Below, in pieces: positions 1 through 47,581 of a stretch of DNA of 47,581 nucleotides (its first letter is position 1; every line of letters starts with the position of its first letter). Location of the stretch: contig JAHDCS010000012.1 of assembly GCA_020629755.1 (NCBI GenBank), positions 1 through 47,581 of the forward strand, in the 5' to 3' direction. Made by a program: the position numbers and the translations under genes. The notes beneath the pieces were generated by a model that saw only the letters and a program-made list of their open reading frames with translations, had not been told where the DNA came from and made no database searches. Source of the stretch: Flavobacteriales bacterium (GTDB taxonomy: Bacteria; Bacteroidota; Bacteroidia; Flavobacteriales_G; JALEGO01).

Positions 1-2
1 GC

Positions 3-323
3 TCTAACACCATCTCTGAACTATACAAAAGCCGATGGCAGATCGAGATCTTCTTTAGAGAAATCAAACAGCACTTGCGCATTAAATCATTCATTGGAAC
101 GTCTAGGAATGCGGTAATGACTCAAATATGGACTGCGTTAATTACCATTCTTATTCTAAAAGTACTCAAAGCGAAAGCTAAATATAGCTGGCACCTATCA
201 AATCTAGTGGCTTTTATCAGAATAAACCTCTTTGTTAAAATCGACCTGCAACATTGGTTAAATCATCCCTTCGAAAAAGCAAACCCTCCGCCTCTAAAAT
301 ATACACAGGGGGTTCTTTTTTGA
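3..323 (+). CDS. IS4-family transposase, C-terminal part (cut by the window edge)
   Basis: An open frame runs from the left edge of the window, so the N-terminal and catalytic-core residues lie outside. What remains carries the complete YREK signature of IS4 transposases, Y-2-R-3-E-6-K, in YKSRWQIEIFFREIK (about residues 8-22 of the visible part), which contains the last acidic residue of the DDE triad. It is followed by a hydrophobic helix-rich tail and ends in a short -LF terminus, as is usual for the DUF4372-associated IS4 group. The enzyme would cut and paste its own element. The right inverted repeat of the element should lie between the stop and the next gene (324-440), but it cannot be set without the left end. 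No frameshift is visible, so an intact copy is possible. The neighbour at 441 is a chromosomal gene on the other strand. Confidence 0.85.
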   Translation, partial: SNTISELYKSRWQIEIFFREIKQHLRIKSFIGTSRNAVMTQIWTALITILILKVLKAKAKYSWHLSNLVAFIRINLFVKIDLQHWLNHPFEKANPPPLKYTQGVLF

Positions 324-440
324 AAATGATGTTTTTATACAGCCAAAAGCCCATCAATACTCAAATGAAAAACATTATCCGAAACGTTTAGGACAGAATT
401 GATCTTTATTAGCTTTTTTTTAAGATGTAAAGTGAAAAAC

Positions 441-2327
441 TTATTTAATACGTTTTAGCTTAAATTTTTGAGTAGTGTATTCTTTATAACTAGCGAGTGA
501 CGGGGCTGCAAATTCAATAGAGGCCTCCTTGAATCCATCGGCTTTTATGTGGGCAATAAAGTCTTTGCCTTCAGTAAGTGGGAATACAAAATTTCCAGAT
601 TTTGGCGAGAGCTGATACTCGCCATACAAGTCGCCAGTTTCTTTATATAGAATCTCTACAAAGGCATCTTTAATAGGTTTTTCTTCAAATTTTGGCGCAT
701 TTTTTGAAGGTTTTTTATAGGTTTTATCTGGGATGAGGTTTGTCTTTACGCTTATAAAACGCCAGGTGTCAAGATCTTCGGGTAATTTTTTAGAATTAAA
801 TGATTTTTGTTCGCCTTGTTTTTCTAAGGTGATGGCAAACACGTATTTAAATCCGGGTTTTACGACAGTTTTCTTTTTTTCAATATGTGCCCATATACTA
901 TCAGTAGGGGGTTGGTATTCTGGAGGAAAGCGCTTTGTGGTTTTTCCTGAATCATCGCTCATTAAATAAAACTCTTGATAGCTATTATAATCAATAGGGG
1001 CTTCTTCATACAATGAGCCAACTACTGTTGAGACTCTTGGTTTAATATCTAAAAAAGTAACCTGATAAAGATCAAGTTCTCCGCAACCTTCAGTAGAATC
1101 TTTAGGGTCAAAGGCAGAAAAATATCCGGTTCGCCCTGTTTTACCGATGGCTAAATGAAAATTATCATCCACCGTATTGATCGGATAGCCAATATTTTGA
1201 GGGTTCTCCCATTTGTTCGTCTTTTTATTTAGGGTAAATTTAAAAATATCAAATCCGCCCATAGAGCCTAAGCCTTCTGAGGCAATATATAGCACAGAAT
1301 CTCCAGATAACAGGTGCGGATAGGCGTCGTCCCATGGGGTGTTGACTTCTTCTAAAGGGGTTTCTAAACCCCAGGTGCCGTCAGGGAGTTTTCTGCTGTA
1401 AAAGATATCTAAACCTCCTTTTCCTGCTCTGTCTGAGGCAAAATAAAGTGTGTTTTTATCTTCACTTAAGCAGCCCGATAATTCAGTGGTGCCAGGCACA
1501 TTTAAATCTTCAGAAAACGATTTGTTTTTAGAAAATTGTTTGCCTTTTTTTATGGCATGTTGCAAGTCGTTTTTGGTTTTAGCTTCAGTGAAATTTGTAA
1601 ATAAATCAAGGCCGTCAACAGAAAGACCTACAATCTCTTCATCATGTGAAGTGCCGATGTTGCCGCCTATACTTTTGGCTTTATACCAATGTGAATTCTT
1701 TTCTTTACTAAGAAAAATATCTTTGGTGTATCGTCCATTCCAATTTAGATATCCTCCGTTTCCTTTTTGTCGGGTGGATGTAAAATAAAGCGCCGATTCA
1801 TGTTCATCTACATAAGGGCCATAATCAAGTGAAGGAGAATTAATCGAAGGCCCCATGTTTTTGATCTGAATATTCTTTAAGGGGTGCTTTACCATTTTTT
1901 TGGCAGTGTGGCACATCTCTATATAGAGTTTGGCGCGCATGGTCAGCGCGTGATTGTCAGAATGCGTGAGGGCGGCTTCGTACTTTTTAATGGCCTTGTC
2001 AAACTGATGGTCTCTATGATAAGCCTTAGCAAGCATGAAATGCACGTCTTTTTCTGTGCATTTTGCCTTTATGGCTGCTTCTAAGTGTTTAATAGCAAAA
2101 GCTCTTTTATCAAAGGTTTCTAAATAAGAGATGCCCAGTCTATATAGATAGGTGGGGTTGTTTGGTTCTTGTGTTAAAAGTGTCGTGTACTCTTCAATAG
2201 CTCCTTTCCAGTTGCCATATACAAAATTGTCTTTGGCTTCACCTTTTGATGATTCATTAGATGAGGTTTGGGCGTTTACCCCTAAACTTAACATCCCCCC
2301 GAAAAAAACAACAACAAAGTATTTCAC
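441..2327 (-). CDS. Exported TPR and PD40 (WD40-like) repeat protein, PorE-like but lacking OmpA
   Basis: 628 aa with an N-terminal signal peptide (hydrophobic stretch ending VNAQ near residue 20). Residues about 30-140 form TPR-like helical repeats (YGNWKGAIEEYTTLL, FDKAIKKYEAAL). Residues about 170-430 hold several PD40 beta-propeller blades with the typical pattern LYFTSTR, LYFASDRAGKGGLDIF and LYIASEGLGSMGGFDIF. The C-terminal 190 residues look like beta-rich carboxypeptidase-regulatory modules. The architecture resembles T9SS-linked PorE and other TPR-PD40-OmpA proteins of Bacteroidota, but no OmpA peptidoglycan-binding domain follows; the protein simply ends KLKRIK. It is the last gene of the minus-strand run that starts at 8611, 23 bp after the YfiM-like gene. 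Role in envelope structure or secretion is inferred from architecture only. Confidence 0.75.
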   Translation of the reverse strand: MKYFVVVFFGGMLSLGVNAQTSSNESSKGEAKDNFVYGNWKGAIEEYTTLLTQEPNNPTYLYRLGISYLETFDKRAFAIKHLEAAIKAKCTEKDVHFMLAKAYHRDHQFDKAIKKYEAALTHSDNHALTMRAKLYIEMCHTAKKMVKHPLKNIQIKNMGPSINSPSLDYGPYVDEHESALYFTSTRQKGNGGYLNWNGRYTKDIFLSKEKNSHWYKAKSIGGNIGTSHDEEIVGLSVDGLDLFTNFTEAKTKNDLQHAIKKGKQFSKNKSFSEDLNVPGTTELSGCLSEDKNTLYFASDRAGKGGLDIFYSRKLPDGTWGLETPLEEVNTPWDDAYPHLLSGDSVLYIASEGLGSMGGFDIFKFTLNKKTNKWENPQNIGYPINTVDDNFHLAIGKTGRTGYFSAFDPKDSTEGCGELDLYQVTFLDIKPRVSTVVGSLYEEAPIDYNSYQEFYLMSDDSGKTTKRFPPEYQPPTDSIWAHIEKKKTVVKPGFKYVFAITLEKQGEQKSFNSKKLPEDLDTWRFISVKTNLIPDKTYKKPSKNAPKFEEKPIKDAFVEILYKETGDLYGEYQLSPKSGNFVFPLTEGKDFIAHIKADGFKEASIEFAAPSLASYKEYTTQKFKLKRIK

Positions 2328-2350
2328 TTAAGAAAGATACATCGTAGATC

Positions 2351-3244
2351 TTAGAAATACAATCCGTGCGCTTTAAAATTACCTTTTGAAGTTATAGAGA
2401 TAGCCGGAAGCGGAATTTTAACCACATTTAAAAGGGCAAGGGTTTTTTTAAGCCATTTTTTATTGGTTTTAATGTCTTTAAGGTTTACATCTAAACTTAA
2501 AATATAAGAAGAGCTTCTCTGAAAATTGGGCAATAGCTCACCCATTTCATTGATCGTTGGATTTGATTTTCCGCCTAACATTCCGTTTGCAGAATAACCA
2601 AGAGAAAGATTAAGGGGCTTCCAGACTTTTTTAAACACTAAAGATATAGGCAGGTTTACCCAATAGGTTTGCCCATTGTAATCTTTAAAGAGTTGTTGTG
2701 CATAAGTGTCACCTAAAGCGTCTGGCCTAAGCGGTGCTAATCCGCTTTTTGAAAAAGAAAATTTTAAAGTGGCAATTTGTTTTTTAAAGACAAAGTATTG
2801 AAGGCTATTCAATGAAGAACCTAAAAGATTAAAGCCAAAATCAGAGATAGAAGCGCCCCATTTTTGAGAAAAACCATCTAAAATTTCAATGGTTAGCATC
2901 ATGGCAGTTGACCCAACAAAACTTTGAACAGCAGCCGAACGCTCTGTTTTACCTGCCCAACGCAAACGGTGGTAAAATAATTCTGATAGGTAGTACGAAG
3001 AAAAGGCGTGGCCTATTTTATCCATGCCTCGCCATTGGTCAGCATCATTAAAAAAATGAAATGATGACTTTGGGTGATCTGCATACCACAGCTGATTCAA
3101 TCCAAAATATCCGCCTACAGCAACCCCTGTATATGCCGTATACAGAAAAGCACTTCTTTTCTTGTACAGTTGAGTGGTGTCTTTTTGAGAAAAACATCCC
3201 CCAAAAAATAAGACACTAAAAGTGAGAATTAAACACGCTTTCAT
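2351..3244 (-). CDS. YfiM-like (DUF2279) lipoprotein
   Basis: 297 aa from the ATG at 3244. This start gives a compact lipoprotein signal (MKACLILTFSVLFFGGCFSQ) with Cys in a GGC lipobox; a longer frame to 3262 adds only MLLVKP in front. The DUF2279 core is visible in residues about 60-140: DQWRGMDKIGHAFSSYY, then a membrane-like helix and EILDGFSQKWGASISDFGFN, a conserved His/Asp-containing pattern of the YfiM family. The second half is beta-rich (NLSLGYSANGMLGG and onward) and may be a small barrel or membrane-associated sheet. Function is not known for the family. The gene overlaps the 3' end of folC by 29 nt, so the two are translationally linked. Confidence 0.72.
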   Translation of the reverse strand: MKACLILTFSVLFFGGCFSQKDTTQLYKKRSAFLYTAYTGVAVGGYFGLNQLWYADHPKSSFHFFNDADQWRGMDKIGHAFSSYYLSELFYHRLRWAGKTERSAAVQSFVGSTAMMLTIEILDGFSQKWGASISDFGFNLLGSSLNSLQYFVFKKQIATLKFSFSKSGLAPLRPDALGDTYAQQLFKDYNGQTYWVNLPISLVFKKVWKPLNLSLGYSANGMLGGKSNPTINEMGELLPNFQRSSSYILSLDVNLKDIKTNKKWLKKTLALLNVVKIPLPAISITSKGNFKAHGLYF

Positions 3245-4523
3245 AGGCTTCACCAACAACAAAGATACTGCCAGTAATTAAAATAAGGTCTGTTTGCTCA
3301 GCACTTTTTTGAGCGGCTAAAATAGCCTGTTTGACATTTTTAAAGACTTTACTTTTAAGTTGATAGGCTTCTGCTTTTTCGAGCAATATTTCAGCATCAA
3401 GTCCTCTGATAACATTTGGCTTAGTCAAATAATACTTCGCTTGTTTAGGCAAACAGGCCAAACAAGAGTGTACATCCTTGTCTTTCACTACGCCATATAC
3501 AATATGTAGAGTGTCAAAAGAATAGCCGCTAAGTCTTGCCAATGCTTTTGTAAGCCCGTTAGGATTATGAGCACATTCTAAAATAGTAATAGGTTTTTTA
3601 CAGACCACATCCCATCGACCTTTGAAGTGGCTGATGGTCTTATAATGCTCTAGAGCAGCAAGAGAGGCTTGCCGTGAAACAGGCTCACCTAAATCTTGTA
3701 AAATTGCAATAGCTTGTTTGGCTGTGTTTTTATTTTCCTCATTATAATCTACTAGGGTCTCTTTATTTTGACTAGTCAACACAAAATGCAAAGGTGCCTT
3801 TTTTTGTTGGGCTACCTTTTTAAATACAGGGGTGGTTTTCTTTTGCGTCTTGCCTACTAAAACGGGTGTGTTTGCTTTTATGATGCCTGCTTTTTCATAG
3901 GCAATTTTAGCCAAAGTGTTGCCTAATACATCGGTATGATCAAAGCCAATATTAGTGATAATAGATAAAATTGGACTAATCACATTGGTTGAATCTAAAC
4001 GGCCGCCTAGGCCAGTTTCAATGATAGCGATATCTGTTTTTTCTTCGTTAAAATACCAAAAGGCCATCGCTACACTCATTTCAAAAAAAGAAGGCGGTTT
4101 TGAAAAATGTTCAAGTTGAGGTTTGAGTATGCCTACAAAGGCTATGACTTTTTCTGGGGGGATGGGTGTGGCGTTTATTTTAATGCGTTCAGAAAAGTCA
4201 ATGAGGTGCGGCGAAGAATACAAGCCCGTTTTTTGACCAGCCTTTTGATAAACGGCACTGAGCATATGGCAAACAGAACCCTTTCCGTTTGTACCGGCCA
4301 CGTGGATGCATTTAAGCGCTTTATGTGGATTGCCTAAAAAAGAGAGCAATTCTAAAACACCATCTAAAGATGGATTGTATGCTTTTTTACCCACGCGTTG
4401 ATACATGGGCAATTGGTTAAATAAAAAATCTATGGCGTCTTGGTAAGTCAATGATTTTATATTGACGGGGTTAATTATGGGATAATAATCGCAAAACCCA
4501 TCACCCCTGTCGGTTAGATACAT
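3216..4523 (-). CDS. folC: Dihydrofolate synthase / folylpolyglutamate synthase
   Basis: Mur-ligase-family enzyme that adds L-glutamate to dihydropteroate and to reduced folates in the cytoplasm, using ATP. The ATP-binding loop is HVAGTNGKGSV (about residue 74), followed by LYSSPHLIDFSERIKIN and, further on, TGLGGRLDSTNV, all FolC signatures; the C-terminal glutamate ligase domain follows with ECAHNPNGL. The ATG at 4523 gives 435 aa, but the first 24 residues do not look like FolC and overlap the upstream gene by 23 nt. A TTG at 4451 would begin right before the usual N-terminus (TYQDAIDFLFNQLPMYQ), so the true start is uncertain. It sits in a tight minus-strand run behind the prenyl synthase. 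Confidence 0.93.
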   Translation of the reverse strand: MYLTDRGDGFCDYYPIINPVNIKSLTYQDAIDFLFNQLPMYQRVGKKAYNPSLDGVLELLSFLGNPHKALKCIHVAGTNGKGSVCHMLSAVYQKAGQKTGLYSSPHLIDFSERIKINATPIPPEKVIAFVGILKPQLEHFSKPPSFFEMSVAMAFWYFNEEKTDIAIIETGLGGRLDSTNVISPILSIITNIGFDHTDVLGNTLAKIAYEKAGIIKANTPVLVGKTQKKTTPVFKKVAQQKKAPLHFVLTSQNKETLVDYNEENKNTAKQAIAILQDLGEPVSRQASLAALEHYKTISHFKGRWDVVCKKPITILECAHNPNGLTKALARLSGYSFDTLHIVYGVVKDKDVHSCLACLPKQAKYYLTKPNVIRGLDAEILLEKAEAYQLKSKVFKNVKQAILAAQKSAEQTDLILITGSIFVVGEAYESVFNSHF

Positions 4524-5427
4524 TCTGAAAAAAAGCCAGCAAAGGGTCCTTGTCTTTAAAGAGGGTAGTCGAATGTATCTGATCGATAATCTCTTGTTTT
4601 TTTGTAGTCATATCCTTTAAGATGGATGCTTGAACATTAAGGGTATTAAATACGTCTTTAACCCGCTCAACTTTTTGATCTGAATTTGAATGATAAAGCG
4701 CTATTAAGTCTTCTTTGTTGGATGTGTTATCAAGGGCTTTTAGATATAAAAGTGTTTTTTTAGAACATAAAATATCTCCACCGATTGTTTTTCCTGTCTT
4801 ATGACTCTCTCCGTAAAGATCTAAATAATCGTCTTGCACTTGAAAATAGAGCCCCATCCGTGTCCCTAAGTCAAATAGAGCTTGTAAGTCTTCAGTATAG
4901 GCTAAAGTACACATCCCCCCAAACACCATAGATAAGCCTAGCAAAACACCGGTTTTAAGGGTAATCATGTGTAAGTAGTCCTGGGTTAGCACCTGTTTTT
5001 TTTGCTCAAAATCCATGTCTAATTGTTGCCCTTCGCACACTAGTGTGGCGGTATAATTAAACCATTTTAAAGCAAGGCTAAGCTGTTTGCTGTCTTCAAG
5101 TTTACTTAGCGATTGATACGCCTGAATAAGTAAAATATCTCCCGATAAGATAGCTTGAGCGGTAGTGTATTTTTTATGGACTGTTTGAGCCCCTCGTCTT
5201 AAATCAGCACCATCCATAATGTCGTCATGCATCAAGGTAAAATTGTGGAAAAGCTCAAGGGTGTTTTCAAAAACAGAAGATTCAATCTTTAAATGCCTGT
5301 CAATACTTTTTGCAGTTGCTACACATAATTTAGGGCGAATTTTTTTAGACGGGAGCGCTAAAAAATAATCTACAGGGGCATAAAGATTTTCTGTGCCTTT
5401 ATCTTTGATGTTAAAAGAAGAGGTCAA
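4501..5427 (-). CDS. Polyprenyl diphosphate synthase (farnesyl/geranylgeranyl type)
   Basis: 308 aa all-helical trans-prenyltransferase that condenses isopentenyl diphosphate with allylic diphosphates for quinone, carotenoid or cell-wall lipid carriers. Both Asp-rich motifs are intact: first DDIMDGADLRRG (about residues 68-79) and second DDYLDLYGE (about 196-204). The phenyl-free pattern FHNFTLMHDD before the first motif is typical of the Bacteroidota GGPP-type group. The only possible start is the TTG at 5425-5427, immediately after the stop of rfbA and in the same reading frame; no ATG or GTG is available before the conserved ENLYAPVDYF. Compared with relatives the N-terminus looks short by roughly 20 residues. 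The product chain length cannot be read from the sequence with certainty. Confidence 0.9.
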   Translation of the reverse strand: MTSSFNIKDKGTENLYAPVDYFLALPSKKIRPKLCVATAKSIDRHLKIESSVFENTLELFHNFTLMHDDIMDGADLRRGAQTVHKKYTTAQAILSGDILLIQAYQSLSKLEDSKQLSLALKWFNYTATLVCEGQQLDMDFEQKKQVLTQDYLHMITLKTGVLLGLSMVFGGMCTLAYTEDLQALFDLGTRMGLYFQVQDDYLDLYGESHKTGKTIGGDILCSKKTLLYLKALDNTSNKEDLIALYHSNSDQKVERVKDVFNTLNVQASILKDMTTKKQEIIDQIHSTTLFKDKDPLLAFFQNVSNRQG

Positions 5428-6291
5428 TTAGTGGTCTAAAAGGTTTAATAAATAGGCGCCATATCCACTTTTTAATAAAGGCTCTGCGAGTGTTTTGAGC
5501 TGATCGTCATCAATGTAGCCCATGCGGTATGCACATTCTTCAACGCAGCCTATTTTTAAACCCTGGCGTTGTTCGATTACTTCTACAAACTGAGACGCTT
5601 GCATGAGCGATTTAAATGTGCCAGTATCTAACCAAGCGGTACCTCTATCTAAAACAGAGACCTTTAGTTGTTTTTGGTTTAAATACACTTTGTTTACATC
5701 TGTAATTTCGTATTCGCCTCGCGCACTTGGTTTTATGTTTTTGGCAATCTCAACCACTTGATTGTCATAAAAGTAAAGCCCCGGAACAGCGTAATTACTT
5801 TTGGGTTGTTTGGGTTTTTCTTCTAAAGACAACACATGGCCTTGATCATCAAACTCAACCACACCATAGCGCTCTGGGTCAGACACATGATAAGCAAAAA
5901 CTACGGCACCATCTATGTTGTTAAGCCCCTGAAGTTTTTTAGAAAGTCCTGAGGCATAAAAAATATTATCGCCCAATATTAGTGCGACTTTGTCATTTCC
6001 GATAAACTCTTCACCGATCACAAAGGCTTGAGCAAGCCCATTGGGTTGTTCTTGTACTGCATAGGAGAATGTGCAGCCAAATTGCGATCCATCCCCCAGT
6101 AAACGCTTGAATCCATCAATGTCATTTGGTGTTGAGATGATTAAAATTTCATGAATACCACTGATCATAAGAATAGACAATGGGTAGTAAATCATGGGTT
6201 TGTCGTAAACCGGCATGATTTGCTTGCTGATCGCATACGTAATCGGATACAGTCTAGTGCCTGATCCGCCTGCTAAAATAATCCCTTTCAT
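5428..6291 (-). CDS. rfbA: Glucose-1-phosphate thymidylyltransferase
   Basis: 287 aa, full family length. It makes dTDP-glucose from dTTP and glucose-1-phosphate, the first step to dTDP-rhamnose and other deoxysugars for surface polysaccharides. The nucleotide-binding motif [17 protein letters not shown] is at residues 8-24, followed by [24 protein letters not shown] (about residue 105) carries the metal-binding Asp, and [12 protein letters not shown] and [10 protein letters not shown] follow as expected. No rfbB/C/D genes are adjacent, so the rest of the pathway must be elsewhere; a link to the O-antigen ligase-like gene at 10422 is plausible but only inferred. It lies 34 bp downstream of the RND exporter gene and directly abuts the prenyl synthase gene. 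Confidence 0.96.
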
Positions 6292-6325
6292 AGAGTAAAA
6301 GTACTAAGATTAGCTCTAAAAGCCA

Positions 6326-8611
6326 TTAACTGGTTTTTTCTTTTGTGAATAGAATTAACAGACTGGGTAGAAAAAGAAGGTTTGCCAACATAGCCACAAT
6401 AAGGGTAAAAGAGAGCAAAAAACCAAGCGCTTTGGTGCCCTCAAAATCAGAAAAAATAAACACAATAAAACCTAAAAAAAGAGCAATAGAGGTATAGATC
6501 ATACTGCTGCCCACCTCTTTTATGGTTTGCATAATCAACTCTTTTTTGTTTGAATAGGTGTTGAGCGCAATTTTGTATTTTGCTAAAAAATGAATGCTGT
6601 CATCTACAGAAATGCCAAAGGCAATGCTAAACACTAAAATGGTTGAAGGTTTAATAGGAATTTGCAGAAGCCCCATAAATCCGCCGGTCAATACCAAAGG
6701 AATTAGATTAGTGATTACGGCAATAAAAATAATACGTGCAGATTTAAAAAGTATGGCCATTAAAAGGCTTATCACAGCAATCGCCAGTAAAATGCTTTGC
6801 AGTAGGTTTTGTGTCAAATATTTAGTGCCTTTCAAAAAAACGACACTTGTACCGGTAATTAAAGCGTCGTATTTTTCAGGATCAAAATAGTGTGAAAGAA
6901 TTTGGTTAACCTGCTCTAGTAAGGCCTCCATCTCTTCAAACCTAAGGTCTTTTACCAGCATGCTCATGCGTGTTATACTTTTATCTGTATTGACATATCC
7001 GTCTAGCCCTTTTTGAGCTTGAGTACTGTCAAATTTTAAATAAGGCGCTATAAACAATCGCTCTCTGGCGTTAATAGGAGTGTATTTTTCAGGATTATTG
7101 TTGTAAAAGGCCTGTTTGATAAACTTTGATCCTTCACCTATGTGCATAGGTTTAGAGAGGTTCTTATTGGCAAACAAAGAGTCGCTACAATCGCTCAGTT
7201 TTTTTAAAAAGGTATAATGTTCTACTTTTTTTGGCTTTTTAGCATCAATGACAATCTCTAAGGGCATAATCCCTCCTAATTGAGATTCAAACCAACGTAT
7301 ATGATCAAACACAGTATGGTTTTTAGGGATGTCATCTGTAAGATTTCCACTTACTTTTAAAGAATTAATTCCGATCAAAGAGAGTGCAAAGCAAAAAACA
7401 AATCCCCCCATAATTTTACCCTTATGATGGGTAATTAAATAAGAAAAATAATCTAAAATACGAGAGACAAAACGAGTAGATTCTTGAATAGGTGCTGCCT
7501 TTAGATTTAAGCTCAACATAAAAGGGATCACCCCCATTGAAATCATATAAAGGCACATGACATTTAATGCCGCCAACCATCCAAATTCTCTGAGCGCAGC
7601 ACTTTCAGTAAAGTAAAAAGCAAAAAATCCAATTGCTGTTGTAAAATTGGTTAAAAGGGTAGCTAGCCCCACATCTTCTATCATGCTTTTTAAAGCCTCA
7701 TCTTTAGCGAGCCCTTTGGCACGCTGTTTTAAAAAGTAATTTATTAGATAAATGCAATTGGGTACTCCAATTACAATAATTAAGGCAGGCACAACACCCG
7801 TTAATATACTCACTTTTACACCAAGAAGAACCATTAACCCCAATGAAAAACAAAGGCTTAAAGAAATAACCATTAAAGAAGCCAGTACAGGCGCGGTAGA
7901 GCGAAAAATAAGAAACAGAATTAAAAAAGAGATAACGAATGACAGGAGTACAAATTTTATAAAATCTTTTTGTGTGAGTTTGCGCATGACATCTTTAATG
8001 CGCGGCAAACCAGAGTGGTATACCTGTAATGAGGTATTTTGAATAAAGGCGTTTTTGTGCGCTTCAATTTTTGAAAATAAAGCATCGCGTTTTGGAGAGT
8101 TGAATATTTGATTGTCAAGTTCAACAAGCATCATGTGGGCGTTTTGGTTGTAAATTCTGTTTTTATAGAACGGCATTTTATGCAGCTGATTTCGCAGACT
8201 GTCGCCCTGTTGTAGACTAGGGTTTTGTAAACTAATTTTTTTAGATCGAATTTGTTTTAAGCTGGTATCTTTTTCTAATTGCCTAAGGTTATAACTCGAC
8301 GATAACACTCCGCTAACGCCCTTGATAGTGTCAATATTATGCGCTAAACTGGTCCATTCTTTAAGCAGTTTCAGGTCTTCAAAAGGATCTTTTTCTATGC
8401 CTAATAACAAAACTGATTTTTCTTCTCCGAAGGTGGTTTTAAATTTTTGAAAACTCTGATAAGAGCTGCTTTTTTCAGACAACAGTTTAGGTACGCCATA
8501 ATCTATTTTTAGGTGTCTGATTTGTGGGATTAAAAAGACAGCAAAAATCAAAAGAAGTATAAAGTAGACACTTTTTAATTTGAGTAAAATCTCTGCAATT
8601 TTTTTGGCCAT
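6326..8611 (-). CDS. RND-superfamily (MMPL/patched-type) exporter
   Basis: 761 aa inner-membrane protein with two similar halves, each with one leading membrane helix, a large periplasmic loop and five clustered helices. The first cluster spans about residues 215-365 (sterol-sensing-like; VPALIIVIGVPNCIYLINYF), the second about 600-755, with the RND signature FSIAFGISVDDSIHFLAKYK near residue 680. Proteins of this class export lipids or hydrophobic compounds using the proton gradient. It is not an AcrB-type three-part pump, because no membrane-fusion or TolC partner is nearby; the group is closer to the hopanoid/lipid exporters. A -7 box on the minus strand (8618-8625) ends six bases before the ATG, suggesting a leaderless transcript that heads the whole minus-strand run. 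Confidence 0.88.
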   Translation of the reverse strand: MAKKIAEILLKLKSVYFILLLIFAVFLIPQIRHLKIDYGVPKLLSEKSSSYQSFQKFKTTFGEEKSVLLLGIEKDPFEDLKLLKEWTSLAHNIDTIKGVSGVLSSSYNLRQLEKDTSLKQIRSKKISLQNPSLQQGDSLRNQLHKMPFYKNRIYNQNAHMMLVELDNQIFNSPKRDALFSKIEAHKNAFIQNTSLQVYHSGLPRIKDVMRKLTQKDFIKFVLLSFVISFLILFLIFRSTAPVLASLMVISLSLCFSLGLMVLLGVKVSILTGVVPALIIVIGVPNCIYLINYFLKQRAKGLAKDEALKSMIEDVGLATLLTNFTTAIGFFAFYFTESAALREFGWLAALNVMCLYMISMGVIPFMLSLNLKAAPIQESTRFVSRILDYFSYLITHHKGKIMGGFVFCFALSLIGINSLKVSGNLTDDIPKNHTVFDHIRWFESQLGGIMPLEIVIDAKKPKKVEHYTFLKKLSDCSDSLFANKNLSKPMHIGEGSKFIKQAFYNNNPEKYTPINARERLFIAPYLKFDSTQAQKGLDGYVNTDKSITRMSMLVKDLRFEEMEALLEQVNQILSHYFDPEKYDALITGTSVVFLKGTKYLTQNLLQSILLAIAVISLLMAILFKSARIIFIAVITNLIPLVLTGGFMGLLQIPIKPSTILVFSIAFGISVDDSIHFLAKYKIALNTYSNKKELIMQTIKEVGSSMIYTSIALFLGFIVFIFSDFEGTKALGFLLSFTLIVAMLANLLFLPSLLILFTKEKTS

Positions 8612-8617
8612 CTAAAA

Positions 8618-8625
8618 CAAAAATA
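8618..8625 (-). promoter_or_regulatory. -7 promoter box for the RND exporter run
   Basis: Minus-strand TATTTTTG matches the Bacteroidota -7 consensus TAnnTTTG exactly. It ends six bases before the ATG at 8611, so the transcript would start at or next to the start codon. No clear -33 TTG is seen. Confidence 0.55.
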
Positions 8626-8666
8626 AGAAAAGCCTTTAAAGCACCTTAAGTTTAGTAGGTTTCTTA

Positions 8667-8674
8667 TAATTTTG
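8667..8674 (+). promoter_or_regulatory. -7 promoter box for the lipoprotein gene at 8719
   Basis: TAATTTTG matches TAnnTTTG exactly and lies 44 bp before the ATG at 8719. This supports that start rather than a TTG at 8677, which would fall inside the promoter. No good -33 element is visible. Confidence 0.5.
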
Positions 8675-8718
8675 GTTTGGCATACAATTTGATATGGTTA
8701 AAGCTAAACAGATGTGTT

Positions 8719-9882
8719 ATGGATAAGAAATTACGATATTTAGTTGTTTTTGGGGGGATTTTAACGCTTTTGCTCAGTGCTTGCGGAGCAAAAAAGTATT
8801 ATCAAAGTGGCGATTATAACACAGCCATTCGATTGGCGGTTAAAAAATTGAGAAAAAAACCAGACCACATGAAAAGCATGATGGTTTTAGAGGATGCGTT
8901 CTCAGCCGCTCAAAATAAAGATTTGAGCCAAATAAACTTTTTAAAAAAAGAAGGAGCGCCTGAAAACTGGGATAAGATTTTTATTTACTACGGTGCAATT
9001 AAAAAAAGGCAAGATTTAGTAAAAACATTGCCACATGTTCCGACGGGTATTAAAATGATCAATGTAGAAGAAGATATGATATCGGCTAAAAAAAATGCGG
9101 CAGAGTATGACTATGCAAAAGGCGTAAAGCTATTGCAAGGCAATAATAGAGAGGATGCCAGAAGAGCCTATGATCATTTTTTGTCTGTTAAAAAATACTA
9201 CAGCAACTTTAAAGATACGGATGCTAAGCTAAGAGAAGCACAACAGAAAGGCACGTCATATGTGTTGTTTTCTATGCGCAATAAATCAGGCATGATTGTG
9301 CCAGCGGCCTTTGAAAAAGAGATTTTGCGATTAAACGTCAATGATTTAAACGGCAGATGGGTCGTTTTTCACACCAATGAGCAAACGGGTGTGCCGTATC
9401 ATTACCATGCAAAGTTTGACATCATGCAATTGGTGGTTTCGCCTGAGCACCTGAAAGAAACCAGTTATGAAGACACTAAAAAAGTCAAAGACGGCTTTGA
9501 TTATGTGTTAGACGACAAAGGCAATGTAATGAAGGATTCACTGGGCAATGACATAAAAGTTGAAAGAACTAAAACCATTCGCTGTAAAGTGATTCAGACT
9601 GCACAAAGTAAAACGGCAAGGATTTCTGGAGGACTTACTATATATAGCTTAGAGACAAAGCAACTCTTGAAAAATGATCCGGTAACCTCTGATGCTATAT
9701 TTGAGCACCACTCTGCAAAAGCCATTGGCAATAAAGATGCGTTAAGTGCAAAAAGCCGAAAAATAATCCGCAATAGACCCTTGCCTTTTCCGACGCATCA
9801 GGCGCTTTTAATGACCGGGACAGATCGCTTAAAGGGGATCTTGAAAGACATTATTTATAGGCATAGAGGGTTATTTTTGTAA
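8719..9882 (+). CDS. Uncharacterised lipoprotein with TPR-like N-terminus
   Basis: 387 aa from the ATG at 8719. The signal peptide ends in LLLSAC, a good lipobox, so the protein should be anchored to a membrane by an acylated Cys at about residue 21. Directly after it comes YYQSGDYNTAIRLAVKKLRKKPDHMKSMMVLEDAF, which reads as a TPR helix pair; a second helical stretch follows at about residues 105-160 (YDYAKGVKLLQGNNREDARRAY region). The rest is mixed alpha/beta with a polar middle (DYVLDDKGNVMKDSLGND). I do not recognise a named family. It is divergent from the RND exporter with its own promoter and is followed after 26 bp by dCMP deaminase. A role as an envelope scaffold is only a guess from the TPR and lipid anchor. 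Confidence 0.7.
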   Translation: MDKKLRYLVVFGGILTLLLSACGAKKYYQSGDYNTAIRLAVKKLRKKPDHMKSMMVLEDAFSAAQNKDLSQINFLKKEGAPENWDKIFIYYGAIKKRQDLVKTLPHVPTGIKMINVEEDMISAKKNAAEYDYAKGVKLLQGNNREDARRAYDHFLSVKKYYSNFKDTDAKLREAQQKGTSYVLFSMRNKSGMIVPAAFEKEILRLNVNDLNGRWVVFHTNEQTGVPYHYHAKFDIMQLVVSPEHLKETSYEDTKKVKDGFDYVLDDKGNVMKDSLGNDIKVERTKTIRCKVIQTAQSKTARISGGLTIYSLETKQLLKNDPVTSDAIFEHHSAKAIGNKDALSAKSRKIIRNRPLPFPTHQALLMTGTDRLKGILKDIIYRHRGLFL

Positions 9883-9908
9883 GCGTAAAATAGTTAGATA
9901 AACAAGCG

Positions 9909-10364
9909 GTGAATAAAAAATCATTTGATCAGATTTACATCAACTTGGCAAAAGAGATTAGCCAAAAATCACACTGTGTGATGCGCCATGTGGGGGCGGT
10001 GATAGCAAAAGATACACGTATTGTCTCTGTAGGGTATAACGGCCCGCCAGCAGGTACCCATAATTGTGATGAAGACTTTCCTGAAAAAGGATGTCCTAGA
10101 AGTCAAAAAGGAGGCTGTTCACTGGCACTGCATGCCGAAGAGAATGCCATTTTATATGCAGCCAAGCAAAAAATTGCCTTAGAAGGATGTACATTATACA
10201 CCACACTCTCACCTTGTTTGCCTTGTGCGCGTACTATCTTTACATCAGGCATCACAAAAGTTTTTTTCTTAGAGTCTTATGCAGAATACAAGGGGTATGA
10301 TTCTGATGAAGGGGTCGATTTTTTGCGCACTTTTGGGGTGGATGTAGAGCAGATAGAAGGATAA
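9909..10364 (+). CDS. dCMP deaminase (ComEB-type cytidine/deoxycytidylate deaminase)
   Basis: 151 aa zinc enzyme that converts dCMP to dUMP, feeding dTMP synthesis. The metal site is complete: HAEENAI (His and catalytic Glu, about residue 78) and LSPCLPCARTI (two Cys, about 101-104). Upstream, the family motifs SVGYNGPPAG and a Cys-rich stretch (NCDEDFPEKGCPRSQKGGC) are present; in dCMP deaminases such a Cys/His cluster holds an extra structural zinc. Translation starts at GTG 9909; no ATG is available in the first part of the domain. It lies 26 bp after the lipoprotein gene, so it is probably cotranscribed with it. Confidence 0.92.
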   Translation: MNKKSFDQIYINLAKEISQKSHCVMRHVGAVIAKDTRIVSVGYNGPPAGTHNCDEDFPEKGCPRSQKGGCSLALHAEENAILYAAKQKIALEGCTLYTTLSPCLPCARTIFTSGITKVFFLESYAEYKGYDSDEGVDFLRTFGVDVEQIEG

Positions 10365-10411
10365 GTTTTAAACAATTTTTGTTTTAATATAATAATCTGA
10401 AATTTTCGACG

Positions 10412-10433
10412 TTTGCATAGCATGCTATGCAAA
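10412..10433. promoter_or_regulatory. Perfect 22-bp palindrome over the -7 box and start codon (candidate operator)
   Basis: The half-site TTTGCATAGCA is followed directly by its exact reverse complement TGCTATGCAAA. The TTTG at the left end is also the end of a -7-like box GACGTTTG (10408-10415, one mismatch to TAnnTTTG), and the ATG at 10422-10424 sits at the centre. A protein dimer bound here would block both promoter opening and translation start; an RNA hairpin is the alternative reading. Confidence 0.55.
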
Positions 10434-11963
10434 AACATAAAACAAAGTCGCCTCACTTTTAAGGGGGCAGCAATGTTTTTTTTGTACTTGCTGGCTATTG
10501 GTATTCCGAGTTCACTTTTTTTAACCTCCGTCTCTGTAATTGGTTTATTTCTTGTTTGGTTGTTTGAAAATATAACCCAAAAAACCTTAAAGAAAAATGT
10601 GTTAGATGCCCTTAGAGACACGCGTGTATTAAGTATTGTTGTGTTTTTTACAGTATTGTGTGTAAGTGTTTTGTATAGTGAAGACACCATCAGATGGAGC
10701 AAAGAAATTAAAATAAAATTACCCTTGCTTATTTTCCCTTTTGTCTTTTACTCTTTTGATGGATTAACTCCAAAAAAAATAAAGAAGATGCTTCTTCTTT
10801 TTGTTTTGTCTACGGCAGTGGTTACGCTTATCAATTTTAGTGTTTATCATATAAAAGAAGTACCTGATATTCGAAAGATGTCCCTTTTTTTCTCACACAT
10901 CCGTTTTGGGATATGCATTGCGTTTTCTATGTTATTTTTATTGTTTGCTCAGTTTAAAACCGCGCTGTTCGGCCGTGTTTTATTAGTGTTGTGGTTTATG
11001 TTTTATCTGATTTTTTCTGAATCATATACCGGGTTAATTCTCTTTTGGATTGGAGGCATAATGTGCACCTTATGGGTGTTGCCAAACAAACCGCTTAAAA
11101 GCATATTTGGCGCCGGATTGGCCATAGCGCTAATTTATGTGTGTGGTGTATGCTATACAGAGTGGTGTTATTTTAAAAATAAAGCGGCATTTAACCCCAC
11201 ATCTTATCCCACACATTCTGAACATGGGAGTGCGTACCTTCATAATTTTGATAATTTTCAAATAGAAAACGGGTACTATATATGGAGAAATGTGTCTATG
11301 TCAGAGCTTAAGTCAACTTGGCAAAAGAGAAGCAAGGTGTCTTTTGATAAGAAAGAGAACAATAACTTTATGTACGCTAATATTATTCGATATCTGACTT
11401 CTAAAGGCCTTACAAAGGATGAAAAAGGGCTAATGGCCTTATCTGATTTTGACATTCAACAGATTGAAAATGGAAGCACCAATGTGCGGTTTTATCAAAT
11501 GAACCCTTTTAAAAAACGCGTGTATGAAACCTTGTGGGAAATAGACTATTATACAGCCGGCATAGCACCCATTAATGGTTCATTGGTCCAGAGATTTGCG
11601 TTTTGGAAAAACGCGTGTAAGGCATTTAAAAAAAGCCCAATGTTTGGTTATGGCGTTGGAGATTACAAAAACATTTTAGAAAACCATTACCACAATTCTG
11701 ATTTGAAAGATCATCCTGCGTTTTGGTTAAAACCCCACAATCAATTTTTAACCGTTGGGGTGCAAACAGGGCTGGTTGGGCTTTTGTTTTTAGTGCTCTG
11801 TATTTTTTATCCGCTGTTTTGTTCGCGTGCACATCCATTGCATTTAGCGGTAATTTTTATGCTTTTTCTCTCTATGTTTTTTGAAGACACGTTAGACACG
11901 CAGACAGGTCTTAGTTTATTTGCTTTTTTTCAGAGTCTTTTTACTTTTCAAAAAGACCATTAG
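10422..11963 (+). CDS. O-antigen ligase / polymerase-like membrane protein (Wzy_C, WaaL type)
   Basis: 513 aa polytopic membrane protein. Many hydrophobic helices occupy residues about 17-230, then a large polar loop of about 190 residues (about 240-400), and helices again to the C-terminus. The loop end carries the family pattern FAFWKNACKAFKKSPMFGYGVGDYKN, then PHNQFLTVGVQTGLVGLL, typical of the Wzy_C region of O-antigen ligases and polymerases. Such enzymes transfer or polymerise lipid-linked glycans in the periplasm. The ATG at 10422 is preferred because a -7-like box ends six bases before it; the next ATG at 10473, preceded by AAGGGGG, is possible. Whether it acts as ligase or polymerase, and on which glycan, cannot be decided. 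An rfbA gene lies 4 kb away on the other strand. Confidence 0.8.
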   Translation: MLCKNIKQSRLTFKGAAMFFLYLLAIGIPSSLFLTSVSVIGLFLVWLFENITQKTLKKNVLDALRDTRVLSIVVFFTVLCVSVLYSEDTIRWSKEIKIKLPLLIFPFVFYSFDGLTPKKIKKMLLLFVLSTAVVTLINFSVYHIKEVPDIRKMSLFFSHIRFGICIAFSMLFLLFAQFKTALFGRVLLVLWFMFYLIFSESYTGLILFWIGGIMCTLWVLPNKPLKSIFGAGLAIALIYVCGVCYTEWCYFKNKAAFNPTSYPTHSEHGSAYLHNFDNFQIENGYYIWRNVSMSELKSTWQKRSKVSFDKKENNNFMYANIIRYLTSKGLTKDEKGLMALSDFDIQQIENGSTNVRFYQMNPFKKRVYETLWEIDYYTAGIAPINGSLVQRFAFWKNACKAFKKSPMFGYGVGDYKNILENHYHNSDLKDHPAFWLKPHNQFLTVGVQTGLVGLLFLVLCIFYPLFCSRAHPLHLAVIFMLFLSMFFEDTLDTQTGLSLFAFFQSLFTFQKDH

Positions 11964-12127
11964 AAACTGCTTAAATTTTATTCAGAAAAAATTCTTATGA
12001 ATCCTTTTTTGTTATTCATCAAATTTTTTCATTCAAGTAGCGCTGCTATTATCATTCTAAAATTTATCGACTAACAGAAAAAGTCTTAACGATAATTATT
12101 TTTACGACTAAAACCTAAACAGTTTCT
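11962..12127. repeat. Long imperfect palindrome (about 166 bp) between the ligase gene and cdd
   Basis: The ends are AGAAACTG (11962-11969, overlapping the TAG stop of the preceding gene) and CAGTTTCT (12120-12127). Reading inward, the left arm pairs with the reverse complement of the right arm over long stretches, for example TTTTA..TC, AAAAAT.ATT and TTTTT..GTTA.TC.T.AAATTTT, up to a centre at AGCGCT (12039-12044). Arms are AT-rich and diverged, with small indels. No open reading frame is inside. It could be a MITE-like insertion, a REP-type intergenic repeat or a large RNA hairpin. Confidence 0.6.
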
Positions 12128-12182
12128 TAGATTTTTAGAGTTCTTTTCAATAGTTTCTTAATGCAGTTGCTTAATAAAAACG

Positions 12183-12190
12183 TATCTTTA
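12183..12190 (+). promoter_or_regulatory. -7-like box for cdd-pdhA-pdhC
   Basis: TATCTTTA differs at one base from TAnnTTTG and ends six bases before the ATG at 12197. If real, it excludes the upstream ATG at 12161 as start. Confidence 0.35.
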
Positions 12191-12196
12191 TCTAAG

Positions 12197-12688
12197 ATGG
12201 CCAAAAAGATTGCCATAGAATTTGAATACGATTTTCTGAACGGTTTAGATCATTTGTCGCCCGTTCAAAAAGAGCTGGTTGTTCAGGCTAGAAAAGCTGC
12301 TAAAAAAGGCTATGCACCCTACTCTAATTTTTATGTTGGAGCAGCCCTAGAGTTAGAGAATGGAGAAATTATTTCAGGAAGCAATCAAGAAAATGTAGCC
12401 TTTTCTGACGGTACTTGTGCAGAACGAACCGCTGTTTTTTTTGCAAAGTCTTCTTACCCAAACCAGGCCATTGAGCGTATAGCCATCTGTGCCAACGCTA
12501 AAGAATTTGATATGCAGTACCCTATAAGCCCATGTGGGAGTTGCCGACAAGTTCTAGCAGAATATGAGCAATTACAAGGAAAACCAATTGAAATTATTTT
12601 AGCCTCGGCCTTTGATGATATTTACATTATAAAAGGAGCTGCACAACTGTTGCCTTTATTGTTTTATGAGAAAAAAATCAGCAAATAA
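12197..12688 (+). CDS. cdd: Cytidine deaminase
   Basis: 163 aa from the ATG at 12197; an ATG at 12161 would add 12 residues that are not family-like and would place a -7-like box inside the gene. The enzyme deaminates cytidine and deoxycytidine to uridine forms in pyrimidine salvage. Visible motifs are KAAKKGYAPYSNFYVGAAL at the substrate site, then NVAFSDGTCAERTAVF with the zinc Cys and catalytic Glu, and PISPCGSCRQVLAE with the other two zinc Cys. That is the homotetrameric short form. It ends two bases before pdhA, so it is probably cotranscribed with the pyruvate dehydrogenase genes, an arrangement with no obvious metabolic reason. Confidence 0.95.
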   Translation: MAKKIAIEFEYDFLNGLDHLSPVQKELVVQARKAAKKGYAPYSNFYVGAALELENGEIISGSNQENVAFSDGTCAERTAVFFAKSSYPNQAIERIAICANAKEFDMQYPISPCGSCRQVLAEYEQLQGKPIEIILASAFDDIYIIKGAAQLLPLLFYEKKISK

Positions 12689-12690
12689 GT

Positions 12691-13686
12691 ATGCCAAAAA
12701 AATTTGATAAAAAAACCTATTTAAAGTGGTATGAATCCATGCTGTTGATGCGCCGTTTTGAAGAAAAATGCGGGCAGCTCTATACCCAGCAAAAATTTGG
12801 CGGATTTTGCCATCTTTACATTGGTCAAGAAGCTCTTTTGGCGGGCATGGTGTCGGCTATGCATAAAGATGATAATGTGATTACGGCCTATCGTGATCAT
12901 GCTCATCCTATTGCGTTAGGCACAGATCCTAAATTAGTAATGGCAGAGCTTTATGGCAAAAAGACGGGTACATCCAAAGGCAAAGGAGGGTCTATGCATA
13001 TGTTTGACCAAAGTAAAAATCTTTTTGGAGGCCATGGTATAGTAGGAGGGCAAATCGGTTTAGGTGCAGGCATAGCTTTTGCAGATAAATACAATAAAAA
13101 TAAAAAAGTAACCTATTGTTTTATGGGGGATGGCGCTACGCGCCAAGGTATTTTACATGAGACCTTTAATATGGCGATGATGTGGCAACTGCCTGTGGTG
13201 TTTATCATTGAAAACAATGGCTATGCCATGGGAACTTCAGTAGCCAGAACAAGCAATATTACTAAACTATATGAATTAGGAGAGTCGTATGATATGCCAG
13301 CAGAACCCGTAGACGGGATGTCGCCTGAAGCGGTACATATAGCCATTGAAAAGGCCGCTAAACATGCTCGTTCTAAAAAGGGGCCCTATTTGCTAGAAAT
13401 GCGCACCTACAGATTTAAAGGACACTCGATGTCTGATCCGGCTAAATACAGAACCAAAGAAGAGCTTGAGTCTTACAAAAAGCAAGATCCAATAGAGCAG
13501 GTAAAAGACACCATTCTTAAAAATAAGTTTGCCACCAAAGATCAGTTAGAAAAAATTGGAGAAAACATCATTAAACAGGTAAAAGCATGCGTTGAATTTG
13601 CAGAGCAATCTCCTTTGCCTGATAAAACAGAGTTGTATGAAGATGTTTATGTGCAAGAAGACTACCCTTTTCTAAAACACGATTAG
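12691..13686 (+). CDS. pdhA: Pyruvate dehydrogenase E1 component, alpha subunit
   Basis: 331 aa, full length for the heterotetrameric E1 alpha. With E1 beta it decarboxylates pyruvate with thiamine diphosphate and passes the acetyl group to lipoyl-E2. The ThDP motif reads CFMGDGATRQGILHETFNMAMMWQLPVVFIIENN (GDG...NN) around residues 148-180, shown here in pieces: MGDGATRQG and FIIENNGYAMGTS. The phosphorylation-loop region YRFKGHSMSDPAKYRTKEE is also conserved. It directly abuts pdhC (the stop ends at 13686, the ATG begins at 13687). No beta subunit gene is in the window, so pdhB must be elsewhere. Confidence 0.96.
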   Translation: MPKKFDKKTYLKWYESMLLMRRFEEKCGQLYTQQKFGGFCHLYIGQEALLAGMVSAMHKDDNVITAYRDHAHPIALGTDPKLVMAELYGKKTGTSKGKGGSMHMFDQSKNLFGGHGIVGGQIGLGAGIAFADKYNKNKKVTYCFMGDGATRQGILHETFNMAMMWQLPVVFIIENNGYAMGTSVARTSNITKLYELGESYDMPAEPVDGMSPEAVHIAIEKAAKHARSKKGPYLLEMRTYRFKGHSMSDPAKYRTKEELESYKKQDPIEQVKDTILKNKFATKDQLEKIGENIIKQVKACVEFAEQSPLPDKTELYEDVYVQEDYPFLKHD

Positions 13687-14955
13687 ATGGCAGAGATAAT
13701 AAGAATGCCCAAATTAAGCGACACCATGACTGAAGGTTTGGTGTCTAAATGGCATAAAAAAATTGGAGATACAATTAAATCTGGTGATTTATTAGCAGAC
13801 ATAGAAACCGATAAGGCGACAATGGAATTTGAGAGCTTCAGCGAAGGTGTGTTGCTACACATTGGAGTTAAAGAAGGCAGTGCTGCTCCTGTAAATTCTA
13901 TTTTGGCAATTTTGGGCAAAAAATCAGAAAACATTAGTGCCTTATTAAAAGAAGAAGAAAAACAAGCTTCTTCAAAACAAGCACCAGAACCTATAAGCAA
14001 AGAAGCAGAAAAACCTAAGGCTGATTTGCCTAAAGAAAACACGCCAACCACCAATCAAAAACAAGAGGTTGTAGTCAGTCAACCGTCTTCTTCAAGGGCT
14101 TCAAGCGATTTATCTATTAAAGCCTCACCACTTGCCAGAAGGCTAGCTAAAGAAAAAGGGATTAATTTAAACCGCATTAAAGGCACGGGTGAAGGCGGAA
14201 GAATCATCAAAAGAGATGTAGACGGACATGCTTCTTCAGGCGCTAATATTCCTATGGTAGAATCTTTTAAAGAAGTGCCTTTATCTCAGATGCGCAAAAC
14301 CATTGCCAGACGACTCTCTGAAAGTAAATTTTCTGCACCTCATTTTTATCTTACCATCGAAGTTGATATGGGTGAAGCAATCACTGCGCGTAAACAAATC
14401 AATGTTTTTATTGCACCTGATAAAGTATCCTTTAATGATTTAATCATTAGAGCCTGCGCAAGAGCCTTAACGGATCATAAAGCGGTGAATAGTTCGTGGA
14501 TGGACGATCATATCCAAGAAAATCAACATGTGCATATTGGGGTGGCCATGGCAATAGAAGATGGCTTAGTGGTACCTGTGGTAAAATTTGCCAATGCAAA
14601 AAGGATCACTGAGATATCTAGCCAAGTAAAAGAGTTTGCTGAAAAGGCCCAGCATAAAAAGTTGCAACCCACTGATTTTTCAGGAAACACCTTCACGATT
14701 TCTAATCTTGGGATGTTTGGTATTGAAGAATTCACGGCTATTGTTAACCCTCCAGATGCTTGTATTTTGGCGGTTGGCAGTATTAAGGAAGGGGTGGCTT
14801 TCAAGGGCGATGTTCCTCAAAAGGCACACCTGATGAAGCTCACGCTTTCTTGTGATCATAGAGTGGTTGATGGCGCCACAGGTGCAAAGTTTTTAAACGA
14901 TGTGAAGCGCTATTTAGAATCGCCTGTTTTGTTGCTTGGCGAGCAGATGATTTAG
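13687..14955 (+). CDS. pdhC: Pyruvate dehydrogenase E2, dihydrolipoamide acetyltransferase
   Basis: 422 aa. Residues 1-75 are one lipoyl domain with the lipoylated Lys in DIETDKATMEFES. A Pro/Ala/Lys/Glu-rich linker (about 90-140) follows, then a peripheral subunit-binding domain (ASPLARRLAKEKGINLNRI, GTGEGGRIIKRDV, about 146-180), then the catalytic domain (about 195-422) with SCDHRVVDGATGAKFL, which holds the HxxxDG catalytic motif. It forms the core of the complex, moving acetyl from E1 to CoA. Relatives in Bacteroidota often have two lipoyl domains; here there is one. The gene is fused in operon to pdhA without a gap and ends 9 bp before a convergent gene. Confidence 0.95.
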   Translation: MAEIIRMPKLSDTMTEGLVSKWHKKIGDTIKSGDLLADIETDKATMEFESFSEGVLLHIGVKEGSAAPVNSILAILGKKSENISALLKEEEKQASSKQAPEPISKEAEKPKADLPKENTPTTNQKQEVVVSQPSSSRASSDLSIKASPLARRLAKEKGINLNRIKGTGEGGRIIKRDVDGHASSGANIPMVESFKEVPLSQMRKTIARRLSESKFSAPHFYLTIEVDMGEAITARKQINVFIAPDKVSFNDLIIRACARALTDHKAVNSSWMDDHIQENQHVHIGVAMAIEDGLVVPVVKFANAKRITEISSQVKEFAEKAQHKKLQPTDFSGNTFTISNLGMFGIEEFTAIVNPPDACILAVGSIKEGVAFKGDVPQKAHLMKLTLSCDHRVVDGATGAKFLNDVKRYLESPVLLLGEQMI

Positions 14956-14964
14956 AGTGTACTG

Positions 14965-16182
14965 TTATACCATTTTTGGTTGAACATCAATACCTCGCTT
15001 AACAGCGAACCATGTGCTCAGACCACCAAGTAGGCACAATACTATAATCGTAGAAACAAGGTCGATTAGTTTTAAACTTACGGGGTAAAAATCAACAATT
15101 GAATTCTCAAGGCGGATCAGCCCAATGTGTTGTTGCACAAGAATTAAACATCCCCCCAAACACACACCAATTATACTTCCTAAAAGTGTAATCAATAACC
15201 CGGAATACAAGAAAATCTTTTTTACTTCTTTGTTAGACATACCCAACAAACGCAACACATCAGACTCTTTTTCTTTTTCAATAATAAGCATCACAATAGC
15301 GCCGATTAGATTAGTCATCGCAATAATGGCCACAAACATTAAAATAGCAAAGGTGATCCACTTTTCGGTTTGGTTGGTTTTGTACACAAATGCATTGATT
15401 TGATCACGGGTTTGTATGGTGTATTGATCTGAAAGCAGCGTCTTTAGTTTTTTTTGCACAGACTTTGTATGCCCTTTTTTTATCTTTAATTCAACAGATG
15501 AAATTTCTTGGGGGGATATAGATAGTAATTTTCTTGTTTGATGTGCAGAACTAAGAATGTACACCCCATCAAAATCTTGGTTAATCGCAAAGATGCCAGA
15601 AGGATAGACTTTCATGGTTTTAAAGGCAGAGCTCGGATTGGTAAGAGATACATTGCCTTTTTCTTTAAGTGAGTACAATTGAATAGGCTCTGGAAATTCA
15701 GTGATGTGGTAGCCTAGTTTATGAGCGATGCCGTAGCCTAAAACCACTGTTTGTAAAGAAGTATCAGAAAGCAGATATTGCCCATCGTATATCTTATCTT
15801 TTATCTGAACGGTTTGTTCAAATAAGGGGTCTACACCTTTTATTTTGCATACCACATCCTCAGCCCCGCTTTTAATGTAGCAGACCTCTTCAATGGCCAT
15901 AGACACGGTTTCAATTTCTGGAATAGCGTCAAATAATGAGGTGTCTAGCTGGCTTGTGTTTATCCATTTTGAATGGGTAGCGGTGATTTTAATATCAGGA
16001 TCAAAAGATTGATACAAGCCCTTTATAATATCGTCTAAGCCATTAAAGGCAGATAAAACCACAATCATGGCTAAGGCAGATACAATAACACTTAGCATAC
16101 TAATATATACAATCAGATTCGAGAAGTTTAGCTTTCTTTTCGAGCTTAAGTACCTAAGGGCTATTTTAAAAGGTAAAGACAT
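14965..16182 (-). CDS. LolC/LolE-type ABC transporter permease (lipoprotein release)
   Basis: 405 aa from the ATG at 16182. Four membrane helices: one near the N-terminus (residues about 20-45, LIVYISMLSVIVSALAMIVV) and three at the C-terminus (about 270-395), with a large periplasmic MacB-like domain between. This FtsX-fold layout and the start MSLPFKIALRYLSSKR fit the LolC/E family that extracts lipoproteins from the inner membrane. The cytoplasmic loop KEKESDVLRLLGMSNKEVKKIF is the typical coupling region to an ATPase. The LolD ATPase is not in the window. A longer frame from GTG 16197 was rejected because those codons lie inside a terminator hairpin. The motif GGGGGGAT occurs once on each strand inside the gene. 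Confidence 0.85.
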   Translation of the reverse strand: MSLPFKIALRYLSSKRKLNFSNLIVYISMLSVIVSALAMIVVLSAFNGLDDIIKGLYQSFDPDIKITATHSKWINTSQLDTSLFDAIPEIETVSMAIEEVCYIKSGAEDVVCKIKGVDPLFEQTVQIKDKIYDGQYLLSDTSLQTVVLGYGIAHKLGYHITEFPEPIQLYSLKEKGNVSLTNPSSAFKTMKVYPSGIFAINQDFDGVYILSSAHQTRKLLSISPQEISSVELKIKKGHTKSVQKKLKTLLSDQYTIQTRDQINAFVYKTNQTEKWITFAILMFVAIIAMTNLIGAIVMLIIEKEKESDVLRLLGMSNKEVKKIFLYSGLLITLLGSIIGVCLGGCLILVQQHIGLIRLENSIVDFYPVSLKLIDLVSTIIVLCLLGGLSTWFAVKRGIDVQPKMV

Positions 16183-16211
16183 AAAAAAACTCGCCACGTA
16201 GTGGCGAGTTT
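16183..16211 (-). terminator. Intrinsic terminator of the minus-strand gene at 16256, touching the next start codon
   Basis: An 11-bp perfect stem, AAACTCGCCAC / GTGGCGAGTTT, with a 3-base loop (16187-16211), followed on the minus strand by seven T. It ends one base before the ATG of the permease gene (16182). A -7-like box TATCTTTA at 16211-16218 overlaps the first base of the stem, so a transcript beginning from it would lack much of the left arm and escape termination. Confidence 0.85.
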
Positions 16212-16255
16212 AAAGATACAAAGAAAGTTTTTGTGCGTTTTAAAAAAGTGGCATT

Positions 16256-17068
16256 CTAATCTCTCACTACAATTCTTTGAGAAAACACCTGATCTGCAAT
16301 AGTGCCTTTTAGAAAATAGATGCCAGAAGATAGGTTTAGGGGTAATTGCACAGATTGTCCTTCAAGCATTATGTGCTGGGTATCATAGATGCGTTGGCCT
16401 TTTACATCATAAAGTGAAAGATGCGCGTTGCCTTCAAGGGGTGTTTTAATCGTAATTTGTTCTGTACTACTTAAAGGGTTTGGATACACCTGAATATTGG
16501 GTTTATTTAACAGATCAGGAGTGCCAACCAAAGCAGCTTCTTGCACTGTGGTTGAGCCTAAAGTCACTTGATCGCCGGCTGTGGTGCCATTTCCGTTACC
16601 GGCATTGGTAGCCGCATAAAAAGTGACCTCACCTGTTCCTTCAGCAGGAGCAACCCAATCAACCGTCCACGCATTTAAAGAGGTGCTAGAACCTTTATGG
16701 GTAGCATACTGGCCATTGTCTTGAATTTGAACATCGGTATTGGCCATAAATTCGCCTGCGGTATTACCAGCGGCATCTTTAGCAGTGATTTGAAAGCCAT
16801 TTTCTTGACCATTTGCACCATTGGTAATGGTAATTGAATAAGTGTTTCCGGGCGTGTATAAATCACCGGTTTGAAGATCGTGAGTAATGATCGTATTATT
16901 TGTGCTGGGCGAGCCCGTATGGCACTGGGTACAATTATTTTCACCAGGCGCTCCTGTTTTGCCGACTGGCGCTCCAGAGCTGAAGGCTTGTACGTTGTTG
17001 TCATAAAAAGTAAATCCAAGTACAGCAACAGAAGCAGCACTCGCAGAAAGAAGGAGATATTTAATCAT
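16256..17068 (-). CDS. T9SS-sorted protein with CxxCH motif (Reeler-like, choice-of-anchor V type)
   Basis: 270 aa with a signal peptide (first 25-30 residues). Right after it comes GAPGENNCTQCHTGSPS, a single CxxCH of the kind that binds heme c, typical of the exported choice-of-anchor V / Reeler-like group. Residues about 60-175 are an all-beta domain (TYSITITNGANGQENGFQI). Residues about 190-270 are a type A T9SS C-terminal sorting domain: QVYPNPLSS, LSLYDVKGQRIYD, LSSGIYFLKGTI, ending QRIVVRD. It should cross the outer membrane by type IX secretion and be attached to the surface or released. It lies 37 bp downstream of the M42 peptidase gene and is closed by a strong terminator. Heme binding is inferred from one motif only. 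Confidence 0.8.
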   Translation of the reverse strand: MIKYLLLSASAASVAVLGFTFYDNNVQAFSSGAPVGKTGAPGENNCTQCHTGSPSTNNTIITHDLQTGDLYTPGNTYSITITNGANGQENGFQITAKDAAGNTAGEFMANTDVQIQDNGQYATHKGSSTSLNAWTVDWVAPAEGTGEVTFYAATNAGNGNGTTAGDQVTLGSTTVQEAALVGTPDLLNKPNIQVYPNPLSSTEQITIKTPLEGNAHLSLYDVKGQRIYDTQHIMLEGQSVQLPLNLSSGIYFLKGTIADQVFSQRIVVRD

Positions 17069-17105
17069 GGTGTTTGTTTATAAAGGTTAAGATAATAAAA
17101 GAAAA

Positions 17106-18152
17106 TTAAAACCTCCAGTTGCCTTTGTCAATAGTTTGCAAAGAGGCCACTAGTAGGTCAATACTGTATTGTGTGTCTTTTTTGTTTACCATTTCTACAC
17201 TTTGGTGTATATGTCTGGTGGGGATGGAGATGCTTCCGGCAATTGATCCGCCTGGGGTCATGCGTTGCAGGTTAGCGGTATCGGTGCCGCCTCCGGTGAG
17301 CAATTCTTTTTGGTACGGAATTTTTTTCTTTTTGGCTGTTTCTTCTAAAAAGCGCACCATTCTATAGTCACATATTACGGATGAATCCATTATTTTAATG
17401 GCCGTTCCTTTGCCCAATTCACTTACTTTTTCTTCAGGTTTAGCGCCAGGTACATCAAAGGCAATGGTGGTGTCTAAGTTGATTGAGAAATCGGGCTGAA
17501 TACTTTGTGTAGCCACTTGCGCCCCTCTAAGCCCTACTTCTTCTTGAACGGTAAATACGCCATAAAAATCGTAAGCGGGTTTTTTTAGTTTTTTTAAAGC
17601 TTCTACTAAGATGTATACACTGATTCTATTGTCTAAAGATTTACAGCTTAACTGATTGCCCAGTTCAACCAAATCGGCTGACCGCGTAATTGAATCGCCA
17701 ATAGACACGAGTTTATCAACTTCTTTTTTGGTGCGTCCAAGATCTATAAAGTAGTCTGTCGATTTGGGCACGCGTTTACGCTCTTCTGGGCTCATTACAT
17801 GTATAGGTTTAGATCCCATCACGCCTAACACATCTTTTTTACCGTGTACAATAACGCGTTGAGAGGTGTGCGTTTTAGGGTCAAATCCTCCCAAATTATG
17901 AAAGCGAATAAACCCATTTGCATCGATGTGTTTTACCATAAAGCCAATCTCGTCCATATGCGCGGCACTCATCACTTTTTTTGCAGAAGATTTGCCTTTT
18001 TTTAGTGCGATAACATTGCCCATATTATCAATCTCGATTGTATCGACATATGGCTTTACTTCTTTGATGATCAGATTTCTGATTTTGGTTTCAAAGCCAG
18101 GGGCACCTGGAGTTTCACATATTTTTTTGAGTAGTTTAAAGTCAATAGCCAT
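17106..18152 (-). CDS. M42-family metallopeptidase (glutamyl aminopeptidase-like)
   Basis: 348 aa cytoplasmic peptidase of the M42/TET class, which forms large tetrahedral oligomers that trim peptides. Metal and catalytic residues are visible in order: SAAHMDEIGFMVKH (His), CKSLDNRIS (bridging Asp), TVQEEVGLRGAQ (Glu-Glu), NLDTTIAFD (Asp) and IPTRHIHQSVEMV (His). The pattern GGTDTANLQ is also family-typical. The promoter candidate is at 18200-18207 on the minus strand, with a leader of about 40 nt. The T9SS CxxCH gene follows 37 bp later and probably shares the transcript. Confidence 0.93.
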   Translation of the reverse strand: MAIDFKLLKKICETPGAPGFETKIRNLIIKEVKPYVDTIEIDNMGNVIALKKGKSSAKKVMSAAHMDEIGFMVKHIDANGFIRFHNLGGFDPKTHTSQRVIVHGKKDVLGVMGSKPIHVMSPEERKRVPKSTDYFIDLGRTKKEVDKLVSIGDSITRSADLVELGNQLSCKSLDNRISVYILVEALKKLKKPAYDFYGVFTVQEEVGLRGAQVATQSIQPDFSINLDTTIAFDVPGAKPEEKVSELGKGTAIKIMDSSVICDYRMVRFLEETAKKKKIPYQKELLTGGGTDTANLQRMTPGGSIAGSISIPTRHIHQSVEMVNKKDTQYSIDLLVASLQTIDKGNWRF

Positions 18153-18199
18153 TTCAGGATGTTTTTAAAAATGAAAAATACATTTTTACCTGCCTTTAT

Positions 18200-18207
18200 C
18201 AAAGGTA
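18200..18207 (-). promoter_or_regulatory. -7 promoter box for the M42 peptidase gene
   Basis: Minus-strand TACCTTTG, an exact TAnnTTTG match, ending 47 bp before the ATG at 18152. It overlaps a small inverted repeat (CCTTT-ATC-AAAGG at 18193-18205, extended by TTTACC/GGTAAA), which could be an operator. Confidence 0.5.
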
Positions 18208-18299
18208 AAGTTCAAAATTTTATGTGGTACTCCGTTTTTTCTTCTGAAGATTAGAATACAACTGTCTAATCCCCCCCAAAAAAGAAAAAATAGAGGCGC

Positions 18300-19721
18300 T
18301 TACTTCACATAACTCAGTTTAAGCATATTGGATTGGCCTTTATCTGTAATGGGCATACTTGCAATATTAATGACCATGTCGTTTTCTTTTACATAGCCTT
18401 TTTTGCGCAATAAAAACTTAATATCGGCAATGGTATGATCGGTACTTACAAATTTATCGTAGTAAAGACCGTGTACGCCCCAATAAAGCGATACCATATT
18501 TAGAATATTCACATTGCTGGTACAGGCAAATACATTGGTTTTAGGCCTGTAACTCGATACTTTAAGCGCTGAATATCCAGAGAAGGTCATCGTTACAATA
18601 GCTTTGATGTCTACCGTATGAGCTAAACGGCAGGCGTTTTCACAAATAGCATCAGATATGGTACGCTCATGGTCTTTTGAAAGCGGGTGTTCTTTATTGT
18701 AAATGTCATCAAAGGTTTCTGTGTTTGAGATGATTTTTTTCATGGTTTCAATGACTTTGATCGGGAATTGCCCTACAGACGTTTCACCAGACAGCATCAC
18801 CGCATCGGCACCGTCTAAAACAGCATTGGCCACGTCGTTTACCTCAGCTCTTGTTGGGGTAACGCTTTCAATCATGGTTTCCATCATTTGTGTTGCAATA
18901 ATCACTGGCTTGGCCTGGCGCTGACATTCTTTAACGATTTTTTTCTGAATCAAGGGCACTTTTTCAAGCGGCACTTCAACCCCTAAATCACCTCTAGCTA
19001 CCATTATCGCATCCGCTTCTTTAATAATATCGTCTAATTCTTCAACGGCCTCTGGTTTTTCAATTTTAGCAATGACTTTGGCGGGCTTTCTGGCATCTTG
19101 AATAAGATGCTTCAGCTCTATGACATCGGGCGCTGTACGCACAAAAGAAAGGGCAATCCAGTCAATGTCTTGGGTGAGCACAAAGGCCAAATCTTTGCGG
19201 TCGTTTTCGGTGAGTGAGGGCAAAGAAATTTTAGTATTGGGCAAGTTTACTCCCTTTTTAGATTTTAAAGGTCCGCCATGCAACACCTTTGCTTTTACGC
19301 TGTCTACCCCATTGGTTTCAATTACCTCTAAATGAAGTTTTCCGTCGTTAATCAGTACCAAATCTTTAGGTTTAACATCTTTGGCAAAAAGCTGATACTG
19401 AATCGGAATTCTTTTATGATCGCCCTTAAACTCTTCAGTCGAGATAGTAACCTGAGAACCTGTTTCAAGCACCACCCCGTCTTTCATGGTACCTACTCGA
19501 AGTTTTGGCCCGCCTAAATCAGCCAAAAGCGCAATATGTGACCCCAGTTCTTGATTTAAAGCTTTAACAGCATCAATGACCTGTTTGTGATCTGTATGCG
19601 TTCCATGCGAGAAATTCAAACGAAAGACATTTACGCCGGCCAGAATAAGTTCTTTAAGTACCTCTTTTTTGCTTGAAGCTGGCCCTACGGTAGCCACGAT
19701 TTTGGTTTTGTTTAACGCCAT
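18300..19721 (-). CDS. pyk: Pyruvate kinase
   Basis: 473 aa, near the usual bacterial length. It converts phosphoenolpyruvate and ADP to pyruvate and ATP, the last step of glycolysis. Seen in order: KIVATVGPASSKKE (N-terminal), VFRLNFSHGTHTDH (substrate and K+ site), the B domain (about 70-165), VIAKIEKPEAVEELDDII with the catalytic Lys, DAIMVARGDLGVEVPLEKVP, IATQMMETMIESVTPTRAEVNDVANAVLDGADAVMLS in pieces such as TPTRAEVNDVANAV, and the C-terminal allosteric domain. It is divergent from cvpA over 50 bp. Pyruvate made here feeds the dehydrogenase encoded at 12691-14955, but the genes are not in one operon. A minus-strand TATCTTTT (19739-19746) is a weak -7 candidate. Confidence 0.97.
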   Translation of the reverse strand: MALNKTKIVATVGPASSKKEVLKELILAGVNVFRLNFSHGTHTDHKQVIDAVKALNQELGSHIALLADLGGPKLRVGTMKDGVVLETGSQVTISTEEFKGDHKRIPIQYQLFAKDVKPKDLVLINDGKLHLEVIETNGVDSVKAKVLHGGPLKSKKGVNLPNTKISLPSLTENDRKDLAFVLTQDIDWIALSFVRTAPDVIELKHLIQDARKPAKVIAKIEKPEAVEELDDIIKEADAIMVARGDLGVEVPLEKVPLIQKKIVKECQRQAKPVIIATQMMETMIESVTPTRAEVNDVANAVLDGADAVMLSGETSVGQFPIKVIETMKKIISNTETFDDIYNKEHPLSKDHERTISDAICENACRLAHTVDIKAIVTMTFSGYSALKVSSYRPKTNVFACTSNVNILNMVSLYWGVHGLYYDKFVSTDHTIADIKFLLRKKGYVKENDMVINIASMPITDKGQSNMLKLSYVK

Positions 19722-19771
19722 AACGTGTGGTTGTTTGCAAAAGATACAAATTATAATTTACCTTAGCTACG

Positions 19772-20251
19772 ATGAATGCCTTAGATTTAATATTGCTTTT
19801 ACCTGTGTTGTACGGTACTGTAAAAGGCTTTAAAAAAGGATTTATTAAAGAATTTATTGCCATTGCTTGGTTTGCCTTGAGCGGATTTGTAGCCTATCGC
19901 TATAATATATTAGATGTTTTTGAAACCCATTTTGGGGCCTTATTTTCAAAGCAATCTGCCTACAGACCCATACTGTCTTTTGTGTTTAGTTTTTTCTTTG
20001 TTGTTGTTTCACTTTACACATTAGGCTATGCGCTTGAAAAGGCATTAAAAACAATCCTTCTAGGCTGGGTAAACAGAGTGTTTGGGGCTCTTTTTGGCGG
20101 AGCAAAATACGTACTTATCGGGATTATTTTAGTGTATTTTTTCGGGGGGATATTACATGGCGTAGGGATGCAGTTTGATCTTTTTAAGACCAGCATTGTG
20201 GCTACAACCTACTTAAATAGTGCGCAATATGCGCTTGAATGGATAAGGTAA
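19772..20251 (+). CDS. cvpA: CvpA family membrane protein
   Basis: 159 aa with four predicted membrane helices (residues about 3-20, 28-48, 62-85, 100-122). The family opening MNALDLILLLPVLYGTVKGFKKGFIKEF is recognisable in its parts ALDLILLLP and GFKKGFIKE. CvpA proteins are inner-membrane proteins linked in other bacteria to colicin V production and envelope homeostasis; the biochemical role is not settled. The -7-like TACCTTAG (19759-19766, one mismatch) ends five bases before the ATG, so a leaderless mRNA is possible. It is divergent from pyk and convergent with recG (29 bp between stops). GGGGGGAT occurs at 20144. Confidence 0.82.
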   Translation: MNALDLILLLPVLYGTVKGFKKGFIKEFIAIAWFALSGFVAYRYNILDVFETHFGALFSKQSAYRPILSFVFSFFFVVVSLYTLGYALEKALKTILLGWVNRVFGALFGGAKYVLIGIILVYFFGGILHGVGMQFDLFKTSIVATTYLNSAQYALEWIR

Positions 20252-20280
20252 TAGGAATACCAAGCTAAATGGTGATGGTG

Positions 20281-22374
20281 TTAAGATATTCTACTCCAAG
20301 AGAGGGATTGCTTGTCTTTTAGGATGTTTGCTTTCACCATATGAAAATCTTCTCGCTCTAGAAGGTTATGTTCAAGCACTTTTTGAGCCGCTTCTCTGGT
20401 TTGCATGACAAGTTCTTCATCTTCAATTAACGATGCCAGTTTAAAATCTAAAACACCGCTTTGTTTGGTACCCATTAAATCACCAGGGCCGCGTAATTTA
20501 AGGTCTTGTTCAGCGATTTTAAAACCGTCATTTGTTTCACACATGGTGCTCAGGCGTTTTTTGGCATTCTCTGAGAGCTTATAGCTGCTCATTAAATAGC
20601 AATACGATTGTGCTGAACCACGGCCCACGCGACCTCTGAGTTGATGCAGTTGCGATAGCCCAAATTTTTCAGCATTTTCAATCACCATTACAGAGGCATT
20701 AGGTACGTTTACGCCTACTTCAATAACAGTAGTAGAGACCATGATTTGGGTGTCTGCTTTTACAAAACGAGCCATTTCAAATTCTTTTTCTGCAGGTTTC
20801 ATTCGTCCGTGTAAAATACTCATTTTGTATTCAGGCAACGGAAATACTCTTAACAGGGTGTCGTATCCATCCATTAAATTTTGGTAATCTAATGTTTTAG
20901 ACTCTTCGATCAGCGGATACACAATATAAATCTGTCTGTTCTGAGCTAAATGAGCTTTAAGCTCGCCAAATAGTTTTAATCTGCTTTTTTCAAAGTAATG
21001 CTGGGTTTTAACAGGTTTTCTGCCCGCAGGCATTTGATCAATCACAGAAATATCTAAATCGCCATAAAGAGTCATGGCCAAAGTGCGCGGAATAGGGGTG
21101 GCTGTCATGACTAAAATATGCGGAAGTCCTTTTGGGTTTTTCTTCCACAATTTAGCCCGTTGTGCAACACCAAATTTATGTTGTTCGTCAATCACTACAA
21201 GGCCTAAATTTTTAAACTCTACCGATTCTTCAAGAAGGGCATGTGTGCCTACAATGACAGATATTTCACCCTCAGCAAGTCCTTTAGAAAACGCTTTGCG
21301 CTCCTTTGTTTTGGTTGAGCCCGATAAAAAACACACCTGAATACCCAATGCTTCAAAAATCTTTGAAAATGACGCGTAATGCTGCTTGGCTAAAATCTCT
21401 GTAGGAGCCATAATAGCAGCTTGGTATTGATTATCTAAAGCCATCAAAATCGAAAGAAGGGCTACAATGGTTTTTCCGCTGCCCACATCCCCTTGCAGCA
21501 AACGGTTCATCTGCATCCCTTTTTTTAGATCAGATCTGATCTCTTTTACCACTCTTTTTTGGGCGCCAGTGAGTTCAAATTCGAGCTGTGTATTGAAAAA
21601 AGAATGAAAATGCGCCCCGATTTTATCAAAGACAAAGCCCTTAGATTTTTCTTTAGTTGCTTTAGTGCGTAATATTTTGATTTGTGTGTAAAAAAGTTCT
21701 TCAAATTTTAAAGATGTTCTTGCATTTTGTATGCGCGCAAAGTCGTCTGATAAATGAATAGCATGTAAGGCTTCTCGACGAGAAGATAAAGCGTATTTTT
21801 TGCGAAGGGCAGCCGGAAGGGTTTCTGGAATGGTTGCTCCTACGGTGTCAAGGGCTGTTTTGATGTGTTTAAACAAAAAATTCGAAGACAAACTTCTTTG
21901 GTTAAGTTTTTCTGTGCTGTTGTATTTTGGGAGGATGGATTTTGTTTTCTTTTTAGGGTCATAGATAGTCATTTCAGGGTGAGCGATGCTAAGTGAGCCG
22001 TTAAAACCATTTATTTTTCCGTAGACTTCGTAAAGTGTTCCATTTTGCAGTGTTTTTTCTATCCACACTGCAGATCTAAACCACAAAAGCTCAACCTTTC
22101 CACTTGAGTCTTTAAGCTGTGCAGAGAGCCTTTTTTTTCTATGCTGCCCTATGGTTTTAATAGTAGAAAGCGTGCCTTTAATCAATACCCAACCAGAATG
22201 TGCATTAAGTTGATTAATTTGAACCACTTTTTTTTTGTCGATATACCGGTACGGGTAATGGTGTATTAAGTCGCCAATTGTACGTATATTTAATTCATTT
22301 TCAAGCAGTTCTGCTTTTTTAGGCCCAACACCTTTAAGGTAGCCAATAGGGGTGGTTGTGTTGTACTGATACAA
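20281..22374 (-). CDS. recG: ATP-dependent DNA helicase RecG
   Basis: 697 aa. It reverses stalled replication forks and branch-migrates Holliday junctions. The N-terminal wedge domain has an OB fold (about residues 60-150; GWVLIKGTL, LLWFRSAVW). The helicase core has motif I LLQGDVGSGKTIVAL (about 290), motif Ia APTEILAKQH, motif II VIDEQHKFGVAQR (DEQH box), motif III VMTATPIPRTLAMTLYG, and motifs V-VI near STTVIEVGVNVP and QLHQLRGRVGRG. The C-terminal TRG-like region EQDLKLRGPGDLMGTKQSG is complete. A -7 box on the minus strand lies at 22414-22421. The gene stands alone between two plus-strand genes. Confidence 0.97.
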   Translation of the reverse strand: MYQYNTTTPIGYLKGVGPKKAELLENELNIRTIGDLIHHYPYRYIDKKKVVQINQLNAHSGWVLIKGTLSTIKTIGQHRKKRLSAQLKDSSGKVELLWFRSAVWIEKTLQNGTLYEVYGKINGFNGSLSIAHPEMTIYDPKKKTKSILPKYNSTEKLNQRSLSSNFLFKHIKTALDTVGATIPETLPAALRKKYALSSRREALHAIHLSDDFARIQNARTSLKFEELFYTQIKILRTKATKEKSKGFVFDKIGAHFHSFFNTQLEFELTGAQKRVVKEIRSDLKKGMQMNRLLQGDVGSGKTIVALLSILMALDNQYQAAIMAPTEILAKQHYASFSKIFEALGIQVCFLSGSTKTKERKAFSKGLAEGEISVIVGTHALLEESVEFKNLGLVVIDEQHKFGVAQRAKLWKKNPKGLPHILVMTATPIPRTLAMTLYGDLDISVIDQMPAGRKPVKTQHYFEKSRLKLFGELKAHLAQNRQIYIVYPLIEESKTLDYQNLMDGYDTLLRVFPLPEYKMSILHGRMKPAEKEFEMARFVKADTQIMVSTTVIEVGVNVPNASVMVIENAEKFGLSQLHQLRGRVGRGSAQSYCYLMSSYKLSENAKKRLSTMCETNDGFKIAEQDLKLRGPGDLMGTKQSGVLDFKLASLIEDEELVMQTREAAQKVLEHNLLEREDFHMVKANILKDKQSLSWSRIS

Positions 22375-22413
22375 AAAAACTTGACTTGAATAACTCTAGG
22401 CTCTAAATTAGCG

Positions 22414-22421
22414 CAAAATTA
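22414..22421 (-). promoter_or_regulatory. -7 promoter box for recG
   Basis: Minus-strand TAATTTTG, an exact TAnnTTTG match, 39 bp before the recG ATG. The divergent lipoprotein gene may use the partly overlapping plus-strand TAAATTAG (22404-22411, one mismatch) with a TTG at 22381-22383 as -33. Confidence 0.45.
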
Positions 22422-22432
22422 AATTATATAAC

Positions 22433-22915
22433 ATGAAAAAATTAATATTCTTCTCAGCGATAGCCACTGCGTTTTACTTTAGCAGCTGTTCGCCAGATGG
22501 ATCAAACAACGGCACGCCTCGATCTGAGTGCGAATTATTATTTACCAATTACCATGCGAATCAAGGGTGGTTGTACACTAAAATCAATAATGTGGTTGAT
22601 ACGCCAGCGATTTATCAAGGAGCTAATTACGATTTAAACTCCTTGTTTAAGTTTAACCATCAGGGCGATTTATTTTATGCGCTAGTGCGCACAAGCGCTC
22701 TTGATGCGAGTAAATTTATTTACACCTACTACAATTGTGAGGGCTTATTTATTGGAGGATACGATTTCGATAGATATGGCAACCAAACCGGGACTGCTTA
22801 TGGGCCTGCATTTTTGCAGAATTATACCAAAGAAATTGAAAGTTACATCAACCAAGACCAAAGCATCACTGATGTAATTGATATTACATTATTTGAGCTT
22901 TACTGGTTGTACTAA
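22433..22915 (+). CDS. Uncharacterised lipoprotein
   Basis: 160 aa. The signal peptide ends FYFSSCSPDGSNNGTP: a lipobox-like SSC followed by a flexible Ser/Asn/Gly stretch, so a membrane-anchored lipoprotein with Cys at about residue 19. The mature part is rich in Tyr, Asn and Asp (WLYTKINNVVDTP, KFIYTYYNCEGLFIGGYDFDRYG) and looks beta-rich, with two Cys (about 33 and 103) that could pair in the periplasm. The first of these falls in SECELLF. I recognise no family. It has its own promoter region, divergent from recG, and is followed by a terminator-like hairpin at 22926-22959. Confidence 0.65.
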   Translation: MKKLIFFSAIATAFYFSSCSPDGSNNGTPRSECELLFTNYHANQGWLYTKINNVVDTPAIYQGANYDLNSLFKFNHQGDLFYALVRTSALDASKFIYTYYNCEGLFIGGYDFDRYGNQTGTAYGPAFLQNYTKEIESYINQDQSITDVIDITLFELYWLY

Positions 22916-22925
22916 TCAAAACAAT

Positions 22926-22959
22926 AAAGTTGGCCTTCACTAATAAAAAGGCCAACTTT
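22926..22959 (+). terminator. Hairpin terminator after the lipoprotein gene
   Basis: A perfect 12-bp stem, AAAGTTGGCCTT / AAGGCCAACTTT, with a 10-base loop, 11 bp after the stop codon. It is followed by the T-rich CATTTAATTTT. The stem is nearly symmetric and may work in both directions, but no minus-strand gene ends here. Confidence 0.75.
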
Positions 22960-22979
22960 CATTTAATTTTAATATTTTT

Positions 22980-23006
22980 AGAGGCATGAAACGCCTCTTT
23001 TTTTTT
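22980..23006 (+). terminator. Second hairpin with a T9 tract whose loop holds the next start codon
   Basis: Stem AGAGGC (22980-22985) / GCCTCT (22993-22998), 7-base loop ATGAAAC, then nine T including the last stem base. This is a textbook intrinsic terminator, yet the ATG in the loop is the start of the basic exported protein. A -7-like box TATTTTTA (22973-22980, one mismatch) ends at the first stem base, so a transcript starting at the ATG would lack the left arm and read through. Confidence 0.7.
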
Positions 23007-23282
23007 GCAATATGTTTTTTTCCTCTGCTATTCAGTGCTCAAAACAATGGTGTTGTTGGCGCGCAGGGTAATGCTGAAAAACGTAAAAAAGAGCTGGCTA
23101 AAAAGAAAGAAAAGCAAGAAAAGGCTGATGCTAAAGCCGAAAAAGAATTGGTTAAGTATCAATATAAAAGCAACACAAAGACAACGCGTAAGCGCATGAA
23201 AAAATCTAAAAAACAGGCCAATCGTAATAATTCTGGCCGCAAGAAAGGAGGGTTTTTTAAACGTATTTTCTCTGAAAAATAA
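22986..23282 (+). CDS. Small, highly basic exported protein
   Basis: 98 aa. The signal peptide is MKRLFFFAICFFPLLFSAQ; the mature protein of about 79 residues is extremely rich in Lys and Arg. The first part is a charged helix (AEKRKKELAKKKEKQEKADA), the second ends in a pattern TRKRMKKSKKQANR...NSG and a short aromatic-basic tail GGFFKRIFSEK. The same tail style (basic repeats then a Phe/Trp-rich end) occurs in small exported proteins of Bacteroidota as I remember them, but I know no function. It may bind nucleic acid, lipopolysaccharide or peptidoglycan by charge; this is inference. Its start codon lies inside the loop of a terminator-like hairpin. Confidence 0.65.
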   Translation: MKRLFFFAICFFPLLFSAQNNGVVGAQGNAEKRKKELAKKKEKQEKADAKAEKELVKYQYKSNTKTTRKRMKKSKKQANRNNSGRKKGGFFKRIFSEK

Positions 23283-23584
23283 AATTTTATTCTTTAAAAA
23301 CTTGTTTTTATAAAATTTATTTTGTTTTATATAGATATAACTTTAAACTACACTATTTAGAATGCTTATATTTTTATTTTTTTCACTCTTTTTCGGTACC
23401 ATAATTTTTTCGAATTCTTTACTGTTCTTGTCTAGAACACATGCCTTGCGCCATCAGGGCCCTTCTTTTTTCTTTTCGTATTGTTGTTGAGTTTAGTTTA
23501 TCCCGCTTAGCATACGTCTATAAGGGGTGGTGCAAAAAATATTTTTTTGTACATTTGTGAGCTTATCATTTTGAAGGTTAAAAA
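23283..23584. other. 302-bp intergenic leader upstream of the TonB-dependent receptor
   Basis: No convincing gene. It holds an AT-rich stretch, the 13-mer TTAGAATGCTTAT (23357-23369, also at 40325-40337), pyrimidine-rich tracts, an inverted repeat TGTTCT-5-AGAACA (23423-23439) and the -7 box at 23550. A 52-codon frame without start features (23405-23560) crosses it but ends over the promoter and is probably chance. Confidence 0.6.
23550..23557 (+). promoter_or_regulatory. -7 promoter box for the envelope module
   Basis: TACATTTG matches TAnnTTTG exactly and ends 27 bp before the ATG at 23585. It probably drives the receptor, the giant protein and the PorV-like gene as one transcript, because the two following gaps are about 20 bp. 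Confidence 0.6.
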
Positions 23585-26500
23585 ATGTTAAGAAGTATCA
23601 ATAATTTAAAAAACAACATGCGCAACAATATTCTAAAAATCTTTTTCTTAAGTGTTTTTGTATTTGGGGGGATGTTTTCTCTTACCGCTCAAGTCGGACA
23701 GGGTGCTATAAAAGGAAAGGTTACTGATAAAGAAACCGGAGAAACTATTCCATTTGCTACTATTGCCGTAAAATCAAAAGGCAATATAGTAACGGGTGCA
23801 CAGACTGATTTTGACGGAAAATTTAATATAAAGCCCCTTCAGCCTGGTGTATATGATTTAGAGGCTAGCTTTGTGGGGTACCAGACTATTGTAATTTCAG
23901 GAGTACTGATAAAATCAGACAAAACAACCTTTCAGGATTTTAAACTTTCGATTCAAACCGAAGTCTTAGAAGCAGTTGAAGTAATTAGTTATACCGTTCC
24001 ACTGATTGATAAAGATAACACGGTAGCTGGTGAAACGGTTACTAGAGAAGACATTCAGAATTTACCAGGTCGAGGCGCAACAGATGTGGCAAAAACAGTA
24101 GGGGGTGTTTACTCTAAAGATGATGGTTCAAACGAATTAAATGCAAGAGGCGCGCGTTCAGATGCTAACTTTGTCTACATTGATGGGGTTAAGGTAAGAG
24201 CGGGGTCTTCTTTGCCTAAAGCTGCGCTTGAACAAGTGTCAGTTATTACAGGTGGTGTGCCAGCACAATACGGTGATGTAACCGGTGCCGTAGTGAGTAT
24301 TACCACAAGAGGAGCGGCAAGAGAATACTCTGGCGGAATCGATTATTTAACATCAGGGTATAAAGTCGACGACGGTAAAGTGGTAGGGATGGATGCGATG
24401 GGTTATAACCTATTAGAATTTAATGCAACTGGTCCGCTGATCTGGAAAAAAGATACAGCAGGCAATAAAAAAGACCCCATCTTAGGATTTTTCTTAGCGG
24501 GTAATGTATCACATATTGTAGACCCTTCACCATCTATCATTGGTACCTGGAAGGTGAAAGACGATGTAAGAGATTGGTTGTTCGACAATCCATTGAGGTT
24601 TAACCCAGACGGAGGAGGTACATTTTTAAATGAAGAATTTTTACGCCAGAATGATTTTGAGAAAACCCGTACGCGTTTAAATGTTGAAAGACAAGCCTTA
24701 AACTTAAATGCTAAGCTAGATTTTAATATTTCAAAAAATACCACCTTAACTTTTGGAGGTGCGGCTGATGTCAATGATAGAAACGATGATTTTTACAGAG
24801 ACAGACAAAACAGTGTGTTTGGCTCATATTCGTATTCGTTGTTTAACGCACACCACAATCCGAACGTAAACAATCAAACCTACAGAGGATATGCGCGTTT
24901 AACCCAAAGATTTGGCTCGTCGGCAGATACATCTAGAGCGTCAAAAATTAAGAATGCCTATTATTCAATTCAGGCCGATTATCAAATTACATCAACGCGT
25001 TTGCAAGATGAAAACTTAAAAGATAATTTGTTTGGCTATGGCTATTACGGTAAGTTTAGAACCTACCAATCTAGAGACTATGACGGAGGGCAAGATTCAC
25101 TAACTGGTGTATTCGGACTTATTCAAACTACCTTTGTTGATACACTGGTAACCTATGAGCCTGATTATAACTATAATGCCAATGGGGCCTCTATTACCCA
25201 AGGGTTTTATAATTTATTTGGTTTTGGCGGATTTGACGGCGACGGTAATCCTATTGTAGATCCTATTTTGGCGGGCGAAAACTTAAGAAACCTCAATAAT
25301 ATATCTTTGGCAGGGGGGCTAAGAAATGGCGATGCGCCAAGAGATATTTACGGCATGTGGCGTTCACCAGCCCTTGTATACAATGAGTACGCCCTTAGAA
25401 ATAGAGAGCAATACCGTTTAAATGCCATAGGTTCAGCCGATATAGGAGACCATTCTATCACCTTAGGGTTTGAATATGAGCAAAGGGTAGACCGAAACTT
25501 TAGTGTTGCACCTAGAGGTCTTTGGACTATTGGCCGCCAGCTAACCAACAGACATATTGCTAATTTAGATTTTTCTAATCCTAATATTATACAAACAGGA
25601 ACCTTCCCTATTGTTGAATACGAAAGACTTAATGGAGCGCCTGGTGAATACTCAGGAGACGATCCGCAAAGTTTCTTTGACTTTAACCTAAGAAATAAAT
25701 TAGGCTTAAATCCTGATGGGGTCGATTATGTCGATTTTGATTCTTATGATCCTACGATGTATGCGCTCGATATGTTTAGCGCAGATGAGTTGTTAAACAA
25801 CGGTAATAATCTAGTGACTTACTATGGTTACGATCATACAGGTAAAAGAGTAAACTCATACAATACAGGGTGGCTCAATGATTTTTTTAATGCCAAAGAT
25901 CAGTACGGAAACTTTACTAGACCCATTGCCCCATTTCAGCCTATATATGTGGCGGGTTTCATTCAAGATAAATTCTCATTTGATGATCTAGTATTTAATG
26001 TTGGGGTACGTGTCGATAGATACGATGCCAACCAAAAGGTGTTGATTGATCCGTATGTGATGTTTCCGACCGTGAGAGCAGGCGAAGATTTATCGCAACA
26101 CGGCTTAAGTGGTGTTGAAGTGCCGGGCAATGTAGGCGACGATTATGTTGTGTATGTAGACAATGTGAGCAATCCTACTGAAGTTAAAGGCTATAGAGAT
26201 GGTGATATTTGGTATAATGCTCAGGGTCTAGAAATTCAAGACGCTTCTGTACTTGAAACTTCTTCGGGTAGTGTAGCGCCTTTGTTGGTCGATAAAGATG
26301 TAAAAAGTGGGCAAGAAATCAGAGAAAATTCATTTAGAGATTACAAGCCAAGAACAGCTGTAATGCCTAGAATTTCTTTTTCGTTCCCCATTTCAGATGA
26401 GGCCTTATTTTTTGCACACTACGATGTATTAACCAAAAGGCCAACTACGGGTATTGGTGGTTCAGGTACAAGACTTGACCCAATTGATTATTTCTTTATC

Positions 26501-27424
26501 AATAGCATTGGTAACAATGTGGTGAATAATCCTGATTTGGGCTTAGAACAAACCATTGATTATGCGGTTGGCTTTAAGCAAAAATTAAATAACTTTTCAT
26601 CACTTTCTATTGAAACATTTTATAGAGAGTTTAGAGACTTAGTTCAGGTAATTAATTTAGCCCAAGCCTATCCAAATGGATACATCACTTATGTAAATAG
26701 AGATTTTGGTACTGTTAAAGGCTTAACGGTGTCTTATGATTTAAGACGTATGGGCAACATTAGAGGTCGCGTGGCCTACACTATGCAGTTTGCAGAAGGA
26801 ACGGGCTCTTCAGCAACAGGCGGTTTGGGTCTAGCAAGAGCGGGTAAGCCTAATCTTAGAAACTTAATTCCTTTATCTTTTGATCAGCGGCATACCTTAA
26901 TCGCCAATATCGATTATAGATATGGCCAAGGCAAAGACTACAATGGCCCAGAAGGCTTCATGCGTCACATATTTGAAAATTTTGGAGCAAATGCCGTTAT
27001 AAATGTAGGTTCAGGCACCCCTTACAGTGGCCAAAAAAACGTGACTCAAACAGGTCTTTTTTCAGGAAATGCTGCGCTTTTAGACGGGCAATTAAATGGC
27101 GCCAGATTGCCTTGGAATTTTTCTCTGAATTTAGGGCTTGATAAAGGCTTTATGATTGGTAAAACCGAAGAGAAAAAAGGAGTTCCATTAACGCTTTATT
27201 TTCAGATCGAAAACTTGTTAAACACTCTAAACATAGCAAATGTATATAGAGTAACAGGTAATCCGGACGACGATGGCTTTTTAACTGCAGAAGAGTATCA
27301 AAACTTTATTGCATCTCAAAATTCAGAACAAAGCTTTAGAGAGTTATACGGATTTAAAGTAAACCGTGGGTCAAATTTCACTCTTCCTAGAAGAGTAAAA
27401 CTCGGAATTAGAATTGATTTTTAA
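23585..27424 (+). CDS. TonB-dependent outer-membrane receptor with carboxypeptidase-like N-domain
   Basis: 1279 aa. The signal peptide ends near SLTAQ (about residue 35); an internal ATG at 23618 is an alternative start. Residues about 40-125 are a CarboxypepD_reg-like beta-sandwich (GAIKGKVTDKETGETIPFA, FNIKPLQPGVYDLEASFVGY). The plug follows (about 140-235): ETVTREDIQNLPGRGA, NARGARSDANFVYIDGVKV, VITGGVPAQYGDVTGAVVSI. The rest is a 22-strand-type barrel ending RVKLGIRIDF with a terminal Phe. It moves a substrate across the outer membrane with TonB energy. It is not a SusC pair member: no SusD follows. Instead a giant exported protein and a PorV-like barrel follow, so it may be a gate or assembly platform for that protein. 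Confidence 0.92.
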   Translation: MLRSINNLKNNMRNNILKIFFLSVFVFGGMFSLTAQVGQGAIKGKVTDKETGETIPFATIAVKSKGNIVTGAQTDFDGKFNIKPLQPGVYDLEASFVGYQTIVISGVLIKSDKTTFQDFKLSIQTEVLEAVEVISYTVPLIDKDNTVAGETVTREDIQNLPGRGATDVAKTVGGVYSKDDGSNELNARGARSDANFVYIDGVKVRAGSSLPKAALEQVSVITGGVPAQYGDVTGAVVSITTRGAAREYSGGIDYLTSGYKVDDGKVVGMDAMGYNLLEFNATGPLIWKKDTAGNKKDPILGFFLAGNVSHIVDPSPSIIGTWKVKDDVRDWLFDNPLRFNPDGGGTFLNEEFLRQNDFEKTRTRLNVERQALNLNAKLDFNISKNTTLTFGGAADVNDRNDDFYRDRQNSVFGSYSYSLFNAHHNPNVNNQTYRGYARLTQRFGSSADTSRASKIKNAYYSIQADYQITSTRLQDENLKDNLFGYGYYGKFRTYQSRDYDGGQDSLTGVFGLIQTTFVDTLVTYEPDYNYNANGASITQGFYNLFGFGGFDGDGNPIVDPILAGENLRNLNNISLAGGLRNGDAPRDIYGMWRSPALVYNEYALRNREQYRLNAIGSADIGDHSITLGFEYEQRVDRNFSVAPRGLWTIGRQLTNRHIANLDFSNPNIIQTGTFPIVEYERLNGAPGEYSGDDPQSFFDFNLRNKLGLNPDGVDYVDFDSYDPTMYALDMFSADELLNNGNNLVTYYGYDHTGKRVNSYNTGWLNDFFNAKDQYGNFTRPIAPFQPIYVAGFIQDKFSFDDLVFNVGVRVDRYDANQKVLIDPYVMFPTVRAGEDLSQHGLSGVEVPGNVGDDYVVYVDNVSNPTEVKGYRDGDIWYNAQGLEIQDASVLETSSGSVAPLLVDKDVKSGQEIRENSFRDYKPRTAVMPRISFSFPISDEALFFAHYDVLTKRPTTGIGGSGTRLDPIDYFFINSIGNNVVNNPDLGLEQTIDYAVGFKQKLNNFSSLSIETFYREFRDLVQVINLAQAYPNGYITYVNRDFGTVKGLTVSYDLRRMGNIRGRVAYTMQFAEGTGSSATGGLGLARAGKPNLRNLIPLSFDQRHTLIANIDYRYGQGKDYNGPEGFMRHIFENFGANAVINVGSGTPYSGQKNVTQTGLFSGNAALLDGQLNGARLPWNFSLNLGLDKGFMIGKTEEKKGVPLTLYFQIENLLNTLNIANVYRVTGNPDDDGFLTAEEYQNFIASQNSEQSFRELYGFKVNRGSNFTLPRRVKLGIRIDF

Positions 27425-27446
27425 CCATAATTATTTAGCAACCCAA

Positions 27447-30400
27447 ATGATGAATCAACAAACAGTAATATATAACGCATTCGCAAAATACATGTTAACA
27501 CTTCTATTGAGTGTATCTTGTTTCAATGCCTTTGCCTATATCTACATTGGCAATAATGGATCTTCTTCAAATAACAATACACCTTTACAGTCAGGTAAGT
27601 TGTCAGCGAATTGTCTGCCTCCTTCTACCTCTGAAGATTTAGACATCAATAATGTAAAGGCACTGATACATACCGGAGGCGATATGTGGTGGGATTTGCA
27701 ACAACAAGCAAAATATGAAATACCGAAAGGGTCTGGTAAAACCTCTCTTTTTGCAGGTTCTTTATGGTTAGGAGGGGTAGATGTGTCTAACCAATTAAAG
27801 GTGGCTGCCAATAGATTTAGAGGCAATGGTATTGATTTTTGGACGGGTCCTTTAAGAACTGATAATTCAGAAACCTCTGCTGACGTCTGTCAATTGTATG
27901 ACCGCTTCTTTAAAATTACAAAACAAGAGGTGCAAGAGTTTGTAGCATGGCAAAATGCTGGGGCTTTTGATCAAGGCAATAATACAACCACTCAACAAGA
28001 TAATTTTCCGGGATATGCTGTGCCGCAAAGCATACAAGAATGGCCAGGAAATTATTCTGGGCCTAATGCCAACAATTACGATTTTAACTTAGCGCCTTAC
28101 GTTGATTTAAACGGAAATGGGGTGTACGATTGGCAAAATGGCGATTACCCCGCCTATGATTTAACGGGTGGTGCAGAATGTAATACCGAAGACTTAAATC
28201 AGGTGTATGGCGATCAGACTTTGTGGTGGGTATTTAACGACAACGGTAACATTCACACTGAATCAGGCTCATCTCAGGCTATTGGTATGGAAATTAGAGC
28301 TCAGGCCTTTGCTTTTGCTACTAACGACGAAGTCAATAACATGACCTTTTACAATTACCAGTTGATTAACCGCTCTACCTTTACCTTAACCGATGCTTAT
28401 TTTGGCTTTTTTGTTGATCCTGATTTGGGTGGGTTTCAAGACGATTATGTAGGGTGTGATGTGTCAAGAGGTCTTGGGTTTTGCTACAACGGAGATGATT
28501 ATGATGATAATGCAGGTGGTGCACTTGGCTATTTAGATAAGCCACCGGCCATTGGCGTTGATTTCTTTCAAGGGCCTTTTCAAGATGCAGATGGTATTGA
28601 TAACGATTGGGGTACTGGCTTTAACCAGGCTGTTGAAGGCAATGGAGTAGGCTATAGTGATGGTATAGCAGATAACGAGCGTTTTGGAATGAGAAGGTTT
28701 TTATACTTTAACAATGCTGGAGGAGGTATTAATAATGACCCAGCGACTGCTTCAGATTATTACAATTTTATGAGAGGCCTCTGGAAAAACTCAACGCCAA
28801 TGGTACATGGAGGTGACGGAACTATTGGTGGATGTCCTACGGCAGATTTTTCATGTAATCCTACAGCATTTATGTTTCCTGGTAATTCAGATACTCAAAA
28901 CTGGGGTACAGGCCAATCAGAAGCACTCTGGACAGAAGTTACTGCCGGTAATACGTCGGGAGACCGTAGATTTACGCAATCCGCGGGTCCTTTTACTTTA
29001 GCGCCGGGGGCAAAGAATTACATCACAGCTGGTGTAGTATGGGCACAGGCTGTAACTGGCGGGGCAGAGGCATCAGTTTTAGCACTCATTGAAGCAGACC
29101 AAAAAACACAGGCAGCTTTTGATAATTGTTTTCAGATTTTAGAAGGGCCTTATGCTCCTGAGCTTACCTTTCAAGAGCTCGACCAAGAATTGGTGGTATT
29201 TATTTCTAACCCAGCTTCTTCAAACAATGCCAATGAGGCCTACAATCGTAAAGATCCGACGATTCAAGCGCCAGATTCTATTCTTTTAACGTCTTTGGCA
29301 ACTGGTACAGTAGATACCAATGGATATACATATGTTTATGATAATACCTATACGTATGAGTTAGATTCTATGCTCATGATAGATACCGTTATTGTAAGTA
29401 TAGATCCGACGCCGCCAGCAGATACTGTTTTATATTACGATAGTAATTACGTAGTAACTTTAGATTCTACTTTACAATCAAATGTTATTGTAGATTCGTT
29501 TCCGAATTTAACCCCAGGTATAGCTACGCAAAACACCTATATTCAATTATCAAATGCTGATAAAGAGGCCTATACCAATTATAAGTTTCAGGGCTATAAG
29601 GTGTATCAAGTCAAAAACCCATCTGTTTCTGTGGTTGATTTAAACGATGCAGATTTAGCGCGTTTGGTATTTCAGTGCGATATTCAAGACAATATTATTG
29701 AGGTCATTAATTATGAATTTGATCAGACCATTCAACAAAGTGTGCCTAAACTTAAAGTAGATGGCGAAAACCTAGGAATTTCTCATAGTTTTCAGTTAAC
29801 TACAGATGAATTTGCGACCGGGAATAACACTTTAGTCAATCATAAAGAAGTTTATTATATGGCAGTGGCTTATGCGGTTAATAATTCTGAGTATACAGAA
29901 TACGATCCTACAGACCCTACAAAACTAGACGGGCAAAAGTTACCCTATATCGAAAGCGGAAAAGCAGCAGATGGCGCTGGGGTTAAGGTATTTACTGCCA
30001 TCCCTCATAAAGTAGAAGTAGAGTCTGATGGGTTAATTCAGAATTCAAATTACGGCGACGAGGTTGAGCTTACTAAACTTGAAGGCCGTGGTAATGGTAA
30101 TCGTGAGATTAGACTTACCCAAGAAACAGAAAATGCCATTATGAGCGGCGCACCTTGGCTTGTTGAGTCTGTAACCTATCAAGAAGGTTATACGCCAGTA
30201 TCTATTAAGGTAGTAGATCCTTTAAATGTGCCATCTGGTGATTTTGTATTTAAAATTTTAGAAGAAGATTCTGTGCAAAACTTTGATTTACAAGACGCTA
30301 CATGGGAGCTTACCTTTAACGGAACAGATACGCAGATTGTGTATACCTCAGACTTAGCTATTCAAATTGGCAATGAGCAACTCTTGCCTGATGTAGGGTT

Positions 30401-32171
30401 ATCTATATACATTCAACAACAAGAAAAGACGGTTGACGGATTACAAGATAATGAAGACCTAAATTATCTAAACGGTTTAATAGGAGGATCTATTGAATTT
30501 TCAGATCCTAACAATCAGTGGCTATCTGCCGTGATTGACGAAGATGGAACATCAACTGGCACCAATTGGATTCGTTCAGGTACCTCTGATGTAGAAGACG
30601 ATCCGCAGACTACAGATTTTAATGAATCTACCTTATCTGATCATTATACCGGAAGTACCACAAAATCTTGGGTAGATCCTGAGCAGATCTACGAAAATAT
30701 TTTGGGGGGATCTTGGGCACCGTTTAAATTATGTGCAATTGAACCTGAAGGACCTGTGCCTTCGATACCTACGTCTTTAACATTTGCCTCTAATGCCCAT
30801 TTGTTAAATAATCCTATTGAGTTTTTAAATAACGTAGACATAGTATTTACTTCAGATAAATCAAAGTGGACGCGTTGCCCGGTGTTTGAAATGCAGAGAG
30901 ACCCCAGTGTGGCACAAAATGGAGCTAATAAAGGCTTTTTACGTCGCTCACCTTCGTTAGACAAGAATGGTAATCCGTATGATATTTCAGGCTTAACCGG
31001 AAATTGGTGGGAGAATGTATCTTCTTCTACAGATGAGAATGCCGCCAACTATATTGGTGGATATGGCATGAGTTGGTTTCCGGGCTATGCCATAGATCAA
31101 GAAACAGGAGAACGTTTAAATATGGCCTTTGGCGAAGATTCATGGTTTTTCTCTGAAAACGGAAACGATATGATTTGGAACCCGACCTCTAAATTAACCG
31201 AAGGGCCCTTTAATGAGCCTAGACTAGGTGGCAAGCATTTTATATATGTATTCAGAAACAATGTGGTAGAAGAGAGAAAAGTACAAGAGGTTTCTATCAT
31301 TAATGCGAATAACTTCTCTATTAACAAAGACAGACAAATGCCGCACTATGATGCAGGGGCTTATATCTTCAATAAGCTTTCTTCAATTGAGACACTTTCT
31401 ATCAATAGTGCTGTGAACTCTGTAGAATTTAAAAGTGTATTTAAGGCGGCTACTTGGTGTAACTTTCCTTTATTATCACCTGGCTACGAGCTGAGATCTA
31501 TGGCTGATGGTATTGTACCAAGCGATGTTAGAGTGAGATTACGCGTCAGAAAGCCTTATGGCAATCATAAAACCACAACTAATTTATTTGACGTGGGCGA
31601 TCAGCTGCCACAAAACGCAGGCTATTATGTGCTTAGAGGGCCTGTTATTTACGATAGCATAACCTATAACCATGGTAGTTATTTTGATGGCGTGTCTGGT
31701 ACTTCATTTGCTTTACCAACCTCAGGAAATACCAATGATTATGACAATGTAGATAATGTTGCTTTAGTAGAAAATTATGGCCGTCCGCTCTATACCTTTA
31801 ATACAGACAAGTATGCCACGCTGTTAAGTGATAATCCTACAGCGGTGGATGGATTAGATATTATTAACGTAGTACCGAACCCTTACTATGCCTATTCAGA
31901 ATATGAGCAAGACAGGTTAGACAATAGAATTAAAATCACCAACCTGCCAATTAACTGTACGGTAAGTATTTATACCTCAAGTGGGGTATTGGTGAGAACC
32001 TTAACCAAAGACGATCCGTCTGTAACCTCTCTACAATGGGATTTAAAAAACAATGCAAACATTACCGTATCTAGTGGTATTTACATTATTCATGTAGAAG
32101 CACCAGGCATTGGAGAGCGTATTATTAAATGGTTCGGGATGATGAGACCAATTGATTTAGATTCATTCTAA
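27447..32171 (+). CDS. Giant exported protein with FlgD-like / T9SS-like C-terminus
   Basis: 1574 aa from the ATG at 27447 (ATG 27450 is equally possible; a TTG at 27414 overlaps the receptor gene). The signal peptide ends near FNAFA. The N-terminal third has conserved-looking blocks: DINNVKALIHTGGDMWWDL, YEIPKGSGKTSLFAGSLWLGG, the Ca-binding-like DLNGNGVYDWQNGDYP, and several Asp/Asn/Gly-rich loops (DGIDNDWG). The middle part is a low-conservation beta-rich stretch with Thr/Asp/Tyr repeats around residues 610-690. The last 105 residues (from VVPNPYYAYSEYE) resemble a T9SS/FlgD-like Ig domain, with VSIYTSSGVLVRTL and SSGIYIIHV, but extend past the usual end to KWFGMMRPIDLDSF. It should be a surface or secreted protein handled by type IX secretion. 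Specific function unknown. Confidence 0.8.
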   Translation: MMNQQTVIYNAFAKYMLTLLLSVSCFNAFAYIYIGNNGSSSNNNTPLQSGKLSANCLPPSTSEDLDINNVKALIHTGGDMWWDLQQQAKYEIPKGSGKTSLFAGSLWLGGVDVSNQLKVAANRFRGNGIDFWTGPLRTDNSETSADVCQLYDRFFKITKQEVQEFVAWQNAGAFDQGNNTTTQQDNFPGYAVPQSIQEWPGNYSGPNANNYDFNLAPYVDLNGNGVYDWQNGDYPAYDLTGGAECNTEDLNQVYGDQTLWWVFNDNGNIHTESGSSQAIGMEIRAQAFAFATNDEVNNMTFYNYQLINRSTFTLTDAYFGFFVDPDLGGFQDDYVGCDVSRGLGFCYNGDDYDDNAGGALGYLDKPPAIGVDFFQGPFQDADGIDNDWGTGFNQAVEGNGVGYSDGIADNERFGMRRFLYFNNAGGGINNDPATASDYYNFMRGLWKNSTPMVHGGDGTIGGCPTADFSCNPTAFMFPGNSDTQNWGTGQSEALWTEVTAGNTSGDRRFTQSAGPFTLAPGAKNYITAGVVWAQAVTGGAEASVLALIEADQKTQAAFDNCFQILEGPYAPELTFQELDQELVVFISNPASSNNANEAYNRKDPTIQAPDSILLTSLATGTVDTNGYTYVYDNTYTYELDSMLMIDTVIVSIDPTPPADTVLYYDSNYVVTLDSTLQSNVIVDSFPNLTPGIATQNTYIQLSNADKEAYTNYKFQGYKVYQVKNPSVSVVDLNDADLARLVFQCDIQDNIIEVINYEFDQTIQQSVPKLKVDGENLGISHSFQLTTDEFATGNNTLVNHKEVYYMAVAYAVNNSEYTEYDPTDPTKLDGQKLPYIESGKAADGAGVKVFTAIPHKVEVESDGLIQNSNYGDEVELTKLEGRGNGNREIRLTQETENAIMSGAPWLVESVTYQEGYTPVSIKVVDPLNVPSGDFVFKILEEDSVQNFDLQDATWELTFNGTDTQIVYTSDLAIQIGNEQLLPDVGLSIYIQQQEKTVDGLQDNEDLNYLNGLIGGSIEFSDPNNQWLSAVIDEDGTSTGTNWIRSGTSDVEDDPQTTDFNESTLSDHYTGSTTKSWVDPEQIYENILGGSWAPFKLCAIEPEGPVPSIPTSLTFASNAHLLNNPIEFLNNVDIVFTSDKSKWTRCPVFEMQRDPSVAQNGANKGFLRRSPSLDKNGNPYDISGLTGNWWENVSSSTDENAANYIGGYGMSWFPGYAIDQETGERLNMAFGEDSWFFSENGNDMIWNPTSKLTEGPFNEPRLGGKHFIYVFRNNVVEERKVQEVSIINANNFSINKDRQMPHYDAGAYIFNKLSSIETLSINSAVNSVEFKSVFKAATWCNFPLLSPGYELRSMADGIVPSDVRVRLRVRKPYGNHKTTTNLFDVGDQLPQNAGYYVLRGPVIYDSITYNHGSYFDGVSGTSFALPTSGNTNDYDNVDNVALVENYGRPLYTFNTDKYATLLSDNPTAVDGLDIINVVPNPYYAYSEYEQDRLDNRIKITNLPINCTVSIYTSSGVLVRTLTKDDPSVTSLQWDLKNNANITVSSGIYIIHVEAPGIGERIIKWFGMMRPIDLDSF

Positions 32172-32190
32172 TTTGAAAAGCATAAAGAAG

Positions 32191-33285
32191 ATGAGATATA
32201 AAAATTATATAAGTTATTGTGTAGGATTATTTTTAATAAGCGCGTTTGCTTATGCAGGTAATCAAGACAGGGTTGGCGAAGCAGGGGCATCTGAATTAAA
32301 GATTAACCCTTGGGCGTCTAGTTCAGGATTGGCAGGAGCTAACTCAGCAAGTATTGTGGGGATAGATGCCGCCTATTTAAATGTAGCAGGTCTTGCGTTT
32401 ACCAATTCAACTGAAGTTGCTTTTGGGTACAAAGATTGGTTGTCTGGATCAGGCATTGGGTTTAGTACGCTTGGTCTTGGCCAGCGAGTAGGTGAATCTT
32501 CTGTGTTTGGCTTAACAATCAGCGCCATGACCTTTGGTCAGATAGATATTACAACGGTAAATTTACCAGATGGCGGAGCGGGTACTTATTCGCCTACATT
32601 TTTAAATATTGGGCTTTCTTATGCCAAGGCATTTTCAAATAGCATTTATGGCGGAATTACCCTAAGAAGTGTATCTGAGCAAATTGCAAACTCTTCAGCT
32701 TCAGGATTGTCATTAGATGTAGGCATTCGTTATGTCACAGGTAAATTTGATAAAACTAAATTCGGGATCTCCCTTAAAAACATTGGTCCAAAAATGAAGT
32801 TTTCTGGCGATGGCTTTTCTGAAAAAGTCATTTTTAATGATATTGAATATACCTTAAAACAACGTTCTCAAGGTTTTGAATTGCCAGCGCTTTTGAATAT
32901 TGGCATTGCCCATGACTTTCATTTGGGTACAGCAATTGTCAAAGACAGTACCAAAAAAGATTCAGAAAAAGCAAAACCAGCCAATATACTGACTGCAAAT
33001 CTTAATTTTTTATCTAACTCATTTGGTAAAGACCAAGTGATTGCAGGATTAGAGTATGCGTATAAAAACATTTTTAAGTTGCGTGTTGGTTATGCCTATG
33101 AAAACGGCTCTAGTTTTGATCAGAACGCCTCTGACTTAACAAATGCTTACATGGGCCCTGCGGGTGGCATAGGATTTAATATCCCCCTAGGAAAGGCAGA
33201 TAGGTATTTGGGCATTGATTATGCCTTTAGACCTACGGTTCGTTTTTCTGGAACCCATAGTGCAAGTTTAAGAATTAACCTATAA
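32191..33285 (+). CDS. PorV/PorQ-family outer-membrane protein
   Basis: 364 aa from the ATG at 32191; a TTG at 32173 directly after the preceding stop would add KSIKK and spoil the signal peptide. The signal ends AFAYAG. The mature start GNQDRVGEAGASELKINPWASSSGLAGANSA is typical of PorV/PorQ barrels, given here in parts: GEAGASELKINPWA and GLAGANSASIVGIDA. About 14 amphipathic beta strands follow, ending SASLRINL. PorV shuttles T9SS cargo between translocon and attachment complex. Being third in this operon, right after a giant exported protein, suggests a dedicated shuttle or anchor for it. It lacks the features of PorU or other T9SS core genes. Confidence 0.82.
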   Translation: MRYKNYISYCVGLFLISAFAYAGNQDRVGEAGASELKINPWASSSGLAGANSASIVGIDAAYLNVAGLAFTNSTEVAFGYKDWLSGSGIGFSTLGLGQRVGESSVFGLTISAMTFGQIDITTVNLPDGGAGTYSPTFLNIGLSYAKAFSNSIYGGITLRSVSEQIANSSASGLSLDVGIRYVTGKFDKTKFGISLKNIGPKMKFSGDGFSEKVIFNDIEYTLKQRSQGFELPALLNIGIAHDFHLGTAIVKDSTKKDSEKAKPANILTANLNFLSNSFGKDQVIAGLEYAYKNIFKLRVGYAYENGSSFDQNASDLTNAYMGPAGGIGFNIPLGKADRYLGIDYAFRPTVRFSGTHSASLRINL

Positions 33286-33366
33286 TTCTATTTTTTAAGC
33301 ACAACACTAATTTATAGCAGTAATTACTTTTAGGGCCAGATTGATATCTGAGCGTTTTCCCTATAA

Positions 33367-33374
33367 TAAATTTG
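33367..33374 (+). promoter_or_regulatory. -7 promoter box for greA
   Basis: TAAATTTG matches TAnnTTTG exactly and ends five bases before the ATG at 33380. The mRNA would be leaderless or nearly so. A longer greA frame from 33341 would put the box inside the gene. Confidence 0.55.
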
Positions 33375-33379
33375 TAAAT

Positions 33380-33853
33380 ATGAGCAATGTAGTATATGTC
33401 ACAGAAGAAGGCTTACAAAAGCTAAGAGATGAAGTTCGGCACTTAGAAACGGTCGAACGTCCAAAAATATCTGAACAAATTGCCACAGCAAGAGACAAAG
33501 GCGATTTATCAGAAAACGCTGAGTATGATGCAGCCAAAGAAGCACAAGGCCTTTTAGAAATGAAAATATCTAAGCTCAATGAAAAAATTGCCGCAGCACG
33601 TATTATAGATGAGTCTCAATTAGACAGCTCTAAGGTTTTGATTTTATCTAAGGTTAAAATTAAAAATCTAAAGAACAATGCCGTAATGGAGTACACCATT
33701 GTGCCTGAAAATGAAGCCAATTTAAAAGAAAAGAAAATTTCAGTAGAGTCGCCAATCAGCAAAGGATTATTAGGTAAAAAAACAGGAGAAAAAGCCAAAG
33801 TAAGTACGCCTGCAGGAGACATTGATTTTGAGGTGTTAGAGATTAGCCGTTAA
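33380..33853 (+). CDS. greA: Transcription elongation factor GreA
   Basis: 157 aa, the standard length. It enters the RNA polymerase secondary channel and triggers cleavage of backtracked RNA. The N-terminal coiled coil starts YVTEEGLQKLRDEVRHLE and carries the catalytic tip ARDKGDLSENAEYDAAKE with the key Asp and Glu (about residues 41-44). The C-terminal FKBP-like domain ends EVLEIS. The ATG at 33380 gives the usual start; the -7 box sits five bases upstream. The repeat-protein gene follows after about 70 bp. Confidence 0.96.
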   Translation: MSNVVYVTEEGLQKLRDEVRHLETVERPKISEQIATARDKGDLSENAEYDAAKEAQGLLEMKISKLNEKIAAARIIDESQLDSSKVLILSKVKIKNLKNNAVMEYTIVPENEANLKEKKISVESPISKGLLGKKTGEKAKVSTPAGDIDFEVLEISR

Positions 33854-33927
33854 ATAAAATTGGTTAAAAGTTAAGTGTTTGATTTCTTGGTATGGTTATT
33901 GCACGTTTTTTTCACAAACAGTTAACT

Positions 33928-34365
33928 ATGCAAAAACACATCGCTTTAATTTGTACTTATTTTTTTATTTCGTTCACTTATGCACAACAAAGAGTAGAAC
34001 TTGTTACCTCTGGAATAGCAGATGTAGAAATAGTAGTGGTTAATTCAGGCATTAGTGATTATACGGTTCGGTTTGTTGACAATGGATCTATCGCAGACTT
34101 ATCTGTGGGGATAACCACTTTTAGATCGCGCGCAGATTATATAGTTTCAGATGCCTTTGAAGAGCAGACTATTGAAGTAAAATCATCTGGTTTTGGAGAT
34201 TATAAATTTGAACTTGTAAATTCAGGTATTTCAGATGTAACACTTTGTATAGATTGTGATGCATCTCCTGATGTTTGGATTTATCTTGACGATAGAACCG
34301 CTTTGCTTGAAAGAGAAATTGTAGCTTTATTGTATAAAGACATCATCAAAAAAGCAGAAGAATAA
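33928..34365 (+). CDS. Small exported protein with 12-13-residue beta repeats (DUF6150-like)
   Basis: 145 aa from the ATG at 33928, which gives a good signal peptide (MQKHIALICTYFFISFTYAQ). The mature part has five or six short repeats, each a strand plus a turn: SGIADVEIVVV, SGISDYTVRFV, GSIADLSV, SGFGDYKFELV, SGISDVTLCI. The pattern is S/N-G-x-A/S-D-x-x-hydrophobic, one per 12-13 residues, which fits a stacked-strand (solenoid-like) or small propeller fold and resembles the DUF6150-type repeat. After the repeats come CIDCD (a Cys pair) and a charged C-terminal helix of about 20 residues. Function unknown. It ends nine bases before the HIT gene and is likely cotranscribed with it. Confidence 0.65.
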   Translation: MQKHIALICTYFFISFTYAQQRVELVTSGIADVEIVVVNSGISDYTVRFVDNGSIADLSVGITTFRSRADYIVSDAFEEQTIEVKSSGFGDYKFELVNSGISDVTLCIDCDASPDVWIYLDDRTALLEREIVALLYKDIIKKAEE

Positions 34366-34374
34366 AAAAACGCT

Positions 34375-34773
34375 ATGCCGTCTATATTTTCAAAAATTAT
34401 TTCAGGAGACATACCCTGTTATAAAATAGCAGAAACAGAACATTGCTTGGCTTTTTTAGATATTTTTCCAGTGCAAAGAGGACATGTATTGGTAATCCCC
34501 AAAAAAGAAGTCGATCATATTTTTGATTTAGAAGACGAGTTGTTTTCAGAATTACATCTGTTTTCAAAAAAGGTAGCCAAGGCCATTAAACAAGCCTTTA
34601 GCTGTGAAAAAATAGGCGTTAGTGTCATTGGTTTAGAAGTGCCTCATGCACACATTCATTTAATGCCCATAGATCAGCTTTCTGATATGAATTTTACAAA
34701 GCCTAAACTTAAATTACAGCCTCAAGAGCTTAGTGAGATTGCCACGCAAATAAGGGCCTATTATACCCCATAG
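34375..34773 (+). CDS. HIT-family nucleotide hydrolase
   Basis: 132 aa, usual length. HIT proteins hydrolyse nucleoside phosphoramidates or dinucleotides in the cytoplasm. The start MPSIFSKIISGDIPCYKI is family-typical, followed by FLDIFPVQRGHVLVIPK. The catalytic histidine triad HAHIHLMP lies at about residues 89-96. Its substrate cannot be read from the sequence. The N-terminal zinc-site Cys of some HIT proteins is reduced to one Cys here (IPCYK), with another in EHCLAF. It precedes the asparaginase gene by 23 bp. Confidence 0.93.
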   Translation: MPSIFSKIISGDIPCYKIAETEHCLAFLDIFPVQRGHVLVIPKKEVDHIFDLEDELFSELHLFSKKVAKAIKQAFSCEKIGVSVIGLEVPHAHIHLMPIDQLSDMNFTKPKLKLQPQELSEIATQIRAYYTP

Positions 34774-34778
34774 TTTCT

Positions 34779-34786
34779 TATTTTTG
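34779..34786 (+). promoter_or_regulatory. -7 promoter box for L-asparaginase
   Basis: TATTTTTG, an exact TAnnTTTG match, ending 10 bases before the ATG at 34797 (16 before a second ATG at 34803). The leader would be a few bases. Confidence 0.45.
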
Positions 34787-34796
34787 ACACTCTAAG

Positions 34797-35834
34797 ATGC
34801 TAATGCCTAAGATTCTACTCATATACACCGGCGGAACCATCGGTATGCTAAAAAACCCTAAGGGCCATCTTTCGCCTATCGATTTTTCAAACCTCACCCA
34901 ATTCTTACCCGAGATTAAGGGATTAAACATAGAATTAATCACTAAAAGCTTTGATACCCCTATTGATTCGTCTAATATGCGCTTAGATCTTCTTGACCAT
35001 TTAGTAGACATGATAGAAGAAGAGTACCAGAATGTAGATGGGGTAGTGATTCTACACGGATCAGATACTATGGCCCATACAGCAAGCGCTTTGAGTTTCA
35101 TGCTAGAGGGGCTACAAAAACCAGTTATTCTAACTGGATCACAATTGCCAATTGGGGTTTTAAGAACAGATGGTAAAGAAAATTTGATAACCGCCCTGCA
35201 AATTGCATCCACCCAAACAACAGACAATAATGGTCCTTTAATTCGTGAGGTGTGTATTTACTTTGAATATAAACTTTATAGAGGGAACAGAACCTATAAA
35301 TACAATGCAGAGCATTTTAATGCCTATGATTCCCCAAATTATCCTTTTTTAGCAGAGGCAGGTGTTCAGATCAATTTTAATAAAAAAGCACTCTTTTATT
35401 CGGAGCAATCTAAACTGACAGTGCGTAAAAAACTCGATAATAATATTGCGGTACTTCCTCTTTTTGTAGGTATTTCAGATCAAATGATTGCCTCTATTGC
35501 AAAAATTGATCATTTAAAAGGTTTGGTGTTACAAAGCTTTGGAGCGGGTAATTTACCTAATAACCCTGCATTAACTACTCTTTTAAAAGAATTGTCAGAA
35601 AAAAAAGTACTGCTTTTAAACATTAGCCAATGTCAGGTGGGGCGTGTAGAAATGGAAAAATACGCCACCAACCCTTCTGCTATGGATCTTGATATTATTT
35701 CTGGAGCCGATATGACCCTAGAATGTGCGGTTGCAAAACTGATGTATCTTTTAAGCATTCAGAGTCTAAGTTTCGAGCAAAGAAAACTATATTTGAAAAA
35801 ATCATTGCGAGGTGAGCTTACAGAATCCGCCTAA
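34797..35834 (+). CDS. ansA: Type I L-asparaginase
   Basis: 345 aa from the ATG at 34797, or 343 from 34803, which gives the more typical MPKILLIYTGGTIG. Catalytic motif 1 is IYTGGTIGM (first nucleophilic Thr); motif 2 is VVILHGSDTMAHTASAL (second Thr, Asp, with Lys in GKENLITAL). No signal peptide, so the cytoplasmic type I enzyme that hydrolyses asparagine to aspartate and ammonia. The C-terminus overlaps the start of the next gene by 23 nt. Confidence 0.93.
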   Translation: MLMPKILLIYTGGTIGMLKNPKGHLSPIDFSNLTQFLPEIKGLNIELITKSFDTPIDSSNMRLDLLDHLVDMIEEEYQNVDGVVILHGSDTMAHTASALSFMLEGLQKPVILTGSQLPIGVLRTDGKENLITALQIASTQTTDNNGPLIREVCIYFEYKLYRGNRTYKYNAEHFNAYDSPNYPFLAEAGVQINFNKKALFYSEQSKLTVRKKLDNNIAVLPLFVGISDQMIASIAKIDHLKGLVLQSFGAGNLPNNPALTTLLKELSEKKVLLLNISQCQVGRVEMEKYATNPSAMDLDIISGADMTLECAVAKLMYLLSIQSLSFEQRKLYLKKSLRGELTESA

Positions 35835-37839
35835 ATATTTACCCCATACCTTACTTTTTTTATTTGGCTTTTTATTATACGCCAATACCTTCACCTTTGA
35901 GTTTGCCTTAGACGATAAAATTGTGATTTCACACAACTCGTTCACTAAAAAAGGCATTAAAGGCATTCCTGAAATTTTTAAAAACGAAGTGTTTACTGGG
36001 TTTTTCGGCAAAAAGAAAAATTTAGTAGAAGGTGGCCGTTACCGCCCATTAACATTAGCCTATTTTGCTGTTTTTTGGGATGTTTTAGGCCCTAAAAAAG
36101 GCCAGTCAGCAAAAAAAGAAAAACAAAAAAAGCAAAGCGTTGCCCGCGCTTTGCATATTAATAATGCCTTGTTTTATGGGTTAACTGCAATGGTGTTGTA
36201 CGCCTTATTGCTGCTGCTTTTCACCTCAAAAGAGCAGGCCTGGTATCAAAGTATAGCCTTTTGGACGGCGCTTATTTACACCGCGCACCCCATCCACACC
36301 GAGGTGGTGGCAAACATCAAAAGTTTAGACGAAATATGGGCGTTTTTAGCCGGAATATCAGCCTTGTATTTTGTGTTGCGCTATTCTGAAAGTGCTAACA
36401 CAAAAGATCTTTTATTGGCCAGTATTATTTTTTTTGGGGGATGTTTTGCCAAAGAAAGCATCGTGGTGTTTTTGGGCATAATTCCGCTTACATTATTTGT
36501 GTTTAAAGAGCAGAAGATATTAGCTTCATTAAAAACAACTCTTCCTTTATTTATCATATTTGGCTTTTACTTTTGCATTCGATCATTTGTTTTGGGGGAT
36601 GTCAGTACAGATGGGCAACGCCAGTTGCTTAATGTGCCCTATTTGTATGCCAGTGGCTCAGAAAAGATAGCGTCTATTTTTTACACCATGCTCTTGTATG
36701 TAAAACTCTGTATTTTTCCACTAGAGCTCACGCATGATTATTACCCATGGCACCCGTTTTCAGAAGACAGCTATGTATTTTCAGCCAAAAACCATCCTTA
36801 CATCACCTTTTCTAACCCTTTAGTTTGGTGTTCTATAGGGCTCTATCTTTTTTTATTATGTGGGGGGATTCGTTTTGTATTCTCAAAAAAACCCTTAAAA
36901 ATCATAGGCTACACAATGCTGTTCTTTGTAGGTACGTTTATTTTGTTTTCAAATCTTTTTTTTGAGATAGGAGTGTTTATGAATGAACGCTTTATGTACA
37001 TCCCCTCGCTAGGGATTGTGCTCTTATTTGTATTTCTACTCAGTGAACATATACAATCGAGCGTGTTGCGTTCATCTATTTTGGGTATAGTGGCCCTGTT
37101 GTTTTGTTTTAAAACCTTCTCTAGAAACAAAGCCTGGAAAAACGATCAAACCCTTGCCATAGCAGATTATCAGACCTCTGCAGCTAGTGCTAAAGTGAAC
37201 ATGTCGGCCGGAGGAGCTTTTTACGACCTAGCCAGAATTGAAAAGAATCCTTCTAAAAAAGAAACCTTATTAAAAAAATCAAGAGAAGCGCTGCAGAAAT
37301 CTTTGCGCCTTTATCCTAATTACATTCAGTCTAAAACGCTTTTAGGACACTCGCTTTTTGAAGCAGGCGATTATAAAGGCAGTAGAAGCGCCTACCTCTC
37401 TGGATTACAGCAAAATCCGAATTTTACAGATATAGAAAAGGCGATTTTCGTGATTGCAGACAGCTTACAAAGGGCACGTAAATTTCAAGAGGCCATCGCA
37501 TACCTCTCCGTGCTTGTTCAAGAAAAACCAAATTTAGCCAGACCGTATAACGAGTTAGGTGAAATTTATGGCAAAGAGCTAGGGCGTCTTTCTGAGTCAA
37601 TAGGCTATTTAACAAAAGCCTTTGAGATAGATCCCAATAACATCCATACCCTAGAAAATTTAGGAGTGGCTTACGGCATGTCGGGTAATTTTAAAACATC
37701 ATTAGACTATTTTTTACGTGCAGAAAAAATATCCCCCCAGAAAAAAAGATTACTAGAAAATATAGCCAAAACCTACATGTATATGAATGATCAGGCTGGC
37801 TATAATACCTATATGCAAAAAGCAGCTAAAGCTAAATAG
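35812..37839 (+). CDS. TMTC-like polytopic membrane protein with C-terminal TPRs (putative protein O-glycosyltransferase)
   Basis: 675 aa. Residues 1-440 hold about 10-12 membrane helices. Early on, FEFALDDKIVISHNSF has the acidic pair expected in the first periplasmic loop of GT-C glycosyltransferases, and GGRYRPLTLAYFA and YTAHPIHTEVVANIKSLDE match the eukaryotic TMTC/bacterial O-mannosyltransferase-like pattern. Residues about 450-675 are TPR repeats (YIQSKTLLGHSLFEAGDYKGSR, IHTLENLGVAYGMSGNFKTS). It may transfer a sugar from a lipid carrier to exported proteins; Bacteroidota do O-glycosylate exported proteins, but no enzyme role is proven by sequence here. Start is GTG 35812 inside the end of ansA; its stop overlaps the convergent comF by 8 nt. 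Confidence 0.75.
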   Translation: MSLQNPPKYLPHTLLFLFGFLLYANTFTFEFALDDKIVISHNSFTKKGIKGIPEIFKNEVFTGFFGKKKNLVEGGRYRPLTLAYFAVFWDVLGPKKGQSAKKEKQKKQSVARALHINNALFYGLTAMVLYALLLLLFTSKEQAWYQSIAFWTALIYTAHPIHTEVVANIKSLDEIWAFLAGISALYFVLRYSESANTKDLLLASIIFFGGCFAKESIVVFLGIIPLTLFVFKEQKILASLKTTLPLFIIFGFYFCIRSFVLGDVSTDGQRQLLNVPYLYASGSEKIASIFYTMLLYVKLCIFPLELTHDYYPWHPFSEDSYVFSAKNHPYITFSNPLVWCSIGLYLFLLCGGIRFVFSKKPLKIIGYTMLFFVGTFILFSNLFFEIGVFMNERFMYIPSLGIVLLFVFLLSEHIQSSVLRSSILGIVALLFCFKTFSRNKAWKNDQTLAIADYQTSAASAKVNMSAGGAFYDLARIEKNPSKKETLLKKSREALQKSLRLYPNYIQSKTLLGHSLFEAGDYKGSRSAYLSGLQQNPNFTDIEKAIFVIADSLQRARKFQEAIAYLSVLVQEKPNLARPYNELGEIYGKELGRLSESIGYLTKAFEIDPNNIHTLENLGVAYGMSGNFKTSLDYFLRAEKISPQKKRLLENIAKTYMYMNDQAGYNTYMQKAAKAK

Positions 37840-38533
37840 ACGACGCATTTGGCGTAAAAGCCAATGAAGCAATGCTAATGTTCAGATGATGGGTTTTTGT
37901 GATATGTTTTACAAGCGCATCCAATGTAGCGCCTGTTGTAATGACATCATCTACCAGTAAAATATGTCTTTGCATAAGTTTTTGATTGGTCAATACCCCA
38001 AACGATTGATAGGCATTTACAAAACGATCTATCCGTTTTAATCCCAGTTGAATGGGTTTGAAAGACTGTTTTAGTTTAAAAAACTCAACGGGTTTGTTTA
38101 GGGCATAAGCCACACCTTTGGCAATAATTTCACTTTGGTTGTAGCCTCTTGTTTTCAGCTTGTTTTTATGTGAGGGGATTGGCACGATATAGTCAATTTT
38201 ATTAAAGCCTTTTGATTTATTCAAATGCGCTCCTAGCCATTGCCCAGAAGCAAAGCCCAATTGTTTTTTGTTGTGGTATTTGATCTGTTTTATAAGGGTT
38301 GAGCCAAAGGCTTTTTTGTGGTATTCAAATAGACTAAATACATTAGAAACTCTTTTAGGTAAGGGCAATTGCTGTTTAATCCAAGGGATGTTTTTGGGGG
38401 GATGGGCAGCCGAAAATCCGCCCACTAGACAATGCAAACAAAAATTATGTTCCTGATCTAAGAGAGTGGTCTGGCAATGCAGGCAAAATTCTGGATAGAT
38501 CAAAGAAGATAAATCATTGAGCCATTCTTGCAT
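37832..38533 (-). CDS. comF: ComF-family phosphoribosyltransferase-like protein
   Basis: 233 aa. The N-terminus has a zinc-finger-like CLHCQTTLL...FCLHC (two CxxC pairs, about residues 17-35). The C-terminal half is a PRTase fold with PIPSHKNKLKTRGYNQSE and the PRPP loop ILLVDDVITTGATLDA (about 190-206). ComF proteins support natural transformation: in Gram-positives they act on single-stranded DNA intake, in Gram-negatives the role is less clear. Its presence is relevant to the abundant GGGGGGAT motif, a possible uptake signal, one copy of which lies in this gene (38396). The stop overlaps that of the upstream convergent gene by 8 nt. Confidence 0.9.
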   Translation of the reverse strand: MQEWLNDLSSLIYPEFCLHCQTTLLDQEHNFCLHCLVGGFSAAHPPKNIPWIKQQLPLPKRVSNVFSLFEYHKKAFGSTLIKQIKYHNKKQLGFASGQWLGAHLNKSKGFNKIDYIVPIPSHKNKLKTRGYNQSEIIAKGVAYALNKPVEFFKLKQSFKPIQLGLKRIDRFVNAYQSFGVLTNQKLMQRHILLVDDVITTGATLDALVKHITKTHHLNISIASLAFTPNASSI

Positions 38534-38549
38534 AGGTAAGTAAAATACA

Positions 38550-38557
38550 TATATTTG
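38550..38557 (+). promoter_or_regulatory. -7 promoter box with TTG -33 for the coiled-coil gene
   Basis: TATATTTG is an exact TAnnTTTG match; a TTG at 38528-38530 lies 19 bp upstream, the spacing expected for the -33 element. The leader to the ATG at 38583 is about 20 nt. Confidence 0.55.
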
Positions 38558-38582
38558 TTTTACAAGTCAATACGGTAATACA

Positions 38583-39482
38583 ATGGCAACAGAAAATAAA
38601 AAGAACAACACACTCGCAATAGTTTTAGGGATTTTATTACTCTTATCCTTTTTAGGTTTAGGATACTTGTTTGTTGAGAATTCTAATTTAAAAGACAATG
38701 TGGCAACGGTAACTAAAAAGGCAAATGATACCGAAATTGCAAGGCAAAATGTCATTCAAGAGCTCAATGAAATGGAAGCAGAGTACCAAACGCTTTCAGA
38801 TCAAAACCAGACCATGAGTGAAGAGCTCAATGCAGAAAGAGAAAAAATAAAAGAGCTTATTCAGCAAGCCAAAAATAAAAACTGGTCGATCTCTAAGCTT
38901 AAAAAAGAAGCAGAAACGCTCAGAAACATCATGAAGGGGTATTTAGTAACTATTGATTCTCTTAACACACTAAACCAGGAGCTGAACACTGAAAACATAG
39001 CAGTGAAAGGTGAGCTTGAAACCCAGAAAACCGTCAATCAAGATTTAACCTCTCAAAATGAAGGCTTAACTGAAAAAGTAAATACAGCAGCGCAATTACA
39101 AGTTGTTAACTTTGCGGTGAGCGGGCAAATTCAAAAAAACAGCGGTGCGCAAAAACCAACAGATAAGGCAGGCAGAACAGATGTGGTTAAAGCGTGTTTT
39201 ACCATTCCGTCTAATGCCATTGCAGCTTCAGGAAAACGAAAAATATTCATGCGTATTATTGGCCCTTTTGGATCGGTTTTAGGCGCTAAAGAAGATCCGG
39301 GTTTTGTAGTGAATGGCCGAAAAGGCGTGTATACGCATCATAAAGAGATAGAGTATTCAGGCGCTTCACAACAAGAGTGTATGTACTGGGAAACTACAGA
39401 TGAATTGGCTAAAGGAAATTACAATGTGCAGCTTTATGAAAGCGGCAGAGAGTTAAGCCAATATACCTTATCGCTTAAGTAA
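38583..39482 (+). CDS. Single-pass membrane protein with long coiled coil and C-terminal beta domain
   Basis: 299 aa. A short Lys/Asn-rich N-terminus is followed by one membrane helix (residues about 11-31, TLAIVLGILLLLSFLGLGYL). Residues about 33-170 form a long coiled coil with heptads rich in Glu, Lys, Asn and Leu (IQELNEMEAEYQTLSDQN, LTSQNEGLTEKV). Residues about 175-299 are a beta-rich domain (RKIFMRIIGPFGSVL, YNVQLYESGRELSQYTL). Automatic pipelines tend to call such proteins SMC-like because of the coiled coil, but no ATPase motifs exist. It probably sits in the inner membrane with the rod and head in the periplasm. Function unknown. Its stop overlaps the convergent methyltransferase gene by 8 nt. 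Confidence 0.72.
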   Translation: MATENKKNNTLAIVLGILLLLSFLGLGYLFVENSNLKDNVATVTKKANDTEIARQNVIQELNEMEAEYQTLSDQNQTMSEELNAEREKIKELIQQAKNKNWSISKLKKEAETLRNIMKGYLVTIDSLNTLNQELNTENIAVKGELETQKTVNQDLTSQNEGLTEKVNTAAQLQVVNFAVSGQIQKNSGAQKPTDKAGRTDVVKACFTIPSNAIAASGKRKIFMRIIGPFGSVLGAKEDPGFVVNGRKGVYTHHKEIEYSGASQQECMYWETTDELAKGNYNVQLYESGRELSQYTLSLK

Positions 39483-40263
39483 AAGAGGCTCTAGTCATCT
39501 CATACATTGCCAATCCGGCAGCGACTGAGACATTTAAAGAACTTACCTCTCCACACATTGGAATGTTGATTAAAGCATCTGCCTTTTGCGTCCACAGCGT
39601 GCTTACACCACTTTCTTCACTGCCCATCACTAGCGCGCACTTTTCAGGCCATTTAAACACTTGAATAGAGGTGCTGTTTTTAGCTGAGGTGACACAAATG
39701 TTGAAAGCATTTTCTTGGAGGGCTAAGATTAACTCCTGGTCTTCTAGGTAGTGTATTTTTGAAGAAAAAATAGCACCTAGGCTTGCGCGGATGGTTTGAG
39801 GGGCGTAGATGTCGATTTGTTTGTGTCCGGTTAAGAAGATATTGCTTATACCAAAAGCATTTGCAGATCTAAGAATAGCACCAATATTACCTGGTTTATC
39901 CACGTTTTGTAAAACAAGCACCTGTTGGGTGTCAAGCATTTGATCAGTAGTCCATTGTTTTTTTGAGTAAATCCCCACAATACCCTCTGTACTCTCACGG
40001 TGGGCTATTTTTTTGTACACTTCTTTGCTTACATTAAAATAATGAGGCGTTTTGTGTTTTAATTTTTGTAAATCACTATCGAATAGCCCAGTGATTTGTT
40101 CGCAGACAAATAAACGATCTATAGAATAGTGATTGCGTTGAGCCAGTTCATTTTCCTTGAGACCTTCTACTACAAAAAAAGAAGATTTTTTTCTTTTTTG
40201 AGTACTTTGCAAGCGCACCACCTCTTTAATTTTTGGATTTGTTAAGCTAGAGATCATAGACAT
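39475..40263 (-). CDS. TrmH/SpoU-family RNA 2'-O-methyltransferase
   Basis: 262 aa from the ATG at 40263 (MSMISSLTNPKIKEVVRLQ). The N-terminal part (to about 90) is a substrate-binding L30e-like domain. The SPOUT knot domain shows motif 1 VDKPGNIGAILRSANAFGI, motif 2 CALVMGSEESGVSTLW and motif 3 IPMCGEVSSLNVSVAAGLAMYEM. It methylates a ribose in rRNA or tRNA with S-adenosylmethionine; the site is not predictable. A -7 box TACCTTTG on the minus strand (40268-40275) ends four bases before the ATG. Divergent from murF-alr. Confidence 0.92.
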   Translation of the reverse strand: MSMISSLTNPKIKEVVRLQSTQKRKKSSFFVVEGLKENELAQRNHYSIDRLFVCEQITGLFDSDLQKLKHKTPHYFNVSKEVYKKIAHRESTEGIVGIYSKKQWTTDQMLDTQQVLVLQNVDKPGNIGAILRSANAFGISNIFLTGHKQIDIYAPQTIRASLGAIFSSKIHYLEDQELILALQENAFNICVTSAKNSTSIQVFKWPEKCALVMGSEESGVSTLWTQKADALINIPMCGEVSSLNVSVAAGLAMYEMTRASFT

Positions 40264-40267
40264 TAAG

Positions 40268-40275
40268 CAAAGGTA
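40268..40275 (-). promoter_or_regulatory. -7 promoter box for the RNA methyltransferase gene
   Basis: Minus-strand TACCTTTG, an exact TAnnTTTG match, four bases before the ATG at 40263: another probable leaderless transcript. The arm of the long palindrome (40283-40305) lies just upstream. Confidence 0.55.
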
Positions 40276-40282
40276 TAACAAG

Positions 40283-40461
40283 AGTTCTTTCCAAAACTAA
40301 AATTTAAAATCTTATTCCGCTTCTTAGAATGCTTATCTCCTCTTTTTGTCCCTATTTTCGTTGTTTTTTATCCAAAAATCCTTACATACACTAGTATGCT
40401 GTGGTATTTTGTCAAAAAAACGCCTTAATAGGAACAAAAATTTGAGGTTTTGAAAAGAACT
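40283..40461. repeat. Long imperfect palindrome (about 179 bp) between divergent genes
   Basis: Outer arms: AGTTCTTTCCAAAAC..AAATTT (40283-40305) and, reverse-complemented, AGTTCTTTTCAAAAC..AAATTT (40438-40461). Inner arms: TTTTTGTCCCTATT..CG..TTTTTT (from 40344) against the complement of 40402-40440, which reads TTTTTGTTCCTATT..CG..TTTTTT. The left side carries about 35 extra bases including TTAGAATGCTTAT. No gene inside. It spans the space between the two divergent promoters. Confidence 0.6.
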
Positions 40462-40471
40462 TAGCAAGTTC
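40457..40471. promoter_or_regulatory. Inverted repeat GAACTT-AGC-AAGTTC, candidate operator at the murF-alr promoter
   Basis: A perfect 6-3-6 inverted repeat, ending 12 bp before the -7 box at 40484 and covering where the -33 element should be. A dimeric regulator could bind here. Evidence is the symmetry and the position only. Confidence 0.4.
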
Positions 40472-40483
40472 AAAGAATGTCTT

Positions 40484-40491
40484 TACCTTTG
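40484..40491 (+). promoter_or_regulatory. -7 promoter box for murF-alr
   Basis: TACCTTTG, an exact TAnnTTTG match. It lies inside the longest frame (ATG 40477) and six bases before an in-frame TTG (40498), which is therefore the better start. TTAG at 40461-40464 could serve as -33 (19 bp spacing). Confidence 0.55.
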
Positions 40492-40497
40492 TGTATA

Positions 40498-42942
40498 TTG
40501 CATCTTACAGTTTCTGAAATAGCAAACATTTTAAAGGTTCCAACACCTAAAAAACACAAAGAGATTTGTATTGATTCATTTGCGATAGATAGCCGTAAGG
40601 TGCTTATGCCTAAAAGCACCTTGTTTGTGGCGCTCTCTGGTCAAAGAACCAACGGGCATAAGTTTATTGATGCGCTTTATAAGAAGGGATGTCGAGCCTT
40701 TTTAGTTGAGAGATTGCCTCAGAAGCACAAACGCTATAAAGCATCCTTTTTTAAGGTCAACAACACCCTCTTGGCATACCAAACACTTGCCAAGGCTTGG
40801 CGTAAGAATTTTACATTTGATGTGCTGGCCATCACCGGGAGTTCAGGTAAAACCATCGTTAAAGAGTGGCTTTATGAACTTTTACGTGAAGAGTGGTTCG
40901 TGTATAGAAGCCCGCAGAGTTATAATTCTAAAATAGGCGTGCCCTTATCAGTGTTTAGTGCGCGCTCTGTATATGACCTTTCTATTTTTGAAGCCGCTAT
41001 TTCTGAACCAGGAGAAATGAACACTCATGCAGACATTTTGTCTCCAGAGTATGGGATTTTTACTGGAATTGGGCCGGCCCACCAAAGCGAATTTGAGAGC
41101 CTAGATCAAAAAATAAAAGAAAAACTGTTGTTGTTTAAGAGGGTGAAGTGTTTGTTTTTAGGCGCAGATGATCACAGGGTCAATAAGCATTTGCCAAAAG
41201 GGGTGAAAACATTTACCTATAGCTTTAAAGATAAAGGAGCGGCGGTGTATGTAAAAAAGGTGATTAAAAAAGAAAAAAAAGCCAGTATAACGCTGCTTTA
41301 TAAAAACAAATCTTATGTCTTTAGTGTTCCGTTTTCAAGCCAGCCGCTTATTGAAAACGCGATACTCTCCCTTTTGCCTGCCTTTTATTTTAAGTTGCCT
41401 TTTGAAAGTATTTTGCCAAAAACCAAAAGTTTACCAAATGTGCACATGCGATTAGAAGAAAAAATAGCACATGGCGGAGGGGTATTGCTTTCAGATGAGT
41501 ATAATTTAGATCCGGCTTCATTGCCTTTAGCATTTGATCAGTTTAATCAGTTAAGCGAAAAACCCAAAAGACTTTTAGTGCTCTCAGATTACCCAGAGTT
41601 AACAGATTCAGATCAGCAAATACAACTCAATAAATACATAAAGACCTGTCGTTTTACACACATTTGTTTGGTAGGCAAAGGCTTTAAAAAAATCACATTA
41701 CACATCCCCCCAAAAAACATAAGTTATTTTAAACATACAGAAGATCTGCTTAAAAAAATTAATGGGAATGTGTATTTAGGATATGATATTTTAATTAAAG
41801 GATCAAGAAATCACAATCTAGAGCGAGTCACACAACAATTGAGTTTTCAAAAACAGCAAACCACTTATACCATAGATTTAAATGCGCTCGTACATAATTA
41901 CCGATTTTTAAAGCAACTCTCAGGTCAAAAAAAGGTGATGGCTATTATTAAGGCTTTTGGCTATGGCGCTGGTGCGTTTAAAATAGCAAAAGCATTGGCT
42001 GGTCAAAAGGTGGATTATTTTGGTGTAGCCTATATTGACGAAGGAGTTGCGCTTAGAGAAAAGGGCATTCAGACGCCTATTATGGTCATGAACCCAACAC
42101 GTATAGATTTTCAAACCTTATATGATTATAATTTAGAACCTACGCTTCATGATCTTCAGATGCTTGATGCTACATTAATTTGGTGTTCTCAAAATAAAAA
42201 AAAGATCAAAGTACATATTGAATTTGACACAGGCATGCGTAGACTGGGCTTTTCTCTTAGACAATATAAAGAGGTAATTAAGCGCCTAAAGTCTCAAAAG
42301 CGTGTGCAAATTGCCTCTGTGTTTTCTCATCTAGTGGCGAGTGATAAAGAGGAATTTGATGTGTTTTCAAAAAGCCAAAAAAAGCAATTTACAACTATCG
42401 CAAAAGCCTTTGCATTGCATTTTAAATCGTTTGATACACATTTATATAATTCAGCTGCGGTGCAAAGATTCAACTCTAAGAATCCGTTTTCTATGGTGCG
42501 CATAGGTTTAGCCTTGCATGGCATAACGCAATCTGAGTTTTCTACAGATTTAAAGTTAGTGGGCAAGTTAAGAACGACAATATCAAAGGTAACGCGCGTA
42601 AAAAAAGAGGATTCAGTAAGTTATAATAGGTCGTACATCTTTAAAAAGAACACTAAAGTGGCTACCTTGGCCATTGGCTATGCTGATGGCTTACCCAAAA
42701 TCACTGAAAAAAACAATCTTAAGCTCTATATAGAAGATAAACCGTATCCTGTTGTGGGAGATATTTGTATGGATATGTGTATGATTGATATAGGCATAGA
42801 TTCGACCTTAAGTGTAGGAGACCAGGTTGATGTTTTTGTGAATATAAATCAGCTGCAGACGCTATCTAAAAAAGCACAAACGATACCTTATGAGGTTATA
42901 ACAGGTATTTCAAAGAGGGTAAAGCGGGTGTATGTGCACTAG
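40498..42942 (+). CDS. murF-alr: Bifunctional UDP-MurNAc-tripeptide:D-Ala-D-Ala ligase / alanine racemase
   Basis: 814 aa from the TTG at 40498 (MHLTVSEIANILKV, the usual start pattern); the ATG at 40477 would add seven residues. The N-terminal half (to about 440) is MurF: ATP loop AITGSSGKTIVKEWL, SYNSKIGVPLSVF, ISEPGEMNTHADIL and the C-terminal ligase domain. The second half is alanine racemase: PLP Lys in VMAIIKAFGYGAG, EFDTGMRRLGF, SYNRSY with a catalytic Tyr, IGYADGLP. The fusion makes D-Ala and attaches D-Ala-D-Ala to the peptidoglycan precursor; it is a known arrangement in Bacteroidota. The MurF loop has Ser-Ser-Gly where many have Ser-Asn/Thr-Gly. Confidence 0.95.
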   Translation: MHLTVSEIANILKVPTPKKHKEICIDSFAIDSRKVLMPKSTLFVALSGQRTNGHKFIDALYKKGCRAFLVERLPQKHKRYKASFFKVNNTLLAYQTLAKAWRKNFTFDVLAITGSSGKTIVKEWLYELLREEWFVYRSPQSYNSKIGVPLSVFSARSVYDLSIFEAAISEPGEMNTHADILSPEYGIFTGIGPAHQSEFESLDQKIKEKLLLFKRVKCLFLGADDHRVNKHLPKGVKTFTYSFKDKGAAVYVKKVIKKEKKASITLLYKNKSYVFSVPFSSQPLIENAILSLLPAFYFKLPFESILPKTKSLPNVHMRLEEKIAHGGGVLLSDEYNLDPASLPLAFDQFNQLSEKPKRLLVLSDYPELTDSDQQIQLNKYIKTCRFTHICLVGKGFKKITLHIPPKNISYFKHTEDLLKKINGNVYLGYDILIKGSRNHNLERVTQQLSFQKQQTTYTIDLNALVHNYRFLKQLSGQKKVMAIIKAFGYGAGAFKIAKALAGQKVDYFGVAYIDEGVALREKGIQTPIMVMNPTRIDFQTLYDYNLEPTLHDLQMLDATLIWCSQNKKKIKVHIEFDTGMRRLGFSLRQYKEVIKRLKSQKRVQIASVFSHLVASDKEEFDVFSKSQKKQFTTIAKAFALHFKSFDTHLYNSAAVQRFNSKNPFSMVRIGLALHGITQSEFSTDLKLVGKLRTTISKVTRVKKEDSVSYNRSYIFKKNTKVATLAIGYADGLPKITEKNNLKLYIEDKPYPVVGDICMDMCMIDIGIDSTLSVGDQVDVFVNINQLQTLSKKAQTIPYEVITGISKRVKRVYVH

Positions 42943-42978
42943 GTCTAAAAAATATTGGATTATAAATAAAAAATTAAC

Positions 42979-42986
42979 TACTTTCG
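42979..42986 (+). promoter_or_regulatory. -7 promoter box with TTGG -33 for acpP-fabF-rnc
   Basis: TACTTTCG (one mismatch to TAnnTTTG), with TTGG at 42955-42958 exactly 20 bp upstream. The leader to the ATG at 43011 is about 20 nt. Confidence 0.5.
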
Positions 42987-43010
42987 TTAGATAATCATAA
43001 AACAAGTATT

Positions 43011-43247
43011 ATGTCTGATGTAAAATCTAAAGTAATAGCCATTATTGTTGATAAGCTTGGGGTGGATGAGTCTGAGGTGAATGCGGAATCTAGTTTCACC
43101 AATGATCTAGGTGCAGATTCATTAGATACTGTAGAGCTGATTATGGAATTTGAAAAAGAATTCAATATAGCGATACCAGACGATAAAGCAGAAAATATAG
43201 CTACGGTCGGAGAGGCAGTAAGTTATATTGAAGAAAACATCAAGTAA
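43011..43247 (+). CDS. acpP: Acyl carrier protein
   Basis: 78 aa, the standard length, very acidic four-helix protein. It carries growing fatty acyl chains on 4'-phosphopantetheine attached to the Ser of [10 protein letters not shown] (residue about 38). First gene of the cluster with fabF and rnc; its promoter candidate is at 42979. The gap to fabF is 12 bp. Confidence 0.98.
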
Positions 43248-43259
43248 AAATTAAGTATT

Positions 43260-44513
43260 TTGCAGCTCAAAAGAGTTGTTGTTACCGGATTAGGTGCTTT
43301 AACACCTATCGGAAATTCTCTCAAAGAGTACTGGAAGGCATTGTCTGACGGTGTGTCGGGAGCAGCACCTATCACATTATTTGATGCCTCTAAGTTTAAA
43401 ACAACTTTTGCTTGTGAAGTTAAAGGCTTTGATCCTCAAGATTATTTTGATCGCAAAGAAGCGAGAAAGCTAGATCGTTTTGCACAATTTGCTGTAGTGG
43501 CTTCTGATCAGGCGATTAAAGATGCTCAAATTACAGAAGCAATAGACCACAATCGTATTGGGGTTATTTGGGGCTCTGGTATTGGAGGGCTCATTACCTT
43601 TCATCATCAGGTTTCTGAGTTTGCCTTGGGAGATGGAACGCCCAGGTATAATCCGTTTTTTATTCCTAAAATGATTTCGGATATTGCCTCAGGGCATATT
43701 TCGATTAAACATGGGTTTAAAGGACCAAATTTTACCACAGTATCGGCTTGCGCCTCTTCCACGCATGCTCTAATAGACGCCTTTAATTACATACGACTAG
43801 GTAAGGCAGATATTATTGTTTCGGGGGGATCAGAAGCAGCCGTGAATCAATCAGGCATTGGTGGGTTTAACGCCATGAAGGCTTTGAGTACGCGTAATGA
43901 ATCTCCAGAATCAGCCTCTCGGCCCTTTGATGTGAGTCGCGACGGATTTGTACTTGGCGAAGGCGCTGGGGCACTTGTGCTTGAGGAAAGAGAACATGCG
44001 CTTAAAAGAGGGGCTAAAATTTATGCAGAAGTTGTAGGGGCTGGATTAACAGCTGATGCGTATCACTTATCAGCACCTCATCCAGAAGGACCTGGTATTA
44101 CAGAGGTAATGAAGCAAGCTATTGATGAAGCTAAAATTAGCCCTTCTCTTGTCGATTATGTCAATGTGCATGGCACGTCAACTCCGCTTGGAGATGTCGT
44201 TGAGACAAAAGCGATTGAAAATGTCTTTGGACAAGAGGCATCAAAATTAAATATCAGTGCTACTAAGTCGATGACGGGTCATTTATTAGGTGCTGCTGGT
44301 GCGATTGAAGCGTTGGCTTGTGTGATGGCCTTGAATAAAGGTGTTATTCCTCCAACTATAAACAATACACAAAGAGATCCAGCGATAAATCCGGATTTAA
44401 ACCTTACCCTTAACAAGGCGCAACACCGAGACGTTCAGTATGCGCTGAGCAACACCTTTGGTTTTGGGGGGCATAACGCGTCTATTTTATTAAAAAAAGC
44501 CAAACAAACGTGA
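43260..44513 (+). CDS. fabF: 3-oxoacyl-[acyl-carrier-protein] synthase II
   Basis: 417 aa, full length. Condenses malonyl-ACP with acyl-ACP in fatty acid elongation. The catalytic Cys is in TVSACASSTHALIDAF (about residue 165), the two His are in VNVHGTSTPLGD (about 304) and FGFGGHNASIL (about 404), and the Lys in ATKSMTGHLLGAAGAIEA. The start is TTG at 43260 (QLKRVVVTGLGALTP follows); the stop TGA overlaps the GTG start of rnc by four bases (GTGA). GGGGGGAT is at 43823. Confidence 0.97.
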   Translation: MQLKRVVVTGLGALTPIGNSLKEYWKALSDGVSGAAPITLFDASKFKTTFACEVKGFDPQDYFDRKEARKLDRFAQFAVVASDQAIKDAQITEAIDHNRIGVIWGSGIGGLITFHHQVSEFALGDGTPRYNPFFIPKMISDIASGHISIKHGFKGPNFTTVSACASSTHALIDAFNYIRLGKADIIVSGGSEAAVNQSGIGGFNAMKALSTRNESPESASRPFDVSRDGFVLGEGAGALVLEEREHALKRGAKIYAEVVGAGLTADAYHLSAPHPEGPGITEVMKQAIDEAKISPSLVDYVNVHGTSTPLGDVVETKAIENVFGQEASKLNISATKSMTGHLLGAAGAIEALACVMALNKGVIPPTINNTQRDPAINPDLNLTLNKAQHRDVQYALSNTFGFGGHNASILLKKAKQT

Positions 44514-45211
44514 AGCTCTTTGCAGGCTTCTTTAATTGGCTCTATCAAGGAAGCAAAATCCGTTTGTTTTTATATCAAAATTTTACGCTTCACTTTGTTT
44601 CTGTAAAGCCCTTTATATCTTGCTTTTTGCATGGCTCACAAGGCATGGAAAAAAAGGCTAAAAAAGAATTTGAACGTTTAGAATTTTTAGGGGATGCGGT
44701 GATTGATCTGGTCATTAGAGATCTTTTGATGAAGGTATATCCAAGTGCTGAAGAAGGGTCTTTGACTAAAATCAAAGCACAAGTCGTAAGTCGAAAAGAA
44801 CTGGGCAGAATAGCCAATGTGATTAAATTACCCAAATTAGTTCGTGTTGATCCGCGAATAGATGTGCAGCAAACCTCTATTTTTGGCAACGCCCTTGAAG
44901 CGATAGTAGGACAGCTTTTTTTGTTAAAAGGCTATGAAAAAACAGATCGTGTACTCAAACAATTTTTTTCAGAGCATATAGCCTTTGACCAATTAAAGAA
45001 TCAGATTTTTAATTTTAAAGGCGTGACTATTGAGTGGGCGCAGAAGAACAAAAAAAAATGGGAGCTAGAAATTCAAGAGTTGCCTAAAAATAGATATTTA
45101 GCTACTCTTTTTATAGACCAACAAATCCAAACTGTGGGCGTGTCGTCTTCTAAAAAAAGCGCAGAACAAAAAGCCTGTCGAATTTTTTGGGAGATTAATG
45201 AGGGCTATTAA
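44510..45211 (+). CDS. rnc: Ribonuclease III
   Basis: 233 aa, GTG start overlapping the fabF stop. It cuts double-stranded RNA in rRNA and mRNA processing. The signature is FERLEFLGDAVIDLVIRDLL (acidic residues Glu and Asp of the active site, about residues 53-72), with the second acidic cluster in FGNALEAIVGQLFL (about 124-137). A double-stranded RNA-binding domain closes the protein (about 165-233; KKWELEIQELPKNRYLATLF, SSSKKSAEQKACRIF). The first 50 residues are less conserved and unusually hydrophobic (SCFLHGSQGMEKKAK instead of the usual FTHRS...), but the core is intact. The last gene of the acpP cluster. Confidence 0.92.
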   Translation: MKLFAGFFNWLYQGSKIRLFLYQNFTLHFVSVKPFISCFLHGSQGMEKKAKKEFERLEFLGDAVIDLVIRDLLMKVYPSAEEGSLTKIKAQVVSRKELGRIANVIKLPKLVRVDPRIDVQQTSIFGNALEAIVGQLFLLKGYEKTDRVLKQFFSEHIAFDQLKNQIFNFKGVTIEWAQKNKKKWELEIQELPKNRYLATLFIDQQIQTVGVSSSKKSAEQKACRIFWEINEGY

Positions 45212-45287
45212 CCTCAAAGTAAAGCATTAAAAATGCGTATTATTCTGAGAAATAGTCGTATTATTAACGCATAAATTAAAAATTGAA

Positions 45288-46856
45288 ATGGTACTGAAAT
45301 TAAAAACCCTGTCTTTTACATTTACGTTATGTGCTTTTATCTTAGCTTCATATGGTCTTGGTGCTCAAGAAGTAGTGGATTGGTCGTTTTCTATTGGAGG
45401 AAGGATTGATGATTATGCAGAATCTGTGAAGCAAACATCAGACGGGGGGTTTATTGTTGTGGGGTCTACTAATTCTGATTCAGGAGATTTTGCCGGAAAT
45501 GATTATTACGATGATTACTTTGCTTTAAAACTTAATGCTGAAGGAGAACTTCAATGGAAAAATACTTATGGAGGCTCTAGTTGGGATTTTGCGTACTCTG
45601 TAGTTGAAACAGCAACAGGGAATTTTGTTATTGTGGGTAAGAGTTATTCACAAGACGGAGATGTCTCAGATACCTCAGCTGGTGTTGATATATGGTTGGC
45701 TCATATTTCTTCAACCGGAACTTTGATCGAAGAAAAATCTCTTGGAGGGTCTGGTGAAGATATAGGACATCAAATTATTAATACGGATGATGGGGGATTT
45801 GTGATTGCTGGCTCTACAAGGTCTTTAGATGGAGATTTATCTTCCAATAATGGAAAAAAAGATGTTTTAATAATGAAATTAGATGAAAACATGAATGTGC
45901 AATGGGCTAAAAATTATGGGGGCAGCAATAATGATGTTGCACACGCAGTAAAACAAATAGACAACGAAGGGTACATATTGGCTGGGGTAACGACTTCAAA
46001 TGATTTTGACGTGTCTTCATACAACGGAGAAGACGATATTTGGGTAATCAAACTAGACTCCTTGGGTGAATTGATCTGGGAAAAAAATTACGGCGGAACA
46101 GATGATGATGTAGCATATGATATTGAAGCGAATACTGAAGGGCATTTTTATGTAGTGGGTAGTACAAGGTCAAATGATTTAGACGTTACTGACACATTAG
46201 GAGGTGATGCTGTTTATTGGATGATTAAGATAGATGAAAACGGTAATTTATTATGGGATAAGACCTATATGAATTATGGTTTTGATGAAGCAAAATGCAT
46301 TGAAAAAATCAATGATAATGAGTTTGTTATCAGCGGTGATGGAGCTGGAATCAATTATGGCGGGAATAATTTTTTAGGTTATGGCGGTAACGATTTTTGG
46401 TTAATAGGCGTAGATGGATCAGGAGAAATATTATGGTATCAAAATTATGGAGGGTCTAATACTGACATTATAAACGATATGATTATTACACAAGACCATT
46501 CGGTGGTAATGGTTGGATATTCTAGGTCTGATGATTATGACGTAACAGAAAACTTTGCAGACGATGATGTGTTGGTTTTAAAATTAGAAAGTAGTGTACA
46601 AGTTGGCGTTTATAATCAACAGCCCAAACACATTCTTGAGGTTAACCCCAATCCTTGTTCAGTATTTTTCAACATCAACCCCTTGTCTATTGAGGCTGAA
46701 AATATTCTTATTATTAGTGATATACGAGGCAAGCAAGTCCGTGTTCAAAAGAATATAGGTCCTCAGGTTAATGTCAGTGATTTGGCCCCAGGCATATACA
46801 TGTTAGAGTTACTGAATCAAGAGGAGATTTTCACACAAAAACTAGTTGTTCAATAG
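45288..46856 (+). CDS. T9SS-sorted seven-repeat beta-propeller protein
   Basis: 522 aa with a signal peptide (ending GLGAQ). Residues about 32-440 are seven tandem repeats of 55-60 residues with the consensus W-x-K-x-Y-G-G-S-x-x-D-x-A followed by D/E-G-G-F-x-V-x-G-S/T-T-x-S and D-D-x-W-x-x-K-L/I-D: for example WKNTYGGSSWDFAYSVV and GFIVVGSTNSDSGDF. That fits a seven-bladed propeller. Asp-rich loops may bind calcium. A type A T9SS sorting domain follows (about 450-522): LEVNPNPCSVFFNI, DIRGKQVRV, LAPGIYMLELL, KLVVQ. It should be exposed on or released from the surface. A small inverted repeat ATGCGT-28-ACGCAT (45233-45272) lies before the gene. Confidence 0.85.
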   Translation: MVLKLKTLSFTFTLCAFILASYGLGAQEVVDWSFSIGGRIDDYAESVKQTSDGGFIVVGSTNSDSGDFAGNDYYDDYFALKLNAEGELQWKNTYGGSSWDFAYSVVETATGNFVIVGKSYSQDGDVSDTSAGVDIWLAHISSTGTLIEEKSLGGSGEDIGHQIINTDDGGFVIAGSTRSLDGDLSSNNGKKDVLIMKLDENMNVQWAKNYGGSNNDVAHAVKQIDNEGYILAGVTTSNDFDVSSYNGEDDIWVIKLDSLGELIWEKNYGGTDDDVAYDIEANTEGHFYVVGSTRSNDLDVTDTLGGDAVYWMIKIDENGNLLWDKTYMNYGFDEAKCIEKINDNEFVISGDGAGINYGGNNFLGYGGNDFWLIGVDGSGEILWYQNYGGSNTDIINDMIITQDHSVVMVGYSRSDDYDVTENFADDDVLVLKLESSVQVGVYNQQPKHILEVNPNPCSVFFNINPLSIEAENILIISDIRGKQVRVQKNIGPQVNVSDLAPGIYMLELLNQEEIFTQKLVVQ

Positions 46857-46882
46857 GCGAATAAAAGTTAGCTATAAATATC

Positions 46883-47329
46883 TTATCGCTTAATCTTAAT
46901 ATCTAATACTGCTCTGCCTTCTGCAATAATCCGCTCAGGATTATCTTTATTGTAACACTTGCTTTTACAATGAAAGCTATGGTCGCCTTTACGGGTGATC
47001 CACCCTTCGGCCACAATGGTTGAAGGCTTGCCTCCATTAAGGTAATCAACACGCATGTCAATGGTAGAAATTTTATCACTAGGGTCAGACAGTAATTTAA
47101 ATCCGCTTGCTCCGCCAGCGGCATCTAAAATAGTGGCTACCATCCCTCCATGCCAACGATTTGTTCTTGGGTCTCCAACAAGTTCTGGTTTAAAAGGCAC
47201 TTCTAATTTGCAATACCCGTCTTTAAACTCAAGCACCTTCACATTTAAAAATTTATGAAAAGGGATAAGCTCTTCAATAACTTGAATATAGGTCTGATCT
47301 GTGAAGGCAATTTTATTAGAATCACTCAT
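46883..47329 (-). CDS. PaaI-type hotdog thioesterase
   Basis: 148 aa single hotdog domain. The family pattern NRWHGGMVATILDAAGGASGF (in parts NRWHGGMVAT, LDAAGGASG; about residues 58-75) holds the substrate-binding His-Gly-Gly and the catalytic Asp. The strands IDMRVDYLNGGKPSTIVAEG and AEGRAVLDIKI complete the fold. It hydrolyses acyl-CoA or aryl-CoA thioesters; the substrate is not readable. A -7-like CACCTTTG on the minus strand (47334-47341, one mismatch) ends four bases before the ATG. Confidence 0.88.
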   Translation of the reverse strand: MSDSNKIAFTDQTYIQVIEELIPFHKFLNVKVLEFKDGYCKLEVPFKPELVGDPRTNRWHGGMVATILDAAGGASGFKLLSDPSDKISTIDMRVDYLNGGKPSTIVAEGWITRKGDHSFHCKSKCYNKDNPERIIAEGRAVLDIKIKR

Positions 47330-47365
47330 ATAACAAAGGTGTATATTAAATTTTTAGGGTCTTGA

Positions 47366-47536
47366 CTAGTTAAGAGGTAAATTTCTTAACATTTGCAATA
47401 CTAATTTATACAAATTTTCATTACGATAATTGTATCTAAATTCTGTTTCTTTTAAATGAAGGTAAAAGGTAGTTTTGCTCATGCCTTTAAATTTTGTTAA
47501 CCTAGTTTTAGCATAACCCCAAAAACCTTCTATTCC
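47366..47536 (-). pseudogene. Remnant of an IS1595/ISXO2-like transposase, C-terminal part
   Basis: 56 codons on the minus strand, beginning GIEGFWGYAKTRLTKFKG, then FYLHLKETEFRYNYRN and a final LLRNLPLN-like end (LQMLRNLPLN). This is the C-terminal pattern of ISXO2-type DDE transposases (FW-x-x-AK-R-L-x-K-F and F-x-LHLKE-EFR-N). Directly upstream the same frame has TAA (47537-47539) and TGA (47576-47578), and no other frame gives the missing catalytic part before the window edge. So it is a decayed or rearranged copy, unless a frameshift or the next bases restore it. Confidence 0.7.
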
Positions 47537-47581
47537 TTATTTTTTGTCCTTTTCCTTGAAGAAAAGAACGAAAATTCAAGC

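Follow-up and report, generated by a model that had tools for sequence, protein, structure and literature searches.

Among the closest described systems are surface proteins that are held at the outer membrane by a β-barrel. In PorU:PorV and PorQ:PorZ, a surface protein keeps an uncleaved C-terminal domain (CTD) that is gripped by a PorV-family barrel (PMC5562754), and a review has proposed that cognate PorV-like barrels shield CTDs from cleavage (PMC10202324). In the T9SS, PorP/SprF barrels are dedicated to type B cargos, and PorV is said to recognise every type A CTD (PMC12618676). Some free-standing type B cargos share one barrel (PMC12618676, PMC9143113). Here we analyse a locus in which a large exported protein with a type-A-like CTD is encoded between a TonB-dependent receptor (TBDR) and a PorV-family barrel. 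No description of such a trio was found in the open-access PMC literature; a subscription or preprint account may exist.

The window, a stretch of 47,581 nucleotides from a Flavobacteriales bacterium, carries the three genes on the + strand. The first encodes the TBDR (23585..27424, 1279 aa; signal peptide, CarboxypepD_reg, plug and barrel), the second a giant exported protein (27447..32171, 1574 aa, with the first ATG of the open reading frame at 27447 and the stop at 32171), and the third a PorV/PorQ-family outer-membrane barrel (32191..33285, 364 aa, from the ATG at 32191 to the stop at 33285). An alternative TTG start for the barrel is possible at 32173. The stop-to-ATG gaps are 22 bp between TBDR and giant and 19 bp between giant and barrel, in agreement with the gaps of about 20 bp given in the original prediction. 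A putative Bacteroidota-type promoter element of the form TAnnTTTG (TACATTTG; 23550..23557, + strand) lies 27 bp before the TBDR start codon; it is a consensus match in the 286 bp upstream and says nothing on activity. Genes for GreA and a HIT protein commonly lie 3′ of the trio in Flavobacteriales, including in the window, which favours vertical inheritance.

The identification of the first gene as a TBDR was borne out by Pfam. Its CarboxypepD_reg match scored 61.5 bits and its Plug match 39 bits; PF13620, PF13715 and PF07715 all exceeded their Pfam cut-offs and together give the CarboxypepD_reg plus plug combination of SusC-type receptors. Distant trio receptors also match the barrel families PF00593/PF25183. 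The receptor had been described as lacking a SusD partner, and indeed no match to SusD_RagB (PF07980) was found anywhere in the whole genome from which the window comes, nor did the giant itself give a SusD match in the Pfam search.

The body of the giant had no curated domain above cut-off in Pfam or NCBIfam, and no sequence relative of it was found in the PDB. Asp/Gly-rich motifs are conserved around aa 220–235. An AlphaFold2 model of the N-terminal half (27585..29543, + strand; a slice of aa 48–700 counted from 27444; pLDDT 78) predicts a folded β-rich region up to about aa 600, which in Foldseek weakly resembles the galactose-mutarotase-type supersandwich of GH15/GH94/GH116 enzymes; the best match, 9ju0, had an E value of 2.4e-6, but a TM score of only 0.29 and an rmsd of 11 Å. 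The C-terminal half (29511..32168, + strand; pLDDT 83) is modelled as a series of β-rich domains, with the CTD last. Inspection of the N-terminus by eye showed no lipobox, so that another anchor would be needed to hold the protein at the surface.

The CTD (31929..32138, + strand; strands 807–876 of the C-half model) is predicted to be an Ig-like sandwich of the kind found in PorZ, PorU and PorV-bound CTDs. Its best PDB match was PorZ (5m11, E 4e-5), followed by RemZ (8gl8_D) and NucA (8glk_D), both chains of SprA–PorV complexes, by PorU (6za2) and by FlgD. Against 8gl8_D the Foldseek probability was 1.00 and the TM score on the target 0.66. The FlgD/T9SS-like end ascribed to the giant is therefore upheld by the predicted fold, with the sequence profiles staying below their cut-offs: FlgD_ig gave 20.8 bits and the type A CTD profile TIGR04183 gave 16.6 of the 23 bits needed. 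Among 54 relatives of the giant, 6 matched PF18962 at E ≤ 0.01. We refer to the domain as type-A-like. Past its last strand the protein runs on into a C-terminal tail, MMRPIDLDSF (32139..32168, + strand), which is conserved and modelled as a short helix. The unusual end that had caught the attention of the first reading, KWFGMMRPIDLDSF, is present and proved to be conserved among relatives of the same subclass and specific to that subclass (see below).

The barrel belongs to the NCBIfam PorV/PorQ family NF033709 (135.8 bits, cut-off 90), as the original prediction had it, and its family profile matches the PorV structure 6h3i_F with an E value of 8e-26. It is not canonical PorV (NF033710, 66 bits vs a cut-off of 250), from which it is separated in the barrel tree, nor PorQ (NF033711, 62.7 vs 220), nor PorV2 (no match to NF052325, cut-off 325). 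It also gave no match to TIGR03519, the PorP/SprF family of type B barrels. Other genes of the same genome encode a canonical PorV (458.6 bits), a PorQ-like protein (205, just under the cut-off of 220) and a PorV2 (469), and since these are present separately, the trio barrel is an additional member of the PorV family without a name. The barrels of the window's subclass, T1, form one clade (SH-aLRT 96), with canonical PorV as a separate clade; the T1 clade also includes a partial gene of the window's own genome (L166).

Of 296 Bacteroidota genomes, 145 have relatives of the giant, representing 98 of 140 genera, and relatives were also found on 496 stretches of named contigs, so the module is much wider across the phylum than had been supposed. 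Homologues of the giant usually lacking both neighbours were looked for, and the opposite was found: nearly every giant locus with both flanks present carries the trio. For a linkage test, 40 distant loci representing some 30 families of Bacteroidota were fetched, and in 35 all three genes were present with order and strand unchanged. Two of the others were cut by contig ends (L123 and L148), one had a broken cargo frame (L152), and two (L131 and L155) were without the trio. In all loci together there were 89 complete trios, with median gaps of 22 and 23 bp, and the TBDR lay 5′ of the giant in every one of them (89/89). One cultured carrier is Salibacter halophilus KCTC 52047, whose trio spans 3982–13501 of its locus (L086). 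In the near set, the exceptions were contig ends or extra free-standing giants. The free-standing giants were considered as a contradiction of the trio and rejected as such: all 11 genomes checked that have one also hold one strong T1 barrel (357–441 bits), 8 of them with complete trios (including L072 and L076), while in the other 3 the C-terminal part of a giant adjoins the barrel at a contig end. Strong T1 matches were mostly one or two per genome. Some genomes hold many trios, which does not sit with the expectation of one special, very large cargo.

The occurrence of the giant depends on that of the T9SS translocon. SprA was present in 144 of the 145 giant-bearing genomes vs 229 of 296 overall (Fisher p 3e-22, uncorrected for phylogeny, the listed SprA-less genomes being mostly of one family). 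The sole giant-bearing genome without SprA had a weak giant match (E 6e-5). The window's genome has the T9SS, with SprA and about 70 Por_Secre_tail matches. Many T9SS-bearing families are without the giant.

Trees of receptor, giant and barrel all divided the trios into the same two subclasses, T1 (the window type, with a tailed cargo) and T2 (with a plain-ended cargo), with support 1.0 and 0 of 63 trios misplaced. T1 cargos have about 8 extra terminal residues; a tail of this kind was present in 44 of the 44 compared (e.g. KWFGMMRPIDLDSF, KLAIIQEQQILDRF and KFAVVKKRIQLNVY), with F or Y as the last residue in 37, L or I in some, and K or R in none. T2 cargos end plainly in K or R (e.g. GVYVYHVDAPEIGEKIGKFAIIK), and the T1-like tail was absent from 19 of 19; the 10 ordinary type A cargos that were sampled from the genome of the window all lacked it too. 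One locus, L161, has a T2 tail and groups with T2. The change of tail is one evolutionary event, and its correlation with the barrel clade therefore counts as one step only. A requirement of the tail for pairing with the neighbouring barrel was also considered and rejected, because T2 cargos, which have no tail, are paired with a barrel all the same.

Pairwise distances in the three trees were strongly correlated (0.911 for receptor and giant, 0.899 for giant and barrel, 0.905 for receptor and barrel), a signal that is partly the T1/T2 split itself. Within subclasses the correlations, which are not separated from species history, were 0.86–0.88 for T1 and 0.79–0.90 for T2. As a control that keeps species history, partners were swapped within genomes (31 trios of 14 multi-trio genomes); the mean correlation then fell to 0.38–0.42, and none of 1000 shuffles was as high as observed. 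The three genes are co-inherited as a unit across much of Bacteroidota. Linkage (35/40 distant loci complete) and trees (r about 0.9) speak against a chance arrangement, and the predicted module is upheld as a genuine unit that has been inherited repeatedly.

The two subclasses have their own genomic neighbourhoods. T2 trios often adjoin genes for GH9, GH2, GH16 with malectin, GH3, LamG and CBM proteins, many of which bear T9SS tails, so that these loci look like polysaccharide utilisation loci (PULs). The order receptor–cargo–barrel–GH9–GH2–GH16/malectin, with T9SS tails, is found at one T2 locus (L199), and receptor–cargo–barrel–GH16–GH2 at another (L212). The 25 commonest T2 flanking families include GH16, GH3, GH2, malectin and LamG, and 15 of 63 T2 flanking genes have a T9SS tail. 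T1 trios are flanked by housekeeping genes, their 25 commonest flanking families comprise no glycoside hydrolases, and the argument for uptake is therefore borrowed for T1 from its T2 sister, by homology only. The glycoside hydrolases of the T2 neighbourhood, with their T9SS tails, point to uptake, with the exported protein probably serving the receptor. PorV-family gene numbers were 4–6 per genome in the genomes of the window's own class that were checked and 8–28 in other classes. Of 20 further PorV-family loci chosen from these genomes, 18 were receptor–cargo–barrel trios (19 trios in all) with plain-ended cargos of subclass T2, indicating that a cargo-specific PorV-family barrel beside a TBDR is the norm at such loci. 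The idea that PorV-family and SusD genes are mutually exclusive was dropped, because the inverse relation between their numbers was a non-significant trend (rho −0.33, p 0.10), with none outside the window's own class.

The reading we prefer, and consider reasonably probable, is that the trio is one outer-membrane complex in which the T9SS-exported giant is held by its barrel via the CTD and serves the TBDR in uptake. Sec would take all three proteins to the periplasm, and the T9SS translocon (SprA) would move the giant to the surface via its Ig-like, type-A-like CTD. There, the giant's own neighbouring barrel, in place of the general shuttle PorV, would accept the CTD and the T1-specific tail and would leave the CTD uncleaved, so that it anchors the giant non-covalently at the surface, as in PorQ–PorZ and PorV–PorU. 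The glycoside-hydrolase neighbourhoods of T2 are the reason for proposing that the T9SS brings the barrel-held cargo to the surface to act as a receptor or lid of the TBDR: the giant would sit over or beside the TBDR as a ligand-binding partner or lid, and the TBDR, powered by TonB, would import what the giant captures. The trio would then act like SusCD/RagAB, with a barrel-bound T9SS cargo in place of a lipoprotein as the surface partner. Co-inheritance of the three genes is shown, whereas the physical complex, the retention of the CTD, the import and any ligand are inferred, as is the role of the barrel as cognate holder of the CTD. That the barrel is a dedicated PorV-family partner of the giant is supported.

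The original prediction had the receptor gating export, and a TonB-powered TBDR that carries the giant through the outer membrane or sets it free there, with the barrel only assisting, does have a precedent in Oar–PopC, where a TBDR is needed for protein secretion (PMC6434023). The co-inheritance of receptor and giant is as tight as that of giant and barrel, and one distant receptor matches the PF25183 barrel family. However, the giant occurs almost only alongside SprA and has a type-A-like CTD, so that a T9SS route is at hand, and the sister T2 trios lie in catabolic loci. Receptor-gated export is thus distinctly improbable and ranks below import by a complex that the T9SS builds; the Oar-like exporter is kept only as a rival because of the SprA dependence of the giant. 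If instead barrel and giant were a cognate shuttle and cargo (an adhesin or structural protein) and the receptor merely co-regulated with them, they would follow the pair logic of type B cargos and PorP/SprF barrels (PMC12618676, PMC9143113), and extra free-standing giants without a receptor, which do occur, would fit. We regard this as unlikely, since the receptor comes first and co-diverges (r 0.91) in every complete trio of both subclasses, and a link by co-regulation alone would probably not have lasted over phylum-wide distances.

A third rival gives the T1 trio a machinery role. The housekeeping flanks of T1, its one or two strong matches in most genomes, and the fact that the closest solved relatives of the CTD, PorZ and PorU, are parts of the attachment complex are consistent with T1 being a core envelope or T9SS-associated assembly (e.g. 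a second attachment or outer-membrane-biogenesis complex), with only T2 feeding. The window's genome, however, has a full T9SS set (SprA, PorV, PorQ-like and PorV2-like genes) besides the trio, and the absence of the giant from so many T9SS-bearing families also argues against a core function, which makes this another reading of rather low probability. The lowest falls to the ordinary case, in which the giant would be a normal PorV-dependent, PorU-cleaved cargo, its neighbouring barrel and receptor acting elsewhere. The type-A-like CTD and the canonical PorV of the genome would allow it, but the cargo-specific barrel clade, the matched tail and the co-divergence in all three trees make it very improbable.

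If the trio is a T9SS-built import complex, a tentative extension, possible though not quite probable, is that it represents a phylum-wide second kind of TonB-dependent importer, multiplied in SusCD-poor lineages and lying in PUL-like loci that SusC/SusD searches miss, with barrels that read their cargos by subclass-specific CTD ends. Such reading, if true, would overturn the view of one PorV for all type A cargos, and a cargo-specific PorV-family barrel tied to a TBDR would mean that the T9SS also builds permanent import complexes. The trio would explain the 8–28 PorV-family genes of some genomes and would allow glycan-uptake loci to be recognised in lineages that lack SusCD. The T1 and T2 tails would provide a natural system for how CTDs are distinguished and why some stay uncleaved.

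Compared with known systems, the trio shares with PorQ–PorZ and PorV–PorU a PorV-family barrel that probably holds a large surface protein by an Ig-like CTD, that of the giant matching PorZ best, but its pair is encoded with a TBDR and can be multiplied within a genome. The giant is neither PorZ nor PorU; the PorZ profile NF052228, which has a cut-off of 260, reached only 23 bits, in the CTD of a single relative. As in SprB–SprF and PG1035–PorP, the gene of the large surface protein is followed at once by that of its own barrel (PMC12618676, PMC9143113), although here the barrel is of the PorV/PorQ family and the CTD is type-A-like. SusCD/RagAB likewise combine a CarboxypepD_reg-type TBDR with a co-inherited surface partner, and T2 loci contain glycoside hydrolases; the trio, however, has no SusD and no lipoprotein, its surface partner being a T9SS cargo with its own barrel. 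In Oar–PopC of Myxococcus a TBDR is also tied to one exported protein (PMC6434023), but for PopC no use of a T9SS CTD or a PorV-family barrel is known, and the occurrence of the giant follows SprA. The trio fits a third case, in which a type-A-like CTD, a dedicated PorV-family barrel and a TBDR are combined.

In the window, the genes after the trio (33341–34773) encode GreA, then an uncharacterised protein of 157 aa, then a HIT protein, and T1 trios are likewise trailed by GreA and HIT at many Flavobacteriales loci. Some T2 trios are trailed by a recurrent protein of ~510 aa, encoded downstream of the trio at loci L205 (5370–6923), L206 (5448–7001) and L202 (13672–15189). Two of these three proteins (L205 and L206) contain a PPIC-type prolyl isomerase domain, while the L202 protein was without a Pfam match; the ~510-aa protein may help the cargo to fold.

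The window also encodes two ordinary T9SS type A cargos (45288–46856 and 16256–17068), one of them carrying a Reeler domain, and the C-termini of both are plain and tail-less. Elsewhere in the window lies an 821-aa fusion of a Mur-ligase middle domain with an alanine racemase (40477–42942).

One trio (L051) is filed under Candidatus Competibacteraceae (Pseudomonadota), yet clusters within Bacteroidota, and is therefore probably on a mis-binned contig.

The window's own genome contains a second, partial T1-type barrel of 171 aa at a contig edge (contig C80, 3–518), which clusters with the f6-family barrels. The genome yielded no further giant to go with it, so the fragment either is what remains of another trio that the assembly lost or stems from contamination. 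Another contig of the same genome carries a PorV2 gene (C84, 8975–10042). We found no paper on PorV2 in the open-access PMC literature; the gene matches NCBIfam NF052325, ‘putative type IX sorting system protein PorV2’, with 469 bits.
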